Positions 1-64,000 of a stretch of DNA of 64,000 nucleotides are shown piece after piece. Origin of the DNA: Geodermatophilus sabuli (GTDB lineage: Bacteria > Actinomycetota > Actinomycetes > Mycobacteriales > Geodermatophilaceae); the NCBI RefSeq assembly GCF_900215145.1, contig NZ_OBDO01000004.1, forward strand, positions 310,001-374,000, in the 5' to 3' direction. A program made the position numbers and the translations under genes. Position 1 is the stretch's first letter. Every line of letters starts with the position of its first letter. A model generated the notes under the pieces. That model was not told where the DNA came from, did no database searches, and was given only the letters and a program-made list of their open reading frames with translations.

Positions 1-8
1 CCCGCGCC

Positions 9-1181
9 ATGAGCCGGGCCGGAGAACTCCCCGAGAGCAGTCGCCGCCGCTTCCTGCAGGGCATGGGGGCGACCGCCGTGGCCGGCGGGATGCTGATGGC
101 CGGCACGGGGACGGCGAGGGCACACTCGGGCGGAGGCGGCCGGAACCACCCCGTGGCCACCCGCACCCGGCTGATCCTGCTGGGCGTGGGGGGCGGTCCC
201 GCGTACACGAGGTCTGACGTGTTCGGGATCTCCACCGCCGTGGTCTACGAGAACCGCGTGTACCTGGTGGACGCAGGGCTCGGCTCGTATCGGCGTCTGG
301 TCCAGAGTGGCCTGGCCGCACAGCCCACCGCCCCCTCGTCCCTGACCAACGTCCGCGGCATCTTCTTCACCCACCTGCACAGCGACCACATCACCGACTG
401 GCCGGCGATGTACGTGACCGGACCGTCCAACCGCACCGGGCGCCCGGCCGGGGACCGCATCGCGGTGCGCGGCCCCGGCCGGCGAGACACCCTCCCGCGC
501 CTCTTCCGCCCGAACCTCCCCGAGCCGGAGTTGGTCAACCCGGACGATCCGACGCCGGGGATCGCCGGCATGACCGGCTACCTGCGCCAGGCCTTCGCCT
601 CGGACTTCAACGACCGCGCCCGCGACGGCAGCGGCACGGCACCGGACGCACTGTTCGACGTGCAGGACATCGACCTGAGCGGGATCTGGGAGATCGACCC
701 CGAGGGTCGGCCACCGCGGCTGCCCCGCCCGATCGAGGTGTGGCAGGACGGGGAGGTGAGGATCACCGCGACCCTCGTCGACCACCACCCCACCGCGCCG
801 TCCTTCGGCTTCCGCTTCGACACACCCGACGGGTCGATCGTCGTCTCCGGGGACACCACGGTCAGCCAGAACCTCATCGACCTGGCCAGGAACACCGACT
901 ACCTCGTACACGAGGTCATCGACCCCGTCTTCGTGGACGAGATCGTGGCCCGCACGCCACCGGACTTGCGTGAGGGGTTGCGCGAGCACCTGCTGGAGTC
1001 CCACACGACCATCGAGCAGGTCGGCCGGGACGTGGCCGAGCCCGCCAGGGTCAGGCACCTGGTGCTCAACCATCTCGTGCCCAACGACCCCTCCCCGCTG
1101 CGCTGGGCGGCCGCCCAGAGCGGCTACTCCGGAACGCTGACCGTCGGCACGGACCTGCTGCAGCTGGGCGTCGGCCGCTGA
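9..1181 (+). CDS. Tat-exported metallo-beta-lactamase-fold hydrolase
   Basis: The 390-aa product starts with a twin-arginine signal (SSRRRFLQG, then a hydrophobic stretch to about residue 38 ending in ARAHS), so it is probably exported folded through Tat. The mature part is a metallo-beta-lactamase fold: the HLHSDH metal-binding motif sits near residue 123, a GDT-type aspartate near 280 and a later LNHL histidine near 355. The arrangement resembles RNase Z/AtsA-like MBL hydrolases, which hydrolyse esters or phosphodiesters with two metal ions. The substrate cannot be read from sequence. The ATG is only 8 bases into the window, so its ribosome binding site is not visible and an upstream start cannot be excluded. 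Confidence 0.85.
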   Translation: MSRAGELPESSRRRFLQGMGATAVAGGMLMAGTGTARAHSGGGGRNHPVATRTRLILLGVGGGPAYTRSDVFGISTAVVYENRVYLVDAGLGSYRRLVQSGLAAQPTAPSSLTNVRGIFFTHLHSDHITDWPAMYVTGPSNRTGRPAGDRIAVRGPGRRDTLPRLFRPNLPEPELVNPDDPTPGIAGMTGYLRQAFASDFNDRARDGSGTAPDALFDVQDIDLSGIWEIDPEGRPPRLPRPIEVWQDGEVRITATLVDHHPTAPSFGFRFDTPDGSIVVSGDTTVSQNLIDLARNTDYLVHEVIDPVFVDEIVARTPPDLREGLREHLLESHTTIEQVGRDVAEPARVRHLVLNHLVPNDPSPLRWAAAQSGYSGTLTVGTDLLQLGVGR

Positions 1182-1364
1182 ACGCGGTCGTCCTGTATCG
1201 CCCGCGGAGACATCACCGGGGCGTCACGGTGGCGGTGCTGGGTGGGGCGCTCGGCTTGGCTTGCCCGCCCGGGAGCGAGCCGCTGGAGCCCGGCGCCGGC
1301 GACCCGGGACGCGACCGTCATGACCCACTCGTGTCCGCGGGCGAAGGACACCCCGAGTCACGGG

Positions 1365-2600
1365 TCAGGGCACCTCAGGCGCCCGCACGGGGGATACGGC
1401 GACGGAACCGCGCCGCGGCAGCGTCGCGGCGGCACAGGCAGCCCCGAACGCGGCCGCGGCGGCGAGCAGGAACGCCGCCGAGAAGCTGCCGGTGCGGTCG
1501 GCGATCGACCCGCCGAGCAGAGGGCCGATCAACTGGGCCAGCCCGAAGACGAGGGTGACCGCCCCGAACGCCGCGGCGAACCGGCGTGCGTCCAGCCAGT
1601 CGGCCAGGTGGGCGGCAAGAACCGCCGGCGCCCCGGACATCGCGAGCCCGAACAGGACGGCGGAGGACGACGCCCACGGCTCGGCCCCGACCGGGACGAG
1701 CAGGACCGCCACGGTCATGCCCACGTAGGCCCACGTCATCGCCGCCCGCCGTCCGACCGAGTCCGACCAGCGGCCGAGCAGGATCCCGCCAGCGATGATG
1801 AACACCCCGGTGAGGGCGAACACCCCGGAGGCGTGCCCGGAGCCGAAGCCGGCGTCGTCCTCGTACGCGGCGACCAGGAAGGTCATGTAGATGGAGATCG
1901 CCAGGCCGTAGCCGCCGTACGACAGCGTCGAGCCGATCCAGCTGGGGACCGCGCGCAGCGCGGAGATGCGGACCGGGCCGGAGACCAAGACGACCTGCGG
2001 GCGCAGCCATCGAGCGGCCGCCACCGCGACGAGCGCGGACAGCACCGCCTCGATCGCCCACACCGGGCGCCACGCGCCGGAGCCGGCGACGGCGTGCACC
2101 ACGGCGGTCAGACCACTGCTCGCAATCACCCCTAGACCCACGCCGCTGCCGGTCAGGCCGATCGCGAGACCACGCCGGGAGACGTGGACGGCGGATCCGG
2201 CGATCCCCGGAGCCGGCACCCAGATCATCGCCCCGCCGAACCCGGCCAGGACCATCCCCACCACCAGGACCGGTACCGACGGCGCCAGCGCGAGGACCGA
2301 CAGCCCGGCTGTGGTGAGCAGCAGGCCCAGGCGCACCGACATAGCTGGTGCCAGGCGCCCGGCGGTGAGGATGACGAGTGAGGTTCCCCCGAGGTACGCA
2401 GTGAGGTTCAGGGTGCCGAGCAGTCCCGCGACGGCGTAGGAGTGCACCAGGTCGGCGTTGACGGCAGGCAGCAGGAGTGCGTACCCGAAGCGCCCGAAGC
2501 CTTGGGCCACGCCTGCGGCCAGCACCAGGATCGAGATGAGCGCCCGTGGCCCAGGGGCGGGGCTGCCCTGCCTCGCCTGGCGGGCACGCGAAGGGCGCAC
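1365..2600 (-). CDS. MFS transporter, YbfB/YjiJ type
   Basis: The 411-aa membrane protein has about twelve hydrophobic segments in two halves. The first helix carries the pattern QGFGRFGYALLLP, typical of the YbfB/YjiJ branch of the major facilitator superfamily, whose members are putative efflux or small-molecule transporters with few defined substrates. The start is a GTG; the first 20 residues are basic and poorly conserved, so the true start may be a few codons downstream. It stands alone, convergent with the MBL gene and followed upstream by decayed sequence. Confidence 0.85.
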   Translation of the reverse strand: MRPSRARQARQGSPAPGPRALISILVLAAGVAQGFGRFGYALLLPAVNADLVHSYAVAGLLGTLNLTAYLGGTSLVILTAGRLAPAMSVRLGLLLTTAGLSVLALAPSVPVLVVGMVLAGFGGAMIWVPAPGIAGSAVHVSRRGLAIGLTGSGVGLGVIASSGLTAVVHAVAGSGAWRPVWAIEAVLSALVAVAAARWLRPQVVLVSGPVRISALRAVPSWIGSTLSYGGYGLAISIYMTFLVAAYEDDAGFGSGHASGVFALTGVFIIAGGILLGRWSDSVGRRAAMTWAYVGMTVAVLLVPVGAEPWASSSAVLFGLAMSGAPAVLAAHLADWLDARRFAAAFGAVTLVFGLAQLIGPLLGGSIADRTGSFSAAFLLAAAAAFGAACAAATLPRRGSVAVSPVRAPEVP

Positions 2601-2749
2601 CGACGAAGCGTAGGCCGCTCTCGCGGCGCCCCTGACCTGGAACCGCGAGCCCCATCGTCCAGCAGGTGGTCAGACCCTGTGTGGCGGGCAGCCACCCGGA
2701 GGCGGAGCCCCCTCTGCCTCCGGCAGCGTCAGACGATCCGCGGAAGGCG

Positions 2750-3040
2750 TCAGACCGACCGGCCGGCGAACGCAGCTGTGCGTTGACAGGCGTCGGCACC
2801 CTCGGGCGTCCGCTGCTCGGGCCCGAACGCCGGGCCTCGGTGGCCGTCGGTGAGACCGGCGCGCATGGAGGCCGAGCCGCGCTGGGCCACCTCGGCATCG
2901 AGGTCACCAGTCGTCCGTCCGATGGCCGTGGCGAGGTCCCAGGTGTGCACGGCGAGCTCGGCGCACTGCCAGTCGAGGGAGACGGGTCCGCCGCCGCGGG
3001 CCCCGTCGTCGGCCACATCGTGAAGAAGGTCTTCCGCATG
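2750..3040 (-). pseudogene. C-terminal remnant of a TIGR03086/maleylpyruvate-isomerase-type DinB protein
   Basis: Reading leftward, about 95 codons encode a sequence typical of the C-terminal half of actinobacterial mycothiol-dependent DinB-superfamily proteins: WQCAELAVHTWDLATAIGR, then GPAFGPEQ, then a terminal AAFAGRSV. The N-terminal half, which should carry the metal-binding four-helix bundle, is absent: the open frame continues upstream but its residues do not resemble the family. No ribosome binding site or sensible start is near the conserved part. I read this as a truncated gene. A live gene with a highly divergent N-terminus is less likely. Confidence 0.55.
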
Positions 3041-3353
3041 TGAGCGGAACTGGGCGTCCGCGTGGATCCGGATGCTGGCCGACAACCCGAAGCTCATCCA
3101 GCACCCGCTCGCCCGCATCGACGACGGCCGTGCCTGGGTCGCCCGGGACGACGACACGCTCACCAACCTGCCTGGTCTGGCTGTGTCCACGACTCCACCT
3201 ACAGGTGCGTCTGGGCGTCACGAACTCGGATGGTGGAGTCCGTAGAACGGCGCACATGGTGACGATGGGCACAGTGCGCCGGGTGGGGCAGGGTGGTCCG
3301 GCGTCGCGGCCCGCCTCCACCACTCGGGGCCCGCACATTGCCACAGTCCCCGC
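3041..3353. other. Gap with possible second gene fragment
   Basis: No complete gene is visible. On the + strand, about 3054-3180 can be read as a short stretch with LADNPKLIQHPLARIDDGRA in it, which looks like real protein sequence (vaguely spermidine-synthase-like) but has no start, no continuation and lies opposite the DinB remnant. The patch therefore looks like a junction of gene debris. Confidence 0.3.
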
Positions 3354-4121
3354 ATGCGTCTGGCGGTGTGCTCCTCCAAGGGCGGGGTGGGCAAGACGAC
3401 GACCGCGGCGAACCTTGCCGCGGCTCTGGCCCGGCACGGCAGGGTGCTCGCCGTGGACGTCGATCCGCAGGACAGCCTAGGACGAGCCTTCGGCGTCGTC
3501 GCCAAGCGGGGCGACGACAGCTTGGCTGCTCTCCTGGACGACTCCGCCGCCGATGCCCGGGCCGTGATCCGGCACGACGTCTCACCGGGGCTGGATCTGC
3601 TGCCGGCACATCCGGAGCTGGAGACCATGGCCGCCCGGCTGGCCAGCACGGGAGGCCTGATCACCAGCATCCGGCGCGTGCTGCGACCGCTTCTCACCGA
3701 CTACGACCACATCGTGTTGGACACCCGCGGCGACCTTGGAGGCCTCACCCTCGCTGCGGTATGCGCCGCCGACGCCGTGCTCACCGTCTTCACGAGCGAC
3801 CCTGGCTCGGCGCTCGGCGTCGCCCGCGTCGCGGCATTCCTCGAGCAGCACCGGACCTACGAGAACACCTCTGCGGTTCTCGTCGGAGTCGCCTGCGCCG
3901 TATGGGATCAGCAAGGGCGCGCTGCCCGCGAGGTCGCCGGCGCTCTGGAGGGGACCGATCTACCTCTGCTCACGACCCGAGTCCCGCTCTCCCGCCGCGT
4001 GCCGACCAGCACGCTGTCCAAGCGACCTGTGGTCCTCTCCCACCCGACCAGCCCGGTGGGTTCTGCCTATCTAGCGCTCGCCGATGAGGTGCTCGCCGCA
4101 GCCGAAAGGGTTCCCGCATGA
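3354..4121 (+). CDS. ParA/MinD-type ATPase (orphan)
   Basis: The 255-aa protein has the deviant Walker A motif KGGVGKTT at residues 9-16, with both the signature lysine K9 and the P-loop lysine K14, then DVDPQ near residue 37 and a Walker B-like segment before the DTRGD patch near 123. ParA/MinD ATPases dimerise on ATP and move or position DNA, chemoreceptors or protein assemblies. There is no ParB gene beside it and no parS site that I can see, so it is not the chromosomal partition pair. The next gene overlaps its stop by 4 bases (ATGA), which implies translational coupling and a joint function. No convincing ribosome binding site precedes the ATG. Confidence 0.85.
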   Translation: MRLAVCSSKGGVGKTTTAANLAAALARHGRVLAVDVDPQDSLGRAFGVVAKRGDDSLAALLDDSAADARAVIRHDVSPGLDLLPAHPELETMAARLASTGGLITSIRRVLRPLLTDYDHIVLDTRGDLGGLTLAAVCAADAVLTVFTSDPGSALGVARVAAFLEQHRTYENTSAVLVGVACAVWDQQGRAAREVAGALEGTDLPLLTTRVPLSRRVPTSTLSKRPVVLSHPTSPVGSAYLALADEVLAAAERVPA

Positions 4122-4414
4122 GCACGACAAAATTCTCCGCGACGGGGTCTCGACGCCCGCGGACACTCCAAGACGACCTGCTTGACGACCTACGTCAGGC
4201 TGCCCCTCTGCCGGTCGCGCAACCGAGCTCGGACCACCCGGTGCCAACGCCGGCTGAACGACTGGAATCCACGGACCCGGACGCGCTCACCGTCGAGCTC
4301 CGGCTGACGCCGCGACGTTGGTCCGCGCTCAGCGTGCGGACCCCGTCCATCGGGGCGGGCCTCGTCGTGACGGCCGGGCCGCTGCACCTGCACTTCCGAG
4401 GCCTCGGCCGCTGA
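4118..4414 (+). CDS. Small partner of the orphan ParA
   Basis: The 98-aa protein is not recognised. Its first 60 residues are polar and probably disordered, with an acidic/leucine patch DDLLDDLRQA near 20-29. The last 35 residues (VELRLTPRRWSALSVRTPS and on) look like a small folded tail. It overlaps the parA stop by ATGA. In other ParA-like systems a short gene directly downstream often encodes the adaptor that stimulates the ATPase through a basic N-terminal peptide, and residues 5-16 here (KFSATGSRRPRT) are basic. That role is inference from position and composition only. Confidence 0.6.
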   Translation: MSTTKFSATGSRRPRTLQDDLLDDLRQAAPLPVAQPSSDHPVPTPAERLESTDPDALTVELRLTPRRWSALSVRTPSIGAGLVVTAGPLHLHFRGLGR

Positions 4415-4660
4415 GTTCCATCGGCACACCCGGGCCTCGCACCGGTACCCGGACGGCGCGCACATCGGCAGGTCTACCGATGGCCTCCCCCGGCGGCATC
4501 CTGCAGGTTGGGAGTACCAGGCGCGGGTGTGACCCGTCCGGTCTCCGGAGGGACCGCGAGGAGGAGCAGCGCAGTACGACGACAGCCGTCCTGTGAGCGT
4601 CCGGCGCTCGTGGAGCCCGCTTCGTGATCACCGACTTGGAACCAACTGGATGGAGGAGTC

Positions 4661-4879
4661 GTGAGCGAGTCAGAGCTGGAGGAGACCGGGACCGGCCAGG
4701 CCGCCAAGCGCATCGGTCAGGCGCCGACGACCACGGATGTGACCGATCCGGAGCGATCCTCCCGGAACACCGCCGCCGGCTCCGGTTCCGAGCCCGGCGA
4801 AGGCCCCGTCCAGCCTGACGCCGACGAGGGGGTGGACCCCTCGGCCAGCATCGAGCCCCGCAACGAGGGGCTCGTCTGA
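4661..4879 (+). CDS. Small acidic disordered protein
   Basis: The 72-aa hypothetical protein starts at GTG with a good ribosome binding site (GGAGGAGT just upstream). It is rich in E, D, G, S, P and T, has no hydrophobic core and ends with EPRNEGLV. It is probably intrinsically disordered. It lies 114 bases before the DUF2254 gene on the same strand. No function is assigned. Confidence 0.5.
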   Translation: MSESELEETGTGQAAKRIGQAPTTTDVTDPERSSRNTAAGSGSEPGEGPVQPDADEGVDPSASIEPRNEGLV

Positions 4880-4993
4880 GCCCGACGTCCGGATGGAAGG
4901 CCGGCCCTCGCCGGCGACCGATCACGGTGGCGCTCACGGCTCGGGATCACACCGGCCGGCCGGCCTGCCGGTCCGAGCCTCAGAGGAAGCACG

Positions 4994-6352
4994 ATGCGCC
5001 TCACCCGCTTCGTCCACGCCGTACGGACCAGCCTGTGGCTGGTCCCACTGCTGTGCGTCCTGGCCGGCGTGCTGATCGCCCTCGGCACGCTCTGGCTCGA
5101 CCGCCGGTCGGGCTACACCCTCGTCCCGCAGAGCGTGACCGGAACGCCCAGCGACGCGCAGACGACCCTGTCGGTCTTCGCCACCGCGATGGCCTCGCTG
5201 ATCAGCCTGGTGCTCACCGTGACGCTGGTGGCGGTGCAGCTGGCGATGGGCCAGTTCTCCCCGCGGATCGTGGGCGCACTGCTCTCCGACCGGTTCAGCC
5301 AACTGGCGATCGGCCTGTTCGGGGCGACGTTCGTCGTCGCCGTACTCACCCTCCGGGAGATCCGCGGTTCGGACACCGGCACCGTTCCCGGCCTGACGGT
5401 GCTGCTGGCCCACCTACTGATGTTCGCCAGCCTGGTGACGCTGATCCTGTTCGTGCACCACTCCGGGCAGACCATGCGGGCAACTGGCCTGATCGACCTC
5501 GTCGGCGACCGCACCCGTGACCTCATCGCGTCGTCCTTCCCGGCGCCCCGAGCGGCGACCGGCCCGGACCCCGACCCCGACGTGATCCCCTCGCGGGAGC
5601 CGGGCAGCGTCGTCCGAGTCGACCGCGCCGGGCTGATCGCCGCCGCGCGCCGCGCCGACTGCGTCCTCGAACTGGTGCCCGTCGTCGGCGACTTCGTGTC
5701 GGGCGGGGCACCACTGTTCCGGGTGCACCCCGGCCTCCGGCGGGGAGGGGATGTCGCCGCGCCGGTCGCGCTGCTCCAGGCCGAGGAGATCGCGCGGCTG
5801 GTCCTCGTGGGCCCCGAGCGCGTGCACACGGAGGACGCCCCCTACGGGGTGCGCAAACTGGTCGACATCGCGGAGCGGTCGATCGCTCAGCCGTTCAACG
5901 ACCCCACGACGACCCTCCAGGCGCTGCACCGGTTGCATGACCTGCTGCGCCAGCTCGCCGTGCGCCCGCTCCCCCCAGGGGAGGACCGGGACGAGGACGG
6001 CGTGGTGCGGCTGGTCGAGCGCACGCTGTCCTGGGACGGCTACGTGCGGCTCGCCTTCGACGAGATCCGGCTGGCCGGCGCGGCCTCCCCGCAGGTGACC
6101 CGCCGGCTGTGCGCGGCGCTTCATGATCTCAAGTGCGTCGCCCCGCCCGACCGGCAGGCCCCGCTCGACCGCCAGCAGCGGCTGCTGACCGCCGCCGTCC
6201 ACCGGGCCTACGAGGACGAGGAGGACATCGCCGCCGCGCTCACGCCCGACGCCGAGGGCATCGGGTCCGGAGCCGACGTCACCACCGCCGTGCGCCTGGA
6301 CAGGGGCACGCCGGACACCGGCGTCCGGCCCGGCGCGGGCATCCCGGGGTAG
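4994..6352 (+). CDS. DUF2254 integral membrane protein
   Basis: The 452-aa protein matches the DUF2254 pattern: about four N-terminal membrane helices (roughly residues 14-35, 60-90, 105-120 and 134-155) with the conserved AVQLAMGQFSPRI stretch near 75, followed by a long cytosolic domain. The family is common in actinobacteria and its role is unknown; a channel-like or stress function has been suggested only by context. The ATG follows GAGGAAGC, an acceptable ribosome binding site. The last 145 bases overlap the 3' end of the convergent GGDEF-EAL gene. Confidence 0.85.
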   Translation: MRLTRFVHAVRTSLWLVPLLCVLAGVLIALGTLWLDRRSGYTLVPQSVTGTPSDAQTTLSVFATAMASLISLVLTVTLVAVQLAMGQFSPRIVGALLSDRFSQLAIGLFGATFVVAVLTLREIRGSDTGTVPGLTVLLAHLLMFASLVTLILFVHHSGQTMRATGLIDLVGDRTRDLIASSFPAPRAATGPDPDPDVIPSREPGSVVRVDRAGLIAAARRADCVLELVPVVGDFVSGGAPLFRVHPGLRRGGDVAAPVALLQAEEIARLVLVGPERVHTEDAPYGVRKLVDIAERSIAQPFNDPTTTLQALHRLHDLLRQLAVRPLPPGEDRDEDGVVRLVERTLSWDGYVRLAFDEIRLAGAASPQVTRRLCAALHDLKCVAPPDRQAPLDRQQRLLTAAVHRAYEDEEDIAAALTPDAEGIGSGADVTTAVRLDRGTPDTGVRPGAGIPG

Positions 6353-8640
6353 CGGGCTCCTCGCGTGCGCAGCTCCGGCGCGCTCACCACCTCGGCGACG
6401 ACGACGCCGTGTCGGGGGGCCCGCGCCACAGTGGGGTGCAGGCCGGTCCGCCAGCGGAAGGACGCCTCGGCGGGGAGGGTCATGGGCAGGTGCTCGGGCG
6501 CGGACGGCCGGGCGAGCAGGTAGCCGCTGGCGGAGTCCACCCCGAGGGCGCTGAGCGCGGTCAGCTGCGGCAGGGTCTCGACCCCCTCCGCGATGACGTG
6601 CGCCTCGATGGCCCGCGCCAGCGTCACGATGCCGGCCACCAACGCCTCGCCTCGAGCTGTCCCGAGGTCGTGGACGAAGGACTTGTCCACCTTGATGACG
6701 TCGACCGGGAACTCGCTCAGGCGGGCCAGCGAGCTGTAGCCGGTTCCGAAGTCGTCGATGGCGATCGCCACCCCCAGGTCGTGTATCCGCTCCAGCACCT
6801 CCCCCGCCCAGGAGCAGCCGGCGAGCGCCGACTCGGTCACCTCGATCCCGAGGCGATGCGCGGGCAGCCCGGCACGGTCCAGCTGGGCAGCGAGCCGGGC
6901 GGGGAACTCACGGTCGACCAGCTGCTGCGGGGAGACGTTGACCCACACCCGGAGTTCCGCGATGTGCGCCCACCGGTCGGCCTGCTCGATCGCCCGGGCG
7001 AGGACCAGCTCGCCGATGCGGTGGATGAGCCCCGTCTCCTCGGCGACCGGGATGAACTCCTGCGGGCCGACGAGGCCACGGGCGGGATGCCGCCAGCGGA
7101 CCAGCGCCTCCACGTGGCAGATCTGCTCGACCCGGAGGTCGAAGGCGGGCTGGTACTCCACCAGCAGCTCGTCGCGGTCCAGGGCGTGGCGCAGGTCGTT
7201 CTCGATCTCGACGCGGTGCACCGACTCCACGTGCATCTGCTCGTCGAACCAGACAGCCCGTTCCCGGCCGGTGTCCTTGGCGCGGTAGAGCGCCGCGTCG
7301 GCCTCCCGGAGCAGGATGTCGAGATCGGCCGGGCCGGTCGCCGTGGCCAGGCCGACGCTGACGGTGACGAGGAGGCGCGCACCCACCTCGACCGGCTCCC
7401 GGCTCGCCTCGATGACCTCCTGGGCGAACCGGCCGACCTCCTCGGCGGAGCGGTCCACCAGGACCACCACGAACTCGTCGCCACCGAAGCGGGCCACCGG
7501 ATCGCCCGGACCGGCCAGAGCGGCGAGACGTCGTGCGAACTCGCTCAGCAGACGGTCCCCGGTGCCGTGCCCCAGGCTGTCGTTGACCAGCTTGAACCGG
7601 TCCAGGTCGATGAAGGCGACGGTGAGGCGGGCCTCCGGCTGTCCGGCGAGGACCCGGTCCACCTCCTGCAACATCCCGGCGCGGCTCAGCAGACCGGTCA
7701 GCTCGTCGTGTGTGGCCCGGTGGGCCAGGTCGCGCTGCGCCCGTTCAGCTGCCGCGCGGGCCGCCCGCTCGGCGGTCAGCAGGCGTTCCCGCTCCCGCTC
7801 CATGGCCCGCCGCTCGGAGATGTCCCGGAAGTAGATGGCGATCCCGCCCCGACGCAGGGGGTACACGCGGGCCTCGCACCACAGATCCGCCTCGTCGTAG
7901 CGCGCCTCGAGGGTGGCGGTCCGTCCCGTGCACGCGACCTGGCGGTAGGTCCTCTCGAACTCCGTGCCGAGCAGGGCGGGGAACCGGGCCCAGATGTCCT
8001 CGCCCACGACCTCGTCGCGAGCGACGCCCAGCCGGGCCTCGGCCTGCGCGTTGATGTACGTCATCCGCCAGTCGGCGTCGACGCCGATGTACATGTCGCT
8101 GATCGACTCGAGGTTGTCGATGAGCTCGGCCGCCGTCCGCGTGGTCGCCTCCGCCCGCGCCGCCTCCGCCTCCGCGGTGCTCACGTCCCGGAAGGACACG
8201 TACGCCCGTGGCGAGTCCCCGTCGAGGAAGGTGGCGGTGGTGATCTCGGCAGGGAACGTCGATCCGTCACTGCGGCGCAACCGGAACACCCCTCGGAACG
8301 CGCCCTCCCGGGCCCGGGTCTCGAGCGCCTCCCTCCACCGGCGGTCACGCCGGTCGATGATCCCGTCCCGGCCGAGCTCGATCAGCTCGAGCTCCGTCCG
8401 GCCGAGCAGCTCGCAGGCCCGCGCGTTCGCGCCGAGCGTGCGCCCATCGGCCGAGGTGATCAGCACCCCGTCGAGACCGTGGATGAACAGTGCCTCGTAG
8501 ACGCTGCTGCGCAGCGTCGAGGGAGCCGAGTCGAGGATCACATCGGCGTATCGGCCGATCGACAGTCCCGGTTGACCGTGTTCCGCAATTCGGGTGAGCC
8601 GGTTCGCCTGGGGAACGCCGTGCCTCGGAGCGGCGATCAC
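6208..8640 (-). CDS. PAS-PAS-GGDEF-EAL cyclic di-GMP enzyme
   Basis: The 810-aa protein (from GTG 8640) has two PAS domains (about residues 40-150 and 175-290), a coiled linker rich in E and R, a GGDEF domain with intact FGGDEF at about 385-390, and an EAL domain with EAL at about 511-513. EAL catalytic residues are present: NVSPQQL, EVTES, IDDFGTGYSSL, IKVDKSF and AEGVET. It could therefore both make and degrade c-di-GMP, gated by the PAS sensors. There is no membrane segment, so it is cytosolic. The start is uncertain: GTG 8640 has GGGAGG only 2 bases away, GTG 8541 has no clear site, and the frame stays open to 8985. The C-terminal tail overlaps the DUF2254 gene. Confidence 0.88.
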   Translation of the reverse strand: MIAAPRHGVPQANRLTRIAEHGQPGLSIGRYADVILDSAPSTLRSSVYEALFIHGLDGVLITSADGRTLGANARACELLGRTELELIELGRDGIIDRRDRRWREALETRAREGAFRGVFRLRRSDGSTFPAEITTATFLDGDSPRAYVSFRDVSTAEAEAARAEATTRTAAELIDNLESISDMYIGVDADWRMTYINAQAEARLGVARDEVVGEDIWARFPALLGTEFERTYRQVACTGRTATLEARYDEADLWCEARVYPLRRGGIAIYFRDISERRAMERERERLLTAERAARAAAERAQRDLAHRATHDELTGLLSRAGMLQEVDRVLAGQPEARLTVAFIDLDRFKLVNDSLGHGTGDRLLSEFARRLAALAGPGDPVARFGGDEFVVVLVDRSAEEVGRFAQEVIEASREPVEVGARLLVTVSVGLATATGPADLDILLREADAALYRAKDTGRERAVWFDEQMHVESVHRVEIENDLRHALDRDELLVEYQPAFDLRVEQICHVEALVRWRHPARGLVGPQEFIPVAEETGLIHRIGELVLARAIEQADRWAHIAELRVWVNVSPQQLVDREFPARLAAQLDRAGLPAHRLGIEVTESALAGCSWAGEVLERIHDLGVAIAIDDFGTGYSSLARLSEFPVDVIKVDKSFVHDLGTARGEALVAGIVTLARAIEAHVIAEGVETLPQLTALSALGVDSASGYLLARPSAPEHLPMTLPAEASFRWRTGLHPTVARAPRHGVVVAEVVSAPELRTRGARYPGMPAPGRTPVSGVPLSRRTAVVTSAPDPMPSASGVSAAAMSSSSS

Positions 8641-8994
8641 GGCCTCCCGGGGTCGCGTGGGTGGCCGGCAGGTGGCGGCCGGCGCGTCATGCGGTGACGT
8701 CGGGAGTATCGGTCGCCGAACGAGGGGGTTCGACCGGACGACGGCATGCGATGTCGATGAGGCCGATCGGCGCGGGCGATGGCCAGCGCCCTGCCCGTGC
8801 CGCGGCTCAGCCCCGGAGGCGCTCCCGGCACTGCCGCCGGTAGGCGTCCAGGAATGCGCGACCGGGCCGGCACGGACAACGCTCCGGTGAATACGGCGAC
8901 CCTGAGCTGCCGGCCCGGATCTGCGCCCCGGAGGGTCAGCTGATGTTGCTGACCTCTGGCGTCCGCGACCGATGGGCCACGGCAACGGCGCGCC
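8641..8994. other. Intergenic region upstream of the GGDEF-EAL gene
   Basis: About 350 bases lie between the 5' end of the GGDEF-EAL gene and the 3' end of the DUF1345 gene. The reading frame of the former continues through it without stops, but the residues are R/P/G-rich and match nothing. No repeat, hairpin or RNA gene was recognised. Confidence 0.4.
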
Positions 8995-9768
8995 TCACGA
9001 AGACTGCCCCAGGTTGGTCACCAGGTTGACGGCCACGGCGATCACCACGGTGCCGAACAGGTAGGACAGCAGAGCGTGCCCCAGCCCGACCTTGCGGATC
9101 GATGTGGCCTGGAGCGAGGTGTCCGGTACCGCGAAGCTCATCCCGACGCTGAACGCGACGTAGGCGAAGTCGCTGTAGGTCGGTGGTTCCTGCTGGCCGA
9201 ACTCGATGCCACCGTCCCCGCCGGAGTAGTACAGGCGCGCGTACTTGAGCGCGAAGACCGTGTTGACCAGCGCCCACGACAGGATGACCACCAGGACGCC
9301 GAGCACCACGGTCGCGACACCGACGGCGTCCCCCGAGCCGGACCGGACGAGCGCCTCCACGACGGCAGCGAGACTGACCACCGCCGCGCCGAGCACGGCC
9401 GTGTCCGTGACGCGGGTCCGCCCCTCCTCCTCGGCCAGCCGTTTCGTCCCCTCCGAGTCGCGCGGCCAGCTGATCCGCCACACCCAGAGCATCAGGCCGC
9501 CGGCTGCGACGGCCCAGCCGACGAGCACGGAGATCTCGGGGACTCCGGCAACCGTGGTCAGCCCGGCCGCGAGGAGGCCACCGCCGAGGCAGATCAGCAG
9601 GCGGCGCCACGACAGGATCGTCGGCCGCGGGCCCGCCTCCTCCGCCGTCCTGCCGCGTGCCACGCTCACCGGGCGGACCCGCGACGGGCCGACGAGGGCC
9701 CACAGCCGGCCCACCGTCCGGCTCGGCGCCGGGGCCTGGGGCGGTCCGCCCGTCGGCGCCTCAACCAC
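8995..9768 (-). CDS. DUF1345 membrane protein
   Basis: The 257-aa integral membrane protein has about five helices after a 50-residue N-terminal extension. The segment YYSGGDGGIEF followed by PPTYSDFAYVAFSVGMSF is the hallmark of DUF1345 (PF07077). Its function is unknown; the fold hints at an ion-channel-like membrane protein. The GTG start overlaps the last 8 bases of the upstream dehydrogenase gene, so it is the distal gene of that operon. Confidence 0.82.
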   Translation of the reverse strand: MVEAPTGGPPQAPAPSRTVGRLWALVGPSRVRPVSVARGRTAEEAGPRPTILSWRRLLICLGGGLLAAGLTTVAGVPEISVLVGWAVAAGGLMLWVWRISWPRDSEGTKRLAEEEGRTRVTDTAVLGAAVVSLAAVVEALVRSGSGDAVGVATVVLGVLVVILSWALVNTVFALKYARLYYSGGDGGIEFGQQEPPTYSDFAYVAFSVGMSFAVPDTSLQATSIRKVGLGHALLSYLFGTVVIAVAVNLVTNLGQSS

Positions 9769-10936
9769 CCGGACGGAACACGGCGCGGACGCACCCGTCC
9801 TCCTTCTCCTTGAACATCCGGTAGCCCTTCGGCCCGTCGTCGAGCGGCATCACGTGGGTGGCGAGGTGCTCGGTCCGCACCTCGTCCCGGCTCATGCGGT
9901 CGAGGATCTCCGGGATGTAGCGGTGCCCGTGCTGCTGGGCGCCGCGCAGGGTCAGCGCCTTGTTCATCACCGCGCCGAGGGGGAACTTGTCCACGAGGCC
10001 GGCGAAGACTCCGAGGGTGAACACCGTCCCGCCCTTGCGGCAGGCGTAGATCGCCTCGCGCACCGCTGTGGGCCGGTCGGTCTGCAGCCGCATCTGCTGC
10101 TTGACCTGGTCGTAGAGATACTGCGGGCCCGGGCTGTGCGCCTCCATGCCCACCGCCTCGATGCAGACGTCGGGGCCCCGGCCACCGGTCATCTCGCGCA
10201 GCTCGGCGGGGACGTCGACCTCCTCGTAGTCGAGGGTCTCCGCCCCGACGTGTGTGCGGACCTGCTGGAGCCGGTTGTCGTACCGGTCGATCACGACGAC
10301 CCGTTCGGCGCCCATCAGCATGGCCGCGCGGGCGGCCATCTGGCCCACTCCCCCCGCACCCCAGACCGCGACGACGTCGCCCGGCCGTACCTCGGCCTGG
10401 TGCGCCCCCGTCCAGCCGGTCGGTGCGGCGTCGGAGGCGAACAGCGCCCGCTCGTCGGAGACGCCGTCGGGGATCGCGAACGCCCCCTGGTCGGCGTAGG
10501 GAACCCGGATGTAGGGCGCGTGGCTGCCCGCCCATCCGCCCATCGCGTGGGAGTACCCGTAGCAGCCGCCGATGGACTGGCCCCACAGCGCCTCGGTGAT
10601 CCCCGGGTTGGGATTGCCGTTGTCGCACAGCGACCACAGCCCCTGCTTGCAGTACCAACACTGCCCGCAGCTGGTGAAGGAGACCACCACCACGCGGTCC
10701 CCCACCTGGTGCTTCGTCACGCCGCGACCGACCTCGGCCACCGTGCCCATGAACTCGTGCCCGAGCACGTCCCCCGCGCGCATGGCAGGGATGTAGCCGC
10801 CCACCAGGTGCAGGTCCGAGCCGCAGGTGGCACTCAGCCCCACCTCGAGGATGATGTCGTGGTCGTTGAGGATCGTGGGCTCGGGGACGTCCTCGACGCC
10901 GATCTCGTTGACCCCGCGCCAGGTCACCGCCTTCAT
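9761..10936 (-). CDS. Zinc-dependent dehydrogenase, formaldehyde-dehydrogenase-like (paralogue 1)
   Basis: The 391-aa medium-chain dehydrogenase has CGSDLH near residue 38 (catalytic zinc cysteine), GHEFMG near 58, a structural zinc cluster CGQCWYCKQGLWSLC near 90-104 and a Rossmann motif WGAGGVGQ near 185. The long region after the Rossmann fold (YLYDQVKQQ, KFPLGAVMNKAL) marks the glutathione-independent formaldehyde/threonine dehydrogenase branch. The start is ATG 10936, whose ATGA overlaps the upstream stop. It closely resembles the gene at 14012-15187 (both MEA..., KFP-GA-MN) and less so the one at 11995-13155. The exact aldehyde or alcohol substrate is unknown. Confidence 0.87.
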   Translation of the reverse strand: MKAVTWRGVNEIGVEDVPEPTILNDHDIILEVGLSATCGSDLHLVGGYIPAMRAGDVLGHEFMGTVAEVGRGVTKHQVGDRVVVVSFTSCGQCWYCKQGLWSLCDNGNPNPGITEALWGQSIGGCYGYSHAMGGWAGSHAPYIRVPYADQGAFAIPDGVSDERALFASDAAPTGWTGAHQAEVRPGDVVAVWGAGGVGQMAARAAMLMGAERVVVIDRYDNRLQQVRTHVGAETLDYEEVDVPAELREMTGGRGPDVCIEAVGMEAHSPGPQYLYDQVKQQMRLQTDRPTAVREAIYACRKGGTVFTLGVFAGLVDKFPLGAVMNKALTLRGAQQHGHRYIPEILDRMSRDEVRTEHLATHVMPLDDGPKGYRMFKEKEDGCVRAVFRPGG

Positions 10937-11421
10937 CGCACACCTGCCTTGGGCGCCACCCTGGTCCACGCCTCGAGGAGCGCGCCGCCGGGGGTCGCCG
11001 TCCGCTTGCCGTGCGGTGCGGGGTCGACCGCCAGCACCTCACCCACCTCGATGAGCTGCTTGGCCTGGCGCAGCGCCGACCGCAGGTCGGCCTGCGGGTC
11101 GCTGCCGCTCAGCCGGCTGGGGGCGGGTCCCGACGACGGCCGGTCGCGCAGCCGGGCCGCCAGCTCGGTGCCCTTGCCGCCGGCGGCCGGGCGGACGCGG
11201 ACCTCGATCCGGTCGCCGAACTCGGCCAGGGGTACGGGCAGCTGCGCGGTGTCGACGTCGGACGGCTCGCGGAGCACGGTCACCACGAGCCACCCGGACG
11301 CCGGCTGGCCCGCGCCGGCCGGCCGGGCGGCGGACGGGTCGATGGCCGACCGCACCTGGCGGACGACGCTCCCGCCGGCGCGTGCGGCGAGGGACGCCAC
11401 GTTCCCGATGGACGTGGTCAT
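10933..11421 (-). CDS. SRPBCC-like small protein (divergent copy)
   Basis: The 162-aa protein aligns by eye, in its second half, with the SRPBCC protein at 13458-14015: RSALRQAKQLIEVGEV here against [15 protein letters not shown] there, each followed by a P-x-G-KR segment. The first half lacks the clear helix-grip start of the family. The ATG at 11421 has GGGAGG 5 bases upstream. It overlaps both neighbours by ATGA-type junctions and so is tightly coupled to the dehydrogenase. It may be a lipid or cofactor-binding helper; this is inference from the paired arrangement. Confidence 0.65.
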   Translation of the reverse strand: MTTSIGNVASLAARAGGSVVRQVRSAIDPSAARPAGAGQPASGWLVVTVLREPSDVDTAQLPVPLAEFGDRIEVRVRPAAGGKGTELAARLRDRPSSGPAPSRLSGSDPQADLRSALRQAKQLIEVGEVLAVDPAPHGKRTATPGGALLEAWTRVAPKAGVR

Positions 11422-12002
11422 GCCCCACCTCCCGCGGCTGCCGGCTGCGGAGCCCGGGCGAACTCCTGCACGATGCGCTCGCAGAAGGCCGGCAGGTCGT
11501 CGGGCGACCGGCTCGTCGTGATGTTGCCGTCGGTGACGACCTGCTCGTCGACCACCTCGGCCCCGGCGTTGCGCAGGTCGGTGCGCACGCTCGGCCACGA
11601 GGTCAGCCGGCGGCCGCGCGCGACGTCGGCCTCGACGAAGTTCCAGGGTCCGTGGCAGATCGAGGCGACCGGCTTGCCCGACTGGACGAAGTCCCGGACG
11701 AACTGCACCGCGGCCGGTTCCATCCGCAGCTTGTCCGGGTTCACCGTCCCACCCGGCAGGAGCAGCGCCTCGTAGTCGTCGACCGACACGGAGCCGACCA
11801 GCTGGTCGACCGCGAACGTGCCGGCGTCCTCGAGGTCGTGGTCGCGCGCCAGGATCTCGCCGCTGGTGATGGAGACGACGACGGTGCGGGCGCCGGCGTC
11901 CTCCAGCGCCTGCCGTGGCCGCTCCAGCTCCACCCGCTCCACCCCGTCGGCCGCGAGGATGGCGACCCGCCGTCCCTTCAGCACTCCGGCCATGTCAGGC
12001 AC
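11418..12002 (-). CDS. DJ-1/PfpI family protein
   Basis: The 194-aa protein has the PfpI/DJ-1 fold: RRVAILAADGVERVEL at the start, LLLPGG near 83, and the nucleophile elbow SICHGPW near 114 with the catalytic Cys. Members act as glyoxalases, deglycases or proteases/chaperones against carbonyl damage, which would fit beside aldehyde-type dehydrogenases. Two starts are possible: GTG 12002, overlapping the upstream stop by 8 bases, or ATG 11993. It is part of an operon running from 13155 down to 8995. Confidence 0.85.
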   Translation of the reverse strand: MPDMAGVLKGRRVAILAADGVERVELERPRQALEDAGARTVVVSITSGEILARDHDLEDAGTFAVDQLVGSVSVDDYEALLLPGGTVNPDKLRMEPAAVQFVRDFVQSGKPVASICHGPWNFVEADVARGRRLTSWPSVRTDLRNAGAEVVDEQVVTDGNITTSRSPDDLPAFCERIVQEFARAPQPAAAGGGA

Positions 12003-13155
12003 CCGCCCCCGCCATCGTCGGGTGGAGGACGACCTTGGTCCAGCCGTCGTCCCGCTTGTCGAAGTGCTCGTATGCCTCGGGTGCCTCGTCCAGCGGCAGC
12101 TCGTGGCTCACGATGAACGACGGCTCGGCCTTGCCCGCGGCGACGAGGTCGCGCAGCTGCCGGTTGTACTTCTTGACCGGTGCCTGGCCGCTGCCGATGT
12201 GCTGGCCCTTGAACCAGAACATGCCGTAGTCGAAGGCGAGCTTGCCCTGCTTCGCCAGCTCGTCGCTGGCCCCGGGGTCCTGGGGCACGAAGACGCCGAC
12301 GTTGCCGATCCTCCCGGTGAAGCGCACCGAGGCGACCAGCCGGTTCATCGTCAGGTCGGCCTGCTCCTGCCCGTCGGGCTCGTGCGCCTGGTAGCCGACG
12401 CACTCGCAGCCGTTGTCCGCGCCCAGCCCCATCGTCTCGTCGAGGACTGCCTGCACGGGATCGACCTTCGAGTCGTCGATGGCGATCGCGCCGATCGACT
12501 CGGCCAGCTTGAGCCGGTCGGGCTGCCGGTCGACGACCATCACCTTGCTCGCTCCGCGGATGGTCGCCGAGAGGGCGGCCATCAGCCCGACCGGGCCGGC
12601 GCCGTAGATGACCGTCTGGTCGCCGGGCTGGACGCCGGCCATCTCGGTGGCGTGGTAGCCGGTCGGGAAGATGTCGGCGAGCATCACGTAGTCGGTCTGG
12701 CGCTCCTCGGCGTCCTCCCCCAGCCGCAGGCAGTTGAAGTCACCCCAGGGCACGCGCAGCAGCTCTGCCTGCCCCCCGCCGTACGGCCCCATGTCGGCGA
12801 AGCCGTACGCGGCGCCGGCCATGTTCGGCTCCGGCTGCGCGGTCAGGCAGTAGTTCGTGAGCTGGCGCTCGCAGTTCTTGCAGTGCCCGCAGGCGATGTT
12901 GAACGGCAGGACGACGTACTCCCCCACCCGCACCTTGTCGACCCCGTCGCCGACCTCGACCACCTGGCCCAGGTTCTCGTGCCCGAACCAGCGGCCCGGC
13001 TCGAAGTCGGTCCGGCCCTCGTACATGTGCAGATCCGAGCCGCAGATGTTCGCCGAGGTGATCCGCACCAGGACGTCGGTCGGCCGCTCGATCCGCGCGT
13101 CCGGTACGTCCTTGACGCTGACCTGCCGCGGCCCCTCGTAGACCACTGCCTTCAC
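11995..13155 (-). CDS. Glutathione-independent formaldehyde dehydrogenase-like enzyme (paralogue 2)
   Basis: The 386-aa zinc- and NAD-binding medium-chain dehydrogenase has CGSDLHMYEGR near 38-48, GHENLG, a structural cluster CGHCKNCERQLTNYC near 88-102 and YGAGPVGL near 176. The extended C-terminal region, with GRIGNVGVF and the FWFKGQHIGSGQAPVKKYN segment, is typical of glutathione-independent formaldehyde dehydrogenases. It is the first gene of the leftward operon; the GTG start at 13155 has GAGGAGG 5 bases upstream. It likely oxidises formaldehyde or a related aldehyde adduct. Confidence 0.88.
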   Translation of the reverse strand: MKAVVYEGPRQVSVKDVPDARIERPTDVLVRITSANICGSDLHMYEGRTDFEPGRWFGHENLGQVVEVGDGVDKVRVGEYVVLPFNIACGHCKNCERQLTNYCLTAQPEPNMAGAAYGFADMGPYGGGQAELLRVPWGDFNCLRLGEDAEERQTDYVMLADIFPTGYHATEMAGVQPGDQTVIYGAGPVGLMAALSATIRGASKVMVVDRQPDRLKLAESIGAIAIDDSKVDPVQAVLDETMGLGADNGCECVGYQAHEPDGQEQADLTMNRLVASVRFTGRIGNVGVFVPQDPGASDELAKQGKLAFDYGMFWFKGQHIGSGQAPVKKYNRQLRDLVAAGKAEPSFIVSHELPLDEAPEAYEHFDKRDDGWTKVVLHPTMAGAGA

Positions 13156-13457
13156 GCTGCCTCCTCGTCAGGGCCGGGCTCTTCCCGATCCGAGCTCGGG
13201 TCGTAGCCCCGATTGCACCCGGAGCAGCGGGGGCCCGGGTATCGGCAGACATGCCGATCCGGAACCGGAGGCCCACGCCGCCTCGAGGAGGGATCGCTCT
13301 GCCGGGTGCCGGAACGGTCACCGATGGATGCCGTGGCGACCGCGTCCCTCCGGCCCCGAGCCCGGGCCGGCGCAGATCGGTCATCCTGCCGATGGAGGTC
13401 ACCCCGCCACCGGGCTTGGCTGGACGCGCCGGCCCACCGTCCCCCAGGAGCACGCCC
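13156..13457. promoter_or_regulatory. Divergent promoter region of the dehydrogenase operons
   Basis: About 300 bases separate the leftward operon (start 13155) from the rightward pair (start 13458). Promoters for both must lie here or just inside. I cannot place -35/-10 boxes with confidence and see no strong inverted repeat. Confidence 0.4.
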
Positions 13458-14015
13458 ATGGAGCTGACCTCGGCAACGACCGTCAACAAGCCGCCGCAGG
13501 AGGTCTACGACTTCTGGCACCGGCTGGAGAACCTCGCCACGTTCATGGCGCACCTGGACGACGTGCGGGTGACCGGCCCCAGCTCCAGCCACTGGGCGGC
13601 CAGCGCACCGTTCGACACCGTCGTCGAGTGGGACGCCGTGACCACGGGCGACGTCGCCGCGGAGCGCATCGCCTGGGCCTCTGTCGAGGGCGCCGACGTC
13701 GACACCTCCGGCGAGGTGCTGTTCGTGCCCGCACCGGGCGGGCGGGGCACCGAGGTGCTCGTCACGCTGCGCTACGACATGCCCGCCGGCGCGCTGGGCA
13801 AGGCGGTTGCCAGGTACTTCGGCGACGACCCCTCCCAGGCGCTCGACGACGACCTGCGGCGCTTCAAGCAGGTGATGGAGACCGGTGAGGTCGTGCGCTC
13901 CGAGGGCGCCCCCTGGGGCAAGCGGGCGCGCAAGGAGTTCCCGCAGCGCCCGGCCCGGCCGTTGAGCGAGGAGGAGCTGCAGGAGCTCCGGGCCCGCAAG
14001 GAGGTGATGGCGTGA
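13458..14015 (+). CDS. SRPBCC family protein
   Basis: The 185-aa protein has the cyclase/dehydrase (SRPBCC, START-like) pattern: N-terminal [20 protein letters not shown], a central beta-rich segment and a C-terminal helix [20 protein letters not shown]. These proteins bind hydrophobic ligands in a deep cavity. The ATG follows AGGAG by 8 bases; the frame is open further upstream but lacks family residues. The stop overlaps the next gene's GTG by 4 bases, pairing it with the dehydrogenase at 14012, just as the 10933 protein is paired with the dehydrogenase at 9761. Confidence 0.83.
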
Positions 14016-15187
14016 AGGCCAACTGCTGGGTCGGCCCGAACAAGGTCGAGGTGCAGGACGTCCCCGACCCGACGATCCTCAACGGCCGCGACGCCGTCGT
14101 GAGGATCACGTCGACGGCGATCTGCGGGTCTGACCTGCACCTGCTCGACGGTTACGTGCCCACGATGGAGAAGGGCGACGTGCTGGGCCACGAGTTCATG
14201 GGTGAGGTCGTCGAGGTCGGCCCCGGCGTCGACGGGTCGAGGCTGCGGGTCGGCGACCGCGTCGTCGTCCCCTTCCCGATCGCCTGCGGCGCCTGCCTCG
14301 CCTGCCGGGCCGAGCTGTACTCCTGCTGCGAGAACACCAACCCCAACGCCGGCGTCGCCGAGAAGATGTTCGGGCACCCCGTGGCCGGCATCTTCGGCTA
14401 CTCGCACCTCACCGGCGGCTTCGCCGGCGGGCAGGCCGAGTACGCCCGGGTGCCGTTCGCCGACGTCGGCCCGATCCGCATCGAGAGCGACCTCGACGAC
14501 GAGCACGTGCTCTTCCTCTCCGACATCCTGCCCACCGGCTACATGGGCGCGGAGATGTGCGACATCCAGGACGGTGACGTCGTCGCCGTCTGGGGCGCCG
14601 GCCCCGTGGGCCAGTTCGCGATGGACAGCGCCCGCATGCTCGGCGCGGACACGGTGATCGCCATCGACGACGTCTCCTACCGCCTCGAGATGGCCGCCTC
14701 CCAGGGCTACCGGACGATCGACTACTCCGACACCGATGTCCGCTCCGCCCTGCTGGAGCTGACCGGTGGGCGGGGACCGGACAAGTGCATCGACGCCGTC
14801 GGCATGGAGGCCTCGCACGGCACCGCCCACGTGCACCTCTACGACCGGCTCAAGCAGGCGGTCCGCTCGGAGTCCGACCGGCCGCACGCCCTGCGACAGG
14901 CGATCCTGTCCTGCCGCAGCGGGGGGATCGTCTCGGTCATCGGGGTCTACGGCGGGCTGGTCGACAAGTTCCCGGCCGGCGCCTGGATGAACCGGTCACT
15001 CACCCTGCGCACCGGGCAGTGCCACGTGCAGCGGTACATGCGCCCGCTGCTGGACAGGATCGAGCGGGGCGAGATCGACCCGACCCGGGTGATCACCCAC
15101 CGGCTGCCCCTGGCCGAGGCCCCGCACGGCTACGACATCTTCAAGAACAAGGCGGACGGCTGCGAGAAGGTGGTCCTGAAGCCCTGA
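14012..15187 (+). CDS. Zinc-dependent dehydrogenase, formaldehyde-dehydrogenase-like (paralogue 3)
   Basis: The 391-aa protein has [13 protein letters not shown] near residue 37, GHEFMGEV, structural zinc cysteines [15 protein letters not shown] near 90-104 and WGAGPVGQ near 190. It shares GGRGPD, MEA and KFPAGAWMN signatures with the 9761 gene, so the two are recent paralogues or share a close ancestor. GTG start, coupled by GTGA overlap to the SRPBCC gene. The 3' end overlaps the convergent LysR gene by 47 bases. Confidence 0.87.
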
Positions 15188-16127
15188 TCGCCCCCTCCTC
15201 AGGGGGACGACGGGGAGCCGAGACGAGCACGTCCGGGTCGCCGACCGCCTCGACGAGGAAGTCGACGAGGCGGCGGACGGCGGGGCGGGCCGGTCGCCGC
15301 CAGACGACCTCCAGGTCGAGGAACAAGGCGGGATCGAGCGGCCGCACGACGATCCCGCCGACGCCCATGCGCTCGGCGACCCCGAGGATCCCCGGGGCGA
15401 CGCCGGACCCCGCTGCGACCGCCCGCACCATCGCCTCGGGGCTGTTGATGAGGTCCGGTTCGACGACCACCTGCCCCAGCTGCGCTCCGCCCGGCAGCAG
15501 GTGGTCCACGGAGCGCTGCCAGATGCCGGAGAAGGGGGACCGCGGGAACATCACCACGGGTTCGCGGGCGAGCGCCGTCACCGGGATCTCCGCCCGGTCG
15601 GCGAGCGGGTGAGCCTGTGGCAGGACGACCCCGAACGGCACCGATCCGAGGACGACACCCTCGAGGTCCCGGTGCTCCTGGGGCCGGCTCCAGACGACCG
15701 CTGCATCCGCCCGCCCCTGCCGGACCGCCTCCACGGCGTCGTCCCCCGGGCTGGACGTCACGAAGACCTCGACGCCCGGGACGGCGTGACCCACCGTGCG
15801 CAGCGGGCCGTCGAGGACCCGGTCGGCCATCGTGCAGACCCGCAGGGTCACCTGCTCCCGGCTCGAGGGTCCGGCGGATCGCACGTCCTCGCGGGCCCGG
15901 TCGACATCAGCCAGGATCACCCGCGCCCGCTCCGCCAGGACGCGCCCCGAGGGCGTCAGCTCGGCTCCGCGTGGAGTGCGGTCGAAGAGCGTGACGCGCA
16001 GGTCTCGCTCCAGCGCACGGATCTGCTGGGAGAGGGACGGAGCGGCGATGTGCAACCGGCGCGCGGCAGCGGAGAATCGCCGTTCCTCGGCGACGGTGAG
16101 GAAGTACCTGAGCTGGCGCAGGTCCAC
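15141..16127 (-). CDS. LysR family transcriptional regulator
   Basis: The 328-aa protein has the N-terminal winged helix-turn-helix [19 protein letters not shown]...[20 protein letters not shown] (residues 1-60) and a two-lobed effector-binding domain (about 90-300). The C-terminal 30 residues are poorly conserved and overlap the convergent dehydrogenase gene. LysR proteins usually regulate a divergent neighbour, but here the gene upstream at 16341 is a LuxR-type regulator, and the dehydrogenase is convergent, so the target is not obvious. Confidence 0.9.
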
Positions 16128-16340
16128 AGGGCAGGCTACCGCCGGGACGCGGACAGGGACTGGGCGGTCGACGGGTTAGGCCTGGACTCACAGGCCTGTG
16201 GTTCTACGTCAGGGCACACGTGGTGAGCCGCCGCGTTCCGCGGTATGAGTACAGGAACGGCGTCGTCCTCCGACCGGTCGAACAACGGGTGCGGTCGTGG
16301 CTGGAAGCGGCCCGCTACCGCTTGGTTCCAGGGGGCCGAC

Positions 16341-17390
16341 ATGCACTCGCACCAGGCCGGTGAACTGCTGCTGGCCGAGACCGCTGCCGGGGCCGGCACC
16401 ACGTCCGAGCGCGCGCAGGCTCTGCTCGAGGTCCTCCGCCGGATGGTCCCGTTCGACGGGGCATTCCTGGCGTTCGCCGACCCGCTGGGCCACGGCTACC
16501 ACTCCCTGGTGACCGTCGACCTGGACGCCCGGACCGTGGAGTTCCTGTCTGGCCCGCAGGTCGCGCGAGACATCGAGGTCACCGGCACCGACCGGGAGCG
16601 TCCGCCGCTGGGCCCGTCGGACCTGCCCTACCCGGCCGAGGAGCTGCAGACCTGGGCCGAGTGCCTGATCCCGTCCGGTATCCACGAGGGGCTGGGCGTC
16701 GCCCTGTTCGCACGCGGAGGGCGGCACGTCGGCCATCTCGCAGTGTTGTCCGGCAGCCGGCAGCCACCGTCCCCGGCCGTGCGCCGCCGGCTCGGGCGGA
16801 TTGCGCCGATGCTGGCCCATGGCATCGACCCGATGCGGTCGCTGGTCACCGTCGTGCATCTGGTCCGGGGGGCCAGGGCGGGCGTGGTGCTCCGCTCGGA
16901 CGGCGGCTGCCAGACGCTTCCGGGCATGCCCGTGGATGCCCTGCTGGTCCCCGCCTCCCCCCTCCTCGACGCCGCTCGGGAGCGGATCGGCGACGGGCAC
17001 GTCTGCTCGTCCTTCCTCTGGCCGGTGGGCGGCGCGCACGCACCCGGCGGGCACGTGCGCGTCACCGTCCTGGCGGCCCCCGACGACGCGCCGCCGGGGC
17101 TGACCGCCGTGGCCCTGCTGTCACCGGCAACCCACCTGCACGGGCTGACCCCGCGGGAACTGGAGGTGCTGGGCCTCCTCGTCGAGGGGTGTTCCAACCA
17201 GGAGATCGCTCGTGCCCTCGTCGTGGCGCCGCGGACCGTGGCCGCCCACCTCGAGCACGTCCTCGTCAAGCTCGGGGCACCGACGAGGACGCTCGCCGCC
17301 GTCCGCGCGGAACGCGACGGTCTCTACGTTCCGGCCTCCTCCTGCCGACGGGCATGCGTGGGTCAACGCGAGAGCATCGGCACGACATAG
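16341..17390 (+). CDS. GAF-like/LuxR-type transcriptional regulator
   Basis: The 349-aa protein has an N-terminal sensory region resembling a GAF domain (about 20-160) and a C-terminal LuxR helix-turn-helix: LTPRELEVLGLLVEGCSNQEIA, then TVAAHLEHVLVKLGAPTRT. There is no receiver domain, so it responds to a ligand or redox signal rather than phosphorylation. The ATG at 16341 follows AGGGGGCC; an upstream in-frame ATG at 16245 adds 32 poorly conserved residues. It is divergent from lysR. Confidence 0.8.
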   Translation: MHSHQAGELLLAETAAGAGTTSERAQALLEVLRRMVPFDGAFLAFADPLGHGYHSLVTVDLDARTVEFLSGPQVARDIEVTGTDRERPPLGPSDLPYPAEELQTWAECLIPSGIHEGLGVALFARGGRHVGHLAVLSGSRQPPSPAVRRRLGRIAPMLAHGIDPMRSLVTVVHLVRGARAGVVLRSDGGCQTLPGMPVDALLVPASPLLDAARERIGDGHVCSSFLWPVGGAHAPGGHVRVTVLAAPDDAPPGLTAVALLSPATHLHGLTPRELEVLGLLVEGCSNQEIARALVVAPRTVAAHLEHVLVKLGAPTRTLAAVRAERDGLYVPASSCRRACVGQRESIGTT

Positions 17391-17492
17391 CGTGCCGCGC
17401 AGCTCCCTGCCGCTCCAGGACGTCGCCAACACCGCGCCCCTCCCCCATCGGGACGGCCGCTGGTGGGCGACTGCCCACGTCAGGGGGCCGAA

Positions 17493-17508
17493 GTCCCCCC
17501 TCGGACAC
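17493..17508 (+). repeat. Dispersed hairpin repeat, copy A (core only)
   Basis: The core GTCCCCCCTCGGACAC is followed by CGAGT and then by the long hairpin at 17514-17547. It lies about 100 bases past the luxR stop. The copy at 55071-55090 also has CGAGT after the core, so the two form a subtype. Confidence 0.6.
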
Positions 17509-17513
17509 CGAGT

Positions 17514-17547
17514 AGGAACCCCACGGCTCTCGAGCCGTGGGGTTCCT
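17514..17547. terminator. Perfect 15-bp hairpin, probable terminator
   Basis: The arm AGGAACCCCACGGCT (17514-17528), a CTCG tetraloop and an exactly complementary arm (17533-17547) form a very stable hairpin. No T-run follows, as is common for actinobacterial terminators. It is placed between the luxR-type gene and the amidoligase fusion, and it probably insulates locus A. Confidence 0.7.
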
Positions 17548-17731
17548 GTCGTTCATGGGTCTCACGAACCCATGTCGAGACGATCCCCGTCGAAGGCTCG
17601 ATCTGCGAAGCCCGAGCGGCGACGGTCAGCCCCGCGCCACCGGGATGGTGTCGGCGACCTCGCGCCGATGTGGCGAAACGGGAACGGCAGCAACCTCCCG
17701 CTGGAGCCTCCGGCGGGCTACTTTTCCGACC

Positions 17732-20290
17732 ATGAGCGCAGAGCTGACGCTCGGCGCCGAGGAGGAACTCCACCTCATCGACCTCGCCAGTTGGGAACTG
17801 TCCGCCCAGGCCCCGCAGGTGCTCAGTCGGCTGCCCTCGGCTTCCTACTCCGCGGAGATCCAGCGGACGACCGTCGAAACGAACACGGCGGTCGTCACGA
17901 CACTGTCCGAGCTGCGCGAAGAGCTGCTCCGGCTGCGCAAGGAACTGGTTGCGGTTGCCGGGCGTGAGGGGCTCGGCGTTGCCGCCGTCGGCACCTCGCC
18001 GCGGTCGACGTTCGCCGACTTCGAGCTCACGACGACCGGGCGCTACAGCCGCATGCAGGAGCAGTACCGGCTGCTGGTCGACGAGCAACTGATCTGCGGG
18101 ACGCAGATCCACGTCGGCGTCTCCGACCGCGACCTCGCCGTCGACATCGCCCAGCGGATCGCCCGCGACCTGCCCGTTCTCCTCGCGCTGTCGGCGAGCT
18201 CCCCGTTCTGGAACGGTCAGGACACCGGCTACGCGAGCATCCGCTCGATCATCTGGCAGCGCTGGCCCACCGCCGGATCCCCCGGCCCGCTCGCCTCGGC
18301 CCGCGAGTACGACGAGCTGCTCGCCGACCTCATCGGCTCCGGCGTCATCGCCGACGCCAAGATGGCCTACTTCGACGTGCGGCCCTCCTCCCACGCTCCG
18401 ACACTCGAGCTGCGGGTGTGTGACGCCTGCCCCCTGGTCGACGACGCCGTCCTCATCGCAGGGCTGTTCCGCGCGATGCTGCGCGCCGCCGAGCTCGACA
18501 TCGAGGCCGGTCGGCCGTACCTGCCCGTTCCTCCCCCGCTGCACCGCGCCGCGCTCTGGCAGGCGGCCAGGTCGGGGCTCTCGCGCGATCTCGTCGCTGC
18601 CGCCCCGCACCCGAGGCCGCGTCCGGGCGCAGAGGTCGTACGCGGCCTGCTCGATCGGCTACGTCCGCAGCTCGAGGAGCTCGGCGACTGGGACGCGGTG
18701 AGCGAGCTGACCGAGACCGCGCTGGCCCGCGGGAACTCCGCCGACCGGCAGCGCGCCGTGTACGCCGAGCGCGGGGACCTCGACGACGTCATGCGGCTCG
18801 TCGTGGACGAGACCCACGGTCCGGCCGGCGGACCCGTGATGTCTCCCCCTGCCCTGCGCCGCTACCGCTCTCGGGCAGGCGACGAGGCGATCGGTGCCGG
18901 CTCGGTGCCGCGGGTGGCCTACCGCGAGCTCATGGACGTCGTCGGCGCGCTGCCGCCGGAGGAGGTCCTGCGGCGCGAGCGCGTGCGCGCGTCCTGGCTC
19001 GCAGGACAGAAGATGACGTTCCGCGTCGACGGCGAAGAGCGTCCCTTCGCCGTGGACCTCGTGCCCCGGGTGATCGCCAGGCACGAGTGGCAGGCGCTGC
19101 GTGCCGGGCTCATCCAGCGGGCCCGGGCGCTCGAGCACTTCCTGGGCGACGTGTACGGGGAGCAGAAGGTGCTGGCCGACGGCGTCGTCCCCCGCGATGT
19201 CGTCCTCGACTGTCCCGGGTGGCGGCCGGAGGCGACCGGGCTGCCCGCCGACGCCGTGCGTGCCCCCGTGATGGGCTTCGACATCGTCCGCACCGAGTAC
19301 GGCGACTGGCGGGTGCTCGAGGACAACGTGCGGAACCCGAGCGGCGCGGCGTACGCGATAGCCGTGCGCCGGCTCGTGGACGACGTCATGCCCGACCTGC
19401 CACGTCCCCCCGGTCTGGCCGACCCGGCCACCGGGTACGCGCTCCTGCGCTCGACCCTGCTCGCCCGCGCGGAGCCGGGAACCTCCGGGGCGCTCCTGTC
19501 CAGCGGGCCGGACAGCTCAGCCTGGTTCGAGCACCGTCGCCTGGCCGAGGGCGCCGGATTGCTGCTGGTCGGCGCGGACGATCTCGACATCGTCGGCGGC
19601 CACGTGGTGCCCCGGGCCGGGGGCCGCCCGATCGGCTCCCTCTACCTCCGGCTCGACGAGGAGCTGGCCGACCTGGTGGACTCCGCCGGCCGGCCGATCG
19701 GTGCGGAGGTCCTCGAGGTGGCGGCGACCGGCGCGGTCGTGCTCGCCAACACCCCGGGCACCGGGGTGGCCGACGACAAGGCGATGTACTGCTGGGTGCC
19801 CGAGCTGATCGGCTACTACCTGGACGAACACCCGCTGCTCCAGTCGGTCCCCACCTATCGTCCCGGGGACGAGACGGAACGCCGCGCCGTGCTCGAACGC
19901 ATCGGGGAACTGGTCACGAAGCCGGTCGACGGCTACGGCGGCGCGGGCGTGCTCATCGGCCCGGCGGCGAGCGCGTCGGAGGTGGCCGCGCGCCGGGCGG
20001 AGCTCGCGGCACGGCCCACCGACTGGGTGGCCCAGGAAGTCGTCGCACTCTCCTCCGCGCCATCGCTGGACAGCACCGGGCTCCACCCGCGGCACGTCGA
20101 CCTGCGCGCGTTCGTGTACCTCACCGGAACCGACCCCGAGGACTGCCGGGTCCCCGACCTCGGGCTGACGCGGGTCGCCGCCCCTGGGGAGCTCGTCGTC
20201 AACAGCTCGCGCGGCGGTGGCGCCAAGGACACCTGGATCGTGCTCGGCCCGGAGGAGGGAGGACAGACACATGTGCGGACTGGCCGGTGA
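17732..20290 (+). CDS. GCS2-type carboxylate-amine ligase fused to circularly permuted type 2 ATP-grasp ligase
   Basis: The 852-aa two-enzyme fusion. Residues 1-about 360 are a glutamate-cysteine-ligase-2 (YbdK/COG2170) domain: MSAELTLGAEEELHLID, TTVETNTAVV, GTQIHVGV and SSPFWNGQDTGY. Residues about 370-852 are a circularly permuted ATP-grasp (DUF404/407 type): FLGDVYGEQKVLADGVVP, MGFDIVRTEYGDWRVLEDN, NPSGAAYA, LANTPGTGVADDKAMY, KPVDGYGGAGVLIGP and NSSRGGGAKDTW. Each half activates a carboxylate with ATP and joins it to an amine, so the product could build a two-bond amide. The ATG at 17732 begins the family; the frame is open upstream but is not protein-like. The next gene overlaps its 3' end by 20 bases. 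Confidence 0.9.
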   Translation: MSAELTLGAEEELHLIDLASWELSAQAPQVLSRLPSASYSAEIQRTTVETNTAVVTTLSELREELLRLRKELVAVAGREGLGVAAVGTSPRSTFADFELTTTGRYSRMQEQYRLLVDEQLICGTQIHVGVSDRDLAVDIAQRIARDLPVLLALSASSPFWNGQDTGYASIRSIIWQRWPTAGSPGPLASAREYDELLADLIGSGVIADAKMAYFDVRPSSHAPTLELRVCDACPLVDDAVLIAGLFRAMLRAAELDIEAGRPYLPVPPPLHRAALWQAARSGLSRDLVAAAPHPRPRPGAEVVRGLLDRLRPQLEELGDWDAVSELTETALARGNSADRQRAVYAERGDLDDVMRLVVDETHGPAGGPVMSPPALRRYRSRAGDEAIGAGSVPRVAYRELMDVVGALPPEEVLRRERVRASWLAGQKMTFRVDGEERPFAVDLVPRVIARHEWQALRAGLIQRARALEHFLGDVYGEQKVLADGVVPRDVVLDCPGWRPEATGLPADAVRAPVMGFDIVRTEYGDWRVLEDNVRNPSGAAYAIAVRRLVDDVMPDLPRPPGLADPATGYALLRSTLLARAEPGTSGALLSSGPDSSAWFEHRRLAEGAGLLLVGADDLDIVGGHVVPRAGGRPIGSLYLRLDEELADLVDSAGRPIGAEVLEVAATGAVVLANTPGTGVADDKAMYCWVPELIGYYLDEHPLLQSVPTYRPGDETERRAVLERIGELVTKPVDGYGGAGVLIGPAASASEVAARRAELAARPTDWVAQEVVALSSAPSLDSTGLHPRHVDLRAFVYLTGTDPEDCRVPDLGLTRVAAPGELVVNSSRGGGAKDTWIVLGPEEGGQTHVRTGR

Positions 20291-22061
20291 GCTGCGGCTG
20301 GACGGGGCGCGCGCTGACGTCGCGTGCCTCGACCGCATGACCGCCTGCATGCAGCACCGCGGGCCCGACGGCGAGGGACTGTGGGCTCGCGGCCCGGTTG
20401 GCCTCGGTCACCGGCGGCTGTCGATCATCGACCTCTCCGAGCGCGGCGCCCAGCCGATGGTCGACCCGCATCTCGGGCTCACCATCGCCTTCAACGGGAT
20501 CATCTACAACTACCGGCAACTACGCGCCGAACTCGACCGGGCCGACCACCGCTTCTTCTCCACGTCGGACACCGAGGTCGTGCTCAAGGCCTACGCCGAG
20601 TGGGGCACCGACTGCGTCGACCACTTCCTCGGCATGTTCGCCTTCGCCATCGTCGAGCACCGCACCGGCCGGCTGGTGCTTGCCCGCGACCGGCTGGGCA
20701 TCAAGCCGCTCTACATCGATGCGCGCCCCGACCGGATCCGCTTCGCCTCCACCGTGCAGGCGCTGGTGGCCGGCGGCGGCGTCGACACGTCCATCGACCG
20801 GACGGCGCTGGCCCAGTACATGACCTTCCACTCCGTCGTCCCTGCGCCGCGGACGATCCTGTCCGGGGTCCGCAAGTTACCGCCGGCGACGGTCCGCACC
20901 ATCGAGGCCGACGGCACGACCCGCGACCGCGAGTACTGGCGACCCGACTTCTCCCGCGACGAGGGCCGCCGTGACTGGACCGCGCGCGACTGGGAGGAGG
21001 CGCTGCTGGAGAAGGTGCGCATCGCCGTCGAACGCCGGATGGTCTCCGACGTGCCGGTCGGGGTGCTGCTGTCCGGTGGCATCGACTCCAGTCTCATCGT
21101 CGCGCTGCTGGCCGGGATGGGGCAGACGGGGCTCTCGACCTTCAGCATCGGGTTCGACTCCGCCGGCGGGGAGTCCGGCGACGAGTTCGAGTACTCCACG
21201 CTGGTCGCCGAGCGATTCGGCACCGACCACCACCGCATCAAGATCGACAGTGCCCGGCTGCTGCCCGGGGTCGACGCTGCCGTCGCGGCGATGAGCGAGC
21301 CCATGGTCAGCCACGACTGTGTCGCCTTCTACCTCCTCAGCGAGGACGTCTCCGCGCACGTGAAGGTCGTGCAGACCGGCCAGGGCGCCGACGAGGTGCT
21401 CGGCGGCTATGACTGGTACCCACCCCTGGCCGGCGTCCCGCGGGAGGACGCCGTCGAGGCCTACTCGCAGGTCTTCTTCGACCGCCGCTGGCCGGCGATG
21501 GCCGAGCTCGTCGAACCGGAGTGGCTGGTCCCCGATGACGCGCCCACCGCTTTCATCACCGAGCAGTTCGGCCGGCCCGGCGCCGAGACGTCGGTCGACG
21601 CCGCGCTGCGCAACGACACCACCATCATGCTGGTCGACGACCCGGTGAAGCGGGTGGACAACATGACCATGGCGTGGGCGCTGGAGGCGCGAGTGCCGTT
21701 CCTCGACCACGAGCTGGTCGAGTTCGCAGGGCGCATCCCTCCGGAACTCAAACTCGCAGACGGCGGCAAGGGCGTGCTCAAGCGGGCCAGTCGCGGCGTG
21801 GTGCCCGACGAGGTCATCGACCGCACGAAGGGCTACTTCCCGGTGCCGGCGATCCGGCAGCTGGACGGCCCATACCTGGAGCGCGTGCGGGACGCGCTGA
21901 CCGATCCAGCAGCCAAGCGCCGCGGCCTGTTCCGTCCGGACGCCGTGGAGCGCATGCTGCGCGAGCCGAACGTCACCCGCACGACGCTCGGCTCCAACGC
22001 GCTGTGGCAGCTGGCGGTGCTCGAGATGTGGCTGCAGAAGGTGGAGGACCAGCCGCGGTGA
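20271..22061 (+). CDS. Asparagine-synthetase-like amidotransferase (NAGGN amidotransferase type)
   Basis: The 596-aa class II amidotransferase has Cys2 right after the start Met (MCGLAG) as nucleophile, a glutaminase domain to about residue 200, and a synthetase domain with the PP-loop LLSGGIDSS near 270. The segment QTGQGADEVLGGYDWYPP and overall length fit the N-acetylglutaminylglutamine amidotransferase group (TIGR03104), which amidates the C-terminus of an osmolyte dipeptide with glutamine nitrogen. The usual partner, NAGGN synthetase, is not here; instead the GCS2/ATP-grasp fusion directly precedes and overlaps it. I infer it amidates the fusion's product. Confidence 0.85.
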   Translation: MCGLAGELRLDGARADVACLDRMTACMQHRGPDGEGLWARGPVGLGHRRLSIIDLSERGAQPMVDPHLGLTIAFNGIIYNYRQLRAELDRADHRFFSTSDTEVVLKAYAEWGTDCVDHFLGMFAFAIVEHRTGRLVLARDRLGIKPLYIDARPDRIRFASTVQALVAGGGVDTSIDRTALAQYMTFHSVVPAPRTILSGVRKLPPATVRTIEADGTTRDREYWRPDFSRDEGRRDWTARDWEEALLEKVRIAVERRMVSDVPVGVLLSGGIDSSLIVALLAGMGQTGLSTFSIGFDSAGGESGDEFEYSTLVAERFGTDHHRIKIDSARLLPGVDAAVAAMSEPMVSHDCVAFYLLSEDVSAHVKVVQTGQGADEVLGGYDWYPPLAGVPREDAVEAYSQVFFDRRWPAMAELVEPEWLVPDDAPTAFITEQFGRPGAETSVDAALRNDTTIMLVDDPVKRVDNMTMAWALEARVPFLDHELVEFAGRIPPELKLADGGKGVLKRASRGVVPDEVIDRTKGYFPVPAIRQLDGPYLERVRDALTDPAAKRRGLFRPDAVERMLREPNVTRTTLGSNALWQLAVLEMWLQKVEDQPR

Positions 22062-22070
22062 CGGGAGAAC

Positions 22071-22310
22071 GGTGACGACGGACGTCGTCCTCGTCGGCCC
22101 GCAGCCGGATGCGCGGCACCTCGCCCTGCTCCCGATCCGGTGATCGCTGTGCCGGTGCGCGGCCGACAGCCGCTGGCTGGCGTGCGAGGTCGCCACCGAC
22201 GGTGGCGTGCGGACGGCGGTCTGGGTGGTGCGGCCCGACGGCGGTGACGCCCGGCGGATAGCGGGCGACGATGACCAACCCGGCCGGCCATCGGCTCGAC
22301 CACATGCTCA
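22071..22310 (+). pseudogene. Remnant of an S9 (prolyl-oligopeptidase-like) peptidase gene
   Basis: Nine bases after the amidotransferase stop, a GTG opens a 23-codon frame ending in TGA at 22141-22143; then, in another frame, about 22160-22270 reads DSRWLACEVATDGG and AVWVVRPDGGDARRIAGDDD, which is beta-propeller sequence typical of S9 acylaminoacyl-peptidases. The rest of the roughly 600-codon gene is missing. I read it as a 5' stub with at least one frameshift. It sits in an operon position, so the locus once had this peptidase. Confidence 0.55.
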
Positions 22311-22858
22311 GCGGGGCGCCGCCGCGTGCTCCTGCAGGAACAACGCCTCCGTGAGTGCCATGTCGGCGATCTCCTTCGCATCCACGCTCTCATCCGGCGG
22401 GTGGATCGACGACAGCGGCTCCTCGACCCCCATCAGTGTGATCTCCGCTCGGGGATGGGTGGCTGCGAGAACACTGCAGAGCGGGATGGAGCCCCCCTGA
22501 CCCAGTTCGACGACCGGCCTGCCGTAGACGGACTGCATGGCAGCCGTCGTCGCTCGGTAGGCGCGCCCATCCGTCGTCGCTCGAGAGGCCTGGCCGGAAC
22601 TCCCGACGTCCGCCGTCACCCGCACGGTCGCGACCCGATGACCGCGCTGCTGCCGTCGGGGGTCTCCACGAGGCCGACGTCGTCGAAGCCCACGTCGGCG
22701 AACCGGTCGGCCACCCATTCCGCTGCGCGCACGCACTCCTGCGGCGGCAACAACTGGGGGTCGGCGACCGACGGGATGGCGACGAGCTCGGACAGCTCCT
22801 CGAGCGCCTTCGGCATCAGCTCGGCGACGCGTGCGCGCAGGTTCTGCAGCTCGCTCAT
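22308..22858 (-). pseudogene. M20 metallopeptidase gene with internal deletion
   Basis: From ATG 22858 the frame encodes a clear M20 N-terminus (MSELQNLRARVAELMPKALE, then LVAIPSVADP near 30, and ETPDGSSAV near 65) but ends in a stop at about 22616-22618. A different frame then gives the M20 C-terminus: YGRPVVELGQGGSIPLC, GVEEPLSSIHPPDESV and a final helix. The central 250 or so residues, including the metal-binding HxD and EE motifs, are gone, and the two ends join out of frame. This is a deletion pseudogene. An intact but different M20 gene lies at 37040-38455. Confidence 0.8.
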
Positions 22859-22887
22859 CGTGGTGTTCTGCTCCGGCCCCCGCCGGC

Positions 22888-23733
22888 TCACGCAGGGACC
22901 GTCGGGTGGAACGGCTGGATGCCGTGCTCGCCCCTCCGGACGAACGCCCACGACCCCTCGGGTACCTCGTTCCAGGCGCCGGGGAGCTCCCCCAGGGGCT
23001 CCGAGACGATGAAGCGCGCGTCGGCTCCCAGGCGGTCCAGGACCTCCAGCTCCGGATACAGCCGGCGTAGCTGGGAGACATCGGTCGAGTAGTAGAGCGA
23101 ACTCGTGGCCTTCTCGCTGGAGTAACGAAAGACCCAGATCGACTCGCCGTCGCTGGTTGCCACGGTCATGTGGACCGGGTACTCGACGCCATGGCGTCGG
23201 CCGACGTCCTCGACGAAGCCGACCGCGCGGGCGACCGCTGTGGGTGGGTCGTCGGCCAGGCCGAAGGTGAGGGCCAGGAAGAACAGCGTCTCGGTGTCGG
23301 TGGATCCCTCGATTCCCGGGAACAGCGACGCGTCCACCGCCATCAGGAGATCGTGCTTGATCTCCTGGAACCCGGCGAGCGACCCGTTGTGCATCCACAT
23401 CCACCGCCCGTACCGGAACGGGTGGCAGTTGCTGCGCTGCACCGGGGTCCCACTCGAGGCGCGGACGTGGGCGAACAGCAGCGGCGTGCGGATCTGCGTG
23501 GCGACCTCGCGCAGGTTCTCGTCGTTCCAGGCCGGATGGGTGCTCTTGTACACGACCGGCGCCGCCCCCTCGCCGTTGCCGTTGCCGTACCACCCGATGC
23601 CGAAGCCGTCACCGTTCGTCGTGAACCCGCCCAGCTTTGCGTGCAGACTCTGGTCGATGATCGAGTGCTCGGGCCGGAACAGCAGGTCGTGGGCGAGGAT
23701 CGGGTCGCCCGAGTAGGCCATCCATCTGCACAT
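22888..23733 (-). CDS. Class II glutamine amidotransferase-fold protein (YafJ/EgtC-like)
   Basis: The 281-aa Ntn hydrolase begins MCRWMAYSG, so Cys2 is the N-terminal nucleophile after Met removal. Conserved segments GDGFGIGWYG (42-51), FAHVRASSG, NCHPFRYGRWMWMHNG (about 105-120) and TDTETLFF fit the COG0121/EgtC group. EgtC removes gamma-glutamate from an ergothioneine intermediate; YafJ relatives are uncharacterised. As a stand-alone amidohydrolase it could trim the amide product of locus A. The open frame upstream of 23733 is not family sequence. Confidence 0.87.
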   Translation of the reverse strand: MCRWMAYSGDPILAHDLLFRPEHSIIDQSLHAKLGGFTTNGDGFGIGWYGNGNGEGAAPVVYKSTHPAWNDENLREVATQIRTPLLFAHVRASSGTPVQRSNCHPFRYGRWMWMHNGSLAGFQEIKHDLLMAVDASLFPGIEGSTDTETLFFLALTFGLADDPPTAVARAVGFVEDVGRRHGVEYPVHMTVATSDGESIWVFRYSSEKATSSLYYSTDVSQLRRLYPELEVLDRLGADARFIVSEPLGELPGAWNEVPEGSWAFVRRGEHGIQPFHPTVPA

Positions 23734-23846
23734 CAGTACACGCCCTCCCGCAGATGCGAATCGATCTCCGGTGCCAATGCACCACGCCGGAGCGGCTGGA
23801 GCGTCACCCGAACGGGGTGACCCGGCTCCTGAGGTGACGGCTGTGG

Positions 23847-24725
23847 TCAGACCGCGCTCCGGCCGTACTTGCGACGTAGGTCGGCGAGTACCTCGAGATC
23901 GAGCATCCCGCCGTCGTTGATCCGGTTGTCGTAGTTCTCGCTCCCCAGGAAGAGGTCCCACCGCCTCCGGGCGGCCAGGTCCCAGGTGTCGTCCAGCGCG
24001 CCCTCGTAGAAGCCGAGGGCCGCCATGAAGCCCTTCAGCTCGAGTGCGAGTTCCGGACCGATCGGCACCAGCTCGGACGGCTCGCTCGGGAAGTAGGAGA
24101 GCCTGTGCAGGGCGTAGCACCGCACGAGCTCATCGATCGGCTCCTCGTGGTCGTAGATGGAGATCACGACGTGACGATCGTCCAATGACCCATAACCGCC
24201 GTTGCGCCTCAACACCAGCAGTGCAGCGGATTGTTGGCCTCGTATGTCACCGCCTGCTCGTTGGCCCGACTCGAGGGCTGCCATCAGTCGTTCTGCGAGA
24301 GACGCGCGCGAGCCCTCGAAAGTCCTGACCATCCGGTCGACGACGTCGCTACTCGCGAGCCCGTTCCCGAGCGCCACGCAGTGTCGCCCCGAGGTGCTGC
24401 CCGCCCAGCCGTCCCAGGTGTGCAGGTCTGCTCCCGTATAGGCAGCGACGCGGCCGCGCCGGTCGACGAGAGCGAACTGCCGTTTGTGACCCTGAGCGTC
24501 GTCGTTGAGCAGGACGTCGACCGCCTGCTGTGGCGTGGCCCCACACTTCAGGAGCATCAACCCGGCAGAACCGTGTCGAGGGTTCCCGAATCCTTGCGTC
24601 GCGACGACGCCGACTTCGGACTCGCCGTACGGAACGAGACTGCCCACCCCCGGGAACCTGGATTGAACAGCCACGCCGAGGTCTCCGTTGGTCTCCTCCC
24701 AACCAAGAATCGAATACGTCATCAT
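23847..24725 (-). CDS. DUF1028 protein with PG_binding_2-type C-terminal domain
   Basis: The 292-aa protein has the DUF1028 pattern: TYSILGWEETNGDLGVAVQS, VATQGFGNPRHGSAGL, the GADLHTWDG stretch near 97-105 and GNGLASS near 120. DUF1028 has an Ntn-hydrolase-like fold and unknown chemistry. Residues about 225-292 match the small domain (PF08823) often attached to it. GGAAGG lies 3 bases before the first of two adjacent ATGs (24725, 24722). It is upstream of the class II amidotransferase-fold gene on the same strand, so they are probably cotranscribed, with 113 bases between. Confidence 0.85.
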   Translation of the reverse strand: MMTYSILGWEETNGDLGVAVQSRFPGVGSLVPYGESEVGVVATQGFGNPRHGSAGLMLLKCGATPQQAVDVLLNDDAQGHKRQFALVDRRGRVAAYTGADLHTWDGWAGSTSGRHCVALGNGLASSDVVDRMVRTFEGSRASLAERLMAALESGQRAGGDIRGQQSAALLVLRRNGGYGSLDDRHVVISIYDHEEPIDELVRCYALHRLSYFPSEPSELVPIGPELALELKGFMAALGFYEGALDDTWDLAARRRWDLFLGSENYDNRINDGGMLDLEVLADLRRKYGRSAV

Positions 24726-25250
24726 CGTCCTTCCATTGCCGCGGCATTCCGCCGGCGAACACCTTCATCGTCAGGGGTTGCCTGTGTGCGAGCATCCGGC
24801 CGAGTCCGATTGCAGGCGCAGGTGGCAGCCGCCGAACCACCCGCGCTGGGTGAGTCGGGGCATCATCGGAGTCGATGGCGATGGACGTGGGGCGCCGTGC
24901 CGAGGTGATGACCACCGCGCCGTACGCATCGGCGCTGCGGGTGTTCTGACGGGTGGACGAACGGCTCCTCGCACAACGGCGCCCGCTCGATGTCCGGATG
25001 CGCGAGGCCTGGCCGACCGCCTGGATGTACCGAGCCAGGACCTTGATGAGAACGGATGGTCCGCCCCGCCGCGACGACGCTGACGTGCGCGACGCTGCCG
25101 ATGACGGGGATGACGACAGCGGTGTGATCAGCGCGCGGTACGCCCGTCAGACGGCACCCGCGAGGCGTGTGCGTGTGCGTGTCGCCCCTCGGACACCGCA
25201 CCGGCCCCGTGTCTTCGCAGGTCAGAGACCCGGGCGGTTCCATGGCGACC
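24726..25250. other. Intergenic region, mostly unrecognised
   Basis: This 525-base stretch separates the DUF1028 start from the glxA-type stop. Its right part carries dispersed repeat copy B. Open frames on both strands are rich in R, H and P and match nothing I know. Old gene debris is possible, but there is no specific signal. Confidence 0.4.
25167..25243 (+). repeat. Dispersed two-hairpin repeat, copy B
   Basis: Starts with GTGTGCGTGTGCG; hairpin 1 is GTGTCG-CCCCT-CGGACAC-like at 25179-25196; hairpin 2 spans 25204-25235 with arms GCCC...GGGC plus inner GTCT/AGAC around the loop TCGCAGGTCAG. It lies 8 bases past the 3' end of the leftward glxA-type gene. Confidence 0.75.
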
Positions 25251-26246
25251 TCACGCACCGTCTGGGACGCGGAACCGCTGCCGGTAGGACGTCGGAGTGG
25301 TGGCGTAGGCCGCGGTGAAGTTCTGACGGAGGGTCACGGCACTGCGGAAGCCGCAGGCGCGTGCTGTCCGCTCGATCGACCAGGTCGTGGTCTCCAACAG
25401 CCGCCGGACCTCCTCGAGTCGCTGGGTCAGGATCCAGCGGGCAGGGGTGGTCCCGACCGCTTCGGTGAACCGGCGGGTGAAGTTGCGCCCGCTCATCCGG
25501 GCGTGGCCGGCCAGCTGCTCGACGGACAGGTCCCGGTCGAGGTTGGCCAGCGCCCATTCCATGGTCGCGCCGATCGGGCCCACTCCACCCGGCTCGGGCA
25601 CGGGCCGCTGGACGAACTGCGCCTGGTCCCCGTCGCGATGCGGCGCCACCACCAGGTGCCGGGCGAGCGTGTTGGCCGCAGCGCTTCCGAGGCGGGTGCG
25701 GACCACGTGCAGGCAGGCGTCCAGGCCCGAGGCGGTGCCGGCCGACGTGAGGACGTCGCCGTGGTCGAGGTAGAGGGCAGAAGCGTTGACCTGCACCGCG
25801 GTCCGACGCTGCTGCAGCAGCGGTGCCGCCGCCCAGTGCGTGACGGCGCCCCGGCCGTCGAGGAGCGCGCTGTCCGAGACGGGGAACGCGCCCAGACACA
25901 GACCGACGACGGTCGACCCGCCGGCGTGCGCACGGCTGACCACGTGCACCAGTTCGTCGCCGGCGCGCGGGAGATCAGCGGGCCAGGAAGGCAGCACCAG
26001 GATGTCGGCGCCCGGCACCACCTCGGGTCCCGCGACGTCCTCGACGCGCAAGCCCTCAGCCGTGCGGATGCCGCGCCCGTCCTGCGTCCACACGCGGGTG
26101 CGCCAGCCGGGCGCCAGGCCGAGCCGCGACACCTCACCGAACACCAGCAGAGGTGTGGCCAGGTGGAACATCGTCATGCCGTCGAAGGCATGCACCGCGA
26201 TCTCCACGCTTGTCCTGATCTCATCGTTCATCGTCTCGCCTGCCAC
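25251..26246 (-). CDS. GlxA-type AraC family regulator with DJ-1/PfpI domain
   Basis: The 331-aa protein has an N-terminal DJ-1/PfpI-like domain (about 10-180, with GLCLGAFPVSDS in place of the usual nucleophile elbow) and a C-terminal AraC helix-turn-helix pair (about 225-320: LSVEQLAGHARMSGRNFTRRF, ARACGFRSAVTLRQNF). GlxA-type regulators sense small molecules. GTG 26246 or ATG 26231, the latter preceded by AGGCGAG, could be the start. It is divergent from the isochorismatase-family gene, 68 bases away, and is the likely regulator of it. Confidence 0.87.
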   Translation of the reverse strand: MAGETMNDEIRTSVEIAVHAFDGMTMFHLATPLLVFGEVSRLGLAPGWRTRVWTQDGRGIRTAEGLRVEDVAGPEVVPGADILVLPSWPADLPRAGDELVHVVSRAHAGGSTVVGLCLGAFPVSDSALLDGRGAVTHWAAAPLLQQRRTAVQVNASALYLDHGDVLTSAGTASGLDACLHVVRTRLGSAAANTLARHLVVAPHRDGDQAQFVQRPVPEPGGVGPIGATMEWALANLDRDLSVEQLAGHARMSGRNFTRRFTEAVGTTPARWILTQRLEEVRRLLETTTWSIERTARACGFRSAVTLRQNFTAAYATTPTSYRQRFRVPDGA

Positions 26247-26314
26247 TCACGGTACGCCGGGAGCAGGCGGCAACCTGAAGGGCGTCACCGCCGCCCAACC
26301 AGGGAGAACGAGCC

Positions 26315-26956
26315 ATGTCCGCCCCCCGCCGCGCCCTCGTCGTCATCGACGTGCAGAACGACTACTTCGACGGACCGCTGGAGATCCAGTACCCGCCGCG
26401 TGAGGACTCCCTGGCCCGCATCGTCACCGCCATGGACGTTGCGGCGGAGCACGAGCTCCCGGTCGTCGTCGTCAGGCACGAGCTGCCTGACGGGGCGCCG
26501 GTCTTCGCGGCCGGTTCAACCGGGCAGGCGCTGCACCCGGACGTCGAGAAGCGGACGACGGACGCGTGCAAGCAGGTGACCAAGAGCAACGCCAGCGTCT
26601 TCTCCGGCACCGACGTCGCCTCCTGGCTCGCGGCCAACGAGGTCGACTGCGTCACGCTGGTCGGGTACATGACCAACAACTGCGTCATCGGCACCGCAGC
26701 CGCCGCCGAGGACCTGGGCATCGCCGTCGAGGTCCTCTCGGACGCCACCGGCGCCATCAACATCGTGAACGACGCCGGCAGCGCCTCCGCCCAGCAGGTC
26801 CATCAGACGCTCATGGCACTGCTGAACTCGAACTTCGCCGCCGTCGCCACCACCGCGACGTGGACCAGTGCCGTCGAGCAGGGTCAGGCCCTGACGGGCA
26901 GCGATCTCGGGACGTCCGCCGTCCAGGGCCGTGCCGCCTACGGCCCCACGCCGTAG
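26315..26956 (+). CDS. Isochorismatase-family cysteine hydrolase
   Basis: The 213-aa protein has VIDVQNDYF (catalytic Asp about residue 11), a lysine in TKSNASVFSGT near 90 and the nucleophile in YMTNNCVIGTA (Cys about 127). This triad defines the cysteine hydrolase branch that includes nicotinamidase and N-carbamoyl amidases; true isochorismatases lack the Cys. The substrate is probably an amide. AGGGAGA lies about 9 bases before the ATG. Confidence 0.87.
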   Translation: MSAPRRALVVIDVQNDYFDGPLEIQYPPREDSLARIVTAMDVAAEHELPVVVVRHELPDGAPVFAAGSTGQALHPDVEKRTTDACKQVTKSNASVFSGTDVASWLAANEVDCVTLVGYMTNNCVIGTAAAAEDLGIAVEVLSDATGAINIVNDAGSASAQQVHQTLMALLNSNFAAVATTATWTSAVEQGQALTGSDLGTSAVQGRAAYGPTP

Positions 26957-27364
26957 GCGCCTCCCCTGACGTCCGGGCGGTCGGTTCGTGAGGTCGCAGA
27001 CGTGTGCGGAAGCACCGTGTCCCCCCTCGGACACTCTCGCGCCCCAGTGCTCCTGCAGGTCAGGAGCCCGGGGCGTCTGCATGACGAGGCCACCCCGACC
27101 CCCAGCCGACGGCAGCGGGTCCGCAGCCGTTCGCCGGAGCCCACAGGCGCAGGCAAGCCGCATGCGCAGCGACGGCGAACCGCCCCGGACAGGGTGCAAT
27201 GGAGGTCGAGATGGTGGTCGACAATCGCCGTCTCGACCACTGCGGACGGTCCTGAACGCACCACCACGGTGGCGCGCCGAACCCCGGGAGGGCCCGTGCC
27301 CGTCGTCGCACCACCGTCGCAGGACGCGCTGGCAGTCCGCTCCGGATCCTCGGACCGGTGCCCT
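26957..27364. other. Convergent intergenic region with repeat copy C
   Basis: About 410 bases lie between two convergent genes. Repeat copy C (27002-27083) is its only recognised feature; the rest, 27090-27364, shows no gene. Confidence 0.5.
27002..27083 (+). repeat. Dispersed two-hairpin repeat, copy C
   Basis: GTGTGCG lead, hairpin 1 GTGTCC-CCCCTC-GGACAC at 27017-27034 (6-bp stem), hairpin 2 at 27040-27075 with outer CGCCCC/GGGGCG and inner GCTCC/GGAGC around loop TGCAGGTCA. It sits 46 bases past the isochorismatase-family stop, between convergent genes. Confidence 0.8.
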
Positions 27365-28528
27365 TCACTCGTAGTAGAGCTTCTGGGGCCCTGGGTACAC
27401 CCAGGACAGCGCGTCGCGCAGCCGGTCCCGCCAGTTCTCCCACGAATGGCCATCCCGGGCCTCCGTGTAGCGGACCTGCATGCCGGCGTTCTCGAACACG
27501 TGCACCATCGACCGGTTCGGCACGATCAGCTGCTCGTAGACGCCGCACGACATGAACACGCGGTCGGCGACGCAGCGCGGCTTGGCCCGGAACCGGTTCA
27601 CGAACTTCACCACCGGGTCGAAGGCCGGCCCGCCGCCGTGGTCGGTGCCGATGTCGGTGAACACGAACGACCCCGACATGAGCACCAGCGACCCGTACGT
27701 GTCCGGTGAGCGGTAGGCCGCCGACAGCGCAGCGACCCCGCCGAACGACGAGCCCAGGAGGCACCGGCCCGCCCGCTGCCCGACGAGAGGGAGCGACGAC
27801 TCCAGTTCCGGCAGCAGCTCCTGGGTGAGGAACCGGGAGTGGGCCGTGGAGTTCGCGTACTCGTCCAGGCGCTCGCCGGGGTGGGTGAAGGCGACCACGG
27901 TCTCCGCGACGTCCAGCCGGTGGATCAGGTTGTCCAGGACGGTCTTCATCGAGGCGTACTGCAGGAAGTCCCCGCCGTCGTGCACCACCAGCAGCGGATA
28001 GGACGCCGTCGGCCGGAACCGGGCCGGCAGGTACACCGTGACGTGCGCGTCGCGACCGAGCGCGCGGCTGCGCAGCACGAGCTCCTTGAGCTCGCCGGGG
28101 CGCGCCTCGGGATCCGGAAGCACCCAGTCCGGCGTCTCGTAGCCCGCTGCGAAGCAGACCGACGACGAGCCCATGGGGCTGTGCGACCGCTTCTCGTTGA
28201 GCGGGTCGTTGAAGCGCTCGTAGTGGTCGCCACGCCGGATCTCGATCTGGTACTCGACCCGCGAGCCCTCCGGCAGCTCGAGCACCAGCTGCCACAGGTC
28301 GGTGCCGCGCAGGCGGCGCAGCGGGATCCGGTCGGGCAGCCCGACGATCCGCTGGCAGACCCACGCCTCGTCGGCCTCGCCGCGCCACAGGAAGGTGCAC
28401 TGGTCCCCCTCGACCACCGGGACCTCGTGCCGGCCGAGGAACCGGTCGACCGCCTCGGCGTCGAGGGGCTTCGCCGACTTGAGCCGGTTGATGGCCAGGC
28501 GCCCGCTCCCCGTCCGCGCCGCCGTCAT
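27365..28528 (-). CDS. Esterase, Fes/PF00756-like with N-terminal domain
   Basis: The 387-aa protein has an N-terminal immunoglobulin-like region (about 35-140; CTFLWRGEADEAWVC, YERFNDPLNEKRSH) as in enterochelin esterases, then an alpha/beta hydrolase: LLVVHDGGDFL near 195, nucleophile elbow LLGSSFGGVAAL near 270, and a late histidine in ARDGHSWENWRDRL near 365. Fes-type enzymes open ester or lactone bonds of peptide-like compounds. It overlaps the upstream S51 stop by ATGA. It is the last gene of the operon ATP-grasp 1, S51 hydrolase, esterase. Confidence 0.86.
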   Translation of the reverse strand: MTAARTGSGRLAINRLKSAKPLDAEAVDRFLGRHEVPVVEGDQCTFLWRGEADEAWVCQRIVGLPDRIPLRRLRGTDLWQLVLELPEGSRVEYQIEIRRGDHYERFNDPLNEKRSHSPMGSSSVCFAAGYETPDWVLPDPEARPGELKELVLRSRALGRDAHVTVYLPARFRPTASYPLLVVHDGGDFLQYASMKTVLDNLIHRLDVAETVVAFTHPGERLDEYANSTAHSRFLTQELLPELESSLPLVGQRAGRCLLGSSFGGVAALSAAYRSPDTYGSLVLMSGSFVFTDIGTDHGGGPAFDPVVKFVNRFRAKPRCVADRVFMSCGVYEQLIVPNRSMVHVFENAGMQVRYTEARDGHSWENWRDRLRDALSWVYPGPQKLYYE

Positions 28529-29451
28529 GCCGCCGCCCCCTCGGTGATCCGCCCGTCGTCCCCGACCAGCCGGACATCCGGTGGCAGGGCGCCGCCGGGG
28601 CCGAGGTCGAGCCGGACGCCGTCGTCCAGGACCAGGCAGGACGCCGGCGCGAACCGGCGGGCGAGCACCGACATCCGGGGGAGGTCGTCGGTCCGGAGCC
28701 GCCGCCGCGCGTGCGGCAGCACGACCGCCCCGGGGACGACGCCGAGGCCCGCATCGAAGACCTCGGTCAACGAGGCGCCCTGCGCCGCCCGGTCGTGGAA
28801 GAGCACCACCCGCGGCGCCAGCGCCATCGCCCCGGCCGACCACGCGACCAGCCGCGGCGGCAGGTGCGGCGAGAGGTGGAACAGGTGGAGGACGCGGAGC
28901 AGGTCACCGACGTGCCCACCGGCGACGACGAGGCACTCCGCCGTCGCCAGGAGCCCGCGGACCTCCTCGCGGTGCCCGGCGATCGGACCCCGCTCCTCCG
29001 GCCGCCACCTCGCGTAGAAGGCGCCGTGCAGCTCCTGCACCCGGGCCACGTGCGTCGCGTCGAGCAGCCGCACCGCCGCGAGCGCGTCCTCCAGCGCCAT
29101 GGCCTGGGTGTTCGCGTGCCCGTCCGGCCGGGCGGCCACCGCGGACACCGCCTGCAGGGCGTGGTCCAGCCGGATCAGGTAGAGCTGCTGCAGCTCGTCG
29201 AGCACGAGCCGGTGTTCGCGCTCGGCCGCGGCGTACTCCGGGTCGGCCCGCAGCACGTCCATCCAGCGGGCGAACAACCGCAGGTTCGTCGCCTCCCCAC
29301 CGGCCAGCGCGAGGATCTCGGCGTCGTCGGACTCCCGCTCCTGCCAGCCGGCGTTGACGACGGCCACCGGGCCACCGACACCCAGGGAGGACAGCACCCG
29401 ATCCAGGGTCGGCCGCCGCTGCGGGCCGAGCAGCGTGATCGAAGGGGTCAC
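28525..29451 (-). CDS. S51 (cyanophycinase/peptidase E-like) hydrolase
   Basis: The 308-aa protein has a class I amidotransferase-like fold with a serine elbow: AGGHVGDLL near 190, LVAWSAGAMALAPRVVLFHD near 220-240 (nucleophilic Ser in WSAGAM) and FDAGLGVVPGAVVLPHA with a histidine near 265. This matches peptidase S51, whose members cleave Asp-dipeptides or the storage polymer cyanophycin. A long inserted helical region (about 60-180) is unusual compared with PepE at about 230 residues. GTG 29451 starts 5 bases after the upstream ATP-grasp stop. It probably hydrolyses the product of the neighbouring ligases. Confidence 0.8.
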   Translation of the reverse strand: MTPSITLLGPQRRPTLDRVLSSLGVGGPVAVVNAGWQERESDDAEILALAGGEATNLRLFARWMDVLRADPEYAAAEREHRLVLDELQQLYLIRLDHALQAVSAVAARPDGHANTQAMALEDALAAVRLLDATHVARVQELHGAFYARWRPEERGPIAGHREEVRGLLATAECLVVAGGHVGDLLRVLHLFHLSPHLPPRLVAWSAGAMALAPRVVLFHDRAAQGASLTEVFDAGLGVVPGAVVLPHARRRLRTDDLPRMSVLARRFAPASCLVLDDGVRLDLGPGGALPPDVRLVGDDGRITEGAAA

Positions 29452-29456
29452 GGGCT

Positions 29457-30680
29457 TCAGCGGGCGTAGACGTGCACGGTGCGCCCGACGTCGTCGAGCA
29501 TCCCGCGCAGCGTGTCGAAGTCGGGGTGCCGCATGCGCACGTACGCGTTGGCCATGTAGCCGGCGGTCTCGGGCTGGGTCGGCGTCCCGGGCGGCGGCAG
29601 GTGCGCGTCCAGCACCCACTGCCCGTGCCGGGCCTGGATGTCGTCGACGCCCGAGTAGCCGGAGATGGTGCCGTCCCGCTCCGGCCGCAGGGCCACGATG
29701 CCGGCCGAGTACTGCCGCGACGGCTGCCCCCAGACCTGCCCGTGGACGATCGAGTCGGCCCACTGGCGGTAGATGTCGAGATCGTTGGCGGCCGAGTAGA
29801 GGTCCCAGGCGCCCACACCGGGCGGCCGGCAGCCGATCTCGCTGAACTTCAGCCCCTTCGGCCCGAAGAACCACTCCATGTGCGTGGCGCTGGTGCCGAT
29901 CCCGAGCGCCTCGTTGACCCGTCGCCCCAGGTCACGCAGCTCCTGGTAGTCGGCCACGGCGTCGATCCGGTTGGTCGCCACGAACTGCGGCGAGATCCAG
30001 CGGGTGCGCATCGCCTCGAGCACGTTCGGGAAGTAGTGCGACACGAAGTCCAGCGCCGGGACGCCGTCGACCGAGAGGGTGTCGTAGAAGCCCTCGTGCC
30101 CCTCGATGAACTCCTCGACGGCGATCGAGTCCACGTGCTGGCCGCCGAACACCGCCAGCGCCGCGTCCAGCCCGCCGTCGTCGTCGACCCGTGTGGTGTC
30201 GAGCGCGCCGGCGCCGGACCGCGGCTTGAGGATCAGCGGGTAGCCGACCTCGCGCGCGAAGGACCTCACCTCCTCGGCGTTGGACGCCGCGGTCGACGCC
30301 GCCGTCGGCACGCCGGCGTCCCGCAGCACCTGCTTCATCGACGGCTTGTCCCGGCACAGCCACGCCGTCCGCACCGACGTCCCGGGGATGCTGCAGTTCT
30401 CCCGCACCTGCGCGGCGGCCAAGGTGTGCGACTCGATGGTGGCCTCGAGCCGGTCGACCCAGACCTTGTCCTGGATCCACCGGACGGCGTCGGTCAGCGC
30501 GCCGGCGTCGGTGACGTTCGGGACGTGGTGGTAGTGCACCATCCACGAGCGCAGCTCGTCGTCCAGCCACTCCCCCGGGCGGTCGCCGACGCCGTAGACC
30601 GACGCCCCCACCTCGGCCAGCGCGCGCACGAAGTGGCGTTGCGTCGGCGGAAAGGCCGGATCGACGAAGACCACGTTCAT
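29457..30680 (-). CDS. ATP-grasp ligase 1 of locus B
   Basis: The 407-aa protein has a pre-ATP-grasp domain (MNVVFVDPAFPPTQRHFVRA), the ATP-binding lysine in GYPLILKPRSGAG near 146-158, a family segment HMEWFFGPKG near 290 and the metal-binding Glu in FSEIGCRPPG near 303. ATP-grasp enzymes form acyl-phosphates and then amides. HMEW(F/Y) and (S/G)E(I/V)(G/A)xRPPG are shared with the proteins at 30868 and 32120, so the three are paralogues. It is the first gene of a leftward operon; its start faces the 32-bp tandem repeats. Confidence 0.87.
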   Translation of the reverse strand: MNVVFVDPAFPPTQRHFVRALAEVGASVYGVGDRPGEWLDDELRSWMVHYHHVPNVTDAGALTDAVRWIQDKVWVDRLEATIESHTLAAAQVRENCSIPGTSVRTAWLCRDKPSMKQVLRDAGVPTAASTAASNAEEVRSFAREVGYPLILKPRSGAGALDTTRVDDDGGLDAALAVFGGQHVDSIAVEEFIEGHEGFYDTLSVDGVPALDFVSHYFPNVLEAMRTRWISPQFVATNRIDAVADYQELRDLGRRVNEALGIGTSATHMEWFFGPKGLKFSEIGCRPPGVGAWDLYSAANDLDIYRQWADSIVHGQVWGQPSRQYSAGIVALRPERDGTISGYSGVDDIQARHGQWVLDAHLPPPGTPTQPETAGYMANAYVRMRHPDFDTLRGMLDDVGRTVHVYAR

Positions 30681-30701
30681 GCCGGGGATGCTAGGAGCGC
30701 C

Positions 30702-30797
30702 GTGCCCGTCCCGCCCCTCGCACGCTCGGGGCGGTGCCCTTCCCGCCCCTCGCACGCTCGGGGCGGTGCCCGTCCCGCCCCTCGCACGCTCGGGGCG
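30702..30797. repeat. Three tandem 32-bp units, each with an inverted repeat
   Basis: Units at 30702-30733, 30734-30765 and 30766-30797 are nearly identical (one position differs in unit 2), and a fourth begins at 30798 but diverges after GTGCCC. Each contains CCGCCCC and GGGGCGG arms around the loop TCGCACGCTC. They lie in the 187-base region between two divergently transcribed ATP-grasp genes. Confidence 0.85.
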
Positions 30798-30867
30798 GTG
30801 CCCTGGGGGGACCCCGCCCCCTCCCACTGAACTGCCAGGTCGGCCCCTCCGGGCGTAGCGTCCGCTC

Positions 30868-32094
30868 ATGGTCGTCGCCGCGTTCGTCGCGCCGTACCTG
30901 CTGGAAGCCACGGCGCGATTCGTCCGGGTCGCCGCGGAGCTGCCGGGTGTCCGGATCGGCCTGGTGACCTGCGAGCCCGTGGACCGGATCCCCCCGGACC
31001 TGCGCGAGCGGCTGGCGGCGCACTGGCGGGTCGACGACGCGCTCGACCCGCGCCAGCTGGCCTGGGCGGTGTCCGGTCTCTCGGGGCAGCTGGGCCGGGT
31101 CGAGCGGCTGGTCGGTGCCCTGGAGCAGCTGCAGGTACCGCTCGCACAGGTCCGGGAGTCGCTCGGCATCGAGGGCATGGACGTGCGGACCGCGATCAAC
31201 GTGCGCGACAAGTCGCGGATGAAGGAGACGCTGCAGGCGGCTGGGATCCCGTGCGCGCGGCACGCGCTCGTGCGCAGCGCCGGGCAGGCCACGGCGTTCG
31301 CCGACCAGGTCGGCTTCCCGCTGGTCGCCAAGCCGCCGGCGGGCGCCGGTGCGCAGTCGACGTTCCGGCTGGACGACGGCGACATGCTCCGGGGCTGGCT
31401 CGCCGCCGTGCCGCTGGGCGAGGACTCCCCCGCACTGGTCGAGGAGTTCCTCACCGGCGAGGAGCACACCTTCGACAGCGTCACCCTCGGCGGGGCGACG
31501 GTCTGGTCGTCGATCGCGGACTACCGCCCGCCGCCGCTGGAGGTCCTGCGCAACCCGTGGATCCAGTGGACGGTCCTGCTGCCCCGCGACATCACCGGCC
31601 CGCGGTACGAGGGCATCCACCGGTGGGGGCCGGAAGCGCTCAAGGCGCTCGGAGTCACCGACGCGCTCACCCACATGGAGTGGTTCGCCCGGCCCGACGG
31701 CTCGGTGGCCGTCTCGGAGGTGGCCGCCCGGCCGCCCGGGGCGCAGTTGACCTCGATGCACGGATACGCACACGACTTCGACCTCTACCGCGCGTGGGCC
31801 GAGCTGGTGATCCTCGGCCGGTTCGACGCGCCCGAGCGCCGGTTCGCGTCCGGAACCGCCTACCTGCGCGGCATGGGGCACGGGCGGGTGCGCGCGGTGC
31901 ACGGCATCGAGGCGGTTCAGCAGCAGATCGGGCACCTGGTGGTGGAGGCGCGGCTGCCGCAGCCGGGACAGCCCGCCGCCACCGACTACCTGGGCGAGGG
32001 GTACGCGATGGTGCGCGACCCCGACACCGCGGTGGTCGAGGACGCGCTGCACCGGCTCGTCGACGGCATCCGCGTGGAGCTCGCCGAGGCCTGA
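30868..32094 (+). CDS. ATP-grasp ligase 2 of locus B
   Basis: The 408-aa paralogue of ligases 1 and 3 has the ATP-binding lysine in GFPLVAKPPAGAG near 150-162, VEEFLTGEEHTFDSV near 190, HMEWFARPDG near 270 and the metal-binding Glu in VSEVAARPPG near 283. The N-terminal 100 residues differ most from the other two, which suggests a different carboxylate substrate. It heads a rightward two-gene operon with ligase 3, 25 bases downstream. There is no strong ribosome binding site at the ATG. Confidence 0.87.
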   Translation: MVVAAFVAPYLLEATARFVRVAAELPGVRIGLVTCEPVDRIPPDLRERLAAHWRVDDALDPRQLAWAVSGLSGQLGRVERLVGALEQLQVPLAQVRESLGIEGMDVRTAINVRDKSRMKETLQAAGIPCARHALVRSAGQATAFADQVGFPLVAKPPAGAGAQSTFRLDDGDMLRGWLAAVPLGEDSPALVEEFLTGEEHTFDSVTLGGATVWSSIADYRPPPLEVLRNPWIQWTVLLPRDITGPRYEGIHRWGPEALKALGVTDALTHMEWFARPDGSVAVSEVAARPPGAQLTSMHGYAHDFDLYRAWAELVILGRFDAPERRFASGTAYLRGMGHGRVRAVHGIEAVQQQIGHLVVEARLPQPGQPAATDYLGEGYAMVRDPDTAVVEDALHRLVDGIRVELAEA

Positions 32095-32119
32095 CCATCC
32101 CCCAGCACCGGAGGTCGGA

Positions 32120-33331
32120 ATGAACGTCGTCATGCTCTCCCCCGGCTACCCGGCCGAGATGGCGTACTTCACCCGGGCGCTGGCCGGGACCGGCGCCCGG
32201 GTGATCGGGGTCGGCGACCAGCCGACGCACGCGCTGCCCGAGGCCGCCCGCTCGGCGCTCGCGCACTACGAGCACGTCAACCTCGCCGACGAGGGCGCGG
32301 TGCTCGACGGGCTGCGCGGGCTGTCCCGGCACGCCGCGCTCGACCAGGTGGAGTGCCTCTGGGAGCCCTACATGATCCTGGCGGCCCGGATCCGGGAGAC
32401 GTTCGGACTGCCCGGCCTCTCCGTCGAGCAGACGCTGCCGTTCCGCGACAAGGAGACGATGAAACGCACGCTCGACGCCGCGGGGATCCGCACCCCGTGG
32501 CACGTCAGCGCGCGCTCCGTGGCCGAGGTCTGGGCGGCCGCGGAGAAGGTCGGCTACCCGCTCATCGTCAAGCCGATCGCCGGGGCCGGCTCGGCCGACA
32601 CCTACCGGGTCGACTCCGACGAGGAACTCGGCGCGGTGCTCCCCCAGCTGCGGCACGTGCCCGAGGTCAGCGTCGAGGAGTTCGTCGACGGCGAGGAGTT
32701 CACCTTCGACACCATCTGCGCCGGCGGGCAGATCCTGTTCGAGCACGTGCTCTGGTACCGGCCCCGGCCGCTGCAGATGCGCATGCACGAGTGGATCAGC
32801 CCGGTGTCGATCTCGTTGCGCGACCTGTCCGTGCCGCACCTGGCCGGCGGTCGGCGGATGGGCGAGGCGGTGCTGGCCGCGCTCGGGTTCCGCTCGGGCT
32901 TCACGCACATGGAGTGGTACCTCAAGGGAGACGGCGAGGCCGTGTTCGGCGAGATCGGGGCCCGCCCGCCCGGCGCCCGCGTGGTCGACGTCATGAACTT
33001 CGCCACGGACGGCGACACCTACGCCGGCTGGGCGCAGGCCGTCGTCCACGGGTCCATGCAGCCGCTGGAGCGGAGGTACAACGCGGGGGCGATCTTCAAG
33101 CGGGCCCGCGGCGAGGGCCGGATCACCCACTCGGAGGGCCTCGACGCGCTGATGGGCCGGTACGGCGAGCACGTCGCGCTGCTCGACCTGCTCCCGGTCG
33201 GGGCGCCGCGCCGCGACTGGCGCTCGACGGTCACCGGCGACGGCATGGTCGTCGTCCGGCATCCCGAGCTGCAGCAGGTCATCGAGATGACCGAGGCGTT
33301 CGCCGGCGACTTCCAGATGTTCGCGAGCTGA
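32120..33331 (+). CDS. ATP-grasp ligase 3 of locus B
   Basis: The 403-aa protein has the N-terminus MNVVMLSPGYPAEMAYFTRA (very like ligase 1), the ATP lysine in GYPLIVKPIAGAG near 150, SVEEFVDGEEFTFDTI near 190, HMEWYLKGDG near 275 and FGEIGARPPG near 288. GGAGGTCG lies before the ATG. It ends 6 bases before the stop of the convergent esterase gene. Confidence 0.88.
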   Translation: MNVVMLSPGYPAEMAYFTRALAGTGARVIGVGDQPTHALPEAARSALAHYEHVNLADEGAVLDGLRGLSRHAALDQVECLWEPYMILAARIRETFGLPGLSVEQTLPFRDKETMKRTLDAAGIRTPWHVSARSVAEVWAAAEKVGYPLIVKPIAGAGSADTYRVDSDEELGAVLPQLRHVPEVSVEEFVDGEEFTFDTICAGGQILFEHVLWYRPRPLQMRMHEWISPVSISLRDLSVPHLAGGRRMGEAVLAALGFRSGFTHMEWYLKGDGEAVFGEIGARPPGARVVDVMNFATDGDTYAGWAQAVVHGSMQPLERRYNAGAIFKRARGEGRITHSEGLDALMGRYGEHVALLDLLPVGAPRRDWRSTVTGDGMVVVRHPELQQVIEMTEAFAGDFQMFAS

Positions 33332-33337
33332 AACCGG

Positions 33338-34063
33338 TCAGCAGAGCTCGTCGAGGTACTGCGGCAGCATCCGCCGCCAGGTCGGCCACTCGTGCGGCCA
33401 CTCCTCGCCCCACGCGTCGACCCGGTTCGGCACGCCCTTGCGGCCGAGCACGTCGCCGGCGTCCCACGAGGAGCCGACGTCCTCCCACGCCCCCTGGCCG
33501 GAGGCGAGGATCGCGAACCGGGTGCGCAGCACGTCGAGCTGCTCGCCGTCCATCCCGGGCAGGAAGTCCAGCGGCGAGGCGTGGAACAGGTCCTGCGAGT
33601 ACTGGCCGTCGAAGAACCGCTGGATCCGGTAGGTGCCGCTCATGCCCACGGCGGCGCCGAACACGTCGGGGAACCGGCAGAGCACCGCGAGCGCGTTGAA
33701 CGCCCCGATCGAGGCGCCCGCCGCCACGATCGGCGTCTCGGCCCCGCCCAGGTCGGTCCGGATCGCCGGGACCACCTCGTGCCGGACGCAGTGGTGGAAC
33801 TGGTTGAACAGCCACATCCGGTACTCGGGCGAGCCGGTCTTCGCCACCATCGCCCGGCCGGCGACGCTGTCGCACGAGTAGACCTTGATCCGCCCCGCCT
33901 CGATCATCGGCCAGCAGGCGCCGATCACCCCGTTGCGCTCGATCTCCTCGGCGTCCCCGCCCGCCGTCGGGAAGACCAGCACCGGGGTGCCGTAGTGCCC
34001 CCACCGGACCAGACCGATCGGCTGCTCCAGGCGCTCGGAGTACCAGCTGTCGGTCACCTTCAC
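33338..34063 (-). CDS. Esterase family protein (PF00756-like), second copy
   Basis: The 241-aa alpha/beta hydrolase has VLVFPTAGGDAEE near 31-43, nucleophile elbow AAGASIGAFNAL near 120, and a late segment GEEWPHEWPTWRRMLPQYL with histidine near 222. It lacks the N-terminal domain of the esterase at 27365. GTG 34063 is chosen because GGGTGG precedes it; 45 further upstream codons are basic and not conserved. It is divergent from the GCS2 gene (110 bases apart). The ester or amide substrate is unknown. Confidence 0.83.
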   Translation of the reverse strand: MKVTDSWYSERLEQPIGLVRWGHYGTPVLVFPTAGGDAEEIERNGVIGACWPMIEAGRIKVYSCDSVAGRAMVAKTGSPEYRMWLFNQFHHCVRHEVVPAIRTDLGGAETPIVAAGASIGAFNALAVLCRFPDVFGAAVGMSGTYRIQRFFDGQYSQDLFHASPLDFLPGMDGEQLDVLRTRFAILASGQGAWEDVGSSWDAGDVLGRKGVPNRVDAWGEEWPHEWPTWRRMLPQYLDELC

Positions 34064-34172
34064 GTCGTCCACCCTGGCACGGACGTCGCGGGGCGGCAGC
34101 CCGGCTGGGCTGCCGACCGGCCTGTTCCGTGCGAACCTGACCGCACCGGCCCGGTCACTGGAGGCGATCACC

Positions 34173-35651
34173 GTGGGCCAAGAGGTCGAGGCACGCACCT
34201 TCTCCCGTGATGACCGTCAGCGCTACCGGGAAAAGCTCCGGCGCTGCCTGGACGTGTTCGGCCGGATGCTCAACGAGTCGAGGTTCGACTTCGAGCGGCC
34301 GCTCACCGGCACGGAGATCGAGTTCAACCTGGTCGACGAGCTACAGGACCCGTCCATGCGCAATCAGGAGGTCCTGGCCGCCATCGCGGACGAGGTCTTC
34401 CAGGCGGAGATGGGGCAGTTCAACATCGAGATCAACGTGCGCCCCACCACGCTGGCCGGTGCGGCGGCCGCCGACCTGGAGGAGGAGCTGCGCGCGAGTC
34501 TGAACGAGGCCGAGGAGCGCGCGCGAGGGATCGGCGCGCACATCGTGATGGTGGGCACCCTGCCGACGCTGATGCCCCAGCACGTCACCGGGGCGGCGAT
34601 CACCACGCACCCGCGCTACGCGCTGATCAACGAACAGATCTTCGCGGCTCGTGGCGAAGACCTGCACATCGCGATCGACGGTCCGGAACGGCTGGACACC
34701 CATGCCGACACGATCGCCCCGGAGGCGGCCTGCACCAGCACCCAGTTCCACCTGCAGGTCAGTCCGCAGGACTACGCGGGGCACTGGAACGCGGCGCAGT
34801 GCATCGCCGGCGTCCAGGTGGCGTTGGGGGCGAACTCGCCGTTCCTGTTCGGCAAGGAGCTGTGGCGGGAGACCCGGATCCCGCTGTTCGAGCAGGCCAC
34901 CGACACCCGGCCGCAGGAGCTCAAGGAACAGGGCGTCCGGCCCCGGGTCTGGTTCGGCGAGCGCTTCATCACCTCGGTGTTCGACCACTTCGAGGAGAAC
35001 GTCCGCTACTTCCCCGCCCTGCTGCCGGTCTGCGACGAGGAGGACCCGGTGGCCGTGCTGGACCGCGGCGACGTCCCCCGGCTCGGCGAGCTGCGGATGC
35101 ACAACGGGACCATCTACCGCTGGAACCGCCCGGTGTACGACATCCACGACGGCAAGCCGCACCTGCGGATCGAGAACCGGGTGCTGCCCGCCGGGCCGAG
35201 CATCGTCGACGTGTTCGCCAACGGCGCCTTCTACTACGGGCTGCTGCGCACGCTGGCCACCCAGGACCGGCCGGTGTGGTCGCAGATGTCGTTCGCCACC
35301 GCGGAGGACAACTTCACGGAGGGCGCCCGGCACGGCATCCACGCCCAGCTGTACTGGCCGGGCCTGGGCACGGTGCCGGTCACCGAGCTGGTGCTGCGGC
35401 GGCTGCTGCCGATGGCCCAGCAGGGCCTGGCCGAGTGGGGCGTGGACACCGCGGTCAGCGACCGGCTGCTGGGCGCCATCGAGCGCCGCTGCACCGCCTA
35501 CCGCAACGGCGCGGAGTGGCAGGCCGAGACGTTCCACCGGATCGACGAGCAGCAGCAGCCACTGGACCGCCGTGACGCGCTGCGGGAGATGCTGCGCCGC
35601 TACAGCGAGCACATGCACGCCAACGTCCCGGTCGCCGACTGGCCCACCTGA
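34173..35651 (+). CDS. GCS2-family carboxylate-amine ligase
   Basis: The 492-aa protein belongs to the glutamate-cysteine ligase 2 family: LTGTEIEFNLVDE near 44-56, QFNIEINVRPTTLAG near 82-96, TSTQFHLQVSP near 190, NSPFLFGKELW near 220 and IENRVLPAGPSIVDV near 330. These enzymes join the carboxylate of glutamate, or a similar acid, to an amine. It is longer than and clearly distinct from the GCS2 domain of the 17732 fusion. The GTG start has GGAGG 9 bases upstream. It is monocistronic and ends at a bidirectional terminator. Confidence 0.87.
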   Translation: MGQEVEARTFSRDDRQRYREKLRRCLDVFGRMLNESRFDFERPLTGTEIEFNLVDELQDPSMRNQEVLAAIADEVFQAEMGQFNIEINVRPTTLAGAAAADLEEELRASLNEAEERARGIGAHIVMVGTLPTLMPQHVTGAAITTHPRYALINEQIFAARGEDLHIAIDGPERLDTHADTIAPEAACTSTQFHLQVSPQDYAGHWNAAQCIAGVQVALGANSPFLFGKELWRETRIPLFEQATDTRPQELKEQGVRPRVWFGERFITSVFDHFEENVRYFPALLPVCDEEDPVAVLDRGDVPRLGELRMHNGTIYRWNRPVYDIHDGKPHLRIENRVLPAGPSIVDVFANGAFYYGLLRTLATQDRPVWSQMSFATAEDNFTEGARHGIHAQLYWPGLGTVPVTELVLRRLLPMAQQGLAEWGVDTAVSDRLLGAIERRCTAYRNGAEWQAETFHRIDEQQQPLDRRDALREMLRRYSEHMHANVPVADWPT

Positions 35652-35662
35652 GGGCATGGAAC

Positions 35663-35718
35663 GGCCCCTCTGCAGGGGCCCGCCCCGAGCCTGCGAGCGG
35701 TGGGGGGCAGAGGGGTCC
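35663..35718. terminator. Bidirectional terminator hairpin
   Basis: GGCCCCT (35663-35669) pairs with AGGGGCC (35674-35680) around CTGC; alternatively GGCCCCTCTGC pairs with GCAGAGGGGTCC ending at 35718, leaving one bulge. It lies between the convergent stops of the GCS2 gene and ATP-grasp 4. Confidence 0.75.
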
Positions 35719-35720
35719 TC

Positions 35721-36971
35721 CTACCGGTTGAGGCGGTTCTCCTCGTCCCGCTTCCACATCTCGAGCAGCCCCCGGTAGTGCGCGATGAAGTGGTCGTGCT
35801 CGTGCGGGGGGAACGTGGACCGCACCGTGTCGACGAGGAGCCGGTCGAAGTCGGGACCGCGCACCCAGTCGAGCATGACCTCGTCGAGGTGCGGGAGCCG
35901 GCTGGCGCAGAAATCGGAGTAGGCCTCCGTCTGGAAGTACTCGTTCGCCAGCCCGCGGTAGGCCTGCAGCTTCTCCCCGTAGCTCAGGTCGGCCCGATCG
36001 GCGATGTCGAAGAACCGCCGGGTCTCGAGGTCCAGCCGCGGCCGGCGGCCGGTGGCCGTGCAGAACACCGACCACCGGATGAGCGCCTTGATGGCCCACG
36101 GGAAGTAGTAGTGCAGGCTGGTCAGCGCGATGTCGGGGCAGGCGTTGGCATAGTCGATCGGATAGACCACGCCGTCGCGGATGAGGGTCTCGCAGGAGTT
36201 GAACTCCCAGCGGAAGAACGCGTTCACCAGCTTGCCGATGGTGACCGTCTCCTCACCGGTGGCCGCGTCCAGGAAGCCGTGGGAGACCGAGTACCGGCCG
36301 TGCATCGGCTGGTCGGGGTCGAAGTTCATGACCATCGTCTCGGCGCCGATGGACAGGCTCCGCGCGAAGACGTCGTAGCCGGCCACCGCCTTCTGCAGGT
36401 GCATCAGGCGCTGCCCGGAGGCGTCGTACGCCCGCTGCAGCTCCTCGGGATTGCGGATCATCGTGACGCCCACCCACGCGCCCCCGTCGTACGGCTTCAT
36501 GAACAGCGGATAACCCAGGCGTTCGGCGATCGCCGCCAGGTCGAACGGCCGGTTGTACTTCTCCGCCGTGTACGCGTACTTGGCATGCTCGGGCGGGTTC
36601 TTGTACGGCACCAGCACCGTGTCCGGTACGCGCAGCCCCAGCCGCAGCATGGCGCAGTACGCCGCGTGCTTCTCCATGCTCTGGAAGGTGAAGGGGCTGT
36701 TGAGCAGGTAGACGTCGTCCATGAGCGCGGCCTTCTTCAGCCACTCACGGGGGTGGTAGTACCAGTAGGCCAGGCGGTCGATGACCAGGTCGTAGCGCGG
36801 CTTGGCGCACAGGTCGAACGGCTCGACCGTGATCCGCTCGACGTCGTACTGGTGAGCGGCGCCGGTCCCGTCGTGCACGGTGCCGAGGCGGCGCACGATC
36901 GCCTCGAAGGCGGTCGGCCAGTCCTCCTCGGTCCCGAGCAGCAACCCGATGAGGTGCTGGTGATCGGACAT
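35721..36971 (-). CDS. ATP-grasp ligase 4 of locus B (divergent type)
   Basis: The 416-aa protein has an ATP-grasp-like core: FDLAAIAERLGYPLFMKPYDGG near 146-167 (ATP lysine in MKPYDGG), then GVTMIRNPEEL, and YPIDYANACPD near 290 in the place of the metal-binding acid. It lacks the HMEW and RPPG signatures of ligases 1-3, so it is a different subfamily. The last 80 residues are helical and polar. GGAGGAG precedes the ATG. The M20 gene lies 68 bases upstream on the same strand, so they form an operon. Confidence 0.82.
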   Translation of the reverse strand: MSDHQHLIGLLLGTEEDWPTAFEAIVRRLGTVHDGTGAAHQYDVERITVEPFDLCAKPRYDLVIDRLAYWYYHPREWLKKAALMDDVYLLNSPFTFQSMEKHAAYCAMLRLGLRVPDTVLVPYKNPPEHAKYAYTAEKYNRPFDLAAIAERLGYPLFMKPYDGGAWVGVTMIRNPEELQRAYDASGQRLMHLQKAVAGYDVFARSLSIGAETMVMNFDPDQPMHGRYSVSHGFLDAATGEETVTIGKLVNAFFRWEFNSCETLIRDGVVYPIDYANACPDIALTSLHYYFPWAIKALIRWSVFCTATGRRPRLDLETRRFFDIADRADLSYGEKLQAYRGLANEYFQTEAYSDFCASRLPHLDEVMLDWVRGPDFDRLLVDTVRSTFPPHEHDHFIAHYRGLLEMWKRDEENRLNR

Positions 36972-37039
36972 CGACGCTCCTCCAACGGTGGCGGGGCCTC
37001 CCGCGTCGCTCCAGTGACCTGGGCGGACGCGGACGGATC

Positions 37040-38455
37040 CTAAGTCCGGCCCGGGATCCCTGCGAGTTCGCGCCAGAGGTGCGCGGCCGCCTCGGCCCCG
37101 CGGTGCAGCATGGGCAGCAGCACCCGCTCGTTGGGCGAGTGGATCCGATCGGTGGGCAGCCCCGCACCCAGGAACAGCAGCGGAGCGCCGAGTTGCTCGA
37201 CCAGGTCGGCCTCCGGTCCGCTGCCGCCCTCGCGCAGGTAGAGCACCTCGTCGGGATCGCCGTCCCAGGCCTGGGCGATCGCCCGCCGCAGGGCGGCCAT
37301 GCCGGGCGAGTCGAGGTCGCTGGCGCACGGCGCGACGCCGGCCTTCCCGATCAGCACCTCGGCGGTGACCCCCTCCGGCAGCCGCTGGTCGACCCAGGCG
37401 CGGACCTGGTCGGCGATGTCCGCAGGTGCCTGGTCGGCCACCAGCCGGAAGCTGATCTTCGCGTGCGCCTCGGCCGGGATGATCGTCTTGTGGCCCGGGC
37501 CCTGGTAGCCGCCCCACATGCCGTTGACCTCCGCGGTGGGCCGGGCGCCGGTCCGTTCCAGGGTGCTGAACCCGGCTTCTCCGTACGCCGCGGAGCCCGC
37601 CGCCGGCCCGGCCAGCCACGCCTGCTCGTCGAACGGCACGCGGGCCATGAGGTCGCGTTCGCGGTCGGACAGCGGGCGGACCTTGTCGTAGAAGCCGGGC
37701 AGCGTGACCCGGCCCTGCTCGTCGTGCAGGCTCGCCAGCAGCTCGGCCATGGCGTGCAGCGGGTTGGGCACCGCGCCGCCGAACGAGCCGGAGTGCAGGT
37801 CGACGGCGGGTCCGCGCAGGGTGATCTCGGCGCCGGCCAGCCCGCGCATCGAGACGACGGCGCTGGGGACGTCGGGTGCGGCCATCCCGGTGTCGCTGAC
37901 CACGACGACGTCGCAGTCCAGCCGGGCCCGCCGCTCCGCCAGCAGTGCGGCGAAGTGCCGCGACCCGGACTCCTCCTCGCCCTCGACGAGCAGTTTCACG
38001 GTCACGGCCGGGGTGTCCCGACCGGTCGCGGCCAGGTGGGCGCGCATGCCGAGCAGGTGCATGGCGACGTTGCCCTTGTCGTCGATCGCGCCGCGGGCGT
38101 GCAGCTCCGGGCCGTCCGGTCCTTCGACGACCGTCGGCTCGAACGGCGGGTGCACCCACAGCTCCAGCGGGTCCACCGGCTGCACGTCGTGGTGCCCGTA
38201 CACGAGCGCGACCGGGGCCCCGGGATCGCCCGACGGCCACTCGGCGTAGACCGCGGGCGCGCCGGGCGTCGGCCAGATCTCGACCGTGGGGAAGCCGACC
38301 CGGCGCAGCGCCTCGGCCAGCCACTCGGCGCTGCGGGCGACGTCGGGGGCGTGCGCGGGATCGGCGGAGATCGACGGGATCCGCAGCCAGGCGTCGAGAT
38401 CGGCGCGCAGGTCGTCGTGGCAGGCGGTCACGAACTCGCGCTCGGGGTTGGTCAC
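37040..38455 (-). CDS. M20 family metallopeptidase (dipeptidase type)
   Basis: The 471-aa zinc peptidase has LVYGHHDVQP near 90-99 (first metal ligands and catalytic Asp), GAIDDKGN near 125 (bridging Asp), LVEGEEESGS near 155 (catalytic and metal Glu), a dimerisation domain (about 200-330) and a C-terminal LREGGSGPEADL with IHSPNE for the last histidine near 440. Enzymes of this shape cleave dipeptides or deacylate amino acids. GTG start. It is first in an operon with ATP-grasp 4 and is intact, unlike the M20 gene in locus A. Confidence 0.9.
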   Translation of the reverse strand: MTNPEREFVTACHDDLRADLDAWLRIPSISADPAHAPDVARSAEWLAEALRRVGFPTVEIWPTPGAPAVYAEWPSGDPGAPVALVYGHHDVQPVDPLELWVHPPFEPTVVEGPDGPELHARGAIDDKGNVAMHLLGMRAHLAATGRDTPAVTVKLLVEGEEESGSRHFAALLAERRARLDCDVVVVSDTGMAAPDVPSAVVSMRGLAGAEITLRGPAVDLHSGSFGGAVPNPLHAMAELLASLHDEQGRVTLPGFYDKVRPLSDRERDLMARVPFDEQAWLAGPAAGSAAYGEAGFSTLERTGARPTAEVNGMWGGYQGPGHKTIIPAEAHAKISFRLVADQAPADIADQVRAWVDQRLPEGVTAEVLIGKAGVAPCASDLDSPGMAALRRAIAQAWDGDPDEVLYLREGGSGPEADLVEQLGAPLLFLGAGLPTDRIHSPNERVLLPMLHRGAEAAAHLWRELAGIPGRT

Positions 38456-38623
38456 GACCTCGGACCGTAGCCCGCTGCCGAGGACGTCCCGCTGCCGTCC
38501 ACCGCATACGGCGAACCACTGCCTTCGGGGGTGGTCACGGCACGTCGCTGCCGACGGTGATCGCTGCGAGCCGGCCACCGACGTCGACGACCCAGCGGTT
38601 CCGGTTGCGCTCACACACCTCGA

Positions 38624-38648
38624 GGCGCCTGCTCCGCAGGCAGGCGCC
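38624..38648. terminator. Hairpin past the vapC stop
   Basis: GGCGCCTG (38624-38631) and CAGGCGCC (38641-38648) are perfect 8-bp arms around a 9-base loop. It lies about 70 bases past the leftward vapC stop and next to repeat copy E. It is a candidate terminator for vapBC. Confidence 0.5.
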
Positions 38649-38652
38649 AACC

Positions 38653-38684
38653 GTGTGCGTGTGTGGCGTGTCCCCCTCGGACAC
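38653..38684 (+). repeat. Dispersed hairpin repeat, copy E (hairpin 1 only)
   Basis: GTGTGCGTGTGTGGC lead, then GTGTCC-CCCTC-GGACAC at 38668-38684. Hairpin 2 is not recognisable. It lies 31 bases past the vapC stop. Confidence 0.7.
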
Positions 38685-38714
38685 CAGTTCGATGCACACC
38701 GATCGCCTCTGGCG

Positions 38715-39137
38715 CTACGCGGTTCCGCGTGGCAGCACCCATCGGTGCTCGAAGTCGAGGACCTCGGCAGCGATCTCGAAGTCGCTGTCGTAGTGCAGGA
38801 CCGTCGACCCGTGCTCGGCTGCCAGCACCGCGGTCAGCAGGTCGGCGACGCCGACCGCTCGATGCCGCCCCGTCCGAGCCAGGACGCGCTGCGCGTCGAG
38901 TGCACGCTGCCAGTGACCATCGTCCGTCGCCAGGTACTCGTACGCCTCGCGGCGGTCGGCCCGCACCTGCTCGTACTCACCCGGGCTGCGCGCGCTGTAG
39001 AGCGCCTCGGCATCCAGGGTGGCGCAGGTGGCCACCAGGCCGCCGGTGATCAGTGGCTCCAACCGCTCCGCCACGGCGGTCAGCCGCATCCGGGCCGCCG
39101 CGCTGGTGTCGATGAGGAACCGGGCGATCACCGCCAT
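38715..39137 (-). CDS. vapC: VapC-type PIN-domain toxin
   Basis: The 140-aa PIN ribonuclease has FLIDTSAAAR near 7 (first acidic residue), LDAEALYSAR near 41-50 (second), GVADLLTAVLAA near 95 (third acidic residue) and HYDSDFE near 114 (fourth). The four-acid constellation is complete, so it should be an active Mg-dependent endoribonuclease. Its start overlaps the antitoxin 3' end by 10 bases, the usual vapBC arrangement. Confidence 0.9.
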   Translation of the reverse strand: MAVIARFLIDTSAAARMRLTAVAERLEPLITGGLVATCATLDAEALYSARSPGEYEQVRADRREAYEYLATDDGHWQRALDAQRVLARTGRHRAVGVADLLTAVLAAEHGSTVLHYDSDFEIAAEVLDFEHRWVLPRGTA

Positions 39138-39334
39138 ACGTCAGCGCGCTGGCCCGGATCCGCCATGGCCTCGAGCCCACCCTCCCGCAGCCAGGCCACC
39201 TGCCGGGCGCGTGCGGCCGCGTTCGCCGCCTGCCGCAAGGCGGCGCGGACCGTGTCCGACACCCCAGTGGTGTTCAGCTCGCGTTGGGCCAGCGCCAGCA
39301 GCTCGTCATCCAGGTCGATCAAGCGCTTCGTCAT
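39128..39334 (-). CDS. vapB: VapB-type antitoxin
   Basis: The 68-aa protein has a ribbon-helix-helix start (MTKRLIDLDDELLALAQREL, then NTTGVSDTVRAALRQAA) and a C-terminal toxin-binding tail LREGGLEAMADPGQRADVW. This is the VapB type in which the tail blocks the VapC active site. GGGGGGAG precedes ATG 39334; the open frame further upstream crosses the operator region and is not coding. Confidence 0.9.
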   Translation of the reverse strand: MTKRLIDLDDELLALAQRELNTTGVSDTVRAALRQAANAAARARQVAWLREGGLEAMADPGQRADVWR

Positions 39335-39352
39335 CCCGGACTCCCCCCACCG

Positions 39353-39382
39353 GATATATATCAAGCCAGTGCAGCATATATG
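39353..39382. promoter_or_regulatory. vapBC operator/promoter
   Basis: Two perfect AT palindromes, GATATATATC (39353-39362) and CATATATG (39375-39382), lie 19-48 bases upstream of vapB. They stand out in a very GC-rich region. Spacing and position fit a -10 region and a twin operator bound by the VapBC complex for autoregulation. Confidence 0.65.
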
Positions 39383-39429
39383 GACGCATCGATCTCGCAC
39401 GATCAGTCGGTGACGTCGAGCGCGTATCC

Positions 39430-39508
39430 GTGTGCGTGTGCGTGTCGCCCCTCGGACACAAGATCGCCCCGGTGTTCCCGCAGCTCAGGACGCCGGGGCG
39501 TCTCCATG
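39430..39508 (+). repeat. Dispersed two-hairpin repeat, copy D
   Basis: The best-preserved copy: GTGTGCGTGTGC lead, hairpin 1 at 39442-39459, and hairpin 2 at 39465-39500 with a 13-pair stem CGCCCCGGTGTTC / GGACGCCGGGGCG (two G-T pairs) around loop CCGCAGCTCA. It lies between the vapB promoter and the end of the SDR gene. Confidence 0.85.
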
Positions 39509-39703
39509 TCCGGCGAGGCCGGATCAGGGGCCGTGAGTTCGAACCAGACGCTGATCGCCGCGAACCCGGCGCACCGCAGGGCGACGAGGAGCCCGACGGC
39601 GACCACGAAGGGGCCGGGCGGGGTGAGCCCCCGTGGTTCGACGGTCGGCCTGATCTCGGTCGTGTCCGTGATCTCGGGGGTCCGCGTGGTCGCGGGAGCT
39701 CGG

Positions 39704-40530
39704 TCATGGGCCGACCCGTGTGCGTGGGTGAGGGACGTGATCCGATCGGTCCGGGTCGAGCAGGTCGACGCGGACATCGACCGTGCCTGGCAACCGGGCC
39801 AGCCAGGAATCGAACGTCGTGGTCCCCAACCGTGCGGACAGTCCCGGCAGGAGCACCTCGCCGGCCGCCTCGACGCCGAAAGGACCATCGCGCCAGCTCG
39901 GCACCAGGCGGGGCGGTCCTGCTCGACGGCGAGGATGCGCCGCGCCATGTCGACGAAGTCCTGCGGCTCGGGCCCCGCGAGATCCGGAGCCCGGCCGCGG
40001 GGCGGGCCGGTGACCAGCTCGGCCAGGACGACGGCGACGTCCTGCACGGCCACTGGCTGGACCAGCAGCGGCGGGATCGTGGCGGCCCCCTGGCTCCTCG
40101 TCCAGCCCACGACCATGGCGGGAAGCTCGAAGAACTGGGTGGCGCGCTGGATCGTCCACGGGACGGGTCCACCTCGTACCAGGGTCTCCTGGCGCCGCTT
40201 GCCGTGGTAGTGGCCGTTGCCACGGATCCGGTCGAGCCCCACGATCGAGAGCACCACGTGGTGGCCCACGCCGGCGCGTTCCTCCGCCGCGAGCAGGTTG
40301 CAGGTGGCGCTCTCGAAGAATCGCTCGGCCTCGGCCGGGTCGGTCGCAGCCGTGTTGGTCACGTCCACCACGGCATCGACGCCGTCCAGTGCCTTCTCCA
40401 GGCCTGTTCCGGTCAGGAGGTCCACGCCGGTCGAGCGCGACACACGGACCACGGCGTGGCCCCGGTGCTCCAGGACGCCGACCGTCGCTCCGCCGACCAG
40501 GCCCGTGGCGCCGGCCACTGCTATCCGCAT
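39704..40530 (-). pseudogene. NmrA-type SDR oxidoreductase gene with a one-base frameshift
   Basis: From ATG 40530 the frame encodes an atypical SDR: MRIAVAGATGLVGG (NAD(P) motif), VLSIVGLDRI near 95, HGKRRQETLV with the active-site-like lysine, and PQDFVDMARRILA near 195. Right after AVEQDRP the conserved C-terminus (LVPSWRDGPFGVEAAGEVLLPG, here split for length, then TTTFDSWLARLPG) continues in another frame down to a stop at 39704. Adding one C in the run CGCCCCGCC (39906-39915 on the + strand, GGCGGGGCG) restores it. It is either a recent mutation or a sequencing error. The start overlaps the upstream glycosyltransferase stop, in an operon. Confidence 0.75.
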
Positions 40531-41699
40531 GGCATCCATCCCTTCCCGAACGGCTCAGAGAGCTCGTTCTCCGCCGTCGTCGTCGCGGCGATCAGCAGTT
40601 CCGCGGCCGCCCTCGCCCCGTCGGTTCCGACATCACCGGCCACCGCGGTCGCCCGCGCGCGGGTCTCAGGGGTCAGGACCGTCCTCAGCGCGGCCGACAG
40701 GGACCGGACGGTGGGCGTCGGACCGTCGTGAGCAGCGCCGATGCCGAGTTCGGCGACCCGGTGAGCCCAGTAGGTCTGGTCACCTCCCTGGGGCACCACC
40801 ACCTGCGGCGCGCCGGCGCGGGCCGCGGTGGTCGTCGTACCCGCGCCGCCGTGGTGCACGACGGCAGCCACCCGGCCGAACAGCTCCTGCTGGTTGACCT
40901 CCCCGATGACGAGGCAGTCGTCCTGGTCGTCGACCGGGGCCAGCCCGGCCCAACCACGTCCCACGAGCACCCGGCGGTCCTGCGCACGGATCGCCTCGAC
41001 GGCCGCCCGCACGCTGTCCGCCCCCACGGTCCGCATGCTGCCGAACCCCAGGTAGACCGGCGGTTCGCCGGCGTCCAGGAACGTCAGCGACTCGGCCGGG
41101 AGTGGCCGTTCGTCGGGCAGGATCCAGGCACCGGTCTGCACGACATCGAAACGCTCCGGCCCGCGCCACGGGGCCAGTGCCGAGTCGGCGGCGAGCAAGG
41201 GCCGGGACGTGAACAGGAACCCGCCGACGTCACCGACCGGTGGCAGACCGATCGAGGCCCGGTGGCTGTTGATCGGCTCCCCGAACAGGTCGTCGAAGTC
41301 CTGGCCGTCCAGGCCATCGAGCACGTCGGGGCAGAAGAGGACGTACCGGTAGGCGATGCCCAGCTGCTCGGCCACCGACGGCCCGACGAACTGCGACATG
41401 GCGGTCGCCAGGATCACGTCGCTTCCCGCGGCCGCCTCGGCCACCGTGTCGTACTGGGCGGCGATGAAGTCAGCGACGCGCTGCGGACGTTCCTCCGCGG
41501 TCGGCGGCCGCTCCCACGAGCGCCACGGCTCGTCGAAAGGCACCAGCGGCACGCCTTCGCGGGCCAGGAGCTCCGTGAACTCCTCGTCCGGAGGTGCGCA
41601 CATCCGCACATCCGCGCCGAGCGCCTGCACCTGCACCGCGAGCGCCACGAGCGGTTCGACGTCCCCACGTGACCCGTACGTCGACAGCAACACGCGCAT
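40521..41699 (-). CDS. UGT/MGT-type glycosyltransferase (GT1 family)
   Basis: The 392-aa protein has the GT-B fold: MRVLLSTYGSRGDVEPLVAL at the start, VYLGFGSM near 215, and the nucleotide-sugar motif VVHHGGAGTTTTAARAGAP, then VPQGGDQTYWAHRV near 290-330. It resembles erythromycin/vancomycin-class and sterol glycosyltransferases that act on small lipophilic acceptors. The sugar and acceptor are unknown. It follows the ECF41 gene by 44 bases in the same operon. Confidence 0.9.
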   Translation of the reverse strand: MRVLLSTYGSRGDVEPLVALAVQVQALGADVRMCAPPDEEFTELLAREGVPLVPFDEPWRSWERPPTAEERPQRVADFIAAQYDTVAEAAAGSDVILATAMSQFVGPSVAEQLGIAYRYVLFCPDVLDGLDGQDFDDLFGEPINSHRASIGLPPVGDVGGFLFTSRPLLAADSALAPWRGPERFDVVQTGAWILPDERPLPAESLTFLDAGEPPVYLGFGSMRTVGADSVRAAVEAIRAQDRRVLVGRGWAGLAPVDDQDDCLVIGEVNQQELFGRVAAVVHHGGAGTTTTAARAGAPQVVVPQGGDQTYWAHRVAELGIGAAHDGPTPTVRSLSAALRTVLTPETRARATAVAGDVGTDGARAAAELLIAATTTAENELSEPFGKGWMPCG

Positions 41700-41743
41700 G
41701 CCGGGTACTCCCCCCATCCGTTCGCGAGCGCGCGCCCCGGCGC

Positions 41744-42661
41744 TCAGTGACCGTGGGCCTCCTTGACCTCCCGGTGGAGGACCCAGGCGTCCGCCACCGG
41801 ACCCAGGTGCCGGAGCTTGTCGGGGTTGCCCACCGAGCGGACGGTCTGGATCTGCCCGCCCAGCACGTCGAGTGCGAAGGTGAAGGCCACCCTGCCCTCG
41901 CGGTCCCGGAGGATCGCGCCGGGCTGACCATTGACCTCGCGCTGCTCGAGCGTCGCGCCGACGCGGGCGAGCCTGGTGAAGATCGCCGCGAGCAGGCGCG
42001 CGACCTTGTCCACGCCCACCACGGCGCGGCTCAGCGCGGGGGCCTTGCCTCCGGCGTCGCCCACCAGCTGGACGTCCGCGGCGAGCACCTCCCTCAGCCC
42101 CTCGACATCGCCGTCGCGGAACGCGTCGAAGAACCGGGCCGCCAGCACGTCCCGCGCCTGGCGGTCCACCTCGAACCGTGGCCGTCCGCTGTCGATGTGG
42201 TTCCGAGCCCTCACCAGCAGCTGGCGGCAGGCCGCCTCCGATCGACCCACGGCAGCGGCCACGTCGGCGAAGTCGTAGGCGAAGACCTCGCGCAGCACGA
42301 ACACCGCGCGCTCGAGCGGCGACAGCCGTTCGAGCAGCAGCAGAGCCGCCATGGACAAGGAGTCCGCCAGCTCCGCCGACCGGGCCGGATCCTCGTACGG
42401 ATCGGTCAGCAAGGGCTCGGGCAACCACTCCCCCACGTACTGCTCGCGCCGGACGCGCGCCGAACGGAGGACGTCGATCGAGATCCTGGTGACCACCGCG
42501 GAGAGGAAGGCCCGGGGTGACCTGGGCCGTGTCGGAGTGGCCTCGTAGCGCAACCAGGCCTCCTGAACCGCGTCCTCCGCCTCGGCCACGCTGCCGAGCA
42601 GGCGGTAGGAGAGGGAGAAGAGCAGGGGCTTGAGCTCCTCGAACTCCTCGGTGCGGCTCAC
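41744..42661 (-). CDS. ECF41-type RNA polymerase sigma factor (SigJ-like)
   Basis: The 305-aa protein has sigma region 2 (LFSLSYRLLGSVAEAEDAVQEAWLR split here; residues 10-80), region 4 (about 105-165: LSPLERAVFVLREVFAYDF, then EAACRQLLVRAR) and a C-terminal SnoaL-like domain (about 185-305) with the NPDKLRHL motif near 285. ECF41 factors carry their own regulatory domain in place of an anti-sigma factor. They often sit beside oxidoreductase or epimerase genes, as here. GTG 42661 has AAGGGGGA 6 bases upstream. Confidence 0.9.
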   Translation of the reverse strand: MSRTEEFEELKPLLFSLSYRLLGSVAEAEDAVQEAWLRYEATPTRPRSPRAFLSAVVTRISIDVLRSARVRREQYVGEWLPEPLLTDPYEDPARSAELADSLSMAALLLLERLSPLERAVFVLREVFAYDFADVAAAVGRSEAACRQLLVRARNHIDSGRPRFEVDRQARDVLAARFFDAFRDGDVEGLREVLAADVQLVGDAGGKAPALSRAVVGVDKVARLLAAIFTRLARVGATLEQREVNGQPGAILRDREGRVAFTFALDVLGGQIQTVRSVGNPDKLRHLGPVADAWVLHREVKEAHGH

Positions 42662-42678
42662 GACATCCCCCTTCGCCG

Positions 42679-43593
42679 TCACGCCAGGTCCTCCGTGAAA
42701 CCCTGGCGCCACGAGGGGTGGCGCAACACCCAGCCCAGCTCCTGCTTCGCCTTGGCGTTGGAGAAGCCCCGCCCCTCCGTCATCATGCCGACCGCCATGT
42801 CGCCGGCCACCACGCGAGCGAGCCACGCCGGGATCCGCAGTGGAGGCTTGGCCCCCGCACACTCGGCGAGGAAGGGCAGCCACTCCGAGACCGGCGCCGG
42901 CTCGTCATCGACGATGTTGTAGACGCCCGTGCAGTCCTGCTCCACCGCCAGGACCGTTGCACTGGCCGCGTCGTCCACGTGGACCCACGAGGTGTACCCG
43001 GTGCCCCCTCCCACGATCGGGAGCAGCCGCCTGCGCACCAACCCGATCTGGTCGTCGTTGGCCCCCGCTCCGTAGAAGGCGCCATAGCGCAGGGCGACCC
43101 CGCCGGCCCCGGTGACGACCTGCTCCAGGTGGGCGATCGCCTTGGTCCCCTCGGTCACCTCGAGAGGGTCGTCCTCGGTCTTGACCCACCCGCCCTCACG
43201 TGCACCGTTGAAGCTGCCGTGGCTCTGGGTCACGACCCGCGCGCCGCCGACTGCCAGAGCGGCGTCCAGCAGGTGTTCGATCCCCTCGGCGCGGAGCCGG
43301 TTCGTGGCCGCGAAGAACCGGTCGGGCCTCCGCGGGTTGGCCTTGCCTGCGTGTCGTCCTGAGAGACCGGTCATCTGGTTGACGATGACGTCCGGCTTGG
43401 CCGCCGCGACCACCTCCCCGACCGACAGCGGGTCGAGCCCGTTCATGACACGCCCGTCGGCGCCGAGCCGCTCCAGCAGTTCCACCTTGGCGGGATCCGT
43501 GGTCGTCGCGCTCACCTGATGGCCCCGCGCGACGAGTGCGGACACCACGACGCGACCGATGACCCCGCTTCCACCTGCCACCAACACTCGCAT
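42679..43593 (-). CDS. NAD-dependent epimerase/dehydratase family protein
   Basis: The 304-aa extended-SDR protein has MRVLVAGGSGVIGRVVVSAL (Rossmann glycine motif), VNQMTGLSG near 92, LRYGAFYGAG near 170 and WVHVDDAASAT near 206. The catalytic Tyr of the canonical YxxxK motif is not obvious (the TKAIAHLEQVV segment suggests A/H at that place), so activity may be altered. It is first in the operon epimerase, ECF41, glycosyltransferase, SDR. Confidence 0.85.
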   Translation of the reverse strand: MRVLVAGGSGVIGRVVVSALVARGHQVSATTTDPAKVELLERLGADGRVMNGLDPLSVGEVVAAAKPDVIVNQMTGLSGRHAGKANPRRPDRFFAATNRLRAEGIEHLLDAALAVGGARVVTQSHGSFNGAREGGWVKTEDDPLEVTEGTKAIAHLEQVVTGAGGVALRYGAFYGAGANDDQIGLVRRRLLPIVGGGTGYTSWVHVDDAASATVLAVEQDCTGVYNIVDDEPAPVSEWLPFLAECAGAKPPLRIPAWLARVVAGDMAVGMMTEGRGFSNAKAKQELGWVLRHPSWRQGFTEDLA

Positions 43594-44029
43594 CTCCAGC
43601 TCCCGTCTCGTCTCGTCACCGGTATGGAGAAGACGAGACAGCGCGGCCTCCTGTGACGTGCACGTCGCTGCAGCCGCAGAGTCCGCCGGCTGGCTGCACC
43701 CGGTCGGGTGGGGAGGGAGCGTGACGTGCCCTGCCGGTCCTGCAGAGTTCGGCACCGCCCCGCGGCGCCGCCGTCGGCCGTCTGCGACCTGACGGTCCTG
43801 GCCGCGCACTCGCCGCGCACGTGCCCATTCCGCTGTGGTCTGGACCGGGCGGCCCGAGCAGAGCCCCGCGATGGCGGCGTCGCGATGGGCGATCGGGGAA
43901 CCAGGACCAGGATCACGGTCATCAGACCGGAGTCTCGTCCGAGCGAGTGGACGCGGCGGACTCCCTGGCGCGGCCGAGCGATGAGCTGTAGGCAGGAGGT
44001 GTTCCGGCCGTCGCTGAGGGAGCTGTCCC
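43594..44029. other. Divergent intergenic region, unrecognised
   Basis: About 436 bases lie between the epimerase start and the 47-aa gene start. It should hold the promoter of the ECF41 operon. I see no repeat or hairpin, and the open frames on either strand match nothing known. Confidence 0.4.
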
Positions 44030-44173
44030 ATGGTCGACAAGTCACCCCATGACAACCACTCCACGAAGAAGTCGGGCAAGGCCGTCAAGGCCAAGCGCGG
44101 CGAACGCAAGGAGAAGCAGCGGGCCGCCACGGAGATGGAGCGGCTGATGCACCCTCGGAGGGCCAAGGGCTGA
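44030..44173 (+). CDS. 47-aa lysine-rich protein (KSPHD...KKSGK type)
   Basis: ATG at 44030 preceded by GAGGGAG at good spacing, stop TGA at 44171-44173. The product begins MVDKSPHDNHSTKKSGKAV and continues with a K/R/E-rich helix (KAKRGERKEKQRAATEMERL). Small proteins with this K-S-P-H-D...KKSGK pattern are widespread in actinobacteria and uncharacterised; the charge suggests nucleic-acid or ribosome contact. I place it from recalled family pattern. Confidence 0.75.
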   Translation: MVDKSPHDNHSTKKSGKAVKAKRGERKEKQRAATEMERLMHPRRAKG

Positions 44174-44256
44174 CCGGCGCCCACGGCGAGAACACACCGC
44201 TCCGACGCGACCCGGCTCCGCCGTCACCGCACCCCTCGTGCGCGGCCAGGAGGCGG

Positions 44257-44285
44257 GTGCGCACGTAGCGCGTCCCCCTCGGAAC
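44257..44285 (+). repeat. Dispersed hairpin repeat, copy J (degenerate)
   Basis: GTGCGCACGTAGCGCGTCC then CCCTCGGAAC matches the lead and core of the repeat with several changes; hairpin 1 is weakened. It lies between the 47-aa gene stop and the convergent TAP-type peptidase stop. Confidence 0.45.
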
Positions 44286-44423
44286 CCGACAGAGGCAGCG
44301 CGGTGGCCGTCCGAGCGCACGGACGGCGACACACGAGGTCCGGGCACCACCGGGAGACCGCGCGCACGCCGAGCCGGTCACCGCCCGCTCTGGACACCTG
44401 CCGGACCGGGACGCGGCACGAGG

Positions 44424-46118
44424 TCACCGGGCGTGCAACGCCCGGCGCACGGAGTCCGGGACGGCCACCGCGCTCACGGCGGTTCGCGCCCGGGTGTCCT
44501 CCAGTGTTTCCGCCGATGTCGGTCCGAAGGGTGAGCCCTCCGGCTCGCACACGGTGCCCGCCGCGGGCAGCTCACCGGCCACCAGGTACCGGGTGACGTG
44601 ACTGTCCACGCAGTAGTTGCCGGCGCTGAAGTAGGCGGTGTGCCCCCACCCGGCGTAGGACAGCAGTCGCGAACCGGGCAGCAGCTGCGACGCCGCCACA
44701 GCACCCTGGTGAGGGGTGGCCGGGTCGAAGTGGTTCCCGACGACCAGCACCGGCGCGGACGTGGACGCCGTCCACGGACCCATGAATCGGTCCTGCCCGG
44801 CGCTGCTCGGCCACGACCGGCAGACGCTCCCGGCCCAGTTCCACAACCGGCCGAAACGGCCGTACCGGACCTCGGCGCTGTCGGCGGCCGACTGCCAGAC
44901 CGCGAAGTCCCGCGGGTTGACGCTGTCGGAACAGGTGACGCCGGGGAAGGCCTCCACGACATTCGGGTACGGCTCCTGCAGCGCGGCGTCCAGCCCGAGC
45001 TCGGTGCGGATCACGGCCAGGCGCTGCCCCAGCGCAACCGGGGAGACCTGCTGCTCCAGGTCGGTGAGGAGCAAGGCGAGGTCAGGCCAGATGACCGGGG
45101 CGTACAGCGCGCCCACCGTCACGGCGATCAGGTCGTTGTAGGTCACGCTGAACGCCTCGCCGGTGACCGGATCGATGATGGCGGCCGGGTGCCCGCGCAG
45201 TCGTTCAGCCAGCTCTGCATACCGGCCGCTCGCGTTCCCGGACAGGGAGCAGTCCGGACCGGCCGCATCACACAGCCGGAAGAACTCGTCGAGGGTGCGC
45301 TCGGACCCATCGGCGCTGCCGATGCGGGTGCCGACCGGGGTGCTCACGGCCTCCTCGCCGTGGCCGGTGGTCCAGGCGACCGGGTCGAGGACACCGTCGA
45401 TGACGAGAGCGCGGACCCGCGAGGGGAACAGGTTGGCGTAGGTCTGCCCGAGCACCGAGCCGTACGAGAAGCCGAGGTAGGTCAGCCCCTGGTCACCGAG
45501 CGCCGCACGCAGCAGGTCCATGTCCCGGGCCGTGTCGGCGGTGGACATGTGGTCGAGGATGGCGCCGCCGTGTCCGGCGCATGCGCCGGCGAGTGCGTCG
45601 TCGGACACCCGCTGGACGTCTTCCTCCTCCGGGAGGTCCGGATACGCAAACGGCGGCAGGGTCGCGATCGCCTGATCCAGGGTGTCGAAGCACCGCAGCG
45701 GCGTGCTGCGGTTGGTCCCGCGGGGATCGAACCCGACGATGTCGAAGCTGGCCCGCAACTCCAGCGGCAGGATCTTCGCGATCGCGCGGACGACGTCGAC
45801 CCCGGATCCGCCAGGGCCACCCGGGTTGACCAGCAGGGAGCCCATGCGCCGGCTGGCGTCTGCTGCGGGCAACCGGATCACCGAGATGCCGATCTGCACG
45901 CCCTGCGGGTCGCCGTGGTCCAGGGGGGTCGGCACCACCGCACATTCGAAGCCATCCCGGCATGCCGACCACGACACCTCAGGCGCGGCGACTTCGGGAA
46001 GGCTCGTCGACGGCGTGGCGTGGGCCGACGGCGCGAGCATGGCCACGCTCAGTGCTGCGGTGACGATGGTCGCGAGTGCGGCACGGACGCGGCCGTGCAG
46101 AAGACTGGTGCGGATCAT
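44424..46118 (-). CDS. Secreted alpha/beta hydrolase with TAP-like C-terminal domain
   Basis: The 564-aa protein has a signal peptide (basic start, hydrophobic ALATIVTAALSVAMLAPSAHA), an alpha/beta hydrolase core with LVNPGGPGGSG (oxyanion) near 95, nucleophile elbow YLGFSYGSVLGQTYA near 220, Asp in VGNHFDPATP near 470 and His in AGWGHTAYF near 498, and the C-terminal TAP domain. It resembles Streptomyces SlpD/E and tripeptidyl aminopeptidases that trim secreted proteins. ATG 46118 has GGGAG 5 bases upstream; ATG 46136 is an alternative. Confidence 0.87.
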   Translation of the reverse strand: MIRTSLLHGRVRAALATIVTAALSVAMLAPSAHATPSTSLPEVAAPEVSWSACRDGFECAVVPTPLDHGDPQGVQIGISVIRLPAADASRRMGSLLVNPGGPGGSGVDVVRAIAKILPLELRASFDIVGFDPRGTNRSTPLRCFDTLDQAIATLPPFAYPDLPEEEDVQRVSDDALAGACAGHGGAILDHMSTADTARDMDLLRAALGDQGLTYLGFSYGSVLGQTYANLFPSRVRALVIDGVLDPVAWTTGHGEEAVSTPVGTRIGSADGSERTLDEFFRLCDAAGPDCSLSGNASGRYAELAERLRGHPAAIIDPVTGEAFSVTYNDLIAVTVGALYAPVIWPDLALLLTDLEQQVSPVALGQRLAVIRTELGLDAALQEPYPNVVEAFPGVTCSDSVNPRDFAVWQSAADSAEVRYGRFGRLWNWAGSVCRSWPSSAGQDRFMGPWTASTSAPVLVVGNHFDPATPHQGAVAASQLLPGSRLLSYAGWGHTAYFSAGNYCVDSHVTRYLVAGELPAAGTVCEPEGSPFGPTSAETLEDTRARTAVSAVAVPDSVRRALHAR

Positions 46119-46511
46119 GCCGACTCCCAGGGTCATCGAGTACGGGCGACTCACTGATCCAGCTGATCTCCCTGCCTGCTGCCGGCGCACGATTCGGCCA
46201 GTGAGCGATCGATCGCCCTGCGTCGACAGTGCTGCCAGAAGCTACTCGCAGTGGTCGAAGATCACCATGGGGTGCATGACCTCTTCGGGTCCTCTGCGGC
46301 GTGTCCGTCCGGGCAGCCGCCGCGTCGGCGCGCGTCCGGGTGGTCGCCCCCGAGGGCGACCGTCCCCGGTACGCCGTCGGCGACGGGAACGCGGACGTCT
46401 GCGAGTGCTGCGAGGACGTCTGTGGACGACGACACCCGACCGTCACCAGGTCGGCTGACACCCCGCCGCCGGCAGAGCCCACGTCATGTCGCCAGGGACG
46501 GCTTCGGGTCT
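46119..46511. other. Intergenic region, unrecognised
   Basis: About 390 bases lie between the TAP-type peptidase start and the lipase-type stop. It should contain the peptidase promoter. No repeat, RNA or conserved frame was recognised. Confidence 0.4.
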
Positions 46512-48041
46512 TCACGTCCGGCCGGTGACGGTGAGGGCGATGGCGGCCTTCTCGCCGAGGATCGGCTTGGCCGCGTCGGGTACTGGGATGCGCCCCTTCC
46601 ACAGACCGGGCGCGGCCTCGAGGTCTGCCAGAGGATCGCCGCCCGGGGTCCAGTCGCGAATGGGGCCTGCGATGGTCGAGTTCCATGCGGCCCAGGCCCG
46701 CGGCGGCGCCGGTCCATCGCTCGGGTCGATGTCGACGACCAGGGTGTCCTCCCAGTCCGCCGACTGCTCGAGGTGGTCGAAGAAGCCGAAGACGCCGCCC
46801 CGTTCCCGGACGGAGAGGAGCCGGAGACGCAGGGCATGGCGCAGCCTCGGCACCGGGGTGTCTGAGCCGGGTATGGCCGGTCGGGGTGCCGCGCTGCTCA
46901 GGAACGTGGTGAGCAGCGGGACCGGGGTGTCTGCGCTGTCCTCGTCCTGGCGCCACTCGACCTGGACCGGACAGTGGTGCGCCGTGGTCTGCTCGTGCAT
47001 GAGGATCGGCAGCCCGCGGATGGACAGCTGCGTCTCCAGCTGCCACACGATCGCGTCGTCCACTGCGCCCCGGACCCGCAACCCGGACAGCTCCGCGGTC
47101 ACCTCCAGATCGCCGAACAGGAATCGGCGCAGGTTCTGATAGCCCTCCTCGGAGTTGACCATCCCGAACCGCCCGCTGTGACTGCGGTGCACGAAGGCCC
47201 GTCGGGCGTCGGGGACGTAGGCGTTGTCGATCTGCACCAGGCCGTCGCTGCGCGCTCCCACGACCTTGGACGACAACCCGCGGGCGACGTCATAGTCCTC
47301 GGGGTTGGTCCCCACCAGGCAGAACACGCGCTCGAGGGGGAACTCCTCCTCCGTCATCGCGGCTGGGTTCCAGCCCTCGGGCGGCTCCTCGGACCGGCGG
47401 GCCGCTCGAGGCGTGAGGTACCGGTACATCCGCTCGGGCCCGAAGATGGCGGCACCATTGACGTCGAAGAAGTCACGCATCCCTTCGAGCAGCCCTCCGC
47501 CGGCGGCGAACTCGATGCCGCCGTGCGGGGTGCCGTAGGTGTACAGGCGCGCCACGCGGCACTCGGCGCGTTCGCCCCGGTCGGGGATGACCCGCTGGAT
47601 CATCGAACGGCAGACCAGACCGCCCATCGAGTGCGCGACGAGGTGCACCAGCGGCGCGCCGGTCTTCCGCCGGACCAGCTCCATCAGCTCGTAGAGGTCC
47701 TCGGCGGCCCTCTCGATGGAGAACTCCTCGGGCTTGCGGCCGAGGGTGGAGGCGGCCACGTCGTAGAACCGGTGCACCCAGATGCTGGCCTGTGGCACCT
47801 TCCCGTCCGGCTGCGCGGTCAAGTAGGCCCGCTGACTGCCTTGGACGATCAGCCGATACCCGTCGTCCTCGATCAGCCGCAGCAGGGGGCTCTCGAACTG
47901 GTAGAAGATGGGGTCCGGTCTGTTGCCCACCCGGACGTGCACCGAGCCCTCGTTGAAGCCGTACAGCGGGTCGTCGACCGCCCGGTCGATCCCCGACGTC
48001 CCGCCGGCGAAGCCGCGGACGTAGATGATGGGCAGCTTCAT
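46512..48041 (-). CDS. PGAP1-like alpha/beta hydrolase (lipase/esterase)
   Basis: The 509-aa protein starts MKLPIIYVRGFAGGTSGID (oxyanion region) and has the nucleophile elbow LVAHSMGGLVCRSM near 135-148, a GTPHGG segment near 172 typical of PGAP1/lipase families, Asp in SDGLVQIDNA near 268 and His in VHRSHSGRFGM near 285-295. The C-terminal 180 residues are a beta-rich domain I do not recognise. There is no signal peptide, so it acts in the cytosol. It is divergent from the large NTPase gene, 327 bases away. Confidence 0.82.
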   Translation of the reverse strand: MKLPIIYVRGFAGGTSGIDRAVDDPLYGFNEGSVHVRVGNRPDPIFYQFESPLLRLIEDDGYRLIVQGSQRAYLTAQPDGKVPQASIWVHRFYDVAASTLGRKPEEFSIERAAEDLYELMELVRRKTGAPLVHLVAHSMGGLVCRSMIQRVIPDRGERAECRVARLYTYGTPHGGIEFAAGGGLLEGMRDFFDVNGAAIFGPERMYRYLTPRAARRSEEPPEGWNPAAMTEEEFPLERVFCLVGTNPEDYDVARGLSSKVVGARSDGLVQIDNAYVPDARRAFVHRSHSGRFGMVNSEEGYQNLRRFLFGDLEVTAELSGLRVRGAVDDAIVWQLETQLSIRGLPILMHEQTTAHHCPVQVEWRQDEDSADTPVPLLTTFLSSAAPRPAIPGSDTPVPRLRHALRLRLLSVRERGGVFGFFDHLEQSADWEDTLVVDIDPSDGPAPPRAWAAWNSTIAGPIRDWTPGGDPLADLEAAPGLWKGRIPVPDAAKPILGEKAAIALTVTGRT

Positions 48042-48368
48042 GTCCCGACCCCCCTCCTCGACGACTGCTCGACCACCACCGTCGCGGTGCTCGTCCTCGA
48101 CGGGCCGGGCACGTGGCGGCTCGGGCCGTCCCCGCCCACGGCGGAACAGACGTCGGAGGATGCGGGCCCTGGGCACGTCGGCCTCCTCAGATGCGCAGCG
48201 TCCGGGCGGCGACCCCGTCACCGGAACACTGGACGACTGGTTGCCGACCGATGCTGGTGCCGACTCGTCACCCTCGCGTCAACGCCCCGTCACCTCGGCC
48301 GGAGCGACAGCCAGGACGCATGCGCGTTGACGCTGCGGTGACGGTCGAGGGATTGACTGACCCCAGCC
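48042..48368. promoter_or_regulatory. Divergent region between lipase and NTPase genes
   Basis: The 327 bases contain the 5' regions of both genes. The lipase ATG has a G-rich ribosome binding site (GGGGGG); the NTPase ATG lacks an obvious one. I see no repeat or hairpin of note. Confidence 0.4.
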
Positions 48369-51300
48369 ATGAGTACACGGCAGACTCCGGACGACCGTCG
48401 CACGCCTCCGGCGCCGCGGGAGCGCGCCGCTCCGGGGCCCGTCGCGCTGCGCCTGAAGCGACGGTGGAACCGAATCGTCGGTCCTGTACGTCGCCGCCGG
48501 ACGACCCGCCGGATACGACCGTCGCGGCGCGCCGCCGATCAGAAACCGGCGAGATGGCGCAGCGGCAAGAGCGCCATGGCCACGTGGTTCCTGTCGATCA
48601 CCGCGGCGGTGCTGCTCGTGTTCTGGCTCCTCCGAGCCGCGTACGTGGCTCTGTGGCTGCGGCGGCCGATCGACTTCCCGTGGGGCTTCAACCCGGATGA
48701 GGCCTGTCCCCGAGTGGGTACCTCCTGCGGCCTCCTGTCGGGCTTCGTACTGACGTGGCTCTCGGTCGGCGCTGCTACTGCGATCTTCCTCCTGCTCAGG
48801 CTGCGCGCGGTGACGCAGCCGTACCGGACCAGGGCCGTGAAGAAACCGTCCGAACTCGTGCCGACCGCGGGGAGCATCCCCGGTGACATCGTGGGCCGCG
48901 ACGAGATCTGCGAGGTCATCATCGACGACCTCCGCAACAGCGCCGACCGCCGGCCACACATCCTCCTGGGCGGGGTCGGAGCGGGCAAGACAGCGGTGAT
49001 CGTGCAGTTGACCCACGTCCTCGCGATTCGCGGAGCCGTACCGGTACCCGTACGCCTCCGTGACGCCGACAAGGGCGTCCTCGACTTCCAAGACCTGGCG
49101 TGGAGGCAGTTCAAGTCCGAGATCGAGGACTCTGTTCTCTCCCAAGGGGAGGCCGAGAGGGTGTGGCGCCATCTCCGGAAGCACGACCGCATCGTGGTGC
49201 TGGCCGACGGCATGGAAGAGGCGCTCAGCGATGACGGGTCCGGGGACGACCGCGAGGCCATGGTCCGCGTGGGCATCCGTCGCGCACGCCGGGACGAGTT
49301 GCCCCTCGTCATCGCGTCACGCCCCCACGACACGCTCCGCGGCGCGGATGCCGCGATCTTCGAGCTGGAACCGCTGAGCAAGTCGGAATCACTCGCGTAC
49401 CTGGAGCGGCGTGACACTGCAGGTGACCGCCAGCGGCTGGACTGGATCGTGGAGACGGCGGACATCGCCGAATCGCCCATATACCTGCGGATCACGCGTG
49501 AGCTGCACGACCGGGGGTTGCTGCACCACCTGACCGACGGAGTGAAGGCCCGGGGGGTGAACACGCGGAACCTGGACCGGTCCGCCCTGCGTCTCAACCT
49601 GCTCGACACGTGGCTGTGGGCATTGATCCACGGCCACCTCCTCCCCGAGGTACCGCTCAACCGCGACGAGCGCCTGGTCACGGTCACCTTCGCCGCGGTC
49701 ATGGCCATCGAGGGACTGAAGCGCGACTCGTTGGAGGTGCGGTACTCGGACGTCGTGCAGCCGAAGCGCGAGAGAGTGGACGGCGAAGGTGAGGACGGCC
49801 CAGGAGCGGACGGCTCGAGTGGGGACAGCAGGAGGGACCGTCGCGAGGACGGCGAGGACGATTCCGGCGAGCGCCTGGTCGACGACGCGCTGCGTGCCCG
49901 TGTCACCGCCGTCCTCGGAGCTCAGAGGATCCGCCCCGTGCAGATCCGCCTCGCGGCCACCTGGGCCAGCAGGCTCGGACTGCTCGAGGCTCGCGGGAAG
50001 GAAGTGCGGTTCGACCACAGCATCCTGCAGGCGTACCTCGGTTCGCTGTTGCTCGACGAGGTGGTCGGGGACGACCTCTTCAGAGCTGTAGCCCTTCAGG
50101 CCCCCAAGCGACCGGGACGGGAACTGCTGATCGCTCTCGTCCTGATGTCGAGGCGCCGGCCGGGGCCTGACGTGGGTGCGGGCGGCCTCAGCGAGAACAA
50201 CCCGATCTCCGGAGCCGACGCCGTGGCACCCGAACGCCTGCAAGCTCTGGTGTCGGCACTCACGAAGCGGGCCTCCAGGCGCAAGGACAACAAGGCGCTC
50301 GACATGTTCGCGGCAGCGCTGGAGATCGACAGTGCCATCGGCGGTACGCAGCACCAGGGCATCGCGACCAAGGTGTGCGAGGCGTGGGACGCCTTCACCG
50401 CCTCGGACCAGCGCACCCTCGAGGAGGCGAAGATCGGCCTCGTCCGCCGGTTCGGGGACGCCGCGCGCCAGATCGACCGGAGGGCTGCTCGCCGGGAACT
50501 CCCTGGAACCGTGACGCCCGCGTACCACGATCTCTTCCGGATCGGCTGCATCGAGTCGGCGTCCTACGCCGTGCGGCACGCGGTTGCCCAAGAGCTGGGG
50601 GTCAGCGGGCACGAGGCGTTCCGCCAGCTCCAGGGCGACTTCCACGCGGCGCTGAACGACGACAGCGAGATCGAGGACCCTGAGCAGTGGTGGCGTACGC
50701 GGATCATGTCCGCCTGGCTCGCTCCGCTGATGTTCGGTTCGGTGGGGGCCGGGGGCTCCGCGGGTTCGAGCGCACGGGACGACGCCGAGAGGAATCTCCG
50801 CGAGTGGGTCAGACGGGTCGGCGCGACCCCGCCTGGCGACAGGGAGCCACGCCTGCCCATCTCAGTCGAGGTCGCGCTGGCCCTGGGCTTCACCTATGCG
50901 GCGAACCGCAGACGCCGACACCCGTACGCGGACGTGGGAGCACGCTCGTTCTTGGTCGAGCAGGCTGCCGAGCTCCTCAAACGGACGGGGTTCTGGGCCG
51001 GTCAGCTGACCCTTCTCCACGCCCTCACCTTGTGGTCACTGCCGGACGACGGGGTCGTGGACATCGACCGTCCCAGGGCCGCTCAGCGCGAGTCGGGGAA
51101 GGCGGCATGGAGCCCCGACCCCAGCACGCGGCTGCAGCACTGGCTCCAATCGGCCGGGACCAAGAGAGACCGGACGGCGGACGCACACCGCGGGAGCGAC
51201 GTCGACCGAAAGCACCCGTTCGTCAGGGAAGCCGCACAGCTCTCCGTTCTCGCCCTGGAGTCGCGAGAGCCCGAGCGGTTCATCTGGATCGACGTCTTCG

Positions 51301-51806
51301 GCGTCACGTCGAAGATCGGCTCCCGGAACAAGCACCCGGGCGCCCCCCGCAAGCACAACCTCTGGATCCCCCCGTCGACGGGGTGGAGCTCACTCGCCCC
51401 GCGAGCCCAGCAGCTGGTCGCCGACGTGCTCCTGCTCATCAACCTCGCCGACCGGGGACAGCGTTCGGTGGAACGGGAGCCGCGGCTCGAGCGTGCCAAC
51501 CGGCCGGACCTGCCGCCCTGTCTCGCGCGAGAACGGGAACCGCTCGACCCCAACCGTTCGGCCGGGGATGCCAGCGCGATCCAGCCGGGCTCCAACTGCG
51601 CGGGGGGCTGCCCCTTCGAGCTCTGCCCCTACCCGCCGAAGGGGATCCAGTCGTACCGGGCCGAGATGAGCGAGGCGTTCTGCAGGCGACAGCAGACGCT
51701 GCTCGGCCGCACCCACCTCCGGCGACGTGCGGCTCCCTGGCAGGGCACGTTGCCGGAGGACCTTCGGACGTTCTGGGCAGAGATGGCCCACCGGGCCCGC
51801 CGCTGA
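48369..51806 (+). CDS. Large membrane-anchored P-loop NTPase (NACHT/STAND-like)
   Basis: The 1145-aa protein has a basic N-terminus, two membrane helices (about 70-97 and 119-143), then a P-loop NTPase: GDIVGRDEICEVIIDDL before LLGGVGAGKTA (Walker A, about 199-209), IVVLADGMEEAL (Walker B, about 274-285) and VIASRPHDT (sensor 1-like arginine, near 315). An acidic linker (about 467-505) is followed by a long alpha-helical region (to about 1000) and a Cys-rich tail (NCAGGCPFELC, near 1080). The order resembles NACHT/STAND switches, which assemble on a trigger, but the helical sensor has no repeat I recognise. Its partner may be the divergent lipase. Confidence 0.75.
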   Translation: MSTRQTPDDRRTPPAPRERAAPGPVALRLKRRWNRIVGPVRRRRTTRRIRPSRRAADQKPARWRSGKSAMATWFLSITAAVLLVFWLLRAAYVALWLRRPIDFPWGFNPDEACPRVGTSCGLLSGFVLTWLSVGAATAIFLLLRLRAVTQPYRTRAVKKPSELVPTAGSIPGDIVGRDEICEVIIDDLRNSADRRPHILLGGVGAGKTAVIVQLTHVLAIRGAVPVPVRLRDADKGVLDFQDLAWRQFKSEIEDSVLSQGEAERVWRHLRKHDRIVVLADGMEEALSDDGSGDDREAMVRVGIRRARRDELPLVIASRPHDTLRGADAAIFELEPLSKSESLAYLERRDTAGDRQRLDWIVETADIAESPIYLRITRELHDRGLLHHLTDGVKARGVNTRNLDRSALRLNLLDTWLWALIHGHLLPEVPLNRDERLVTVTFAAVMAIEGLKRDSLEVRYSDVVQPKRERVDGEGEDGPGADGSSGDSRRDRREDGEDDSGERLVDDALRARVTAVLGAQRIRPVQIRLAATWASRLGLLEARGKEVRFDHSILQAYLGSLLLDEVVGDDLFRAVALQAPKRPGRELLIALVLMSRRRPGPDVGAGGLSENNPISGADAVAPERLQALVSALTKRASRRKDNKALDMFAAALEIDSAIGGTQHQGIATKVCEAWDAFTASDQRTLEEAKIGLVRRFGDAARQIDRRAARRELPGTVTPAYHDLFRIGCIESASYAVRHAVAQELGVSGHEAFRQLQGDFHAALNDDSEIEDPEQWWRTRIMSAWLAPLMFGSVGAGGSAGSSARDDAERNLREWVRRVGATPPGDREPRLPISVEVALALGFTYAANRRRRHPYADVGARSFLVEQAAELLKRTGFWAGQLTLLHALTLWSLPDDGVVDIDRPRAAQRESGKAAWSPDPSTRLQHWLQSAGTKRDRTADAHRGSDVDRKHPFVREAAQLSVLALESREPERFIWIDVFGVTSKIGSRNKHPGAPRKHNLWIPPSTGWSSLAPRAQQLVADVLLLINLADRGQRSVEREPRLERANRPDLPPCLAREREPLDPNRSAGDASAIQPGSNCAGGCPFELCPYPPKGIQSYRAEMSEAFCRRQQTLLGRTHLRRRAAPWQGTLPEDLRTFWAEMAHRARR

Positions 51807-51898
51807 CGCGGTCCACACGCCTGACGGTCCTGAGCAGCTGACCGTGGCGATGCCGGGCCGACGCCGGGTTGGTGTCGGTCTGGTCAGCCAGTCCACAG

Positions 51899-51952
51899 TC
51901 GTGTGCGTGTAGCGACTCCCTCCCTCGGACACCCGAACAGGTCAGGGGCGCC
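51899..51952 (+). repeat. Dispersed repeat, copy F (partial)
   Basis: GTGTGCGTGT lead, then CCCTCGGACAC (51922-51932) and AACAGGTCAGG, matching the lead, core and the hairpin-2 loop, but the arms of both hairpins are eroded. It lies between convergent stops (51806 and 51942) and runs into the end of the leftward gene. Confidence 0.6.
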
Positions 51953-52796
51953 GATCGGTGACTCGTACGCCGGCGCCACTGCGCCGTTCGGCGGCGTCAT
52001 CCGCGGTCGGCAGCCGCAGTTGTCCCCGGGTGAAACCGCACATCACGTCGGCGTCCCACCCGCCCAGCCAGAACTCCACCCGCCAGGGGCCGGCCGCGAC
52101 GATCGACGTGCCGAACCACCCGTCCGGGTCCTGCACCACGGGCGTCGAGGCCAGCTCGTAGCTGTACCTCAGCCGGGCGCCGAAGAACCTGGACGCGCCT
52201 CCCCCGGGAGCCGCGAGGTTCCCCTCGAGGAACTCGAGGCGTTCTCGGATCGCTGTGCGGTGGGGCTCGGCCGCAGTCTCGACGTCCTCCCGCAGCCGGG
52301 AGACTCTGGCGGTCCACACCGCCGCCAGGTCGCCGATCCCGGTCGCGTCCCGGATCTCCGCGGGTGCTTCCTCCACGCCTCCGGCGAAGAGCCCGTCGAA
52401 GGGGTGTTCGGGGTCAGCGGGGACGATGCGCCGGGCGAGTGCGAACGCGCCTTGTTCGATCCGCAGCGCGAAGGGCCAGATGGGCTCGAACCCGTCGTCG
52501 GCTATGACGCCGTTGCGGCCTTCGAACTTCGGCTCATCGAGCAGCTCGACCCGCGCACCCTCCAGCGGGTGGTCGTCCTCCTCGTGTCCGTCTCGCCAGA
52601 CCTCGACCACGTTCACCCCGACGGCAGGCCCGTGGGCTCGGGCGAAGGGCGGAGTCTGCAGCCGCAGGACCCGGTCGAGGTCCGGCTCGCCGGCGTAGGC
52701 GTGCACATAGCCAGAGACGCCGCGAGGCTCGTCGTACGGATCGGGATCGGTCGCCAGTCGGCACTGGAACCAGCCCTGGAAGACGAGGTCGATCAT
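51942..52796 (-). CDS. Hypothetical protein paired with a ferritin-like protein
   Basis: The 284-aa protein is not recognised. It begins MIDLVFQGWFQCRLATDPDP, contains RGVSGYVHAYAGEPDLDR near 26-43, is mixed alpha/beta and has no signal or membrane segment. It overlaps the ferritin-like gene by ATGA, so the two are coupled and probably act together. VioB-type ferritin-like domains often come with such partner modules in larger proteins; here the partner is separate. Confidence 0.7.
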   Translation of the reverse strand: MIDLVFQGWFQCRLATDPDPYDEPRGVSGYVHAYAGEPDLDRVLRLQTPPFARAHGPAVGVNVVEVWRDGHEEDDHPLEGARVELLDEPKFEGRNGVIADDGFEPIWPFALRIEQGAFALARRIVPADPEHPFDGLFAGGVEEAPAEIRDATGIGDLAAVWTARVSRLREDVETAAEPHRTAIRERLEFLEGNLAAPGGGASRFFGARLRYSYELASTPVVQDPDGWFGTSIVAAGPWRVEFWLGGWDADVMCGFTRGQLRLPTADDAAERRSGAGVRVTDRRP

Positions 52797-54001
52797 GCGG
52801 CCACCTCGGCGAGACTGCGACGGACGTACCTGATCGTGTCGCCGACGGCCCCCACCCTCGGTATGTCGGCACCGAGCGACACAGCGTCGTCGATCACCGC
52901 CTGGAGGCGTTCGAGCAGGATCGTCCAGCGCGCGGACGCGAAGGGAGACGCCGACTCCCGGTCGTAGATCTCGAACGGGGCGCCGGCGGTCGCGGGGCTC
53001 CCCGGCCCGATTGCGGGCAACTCGGTGAGCACCTCGGCGAGTGGTCGGATCGCCACGCTCATCATCCGACTGGTCGCGGCGCGGAGGACCGCCCGCTGCT
53101 CCGGCGTCTCGGACGTCGAGCCGAAGAACTGCTCCAGCATCAGGAGCACCGTGCCGTACGCGCCGTTGAACAGCTCCGCGGCCCGCCGAGTGCGCTCCTC
53201 GACGAGGAGAGTTCCCCCCGTCGGGGCGTCACGCTGGGCACGCGTCCGTGGATTGACGACGACAGGACGCGCGGCGGCGAAGAATCCGCTCTCCTCGTAC
53301 TCCTGCCGGACCCGTGCGAAGCGCCCGTAGTGCGAGCTGCTCCGCTCCGTGGGCGACCCCTCCCCGTCCACGACGATGTCCTCGATCGCGGCCAGTGCCG
53401 AGCTCCGGTCGACGACCTGGCGCAGGTCGAGGTCGACCGACCAGCTGTTGTCGACCTGCGCGGAGCGGGGGCCGATGAACAGCTCCTGCTCGTCCATCCG
53501 TCGGAGACCATCGGCGATGTCCCCGTACAGCTCACCGACGTAGTCGTACGTCAGCGGATCAGGGGCTGCGGAGAGGGCCGCGACCGAGTCCATGGTGAGC
53601 CGGTCGGGTGCCGGCATGCGGGGCGGAGGCGGCAGCGGCTCCCCTTGCGGCAGTTCGAAGACGAGCATCCGGTACAGGGCCTCGTCGGAGAAGGGCACCA
53701 GGTCGAAGGGGAACGGGTAGTACCCCGACCGCTGCGGGAAGTTCGGGCGGTCGAGGTAGGGACCCTCCCCGATGGATGCGAGCAGGTTGCAGACCGTACC
53801 GAGGTGCCCCATCTCCTCGACTGCGACTCGGAGGATGGTCGCCTGCCAGGTGCGCGCGGATCGTTGCTGCGGGGCGCTCAACCCCTCGTCCAGCCGCTTC
53901 TTCATCGAGAAGGCCGGGAACAGGTACTGGATCATGAGGCCGTGCTCGAGCTCAGCCGCCTCGTGCAACGCCACGGTGAGTTCTTCGCGGGTGTCGATCA
54001 T
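52793..54001 (-). CDS. Ferritin-like protein (VioB/iminophenyl-pyruvate dimer synthase type)
   Basis: The 402-aa protein matches the ferritin-like domain PF12902: ALHEAAELEHGLMIQYLFPAF near 11-31 (first Glu-x-x-His), VAVEEMGHLGTVCNLL near 60-75 (second Glu-x-x-His), and NFPQRSGYYPFPFDL near 88. The two ExxH motifs are predicted to bind a di-metal centre, as in the VioB N-terminal region, which couples indolic imines in violacein and related pathways. No VioA-like oxidase is nearby, so the substrate is unknown. Confidence 0.83.
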   Translation of the reverse strand: MIDTREELTVALHEAAELEHGLMIQYLFPAFSMKKRLDEGLSAPQQRSARTWQATILRVAVEEMGHLGTVCNLLASIGEGPYLDRPNFPQRSGYYPFPFDLVPFSDEALYRMLVFELPQGEPLPPPPRMPAPDRLTMDSVAALSAAPDPLTYDYVGELYGDIADGLRRMDEQELFIGPRSAQVDNSWSVDLDLRQVVDRSSALAAIEDIVVDGEGSPTERSSSHYGRFARVRQEYEESGFFAAARPVVVNPRTRAQRDAPTGGTLLVEERTRRAAELFNGAYGTVLLMLEQFFGSTSETPEQRAVLRAATSRMMSVAIRPLAEVLTELPAIGPGSPATAGAPFEIYDRESASPFASARWTILLERLQAVIDDAVSLGADIPRVGAVGDTIRYVRRSLAEVAA

Positions 54002-54153
54002 GTCAGCGCCTTGGCAGGAGGGTGACCGGCGAGCCGACCGTCAGCCTAGTGTCGGCGGCGGCGCATCAAGGGGCCTGTCGACCCGCCACGGAACTGGCTT
54101 CCCCCGCGCGGCCCTCGGCCACCGCCTCGCAGACAGCTCACCCCAACGTGGGG

Positions 54154-54789
54154 CTACGGGAGCGGGGACGATCGGCGGAGCCGAGCACCGGCAATTGCCA
54201 GCAGCCCCGAGAACGCCAGCGCAACCCCCACGGCCAGGAGCATGCTCATGGCCGTGTCGGCGCCGGCGCCCGCGGCTGCGTACAGCAGGGCCGGCACGGC
54301 GGTCCCGGCCGCCCCGGCGCAGATCAGGACGGACCAGCGCATCGAAGACGTGCCCGCGACGACGGCGACCGTCTCCGCCAGCACGGGAACCGCCCTGGTG
54401 GAGACCACGACCCACGGACCCCAGCGGGTGAGCAGGCGATCGGCCGCGGATCGCTGGGACGGCGTTGTCACACGTTCCACGATGCCCCGTCCCCGACGCC
54501 CCAGCGCGAAGGCGAGCAGCGTCGCCGAGACACCCCCGAGCAGGGAGAGGGCAGCCCCGGGCACGAGGCCGAACAGCGCTCCATGCGCCACCATCACGAC
54601 GCTCGACGGCACCGGTAGGAACACGTCCGCGATGAGCAGTCCCAGACCGAGGAACGCCGCGACCACTCCTGCACCGCGCATCGCGGGCACGGGGTCTGTC
54701 AACAGCGGCAACGCCGCCCACTCGGCGACTCCGAACAGCAGCAACGCGCCGCCCACGAGTGCAGCTGTGACGAGCCCATAGCCCCGCAC
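54154..54789 (-). CDS. DedA/VTT-domain membrane protein
   Basis: The 211-aa protein has five or six membrane segments and the VTT (TVP38/DedA) pattern: DVFLPVPSSVVMVAHGALFGLV near 55-76 (first re-entrant motif) and a second GPWVVVSTRAVPVLAETVAVVAG near 125-147 with the conserved R and E. Such proteins move phospholipids or undecaprenyl phosphate across the membrane. GTG start with GGGAGGG 6 bases upstream. Confidence 0.8.
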   Translation of the reverse strand: MRGYGLVTAALVGGALLLFGVAEWAALPLLTDPVPAMRGAGVVAAFLGLGLLIADVFLPVPSSVVMVAHGALFGLVPGAALSLLGGVSATLLAFALGRRGRGIVERVTTPSQRSAADRLLTRWGPWVVVSTRAVPVLAETVAVVAGTSSMRWSVLICAGAAGTAVPALLYAAAGAGADTAMSMLLAVGVALAFSGLLAIAGARLRRSSPLP

Positions 54790-55181
54790 GTCATCCCTCC
54801 CGTCGGAGACGGGTCGGCGGTGCAGCCGAAGTGGTCATCATCCGACCGCGTGGGCACACCGGCCAGGGTCGTCGGTCCGGCGCTCCTACCGAGGTCACAT
54901 CGCGCCGGGCCCGCGCGCAGCGGGTTCGTCACCCGGAGCAGCACCCCGCCGTGAGGACGTGTACATCCTGCGCGGTCAGTCGCCGCACACCGCAGGGCAT
55001 CGGCCCCGCCGGCTCTTGGTGGACCCGGCTCGACGCCCCCGCAAGCGAATGCGTTGGGCGATACACCGATCCGCCCCTCGGACACCGAGTTGGAGGTCCA
55101 CGGCCACTGGGCCTGTGGGGGTTCTCCCGTAGTGGCGCCGATCACGTCTCGCGGGTCGCTCCCGCACGACAGACTGGCTGC
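54790..55181. other. Divergent intergenic region with repeat copy G
   Basis: This 392-base region separates the DedA gene from the rightward membrane gene. Repeat copy G (55071-55090) and an imperfect GC-rich hairpin after it (about 55092-55130) are the only features recognised. It is the one repeat copy that is not past the 3' end of a gene. Confidence 0.5.
55071..55090 (+). repeat. Dispersed hairpin repeat, copy G (CGAGT subtype)
   Basis: CCGCCCCTCGGACACCGAGT matches the core of copy A including the CGAGT extension. Hairpin 1 itself is lost because the left arm is CGATCC. Confidence 0.55.
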
Positions 55182-55637
55182 ATGGTCACTGGGCCGACGC
55201 CGTCACGAGCAGTTGCAGCCGTGGTCACCGGAGTTGGGACCGCCGTGTACTACGCCACGCCCGACGTCATCCCCGTGCGCACGGCGCGCGTCTGGGTGAA
55301 GGCAGGGCTCACGGCTCTCGCCGTCGCAACATCCGTGCCGGAGCTGCGGGCGACATGGGCTGCCGCACGCGAGCGGCAGGAGCTCGACGGCGCGGCCCCT
55401 CTCTCGGAGGTCCTCAGGTCGCTGCCCGCCAGCAGCAAGGCCGTCGTCTTCGGGTTGGCTGCCGCCGGACTCGCCGGGTCGATCGGGGGGATCCTCATCG
55501 CCGAACGGTGGGCCTTCCGCCACGGACAGGCACGGGCAGCCGCCGGAAAGCGACTGCCGCACACCGGCCCGGCGCTCGTGTACGGGGCGCTGGCGAGCGG
55601 ACTCCGGCTCCTCCCGACTCCATCGGACACGCCATGA
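55182..55637 (+). CDS. Small membrane protein, function unknown
   Basis: The 151-aa protein has three probable membrane segments (about 8-28, 35-52 and 85-107). It is not recognised. The C-terminal segment GKRLPHTGPALVYGALASGL is semi-conserved-looking. ATG 55182 is taken as the start because the upstream frame is not protein-like and crosses the repeat. Confidence 0.65.
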   Translation: MVTGPTPSRAVAAVVTGVGTAVYYATPDVIPVRTARVWVKAGLTALAVATSVPELRATWAAARERQELDGAAPLSEVLRSLPASSKAVVFGLAAAGLAGSIGGILIAERWAFRHGQARAAAGKRLPHTGPALVYGALASGLRLLPTPSDTP

Positions 55638-55978
55638 CGTACGAGCCCAGGACGAGTCGTGCGCGAAGGCCCTCACCGAGGCCAGTTCCCCCGGGCCGGC
55701 CTGCACGTGACCGTCACCGACCTGGCGGAAACCGTGTGCGCATGCAGCAAGTCGCCCCTCGGACACAGCTCACCGCGGTGTTCCTGCAGGTCAAGTGCTC
55801 AGGATGGACACGTCCACGTGCAGTTGCCCGTGGCGGCCTCGGTCGCTCCCCCCCGGCACAGCCCGCGGGGCTCCGTGCGACCAGGCGTGTGAGAGGCTCG
55901 GTCGCTGCCCCGCGAGCACCGGCTGCCCGCCGTCCCGTCCGGCAGGCAGTTCGACCAGCGGCGACCTCGGAGGCGAAC
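55638..55978. other. Intergenic region with repeat copy H
   Basis: 341 bases between two rightward genes. It contains repeat copy H; the rest upstream of the kinase gene has no recognised feature. Confidence 0.5.
55734..55806 (+). repeat. Dispersed two-hairpin repeat, copy H
   Basis: GTGTGCG lead, core GTCGCCCCTCGGACAC (55751-55766), then GCGGTGTTCCTGCAGGTCA matching the second hairpin's left arm and loop; the right arm is rearranged (AGTGCTCAGGATGG). It lies about 100 bases past the 55182-55637 gene. Confidence 0.7.
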
Positions 55979-57799
55979 GTGCCGCACTCGGCCACCTCGC
56001 TGTTGCGGATCACCTCCTGGGTCACGATGGGGCTGGGTGCGGTCTACGCGGTCACGCTCGTCCCCGGGGTCCGCCCGACGCCGGGATACCGGCCAGGTAT
56101 CGACTGGTGGCTCAACACGGCCGTCGACGTGGGCGTCGTCCTCGTGCTCGCCCTCCGCACCCTGGTCGACCGCCGAGACCGCGCGGCCTGGCTGTTCATG
56201 ACGGCGGGACTCGTCGCGGCCCTCGCCGGGAGCACCGCCTACTTCGCGTACTACCAGCACCTCGACCCCATCCCGAGCCCGTCGTGGGCGGACGCGGGAT
56301 GGCTGGCCTTCTACGCGCTGCTCGCCGTCGGGCTGGTCCTGCGGCTGCGCACCCGGGCGCGCAGGATGCCGTTCAGCCTCTCGCTGGACGGGCTGATCGC
56401 CGGCCTGACCGCCGCCGCGCTGGCCGAGAACTACGTCGACGGGGCGGCTGTCCCCCTCGGCGGCGACAGCACCGCGACGCTGACCACGGCCTATCCGATC
56501 GCGGACCTGCTCCTCCTCGCCCTGGCGGTCGCCGCGCTCGCCATGCTGCGCATCGGCGCGGGCTGGTCCTGGTGGCTCCTCTGCGCCTCGTTCGTGACCT
56601 TCTTCGTGACCGACACGATCTACGCGGAACTCGTGGCGAGGGGCGCCTACGTCGGCGGCGAGCCGGTCGACCTGGGCTGGCTCCTGGCCCGGCTGCTGCT
56701 GGCGGGCGCGGCGCTGGCCTCCCTGCGGTGGCGGGAGTCGCGGACCGTGGACCTGGAGGGGGTCAGCGTCCTGGCCCTGCCCGGCGTCTGCGGCCTCGCC
56801 GTGCTGGGGATGCTCTTCCACGGCAGCCACGCCGGGATCACGCCGTTCGCCTCGGTCGTCGCGCTGGTCGCCGGCGTGCTCATGGTGGGACGCACGGCCC
56901 TGACCTTCCGGGAGCTGCGCGTGCTCACCGAGCTCCGTCAGCGCGCGCTCAGCGAACGTCTCGTCGAGGCCCAGGACGACGAGCGCGCCCGCATCGCCGC
57001 GGACGTCCACGACGACTCCATCCAGGCGCTGGCGGCCGTGGACCTGCGCCTCGGCGCCCTCCGGAACCGGCTGCGCGATCGTGCACCGGAGGAGGCGGTC
57101 GAGGTCGAGACCGCGATGGACGCCGTCCACGGGGCGAGCGACCGGCTGCGGCACCTGCTGTTCGAGCTGGAGACGCCGGTCCTCGACGCGACGCTGACCG
57201 ACGGCCTGCGCGACGCGGCGGCGCAGGTCTTCGAGGACTCCCAGGTCGCATGCACGGTCGAGGAACGAGGGCGGGCCCCCCTCCCGCAACGGGCGCGGGT
57301 GTCTGCGTACCGGATCGCCCGTGAGGCGCTGGTGAACGCCCGCAAGCACGCAGAGGCGCGCACCGTCACCGTCACCGTCGACGCGACCGTTCGTGGCGTG
57401 GAAGTGCACGTCGTGGACGACGGGAGGGGGACGGCCGCCACGGCGTCCCTCCCCTCGGGACGCCGCCACTCCGGCGTGGTGGCGATGCGCGACCGCGCGC
57501 TCGCCTCGGGCGGCTGGTGGCGGTCGGCGCCCGGCCCGGGCGGCATCGGCACCGCCGTGGCGTTCTCCCTGCCGGTGGCCGGCGCCGGCGAGTCCGCCGC
57601 GCCGTCGACGGGTGATCCCCTAGCCGGCCAGCAGTCGGCGGACGACGTCGGGCGCACCGGGCACGGCCACGACGAGGTGGCCCGACACGCACCTGCGGAG
57701 CAGCCCGGGGAGGTCACCGGCGACGGCTCCCTTGAGCAGGTAGGCCGACCCGCCGGCGGCCAGCATGCTGGTCCACGTGGTGGTGTCCGCCTGCGCTGA
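55979..57799 (+). CDS. NarL-type sensor histidine kinase, membrane-bound
   Basis: The 606-aa protein has about eight N-terminal membrane segments (residues 5-310), then HisKA_3 (ERARIAADVHDDSIQALAAV near 338-357, phosphorylated His in DVHDD) and a HATPase domain (ALVNARKHAEA, VVDDGRG near 480, GGIGTAVAFSLPV near 525). GTG 55979 has GGAGG 5 bases upstream. Natural sequence similarity ends near 57580; the final 70 residues are read from the strand opposite the neighbouring response regulator gene, an overlap of 180 bases. Confidence 0.87.
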   Translation: MPHSATSLLRITSWVTMGLGAVYAVTLVPGVRPTPGYRPGIDWWLNTAVDVGVVLVLALRTLVDRRDRAAWLFMTAGLVAALAGSTAYFAYYQHLDPIPSPSWADAGWLAFYALLAVGLVLRLRTRARRMPFSLSLDGLIAGLTAAALAENYVDGAAVPLGGDSTATLTTAYPIADLLLLALAVAALAMLRIGAGWSWWLLCASFVTFFVTDTIYAELVARGAYVGGEPVDLGWLLARLLLAGAALASLRWRESRTVDLEGVSVLALPGVCGLAVLGMLFHGSHAGITPFASVVALVAGVLMVGRTALTFRELRVLTELRQRALSERLVEAQDDERARIAADVHDDSIQALAAVDLRLGALRNRLRDRAPEEAVEVETAMDAVHGASDRLRHLLFELETPVLDATLTDGLRDAAAQVFEDSQVACTVEERGRAPLPQRARVSAYRIAREALVNARKHAEARTVTVTVDATVRGVEVHVVDDGRGTAATASLPSGRRHSGVVAMRDRALASGGWWRSAPGPGGIGTAVAFSLPVAGAGESAAPSTGDPLAGQQSADDVGRTGHGHDEVARHAPAEQPGEVTGDGSLEQVGRPAGGQHAGPRGGVRLR

Positions 57800-58078
57800 G
57801 AGTGCCGCGACGACCGGCCGGTGCGGCAGGGCGACCAGTTCCCGCACCAGGTCCGGACCGCCTCCCGGCATCCGCACGTCGGTCACGACGAGCGCCGCGC
57901 CGTGCTCGCGAGCCGCCGCGACGGCAGCGGCGCCGTTGGCCGCCTGCGCGACGACGCGGAAGTCCGGCTCCCCCTCCAGCAGCTCGGCGAGGGCACGCAG
58001 GACGAGGCGGTCGTCGTCCGCGACGACGACGGTGATCTCGCCGCGAGCTCCGGTCCGCACAGCAGCACACTCGCGCAC
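57620..58078 (-). CDS. Single-domain response regulator (receiver only)
   Basis: The 152-aa protein is a receiver domain with EITVVVADDDRLVLRALAE (acid pocket), ALVVTDVRMPGGG (phospho-acceptor Asp), VAALSAQ (Thr/Ser switch position) and YLLKGAV (conserved Lys). No output domain follows. GTG 58078 has GGGAGG 3 bases upstream; upstream GTG 58108 is possible. It is convergent with the kinase gene and divergent from the LuxR-type regulator. Confidence 0.78.
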   Translation of the reverse strand: MRECAAVRTGARGEITVVVADDDRLVLRALAELLEGEPDFRVVAQAANGAAAVAAAREHGAALVVTDVRMPGGGPDLVRELVALPHRPVVAALSAQADTTTWTSMLAAGGSAYLLKGAVAGDLPGLLRRCVSGHLVVAVPGAPDVVRRLLAG

Positions 58079-58178
58079 GGTCCTCCCGTTGTCGTGATGC
58101 GTGCGCACTGCTCGACTAGTGCCGGTGCACCAGGCGTCACCCCTCGTCGGTCCGCCGGTGCGGTGTCAGACTCGGATC

Positions 58179-58853
58179 GTGAGCCGGCCCGACGCGCCAG
58201 ACGGGCCCGGGCCCAGCACGGTCCGGGTCCTGGTCGTGGACGACCACCAGATGTTCGCGACCAGTCTGGCGCATGCCCTGCAGTCCGAGCCGGACCTGCT
58301 CGTCGTCGGACAAGCGACGTCCGTCACCGATGCACAGAACCTGATCGCATCGGCCGCTCCGGACGTCGTCCTGCTGGACCACCGGCTGCCCGACGGCGAC
58401 GGGGTCAGCGCGATCGCCGGTCTGCACCGCATCCGACCCTCCGCGAGGATCGTGGTGCTGACCGCCACGGCTTCGGACCGCCTCCTCGTCGCCGCCATGG
58501 AGGCCGGCGCAGCCGGCTTCATCGCCAAGACCCAGCGACTGGACGACGTGATCGCCGGCGTGCGGGCGGCGGCCCAGGGCGAGTCGGTGGTCAGCGCGAA
58601 GCTGCTCACCCGCCTCCTGCCGCGCCTGCAGCGACGGAGCGGCGCCCGCAGCACGGAGCTGACCGAGCGGGAACGGGAGATCCTCGACCTCCTGGCGAGA
58701 GGGCTGTCCAACGCCGACATCGCCCAGCACCTGACGATCAGCGTGCACACCGTGCGGAACCACGTGGCGAACCTCTCGGCCAAGCTCGGCGCGCACTCCA
58801 AGCTGGAGGTGCTGTCCATCGCCGTCCGCGAAGGCCTGGTCGACAGCGGCTGA
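58179..58853 (+). CDS. NarL/LuxR-type response regulator
   Basis: The 224-aa protein has a receiver (VRVLVVDDHQMFATSLAHAL, DVVLLDHRLPDGDG with phospho-acceptor Asp, VVLTATAS, FIAKTQ) and a LuxR helix-turn-helix (LTEREREILDLLARGLSNADIAQ, split here for length, then SVHTVRNHVANLSAKLG). It is the likely partner of the 55979 kinase because both are NarL family and lie close. GTG start; the upstream frame is not conserved. Confidence 0.88.
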   Translation: MSRPDAPDGPGPSTVRVLVVDDHQMFATSLAHALQSEPDLLVVGQATSVTDAQNLIASAAPDVVLLDHRLPDGDGVSAIAGLHRIRPSARIVVLTATASDRLLVAAMEAGAAGFIAKTQRLDDVIAGVRAAAQGESVVSAKLLTRLLPRLQRRSGARSTELTEREREILDLLARGLSNADIAQHLTISVHTVRNHVANLSAKLGAHSKLEVLSIAVREGLVDSG

Positions 58854-59001
58854 TCGGCGTCCGGCCGTGGACCGGCTCGTAGTGCATGCGCACCAGGCGG
58901 GTGGCGCGGGCGCATCTGGCCGCGGCCGCGCGGCCTGATGAGCCTGGGAGGCGGCCGGCGGGCAGCCGCGCGCCGGTTCGCCAGAGCACAGGAGAAGTCA
59001 C

Positions 59002-60771
59002 GTGGCCAGGTCACGACGCGGGCGAGCGGAGGACGTCCCGCGGGAGCACACCACGGTGGAGGTCCCGGGCTCCGCCGACGTCCGGGGGGCCGAGCCGGAG
59101 CTGCGATCCGCCACGAGCCCGGACAGCCCGACGCAGGTGCCCGCCCGCACGCTGGTCGTCGACCGGCTGACCGACGCGCTGACCAGCGCCGAGCACTCGA
59201 CCGCCGTCCTGCTCGTCGACCTGGACCACTTCAGGATGGTCAACGCCTCCCGCGGGCACGGCGTCGGTGACCGGCTGCTGGTCGCCATCGGCGCGCGGTT
59301 GCGCGCGGCCGTGTCCGGCCAGGAGGAGACCGTCGCCCGCTTCGGTGACGACGGGTTCGTGGTCATCTGCGAGGACACCGGCGACCACTCGGCACATGCG
59401 CTGGCCTGCTTCCTCCGGAACATCCTGGCCGAGCCCTTCCGGATCGACGGTGCCGCCGTGCACGTCACGGCGTCCATCGGCGTCGCCTCGGCACCCGCGG
59501 AGGCGGCAGTCTCGGCGACGGACCTGCTGGGCCGTGCGGACACCGCCGTGCACACCGGGAAGAGCGCCGGCCGCGGTCGGGTGCACCTGTACGAGCAGAC
59601 GCTGGGCGACGACGCAGCGGATCGGTACGCGTTGGCGGCCGACCTGCCGGCCGCGCTGGCGGTTGAGCAGCTCCACCTCGAGTACCAGCCCATCGTGGAC
59701 CTGCGGTCGGGGTTGGTCGTCGGGATGGAGGCCCTGGCCCGCTGGACGCACCCCGAGCGCGGTCCGGTGCCGCCCAGCAGCTTCGTCGCTGCGGCGGAGC
59801 TGCTCGGTGTGGCACCCGAGCTGGACCGCTGGGTCATCCAGCGTGCCCTCCGGGACATGGCTCGGCTCCGCGCGGCGGGCGTCGTCCCCGCCGACGCCCA
59901 TCTCGCCGTGAACCTGTCGGCCGCCGACCTGGCCGACAGCCTCCTCTTCGACCACCTGCTGGGCTGGACCGAGAGATGCGGGCTGCCGGCCGGCCAGCTG
60001 GTCCTCATGATCACCGAGACGGCGATCATGCAGGACACCGAGTACGCGGCACGGCTGCTCCGCCTCCTCCGCGAGCAGGGCTTCCGGGTGGCGATGGACG
60101 ACTTCGGCACCGGTTACAGCTCACTGGCGCACCTGCGGGACCTCCCCATCTCCGCGCTGAAGATCGACCGGTCCTTCGTCGTCGACATCACGGAGCAGCG
60201 GGATGCGCTGGCGATCGTCGCGTGGATCGTGGACCTCGCCCGAGCCGTGGGGGTCGCCGTCGTGGCCGAGGGCGTCGAGACCGCAGAGCAGGCTGCGCTC
60301 CTCCGAGGGCTCGGCTGCGTCACCGCACAGGGCTGGCTGTGGGGTCCGGCCGTCCCCGCGACGGCGCTGCTGAGCGGCCGCGCGTGGACGAGCCCGCTTG
60401 CCACGGGGCGCGGGGCCGCCGTCCGTTCCAGGAGGACGAGGCGCGGTCAGCGCGACGGTGCCGGCGCGCACGGTGTCGAGAGGCTGCTCGAGCTGCACCG
60501 GGACGGGGCGTCCATCGACACGATCGCCGCCGAGCTGGATGCCGAGGGCTTCCGTACCCCCGCGGGTCGGCGCTGGCTCCCCTCCAGCGTCGCCCGCGTC
60601 ATCTCCCAGCGGATCCGTCGTTCTGCCGGCACGCCGGACGACTTCCCGGACGCCAGGCGTTTCGCCGGGCTCGCCGGGACCGCGAGGCATCCCCCGCGCC
60701 GCTTCCCGCCGCCCGTCGGCGATCCGGACAGCCGGGCACCGGAGGGCCGCGGGCGGCGGGGCGGCCCGTGA
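59002..60771 (+). CDS. Degenerate GGDEF plus EAL protein with recombinase-like C-terminal helix-turn-helix
   Basis: The 589-aa protein has a GGDEF domain whose signature is FGDDGF (about 114-119) instead of GGDEF, so cyclase activity is probably lost. The EAL domain is intact: EAL at about 243-245, NLSAADL, ITETAI, MDDFGTGYSSL, LKIDRSF and AEGVET. It is likely a c-di-GMP phosphodiesterase with the dead GGDEF as a regulatory GTP site. After about residue 480 a short module (ERLLELHRDGASIDTIAAEL, then GFRTPAGRRWLPSSVARVI) resembles the linker/HTH of serine recombinases, which is odd for this family. The GTG start follows GGAG. Confidence 0.85.
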   Translation: MARSRRGRAEDVPREHTTVEVPGSADVRGAEPELRSATSPDSPTQVPARTLVVDRLTDALTSAEHSTAVLLVDLDHFRMVNASRGHGVGDRLLVAIGARLRAAVSGQEETVARFGDDGFVVICEDTGDHSAHALACFLRNILAEPFRIDGAAVHVTASIGVASAPAEAAVSATDLLGRADTAVHTGKSAGRGRVHLYEQTLGDDAADRYALAADLPAALAVEQLHLEYQPIVDLRSGLVVGMEALARWTHPERGPVPPSSFVAAAELLGVAPELDRWVIQRALRDMARLRAAGVVPADAHLAVNLSAADLADSLLFDHLLGWTERCGLPAGQLVLMITETAIMQDTEYAARLLRLLREQGFRVAMDDFGTGYSSLAHLRDLPISALKIDRSFVVDITEQRDALAIVAWIVDLARAVGVAVVAEGVETAEQAALLRGLGCVTAQGWLWGPAVPATALLSGRAWTSPLATGRGAAVRSRRTRRGQRDGAGAHGVERLLELHRDGASIDTIAAELDAEGFRTPAGRRWLPSSVARVISQRIRRSAGTPDDFPDARRFAGLAGTARHPPRRFPPPVGDPDSRAPEGRGRRGGP

Positions 60772-61169
60772 CGCGCGGTCCTCATCGACACGCCCGGTGA
60801 TCCGTGGTCGAAGCCGTGTGCGTACGTACCGTGTCGCCCCTCGGACACCGGCTGAAGCACATCCAGCCCCCGCTGCCGCCGTCGTCCCATGGGCGACGCC
60901 GGCCGGTGCAGGTCCTGAGCTCCAGCTCGGGACGGCCGCAGGCCGAGCGCCTCGCCCGTTGTCCGCCTCGCCCGTTGTCATCGACCAGCACGCCGGCACT
61001 CGTGGGAGAGCACGCGAGCAGGCCCAGGGTGATCTGGCCCTCGGCGTCCTCACCGGTCTTGGACCACAGCAGGTCATCGCGGGTGAGCACGACCCGAGAG
61101 CCCGGGTCGGGACCAGACCACGGTGGCGGGGCGTCGTCGTCCCCGCCGCGGTCGACAGCCCTGCCAGGA
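60772..61169. other. Convergent intergenic region with repeat copy I
   Basis: About 400 bases lie between the GGDEF-EAL stop and the PIG-L stop. Repeat copy I (60816-60848) is the only recognised feature. A GCTCGCCC-like doublet (60950-60980, CCCGTTGTCCGCCTCGCCCGTTGTC) is a short direct repeat. Confidence 0.5.
60816..60848 (+). repeat. Dispersed hairpin repeat, copy I (hairpin 1)
   Basis: GTGTGCGTACGTACC lead, then GTGTCG-CCCCTCG-GACAC at 60831-60848. No hairpin 2 follows. It lies 45 bases past the GGDEF-EAL stop. Confidence 0.75.
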
Positions 61170-61958
61170 TCACGCTGACAGGCTGGCTCCGGAGTTCCGT
61201 CCGGTCGGGTCGTCAGCGACCTCGTCCAAGATGCCGTGCTGCCCGCTTCCGACGAACCACTCGTGTTCGTAGACCCGTCCGAACTCAGTGGCCGTGACGG
61301 CCTCGCGCGGCACCTGGCTGTCGTGTGCGGCCATCGCCCGACGTTTGGTGAGCAGTTCAGCAGTGCTCGCGCGCAGGGTCGTGGTGATCTCTGCTGGCCG
61401 GGACCCCAGGTGGCGAGTGGCGCTGCGGGGTCGGCTGCCTTCGACGAGATGGCGGGGGCCGGCCAGCAGGTGCTCCGGGTTCACCGTGGCCTCGTAACCC
61501 GTCACCTGCATACGGTGCACGACCCACCGGCCGAGCCGCGCGACCGCGATGTGGTCCGGGTGCCCGTAGATGCCTCTGCCGTCGTAGTGCACCAGCGCCT
61601 CGGCTCGCTCCTCGTCCACCAGGTCGACCAGTGCGCGCGCCGACGACAGCACCTGGCGCGCGAATGCCCGGGGATGCCCGTTGGTGGGCGCTCCGGCCAT
61701 CCCGGAGTCGCGGTGTCCGAGGATCACCAGCCGGGCGACACCGAGCAGGGCACAGGCGGATTCCAGCTCGCGGACGCGACGGGACACGAGGGTCTCACCG
61801 GGCCTCAGGGGCGTGAGCGGAGTGCCCTCCTCGCCCCGAGTCGCGGTGACCAGCACGACACGCGCGCCACGGTCGGCCAACCGCCGGATCGCGGCGGCGG
61901 TGAAGATCGATTCGTCGTCAGGGTGCGCGTGCAAGAACACGACTGACCGGCCGGTCAT
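61170..61958 (-). CDS. PIG-L family deacetylase
   Basis: The 262-aa protein has the zinc-binding motif FLHAHPDDES near 8-17, a GHRDSGMAG loop near 79 and the third ligand in GIYGHPDHIAV near 127-137. This is the LmbE/MshB/Mca class that removes N-acetyl groups from glycoside or mycothiol-related amines. It is a little shorter than MshB and Mca and lacks enough signature to choose between them. ATG 61958 fits the family start; GTG 61988 is an alternative. Confidence 0.87.
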   Translation of the reverse strand: MTGRSVVFLHAHPDDESIFTAAAIRRLADRGARVVLVTATRGEEGTPLTPLRPGETLVSRRVRELESACALLGVARLVILGHRDSGMAGAPTNGHPRAFARQVLSSARALVDLVDEERAEALVHYDGRGIYGHPDHIAVARLGRWVVHRMQVTGYEATVNPEHLLAGPRHLVEGSRPRSATRHLGSRPAEITTTLRASTAELLTKRRAMAAHDSQVPREAVTATEFGRVYEHEWFVGSGQHGILDEVADDPTGRNSGASLSA

Positions 61959-62422
61959 GCGGGCGGTCCCGGCGGGGGCCTCGATCACCGTGGCCCGCCA
62001 CTCCCGTGGGCCGCACGGCCCCACCCGCGGACGGCGCGGCGAGTGCCGTCAGGGTGCGGCTGCCAGACGCCGCACGTGCTCGTGCCGGACCGTCCGGGAG
62101 CGGTGCGCAACGGAGTCACCATGTCCTGTCAGAGGCAGCGCACGCCTCCAGCTGATACGCGATCCGTACCTGGCGGGGGCACACCCACCGTCCCGCCCCG
62201 TGCTGTCGTCACTTCGCTCTGGCAGGCAGGCAGGCAGGCCGGCCCGTCCCGGCGTTGGCCGCGGCAACCGGCCGAGCCCCAGGCGGACTGGCAGGGCCGC
62301 GGTGCCCTGGCCCCGCGCGGCCCCCGAGGGTGACCCGTGGGACCGGTGAGCGGACACCGCCGTGTATCAGGCAGCGGTCGGTCCGGACTCGATCCACGTG
62401 TACCCGATGCTCGGGAGGATCG
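61959..62422. other. Divergent intergenic region with a GGCA microrepeat
   Basis: 464 bases between the PIG-L deacetylase start and the response regulator start. It contains four tandem GGCA units (62221-62236) and no recognised gene. Promoters for both flanking genes must lie here. Confidence 0.45.
62221..62239. repeat. Tandem GGCA tetranucleotide repeat
   Basis: Four GGCA units followed by GGC. Too short to say whether it varies in length, but it lies about 185 bases upstream of the response regulator start. Confidence 0.6.
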
Positions 62423-63220
62423 ATGCCTGACCAGTCTGCCTGCCCACCTCTGACCGCGGCAGCCCACCGTCCGTCGCGGTCCGGGGACCCGGACACGCAT
62501 GACGAACCGGGGATGCCGTCCGGTGTCGGTCAGGTGGGCAGGGTCGTCCCGATCCGGCGCGAGGAACCCGCGCCGGTGCGTGTGGTGGTGGCCGACGACC
62601 ACCCCGTGGTCCGGGCGGGCCTGCGTGCCCTGATCGCGAACGCCGACGGGATGACCGTCGTCGGCGAGTCGGCCGCCGGGCGGGACGCCGTGCGGGAGAC
62701 GCTGCTGCACCGCCCCGACGTCCTGGTCACGGACATGCGACGGGGGTGTCCCGACAGCCTCGCCGTCATCAGGGACGTCGCGCGGTCGGTGACTGGCGTG
62801 GGCGTGCTGGTCTTCACGATGGTGGACGACGACCGGTCCGTCGTCGCGGCCATCCGCGCCGGGGCGCGCGGATACGTCGTCAAGTGCGCCCCTCGGGAGG
62901 ACGTCCTGCACGCCGTTCGCGGCGTCGCCGCGGGAGGAGCCGTCTTCGGCTCCCGGATCGCCGACCGGCTCGCCGATCTCGTGTCCGGGTCCGCCGGGAG
63001 GCCCTCGGTGCCCTTCCCGCAACTGACGGCGCGGGAACGCCAGGTCCTCGACCTCATCGCCGCGGGCGCGCCCAACTCGGCGGTCGCACGCCGCCTGCAG
63101 CTCGCGCCCAAGACCGTCGGCAACCACGTCTCGGCGATCTTCAACAAGCTGCAGGTGGGGGGCCGCGCCGAGGCGATCGTGCGGGCCCGCGACGCCGGTC
63201 TGGGCGCGCTGAGCGCATGA
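62423..63220 (+). CDS. NarL/LuxR-type response regulator (second)
   Basis: The 265-aa protein has a 50-residue polar leader, a receiver (VRVVVADDHPVVRAGLRAL, DVLVTDMRRG with phospho-acceptor Asp, FTMVDD in place of the usual T/S, YVVKCAP) and a LuxR helix-turn-helix (LTARERQVLDLIAAGAPNSAVA, split here, then TVGNHVSAIFNKLQV). The ATG has GGGAGG 5 bases upstream. No kinase is adjacent in the window. The radical SAM gene downstream may be its target. Confidence 0.87.
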   Translation: MPDQSACPPLTAAAHRPSRSGDPDTHDEPGMPSGVGQVGRVVPIRREEPAPVRVVVADDHPVVRAGLRALIANADGMTVVGESAAGRDAVRETLLHRPDVLVTDMRRGCPDSLAVIRDVARSVTGVGVLVFTMVDDDRSVVAAIRAGARGYVVKCAPREDVLHAVRGVAAGGAVFGSRIADRLADLVSGSAGRPSVPFPQLTARERQVLDLIAAGAPNSAVARRLQLAPKTVGNHVSAIFNKLQVGGRAEAIVRARDAGLGALSA

Positions 63221-63251
63221 GGTGGCGGCCGTCGCCGGACGTACCCGGGAC

Positions 63252-63272
63252 ACCCGGGAGGTCTTCCCGGGT
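63252..63272. terminator. Hairpin between response regulator and radical SAM genes
   Basis: ACCCGGGA (63252-63259), loop GGTCT, TCCCGGGT (63265-63272): a perfect 8-bp stem 32 bases past the regulator stop. No T-run follows. Confidence 0.6.
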
Positions 63273-63363
63273 CGCCGGGGGCAGGCCCCCTGCCAGGTGG
63301 GGGTGCATCCGCCAGAACCTTGCAACGAACCAGATCCGCTCAGTCGCCGGACAGGAGATGGCC

Positions 63364-64000
63364 ATGACCGCCAAGGCAACCGGACCGGCCGCCACCGTCG
63401 CCGGTCCCAAGGACATCGTCTGGGACATCACCTACGCCTGCCCCCTGCGGTGTGCGCACTGCTACTCCGAGTCGGGCCGACGCGCATCCCGGCAACTGGA
63501 CCGCGCCGGCCTGCTGCAGGTGACGGATGCGCTGCTCCAGCTCGACCCGCTCGGGATCGTGCTGGCCGGGGGCGAACCCCTCGTCGTGCCGCATCTGCGC
63601 GAGGTCGTCGAGCGGATCACCGCGGCCGGTGTCCAGGTGCACCTCTACACGAGCGGTTGGCGGGTCACCCCGGCGATCGTGGAGGACGTCCTGCGGCTCT
63701 GCACCACGGTCAGCGTCAGCCTGGACGGCGCGACCGCGGAGGTCCACGACCGGATCCGCGGCCGGGCCGGGTCCTTCGACCGGGCGATGAACGCCCTGGG
63801 CCTGCTGGACGAGGCGGCGCGCAGGGCACGGCTCCGCGGGGAGACGCCGCTGTGCGCCGGGATCGACGCGACGATCGTCCGGAGCAGCCTTGGCCAGCTC
63901 GAGGACTTCTGCACGACCGTCGCTCCGCGCTTCCCCGAGCTCGCCTTCCTCTCGTTCGGCGCGGCGATGCCGATCGGGCTCGCCAGCCGGGCCGGCTTCG
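63364..64000 (+). CDS. Radical SAM protein, 3' end cut by the window
   Basis: The first 212 residues are visible. After a short leader the radical SAM cluster motif CPLRCAHC (CX3CX2C) appears near residues 26-33, then VLAGGEPLV near 63-71 (the GGE motif) and VSVSLDGATAEVHDRIRG near 117-134, as in PqqE/SPASM-type enzymes that modify peptides. The end runs off the window, so an auxiliary SPASM cluster cannot be checked. ATG 63364 has AGGAG 6 bases upstream; ATG 63358 is too close to it. Confidence 0.85.
   Translation, partial: MTAKATGPAATVAGPKDIVWDITYACPLRCAHCYSESGRRASRQLDRAGLLQVTDALLQLDPLGIVLAGGEPLVVPHLREVVERITAAGVQVHLYTSGWRVTPAIVEDVLRLCTTVSVSLDGATAEVHDRIRGRAGSFDRAMNALGLLDEAARRARLRGETPLCAGIDATIVRSSLGQLEDFCTTVAPRFPELAFLSFGAAMPIGLASRAGF

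Follow-up and report, generated by a model that had tools for sequence, protein, structure and literature searches.

Which pathway might be formed by nine adjoining genes of Geodermatophilus sabuli that combine several amide-forming ligases with esterases and peptidases? The genes occupy positions 27365-38455 of the window, i.e., the whole stretch of 64,000 nucleotides that was analysed. An earlier note, made from the letters alone, had described four ATP-grasp proteins (three of them paralogous, with HMEW and RPPG motifs), a GCS2 ligase, an S51 hydrolase, two esterases, and an M20 peptidase. All nine open frames were present, and every one of these assignments was confirmed:

27365-28528, minus strand: esterase 1, enterochelin-esterase (Fes) type serine alpha/beta hydrolase
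28525-29451, minus strand: S51-fold serine hydrolase
29457-30680, minus strand: ATP-grasp ligase 1, L-amino-acid-ligase-like
30868-32094, plus strand: ATP-grasp ligase 2
32120-33331, plus strand: ATP-grasp ligase 3
33338-34063, minus strand: esterase 2, alpha/beta hydrolase with G-x-S-x-G
34173-35651, plus strand: GCS2-superfamily carboxylate-amine ligase, divergent subfamily
35721-36971, minus strand: ATP-grasp ligase 4, RimK/LysX/ArgX-like fold
37040-38455, minus strand: M20 dipeptidase-type metallopeptidase

The genes of esterase 1 and the S51 protein overlap by 4 bases, and the gene map suggests about five transcription units, alternating between the strands, instead of one operon. All nine genes were also chosen by a codon-usage gene caller; this caller was first trained on the nine genes themselves, so that the independent support for the frames is their conservation. 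Pfam cut-offs were passed by both esterases, ligases 1, 3, and 4, the GCS2 protein, and the M20 peptidase, and were missed by the S51 protein (20.2 versus 23.9 bits, PF03575) and ligase 2; the latter two assignments were settled despite their low scores by the fold of the S51 protein and the paralogy of ligase 2. None of the nine proteins matched PADLOC at E 0.01, and a function in anti-phage defence was rejected. The reading favoured here, with a probability of roughly 0.5, is that the block constitutes a transferable cassette for building and breaking a short non-ribosomal peptide or amide.

A first line of evidence concerns ATP-grasp ligases 1, 2, and 3. These share the HMEW and RPPG motifs and display a mutual identity of 33-37% (ligase 2 being 33% identical to ligase 1 and 35% to ligase 3). 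They form separate clades with a support of 100/100 each in a tree that, like the conservation analysis, covered proteins above set lengths. Ligase 1 scored above the cut-off of PF02222 and ligase 3 above those of PF13535 and PF02655. The best PDB relatives of ligase 3 were the L-amino acid ligases 3vot (E 4.7e-17) and 4wd3 (E 3.4e-16), a relationship that extends to ligases 1 and 2 because they are paralogous to ligase 3. As far as sequence can tell, the three ligases are old paralogues whose nearest relatives are the L-amino-acid ligases. Residues K112, K116, E189, E190, H267, E269, E281, and R285 were invariant in 52 sequences of ligases 1-3, and K152 was kept in at least 95% of them; we take these to be the ATP-grasp catalytic residues. 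Ligase 1, with 156 invariant residues across 19 sequences, varies least within the core. The L-amino acid alpha-ligases of the BL00235, BacD, and TabS type likewise possess an ATP-grasp domain with H-x-E and E-x-x-x-R-x-x-G motifs, whereas the present block unites three old paralogues, known here by sequence, with dedicated hydrolases. Among 8000 scored candidates from public genomes and metagenomes, 7777 matched ligase 3 at E<=1e-20, a number to which its paralogues, and perhaps further ATP-grasp families, contribute.

The hydrolases encoded next to these ligases are of several kinds. The predicted model of the S51 protein has the cyanophycinase/peptidase E fold, into which a helical segment is inserted at about residues 59-170, and presents the protein as a divergent S51 relative by fold, not by curated Pfam score. 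Its S205, within an SAG motif, and H180 were invariant in 19 sequences, and H247 was found in 8/8 of A3; S205 is presumably the nucleophilic serine, and the conserved histidine presumably catalytic as well. Searches of PDB sequences returned no credible relative of the S51 protein or of esterase 2. Esterase 1 reached 91.1 bits with PF00756, its Enterochelin_N-like N-terminal part scored just under the cut-off, and S261 (G-x-S-F-G) and H361 were invariant in 19 sequences. Its nearest PDB sequence was enterochelin esterase 2b20 (E 2.3e-10). Esterase 1 thus shares with Fes the alpha/beta hydrolase and a weak Enterochelin_N match, but it fails the Fes equivalog NF007758 (97.2 bits versus a cut-off of 222) and no siderophore gene occurs among the nine. 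Esterase 2 scored 29.7 versus 22 bits with PF00756, and a relative of it directly follows a ligase-1/3-like gene on plasmids of Peptoclostridium, Sinorhizobium, and Pararhizobium.

The similarity of esterase 1 to enterochelin esterase would fit an unlikely alternative, namely that the ligases make a secreted, bioactive or metal-binding (depsi)peptide, from which the Fes-like esterases and peptidases free the metal or against which they protect the producer. The patchy occurrence of ligase 1 (10/112 genomes of the family) also agrees with such a natural product, as do ABC transporter genes close to the core, seen in two of 13 other gene-listed loci, where they adjoin ligase 4 (L134) or lie one gene from esterase 1 (L146). 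In addition, ATP-grasp ligases serve known NRPS-free peptide pathways, according to an excerpt of PMC12568646. However, protein-family profiles revealed no transporter, receptor, or carrier among the nine proteins, and the transporter genes of the relatives do not occupy a constant place. The absence of an exporter, as claimed before, hence holds for the block itself but not for the surroundings of L134 and L146.

The remaining enzymes are more loosely connected. Ligase 4 is no close paralogue of ligases 1-3 (best E 7e-5, 22% identity over 170 residues); its nearest folds are RimK, LysX, and ArgX, and it carries a C-terminal helical extension at about residues 318-415. Ligase 4 was matched at E<=1e-20 by 7998 of 8000 scored candidates from public genomes and metagenomes. 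It stands behind two esterases in 43/80 loci and is also part of a separate, commoner esterase module; this count retained esterase and M20 hits from 60 bits, GCS2 hits from 100 bits, and hits of ligases 1-3 from 150 bits, so that more divergent partners would escape it. A group of similar loci has glycogen/trehalose neighbours beside the ligase 4 module, presumably TreS, Mak, and PGM as named by eye from their sequences, and was set aside. Carriage on plasmids was rejected for ligase 4, which had no match in the plasmid collection. The GCS2 protein scored 33.1 versus 21 bits with PF04107 over its N-terminal part only, reached no NCBIfam cut-off, and had no credible relative in a PDB sequence search. 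The M20 peptidase scored 441.3 versus 441 bits with the NF006053 dipeptidase model and 423.9 versus 327 bits with NF006579, its sequence varying widely between loci (31-44% outside the nine-gene block). Elsewhere in the window, the small frames 22308-22538 and 22616-22891 look like M20 fragments by eye, with no Pfam match. Taken over the block, family, fold, and conserved catalytic residues back the ligase chemistry that was claimed for the ATP-grasp and GCS2 proteins and the hydrolase chemistry claimed for S51 and M20, as predictions.

RimK, LysX, and ArgX act on protein carriers, as is partly apparent from their entry titles. The fold of ligase 4, together with its place behind two esterases, could therefore point to modification of a protein, peptide, or glycan, in which ligases 1-4 attach amino acids that the esterases, S51, and M20 remove. 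This explanation is rather improbable, as ligase 3 and, by paralogy, ligases 1 and 2 resemble ligases of free amino acids, and the block has no recognisable gene for a carrier or precursor.

A second line of evidence is the conservation of the genes as neighbours. Five genomes from four genera of the Geodermatophilaceae contain the nine genes in identical order. The DNA shared with a second Geodermatophilus genome (G004) is delimited as follows:

27365..38517: DNA shared with G004 (blastn)

Identity amounted to 88-91% over 27365-30702, 30855-33342, and 33336-38517; outside this stretch only short matches were found, mostly repeats, and the flanking genes differed. The block flanks were unrelated in G004, G767, and G782, the block thus occupying differing genomic sites in relatives. 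Two genes of the window have counterparts (76-85% identical) at a distance of a few kb from the block in G727, where common descent may thus account for some of the neighbourhood. Ligase 1 occurs in ten genomes of the family, of which G746 was left out of the locus comparison. The core, consisting of ligase 1, S51, esterase 1, usually esterase 2, and the divergent pair of ligases 2 and 3, recurs in shuffled order in other classes of the Actinomycetota. Across 22 ligase-1 loci, which include the five copies of the nine-gene block, 21 had S51 and 20 had esterase 1; ligases 2 and 3 were present in 17 loci, esterase 2 likewise in a total of 17 (at only 31-33% identity in two cases), M20 and ligase 4 in 11 each, and GCS2 in six. 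Several loci are cut off by the end of a contig, which may inflate the number of absences; in L120 the ligase 1 match spans only 77 residues, L128 has ligase 1 in two pieces, and L133, for which the gene caller gave no genes, was assessed by tblastn only. L130, L131, and L154 appear to be duplicates of L080, L090, and L120, of which only L120 is among the 22. Three loci, L129, L148, and L150, yielded only ligase 1, S51, and esterase 1, which suggests that the other genes may be dispensable there; the contigs of two of these loci are 9.8 and 5.1 kb long. Among 292 evenly drawn Actinomycetota, ligase 1 (E<=1e-80) occurred in five, and S51, esterase 1, and esterase 2 were in the same locus in all five.

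The genes thus stay together across genera and the core across classes, the reverse of what had been named as refuting the proposal. That the nine are chance neighbours out of separate pathways is very improbable: the approximately five alternating transcription units would allow it, as would GCS2 in three plasmid records with none of the other eight genes within 8 kb, but the block is conserved as a block amid unrelated flanks and its genes re-associate repeatedly in other orders. Because the block recurs as a block, the association goes beyond chance; a chance neighbourhood is refuted for the core and possible for GCS2 and M20, the looser partners of the core. The earlier idea of a nine-gene unit accordingly stands within the family, where the block is one conserved unit, but has to be revised for its composition, which is that of a core, a ligase 4 module, and the looser GCS2 and M20. 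Since GCS2 and M20 are missing from most loci outside the family, the nine genes are no indivisible pathway.

A third line of evidence concerns mobility, for which the following features are relevant:

30699..30823: REP-like palindromes of 32 bases in tandem, between the divergent genes of ligases 1 and 2
35673-35704: further 32-base REP-like copy
26998..27080, plus strand: degenerate att-like direct repeat left of the block, core GTGTCCCCCCTCGGACAC at 27017
38649..38692, plus strand: degenerate att-like direct repeat right of the block, core at 38668
17491..17508 (C24:327491), plus strand: exact 18-base copy of the tRNA-Leu(GAG) 3' end

The REP-like unit was found at 17 places genome-wide with up to 2 mismatches, and its reversed control at none. 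The tRNA-Leu(GAG) gene lies on the same contig as the block (C24:210652-210737), with exact 18-base copies of its 3' end at 279911, 286947, and 327491 and a tyrosine recombinase (PF00589) at 223444; such copies in direct orientation, with a tyrosine recombinase nearby, mark a tRNA-anchored island array. A one-mismatch copy occurs on the other strand of another contig (C15). The block itself lies beyond the last exact copy, between the degenerate copies at 27017 and 38668, which are partial matches to the tRNA end. It is probably mobile island cargo between these copies; we infer the transfer itself, as well as an att-like behaviour of the degenerate repeats, from this arrangement. In G727, G767, and G782, no such bracketing repeats were found next to the block. 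Riboswitches or cassette-specific sites were rejected as explanations of the repeats, which share the tRNA-Leu 3' end instead. An RNA element was rejected as well, the window having no Rfam match at gathering scores and five folded repeat copies giving z-scores of -2.8 to +1.4 with no consistent structure.

Similar gene combinations are known. Neighbourhoods mixing ATP-grasp, GCS2, and hydrolase genes were reportedly described by Iyer and Aravind (2009), and the block, which has all three, is a variant of this already known kind of amidoligase neighbourhood. The NAGGN osmolyte trio (TIGR03103/03104/03106) also combines an ATP-grasp ligase with a peptidase and makes a small dipeptide. No member of this trio was found among the nine proteins (for ligases 1 and 3 and M20, among the best 25 matches listed), and a TIGR03104 gene lies separate from the block at 20271-22061. 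Cyanophycin clusters resemble the block in that an S51-fold hydrolase and a dipeptidase accompany an ATP-dependent amide ligase; cphA1 and cyanophycinase are clustered in 535/658 genomes, according to an excerpt of PMC10206079. That the S51 protein is a cyanophycinase of ordinary cyanophycin metabolism is nevertheless hardly credible. Indeed, none of the five block-bearing genomes has a cyanophycin synthetase (CphA1) over the 850-bit family cut-off, the best partial matches reaching 63 bits in G767 and 210-228 bits in the other four, where they ended at model position 475. Moreover, the block has small separate ligases, two esterases, a helical insertion in S51, and M20 in place of IaaA/IadA.

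A cassette that builds and breaks a short peptide or amide could operate as follows. Ligase 1 would activate a carboxylate with ATP to an acyl phosphate and join it to an amine or amino acid, and the divergently transcribed ligases 2 and 3 would make two more, different joints. Esterase 1 and S51, from the operon of ligase 1, and usually esterase 2 would cleave two bonds of the product or of an intermediate, an ester and an aspartyl-type amide, and M20 would finish off the peptides. Where present, ligase 4 and GCS2 would add extra groups, perhaps glutamyl. In G. sabuli, the block would be cargo of the island array downstream of tRNA-Leu(GAG). The order of these steps, their direction (making or breaking), all substrates, and the ester bond are proposed from the enzyme families. 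The osmolyte, thiol, or storage compound that the earlier note suggested as the product is, in this reading, a conjecture. An argument against building and breaking is that a ligase and hydrolases expressed from one operon would undo each other's work unless they were regulated; the block contains no regulator gene. A bolder version, put forward tentatively at slightly below even odds, is a new class of ribosome- and NRPS-free oligopeptide pathway, in which three L-amino-acid-ligase paralogues, a RimK-fold ligase, and a GCS2 ligase work with their own S51, M20, and Fes-type hydrolases, as two recombining and spreading modules in actinobacteria, here in a tRNA-anchored array.

In the open-access papers searched, titles and abstract beginnings mentioned neither the gene set nor a product or role of its ligases; thousands of predicted proteins match ligases 3 and 4, yet no product or role was found there. 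Because the block carries its own hydrolases, an annotation question becomes a question for the bench, and the block may add a class of actinobacterial metabolites as well as new amide-forming enzymes.

The nine genes that the earlier note had described as an amidoligase and hydrolase cluster, and proposed to build and trim a short peptide or amide, were confirmed as open frames in the window, at the positions it had assigned to them (27365-38455), and represent a real, conserved pathway block. All nine were picked by a codon-usage caller, which was trained first on these same nine genes and later on the whole window. Judged from the gene map, the block carries about five transcription units:

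Unit 1, leftward: ligase 1 (L-amino-acid-ligase-like ATP-grasp), S51 hydrolase and esterase 1 (Fes-type), with a 4-base S51/esterase 1 overlap
Unit 2, rightward: ligases 2 and 3, paralogues of ligase 1
Unit 3, leftward: esterase 2
Unit 4, rightward: GCS2-family ligase
Unit 5, leftward: M20 peptidase and ligase 4 (RimK/LysX-like fold)

Protein families were assigned with Pfam and NCBIfam. The M20 protein passed the NCBIfam cut-offs of a dipeptidase equivalog (441.3 versus 441) and of a subfamily (423.9 versus 327); for the other eight block proteins, no NCBIfam cut-off was reached among the matches listed. Palindromic REP-like units occurred at window 30699-30823, as a tandem array separating the divergent ligase genes, and at 35673-35704, the unit being found at 17 genomic places with up to two mismatches.

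Within the Geodermatophilaceae, ligase 1 (E<=1e-60) was present in 10 of the 112 genomes, one of which (G746) was left out of the block comparison. All nine genes, in identical order, were retrieved from five of the ten, namely the source genome (5.5 Mb across 25 contigs), G004 of the same genus, G727, G767 and G782, together covering four genera, and the block proteins of the other four were 81-97% identical to those of the window. A more distant form of six or seven genes was found in G745, G747, G748 and G749, within the extent of their contigs. Differences within the block were located between ligase 3 and esterase 2, where both G767 and G782 contained an additional predicted gene of about 300 codons and G004 a frame of 160 amino acids. 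The DNA of the window and G004 was 88-91% identical across 27365-38517, with only short matching stretches beyond. This identity alone is no proof of transfer, since the rpoB region of the source genome was also 93-94% identical to that of each of the other four. Nevertheless, the block is probably mobile. Its flanking genes in G004, G767 and G782 were unlike those of the window. G727 carried, 3-6 kb from the block and differently arranged, relatives of three window genes, namely of 15141-16127 (76% identical), of 16341-17390 (85%) and, more distantly (43%), of another. The distribution was patchy, with two carriers among 25 genomes from the genus, and the window grouped with G782, from another genus, and not with G004 in the trees of ligase 3 (100/95) and ligase 1 (99/89); in that of ligase 2, it grouped with G767, with weak support (89/26). 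It is from the differing flanks, the patchiness and the ligase 3 and ligase 1 trees that transfer is argued as the probable history of the block.

The block lies on contig C24 among repeats of a tRNA 3' end, which we read as a tRNA-anchored island array:

C24:210652-210737: tRNA-Leu(GAG)
C24:222394-224094: tyrosine recombinase gene, 12 kb from tRNA-Leu(GAG)
C24:279911, 286947 and 327491 (window 17491), one strand: exact copies of the last 18 bases of tRNA-Leu(GAG)
Window 25179, 27017, 38668, 39442, 55749 and 60831, plus strand: looser copies of the tRNA-Leu 3' end
Window 51897: an example of the weaker copies

What the dispersed same-strand repeat shares with the 3' end of tRNA-Leu is CCCCTCGGACAC or a sequence close to it. 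Conserved flanks surround some of the copies, and the spacing between copies ranges from one to many genes. The nine genes were located between copies 27017 and 38668, one neighbouring interval being filled by a regulator/isochorismatase pair (25251-26956) and the other by a PIN-domain gene preceded by a small frame (38715-39334), these two resembling a toxin-antitoxin pair. Similar genes, without Pfam match, followed both tRNA-Leu(GAG) and the 279911 copy when compared by eye (L196-L198, C24:210652-287000). Two results count against the array reading: at three mismatches, a reversed control pattern gave 21 matches versus 22 for the true pattern, so that only low-mismatch copies count, and a one-mismatch copy was located on another contig, C15, on the opposite strand. 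The looser copies may represent true att sites. Beside the block, one degenerate copy was found in G004, 0.9 kb beyond esterase 1, and none in G727, G767 and G782.

Elsewhere in the window, an osmolyte-type system (17732-22061) begins just past the exact copy at 17491. In it, a fusion of GCS2 and circularly permuted ATP-grasp (852 amino acids) precedes an N-acetylglutaminylglutamine amidotransferase (TIGR03104; 937 versus 570 bits). Further on, an EgtC-like class II glutamine amidotransferase gene (22888-23721; under the EgtC cut-off) adjoins a gene (23847-24557) for a DUF1028 protein whose C-terminal part is a putative peptidoglycan-binding region.

Among 22 ligase 1 loci, five of which were the nine-gene block itself, the commonest partners were S51 (21 loci), esterase 1 (20), ligases 2 and 3 (17), and esterase 2 (17, two of them at just 31-33% identity). 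M20 and ligase 4 each occurred in 11, the six M20 proteins outside the nine-gene block being 31-44% identical, and GCS2 in six. In this sample, ligase 1 of L120 was a 77-residue match and that of L128 was split in two. An additional locus (L200) contained ligases 3, 2 and 1, S51 and both esterases. The smallest form, showing ligase 1, S51 and esterase 1 only, was that of L129, L148 and L150, of which L129 and L150 lie on short contigs. In a less biased sample of 292 Actinomycetota genomes, ligase 1 (E<=1e-80) was present in five, namely the source genome, G114, G124, G216 and G222, with S51 and both esterases at the same locus in all five, ligases 2 and 3 in four, ligase 4 in three and M20 in two. 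The gene order varied among these five, which favours function over inertia as the reason for the linkage.

Ligase 4 was commoner than ligase 1, being present in 24 of 296 Actinomycetota genomes (E<=1e-20) and in at least 532 stretches across named genome records. In the best 80 of these, which were examined, esterase genes lay immediately upstream on the same strand (two in 43, one in 21, none in 16), and GCS2 occurred in 15, ligases 1-3 in four and M20 in none at the bit limits applied; the flanks of this module differed from one locus group to another. On this comparative evidence, the block of the window joins two modules, the ligase 1 core and the ligase 4 module. The part of GCS2 is least certain, as it was found in Streptomyces, Tsukamurella and Nonomuraea records without the other eight genes within 8 kb. 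Furthermore, an esterase-2-like gene directly 3' of a ligase-1/3-like gene was found on Peptoclostridium, Sinorhizobium and Pararhizobium plasmids (26-33% identity), indicating that the pairing of ligase and hydrolase extends outside the phylum. On the Peptoclostridium acidaminophilum plasmid (L156, 6767-8732), this pair is flanked by annotated 3-deoxy-7-phosphoheptulonate synthase genes, one of the two being one gene away.

Small ATP-grasp ligases are described as forming amides via acyl phosphates (PMC12568646), and the operon that joins ligase 1 to S51 and esterase 1 would constitute a build-and-break set. Similarly, the cyanophycin system clusters a ligase with an S51-type hydrolase, cphA1 being reported together with cyanophycinase in 535 of 658 genomes (PMC10206079). 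However, no cyanophycin synthetase above cut-off was found in the five block-bearing genomes, so that the chemistry would run parallel to that of cyanophycin, in a separate pathway. The retention of two serine esterases across most of the 22 ligase 1 loci suggests an ester bond in the product or an intermediate, although such hydrolases may instead cleave amides or transfer acyl groups. The product may be an osmolyte, a reserve compound or a natural product, or the genes may serve in modification. Export of the product is possible, as ABC transporter genes lie close to the core in two loci (L134 and L146). The block, uncharacterised as far as shown by the open-access literature searched, is a variant of the already known amidoligase gene neighbourhoods.
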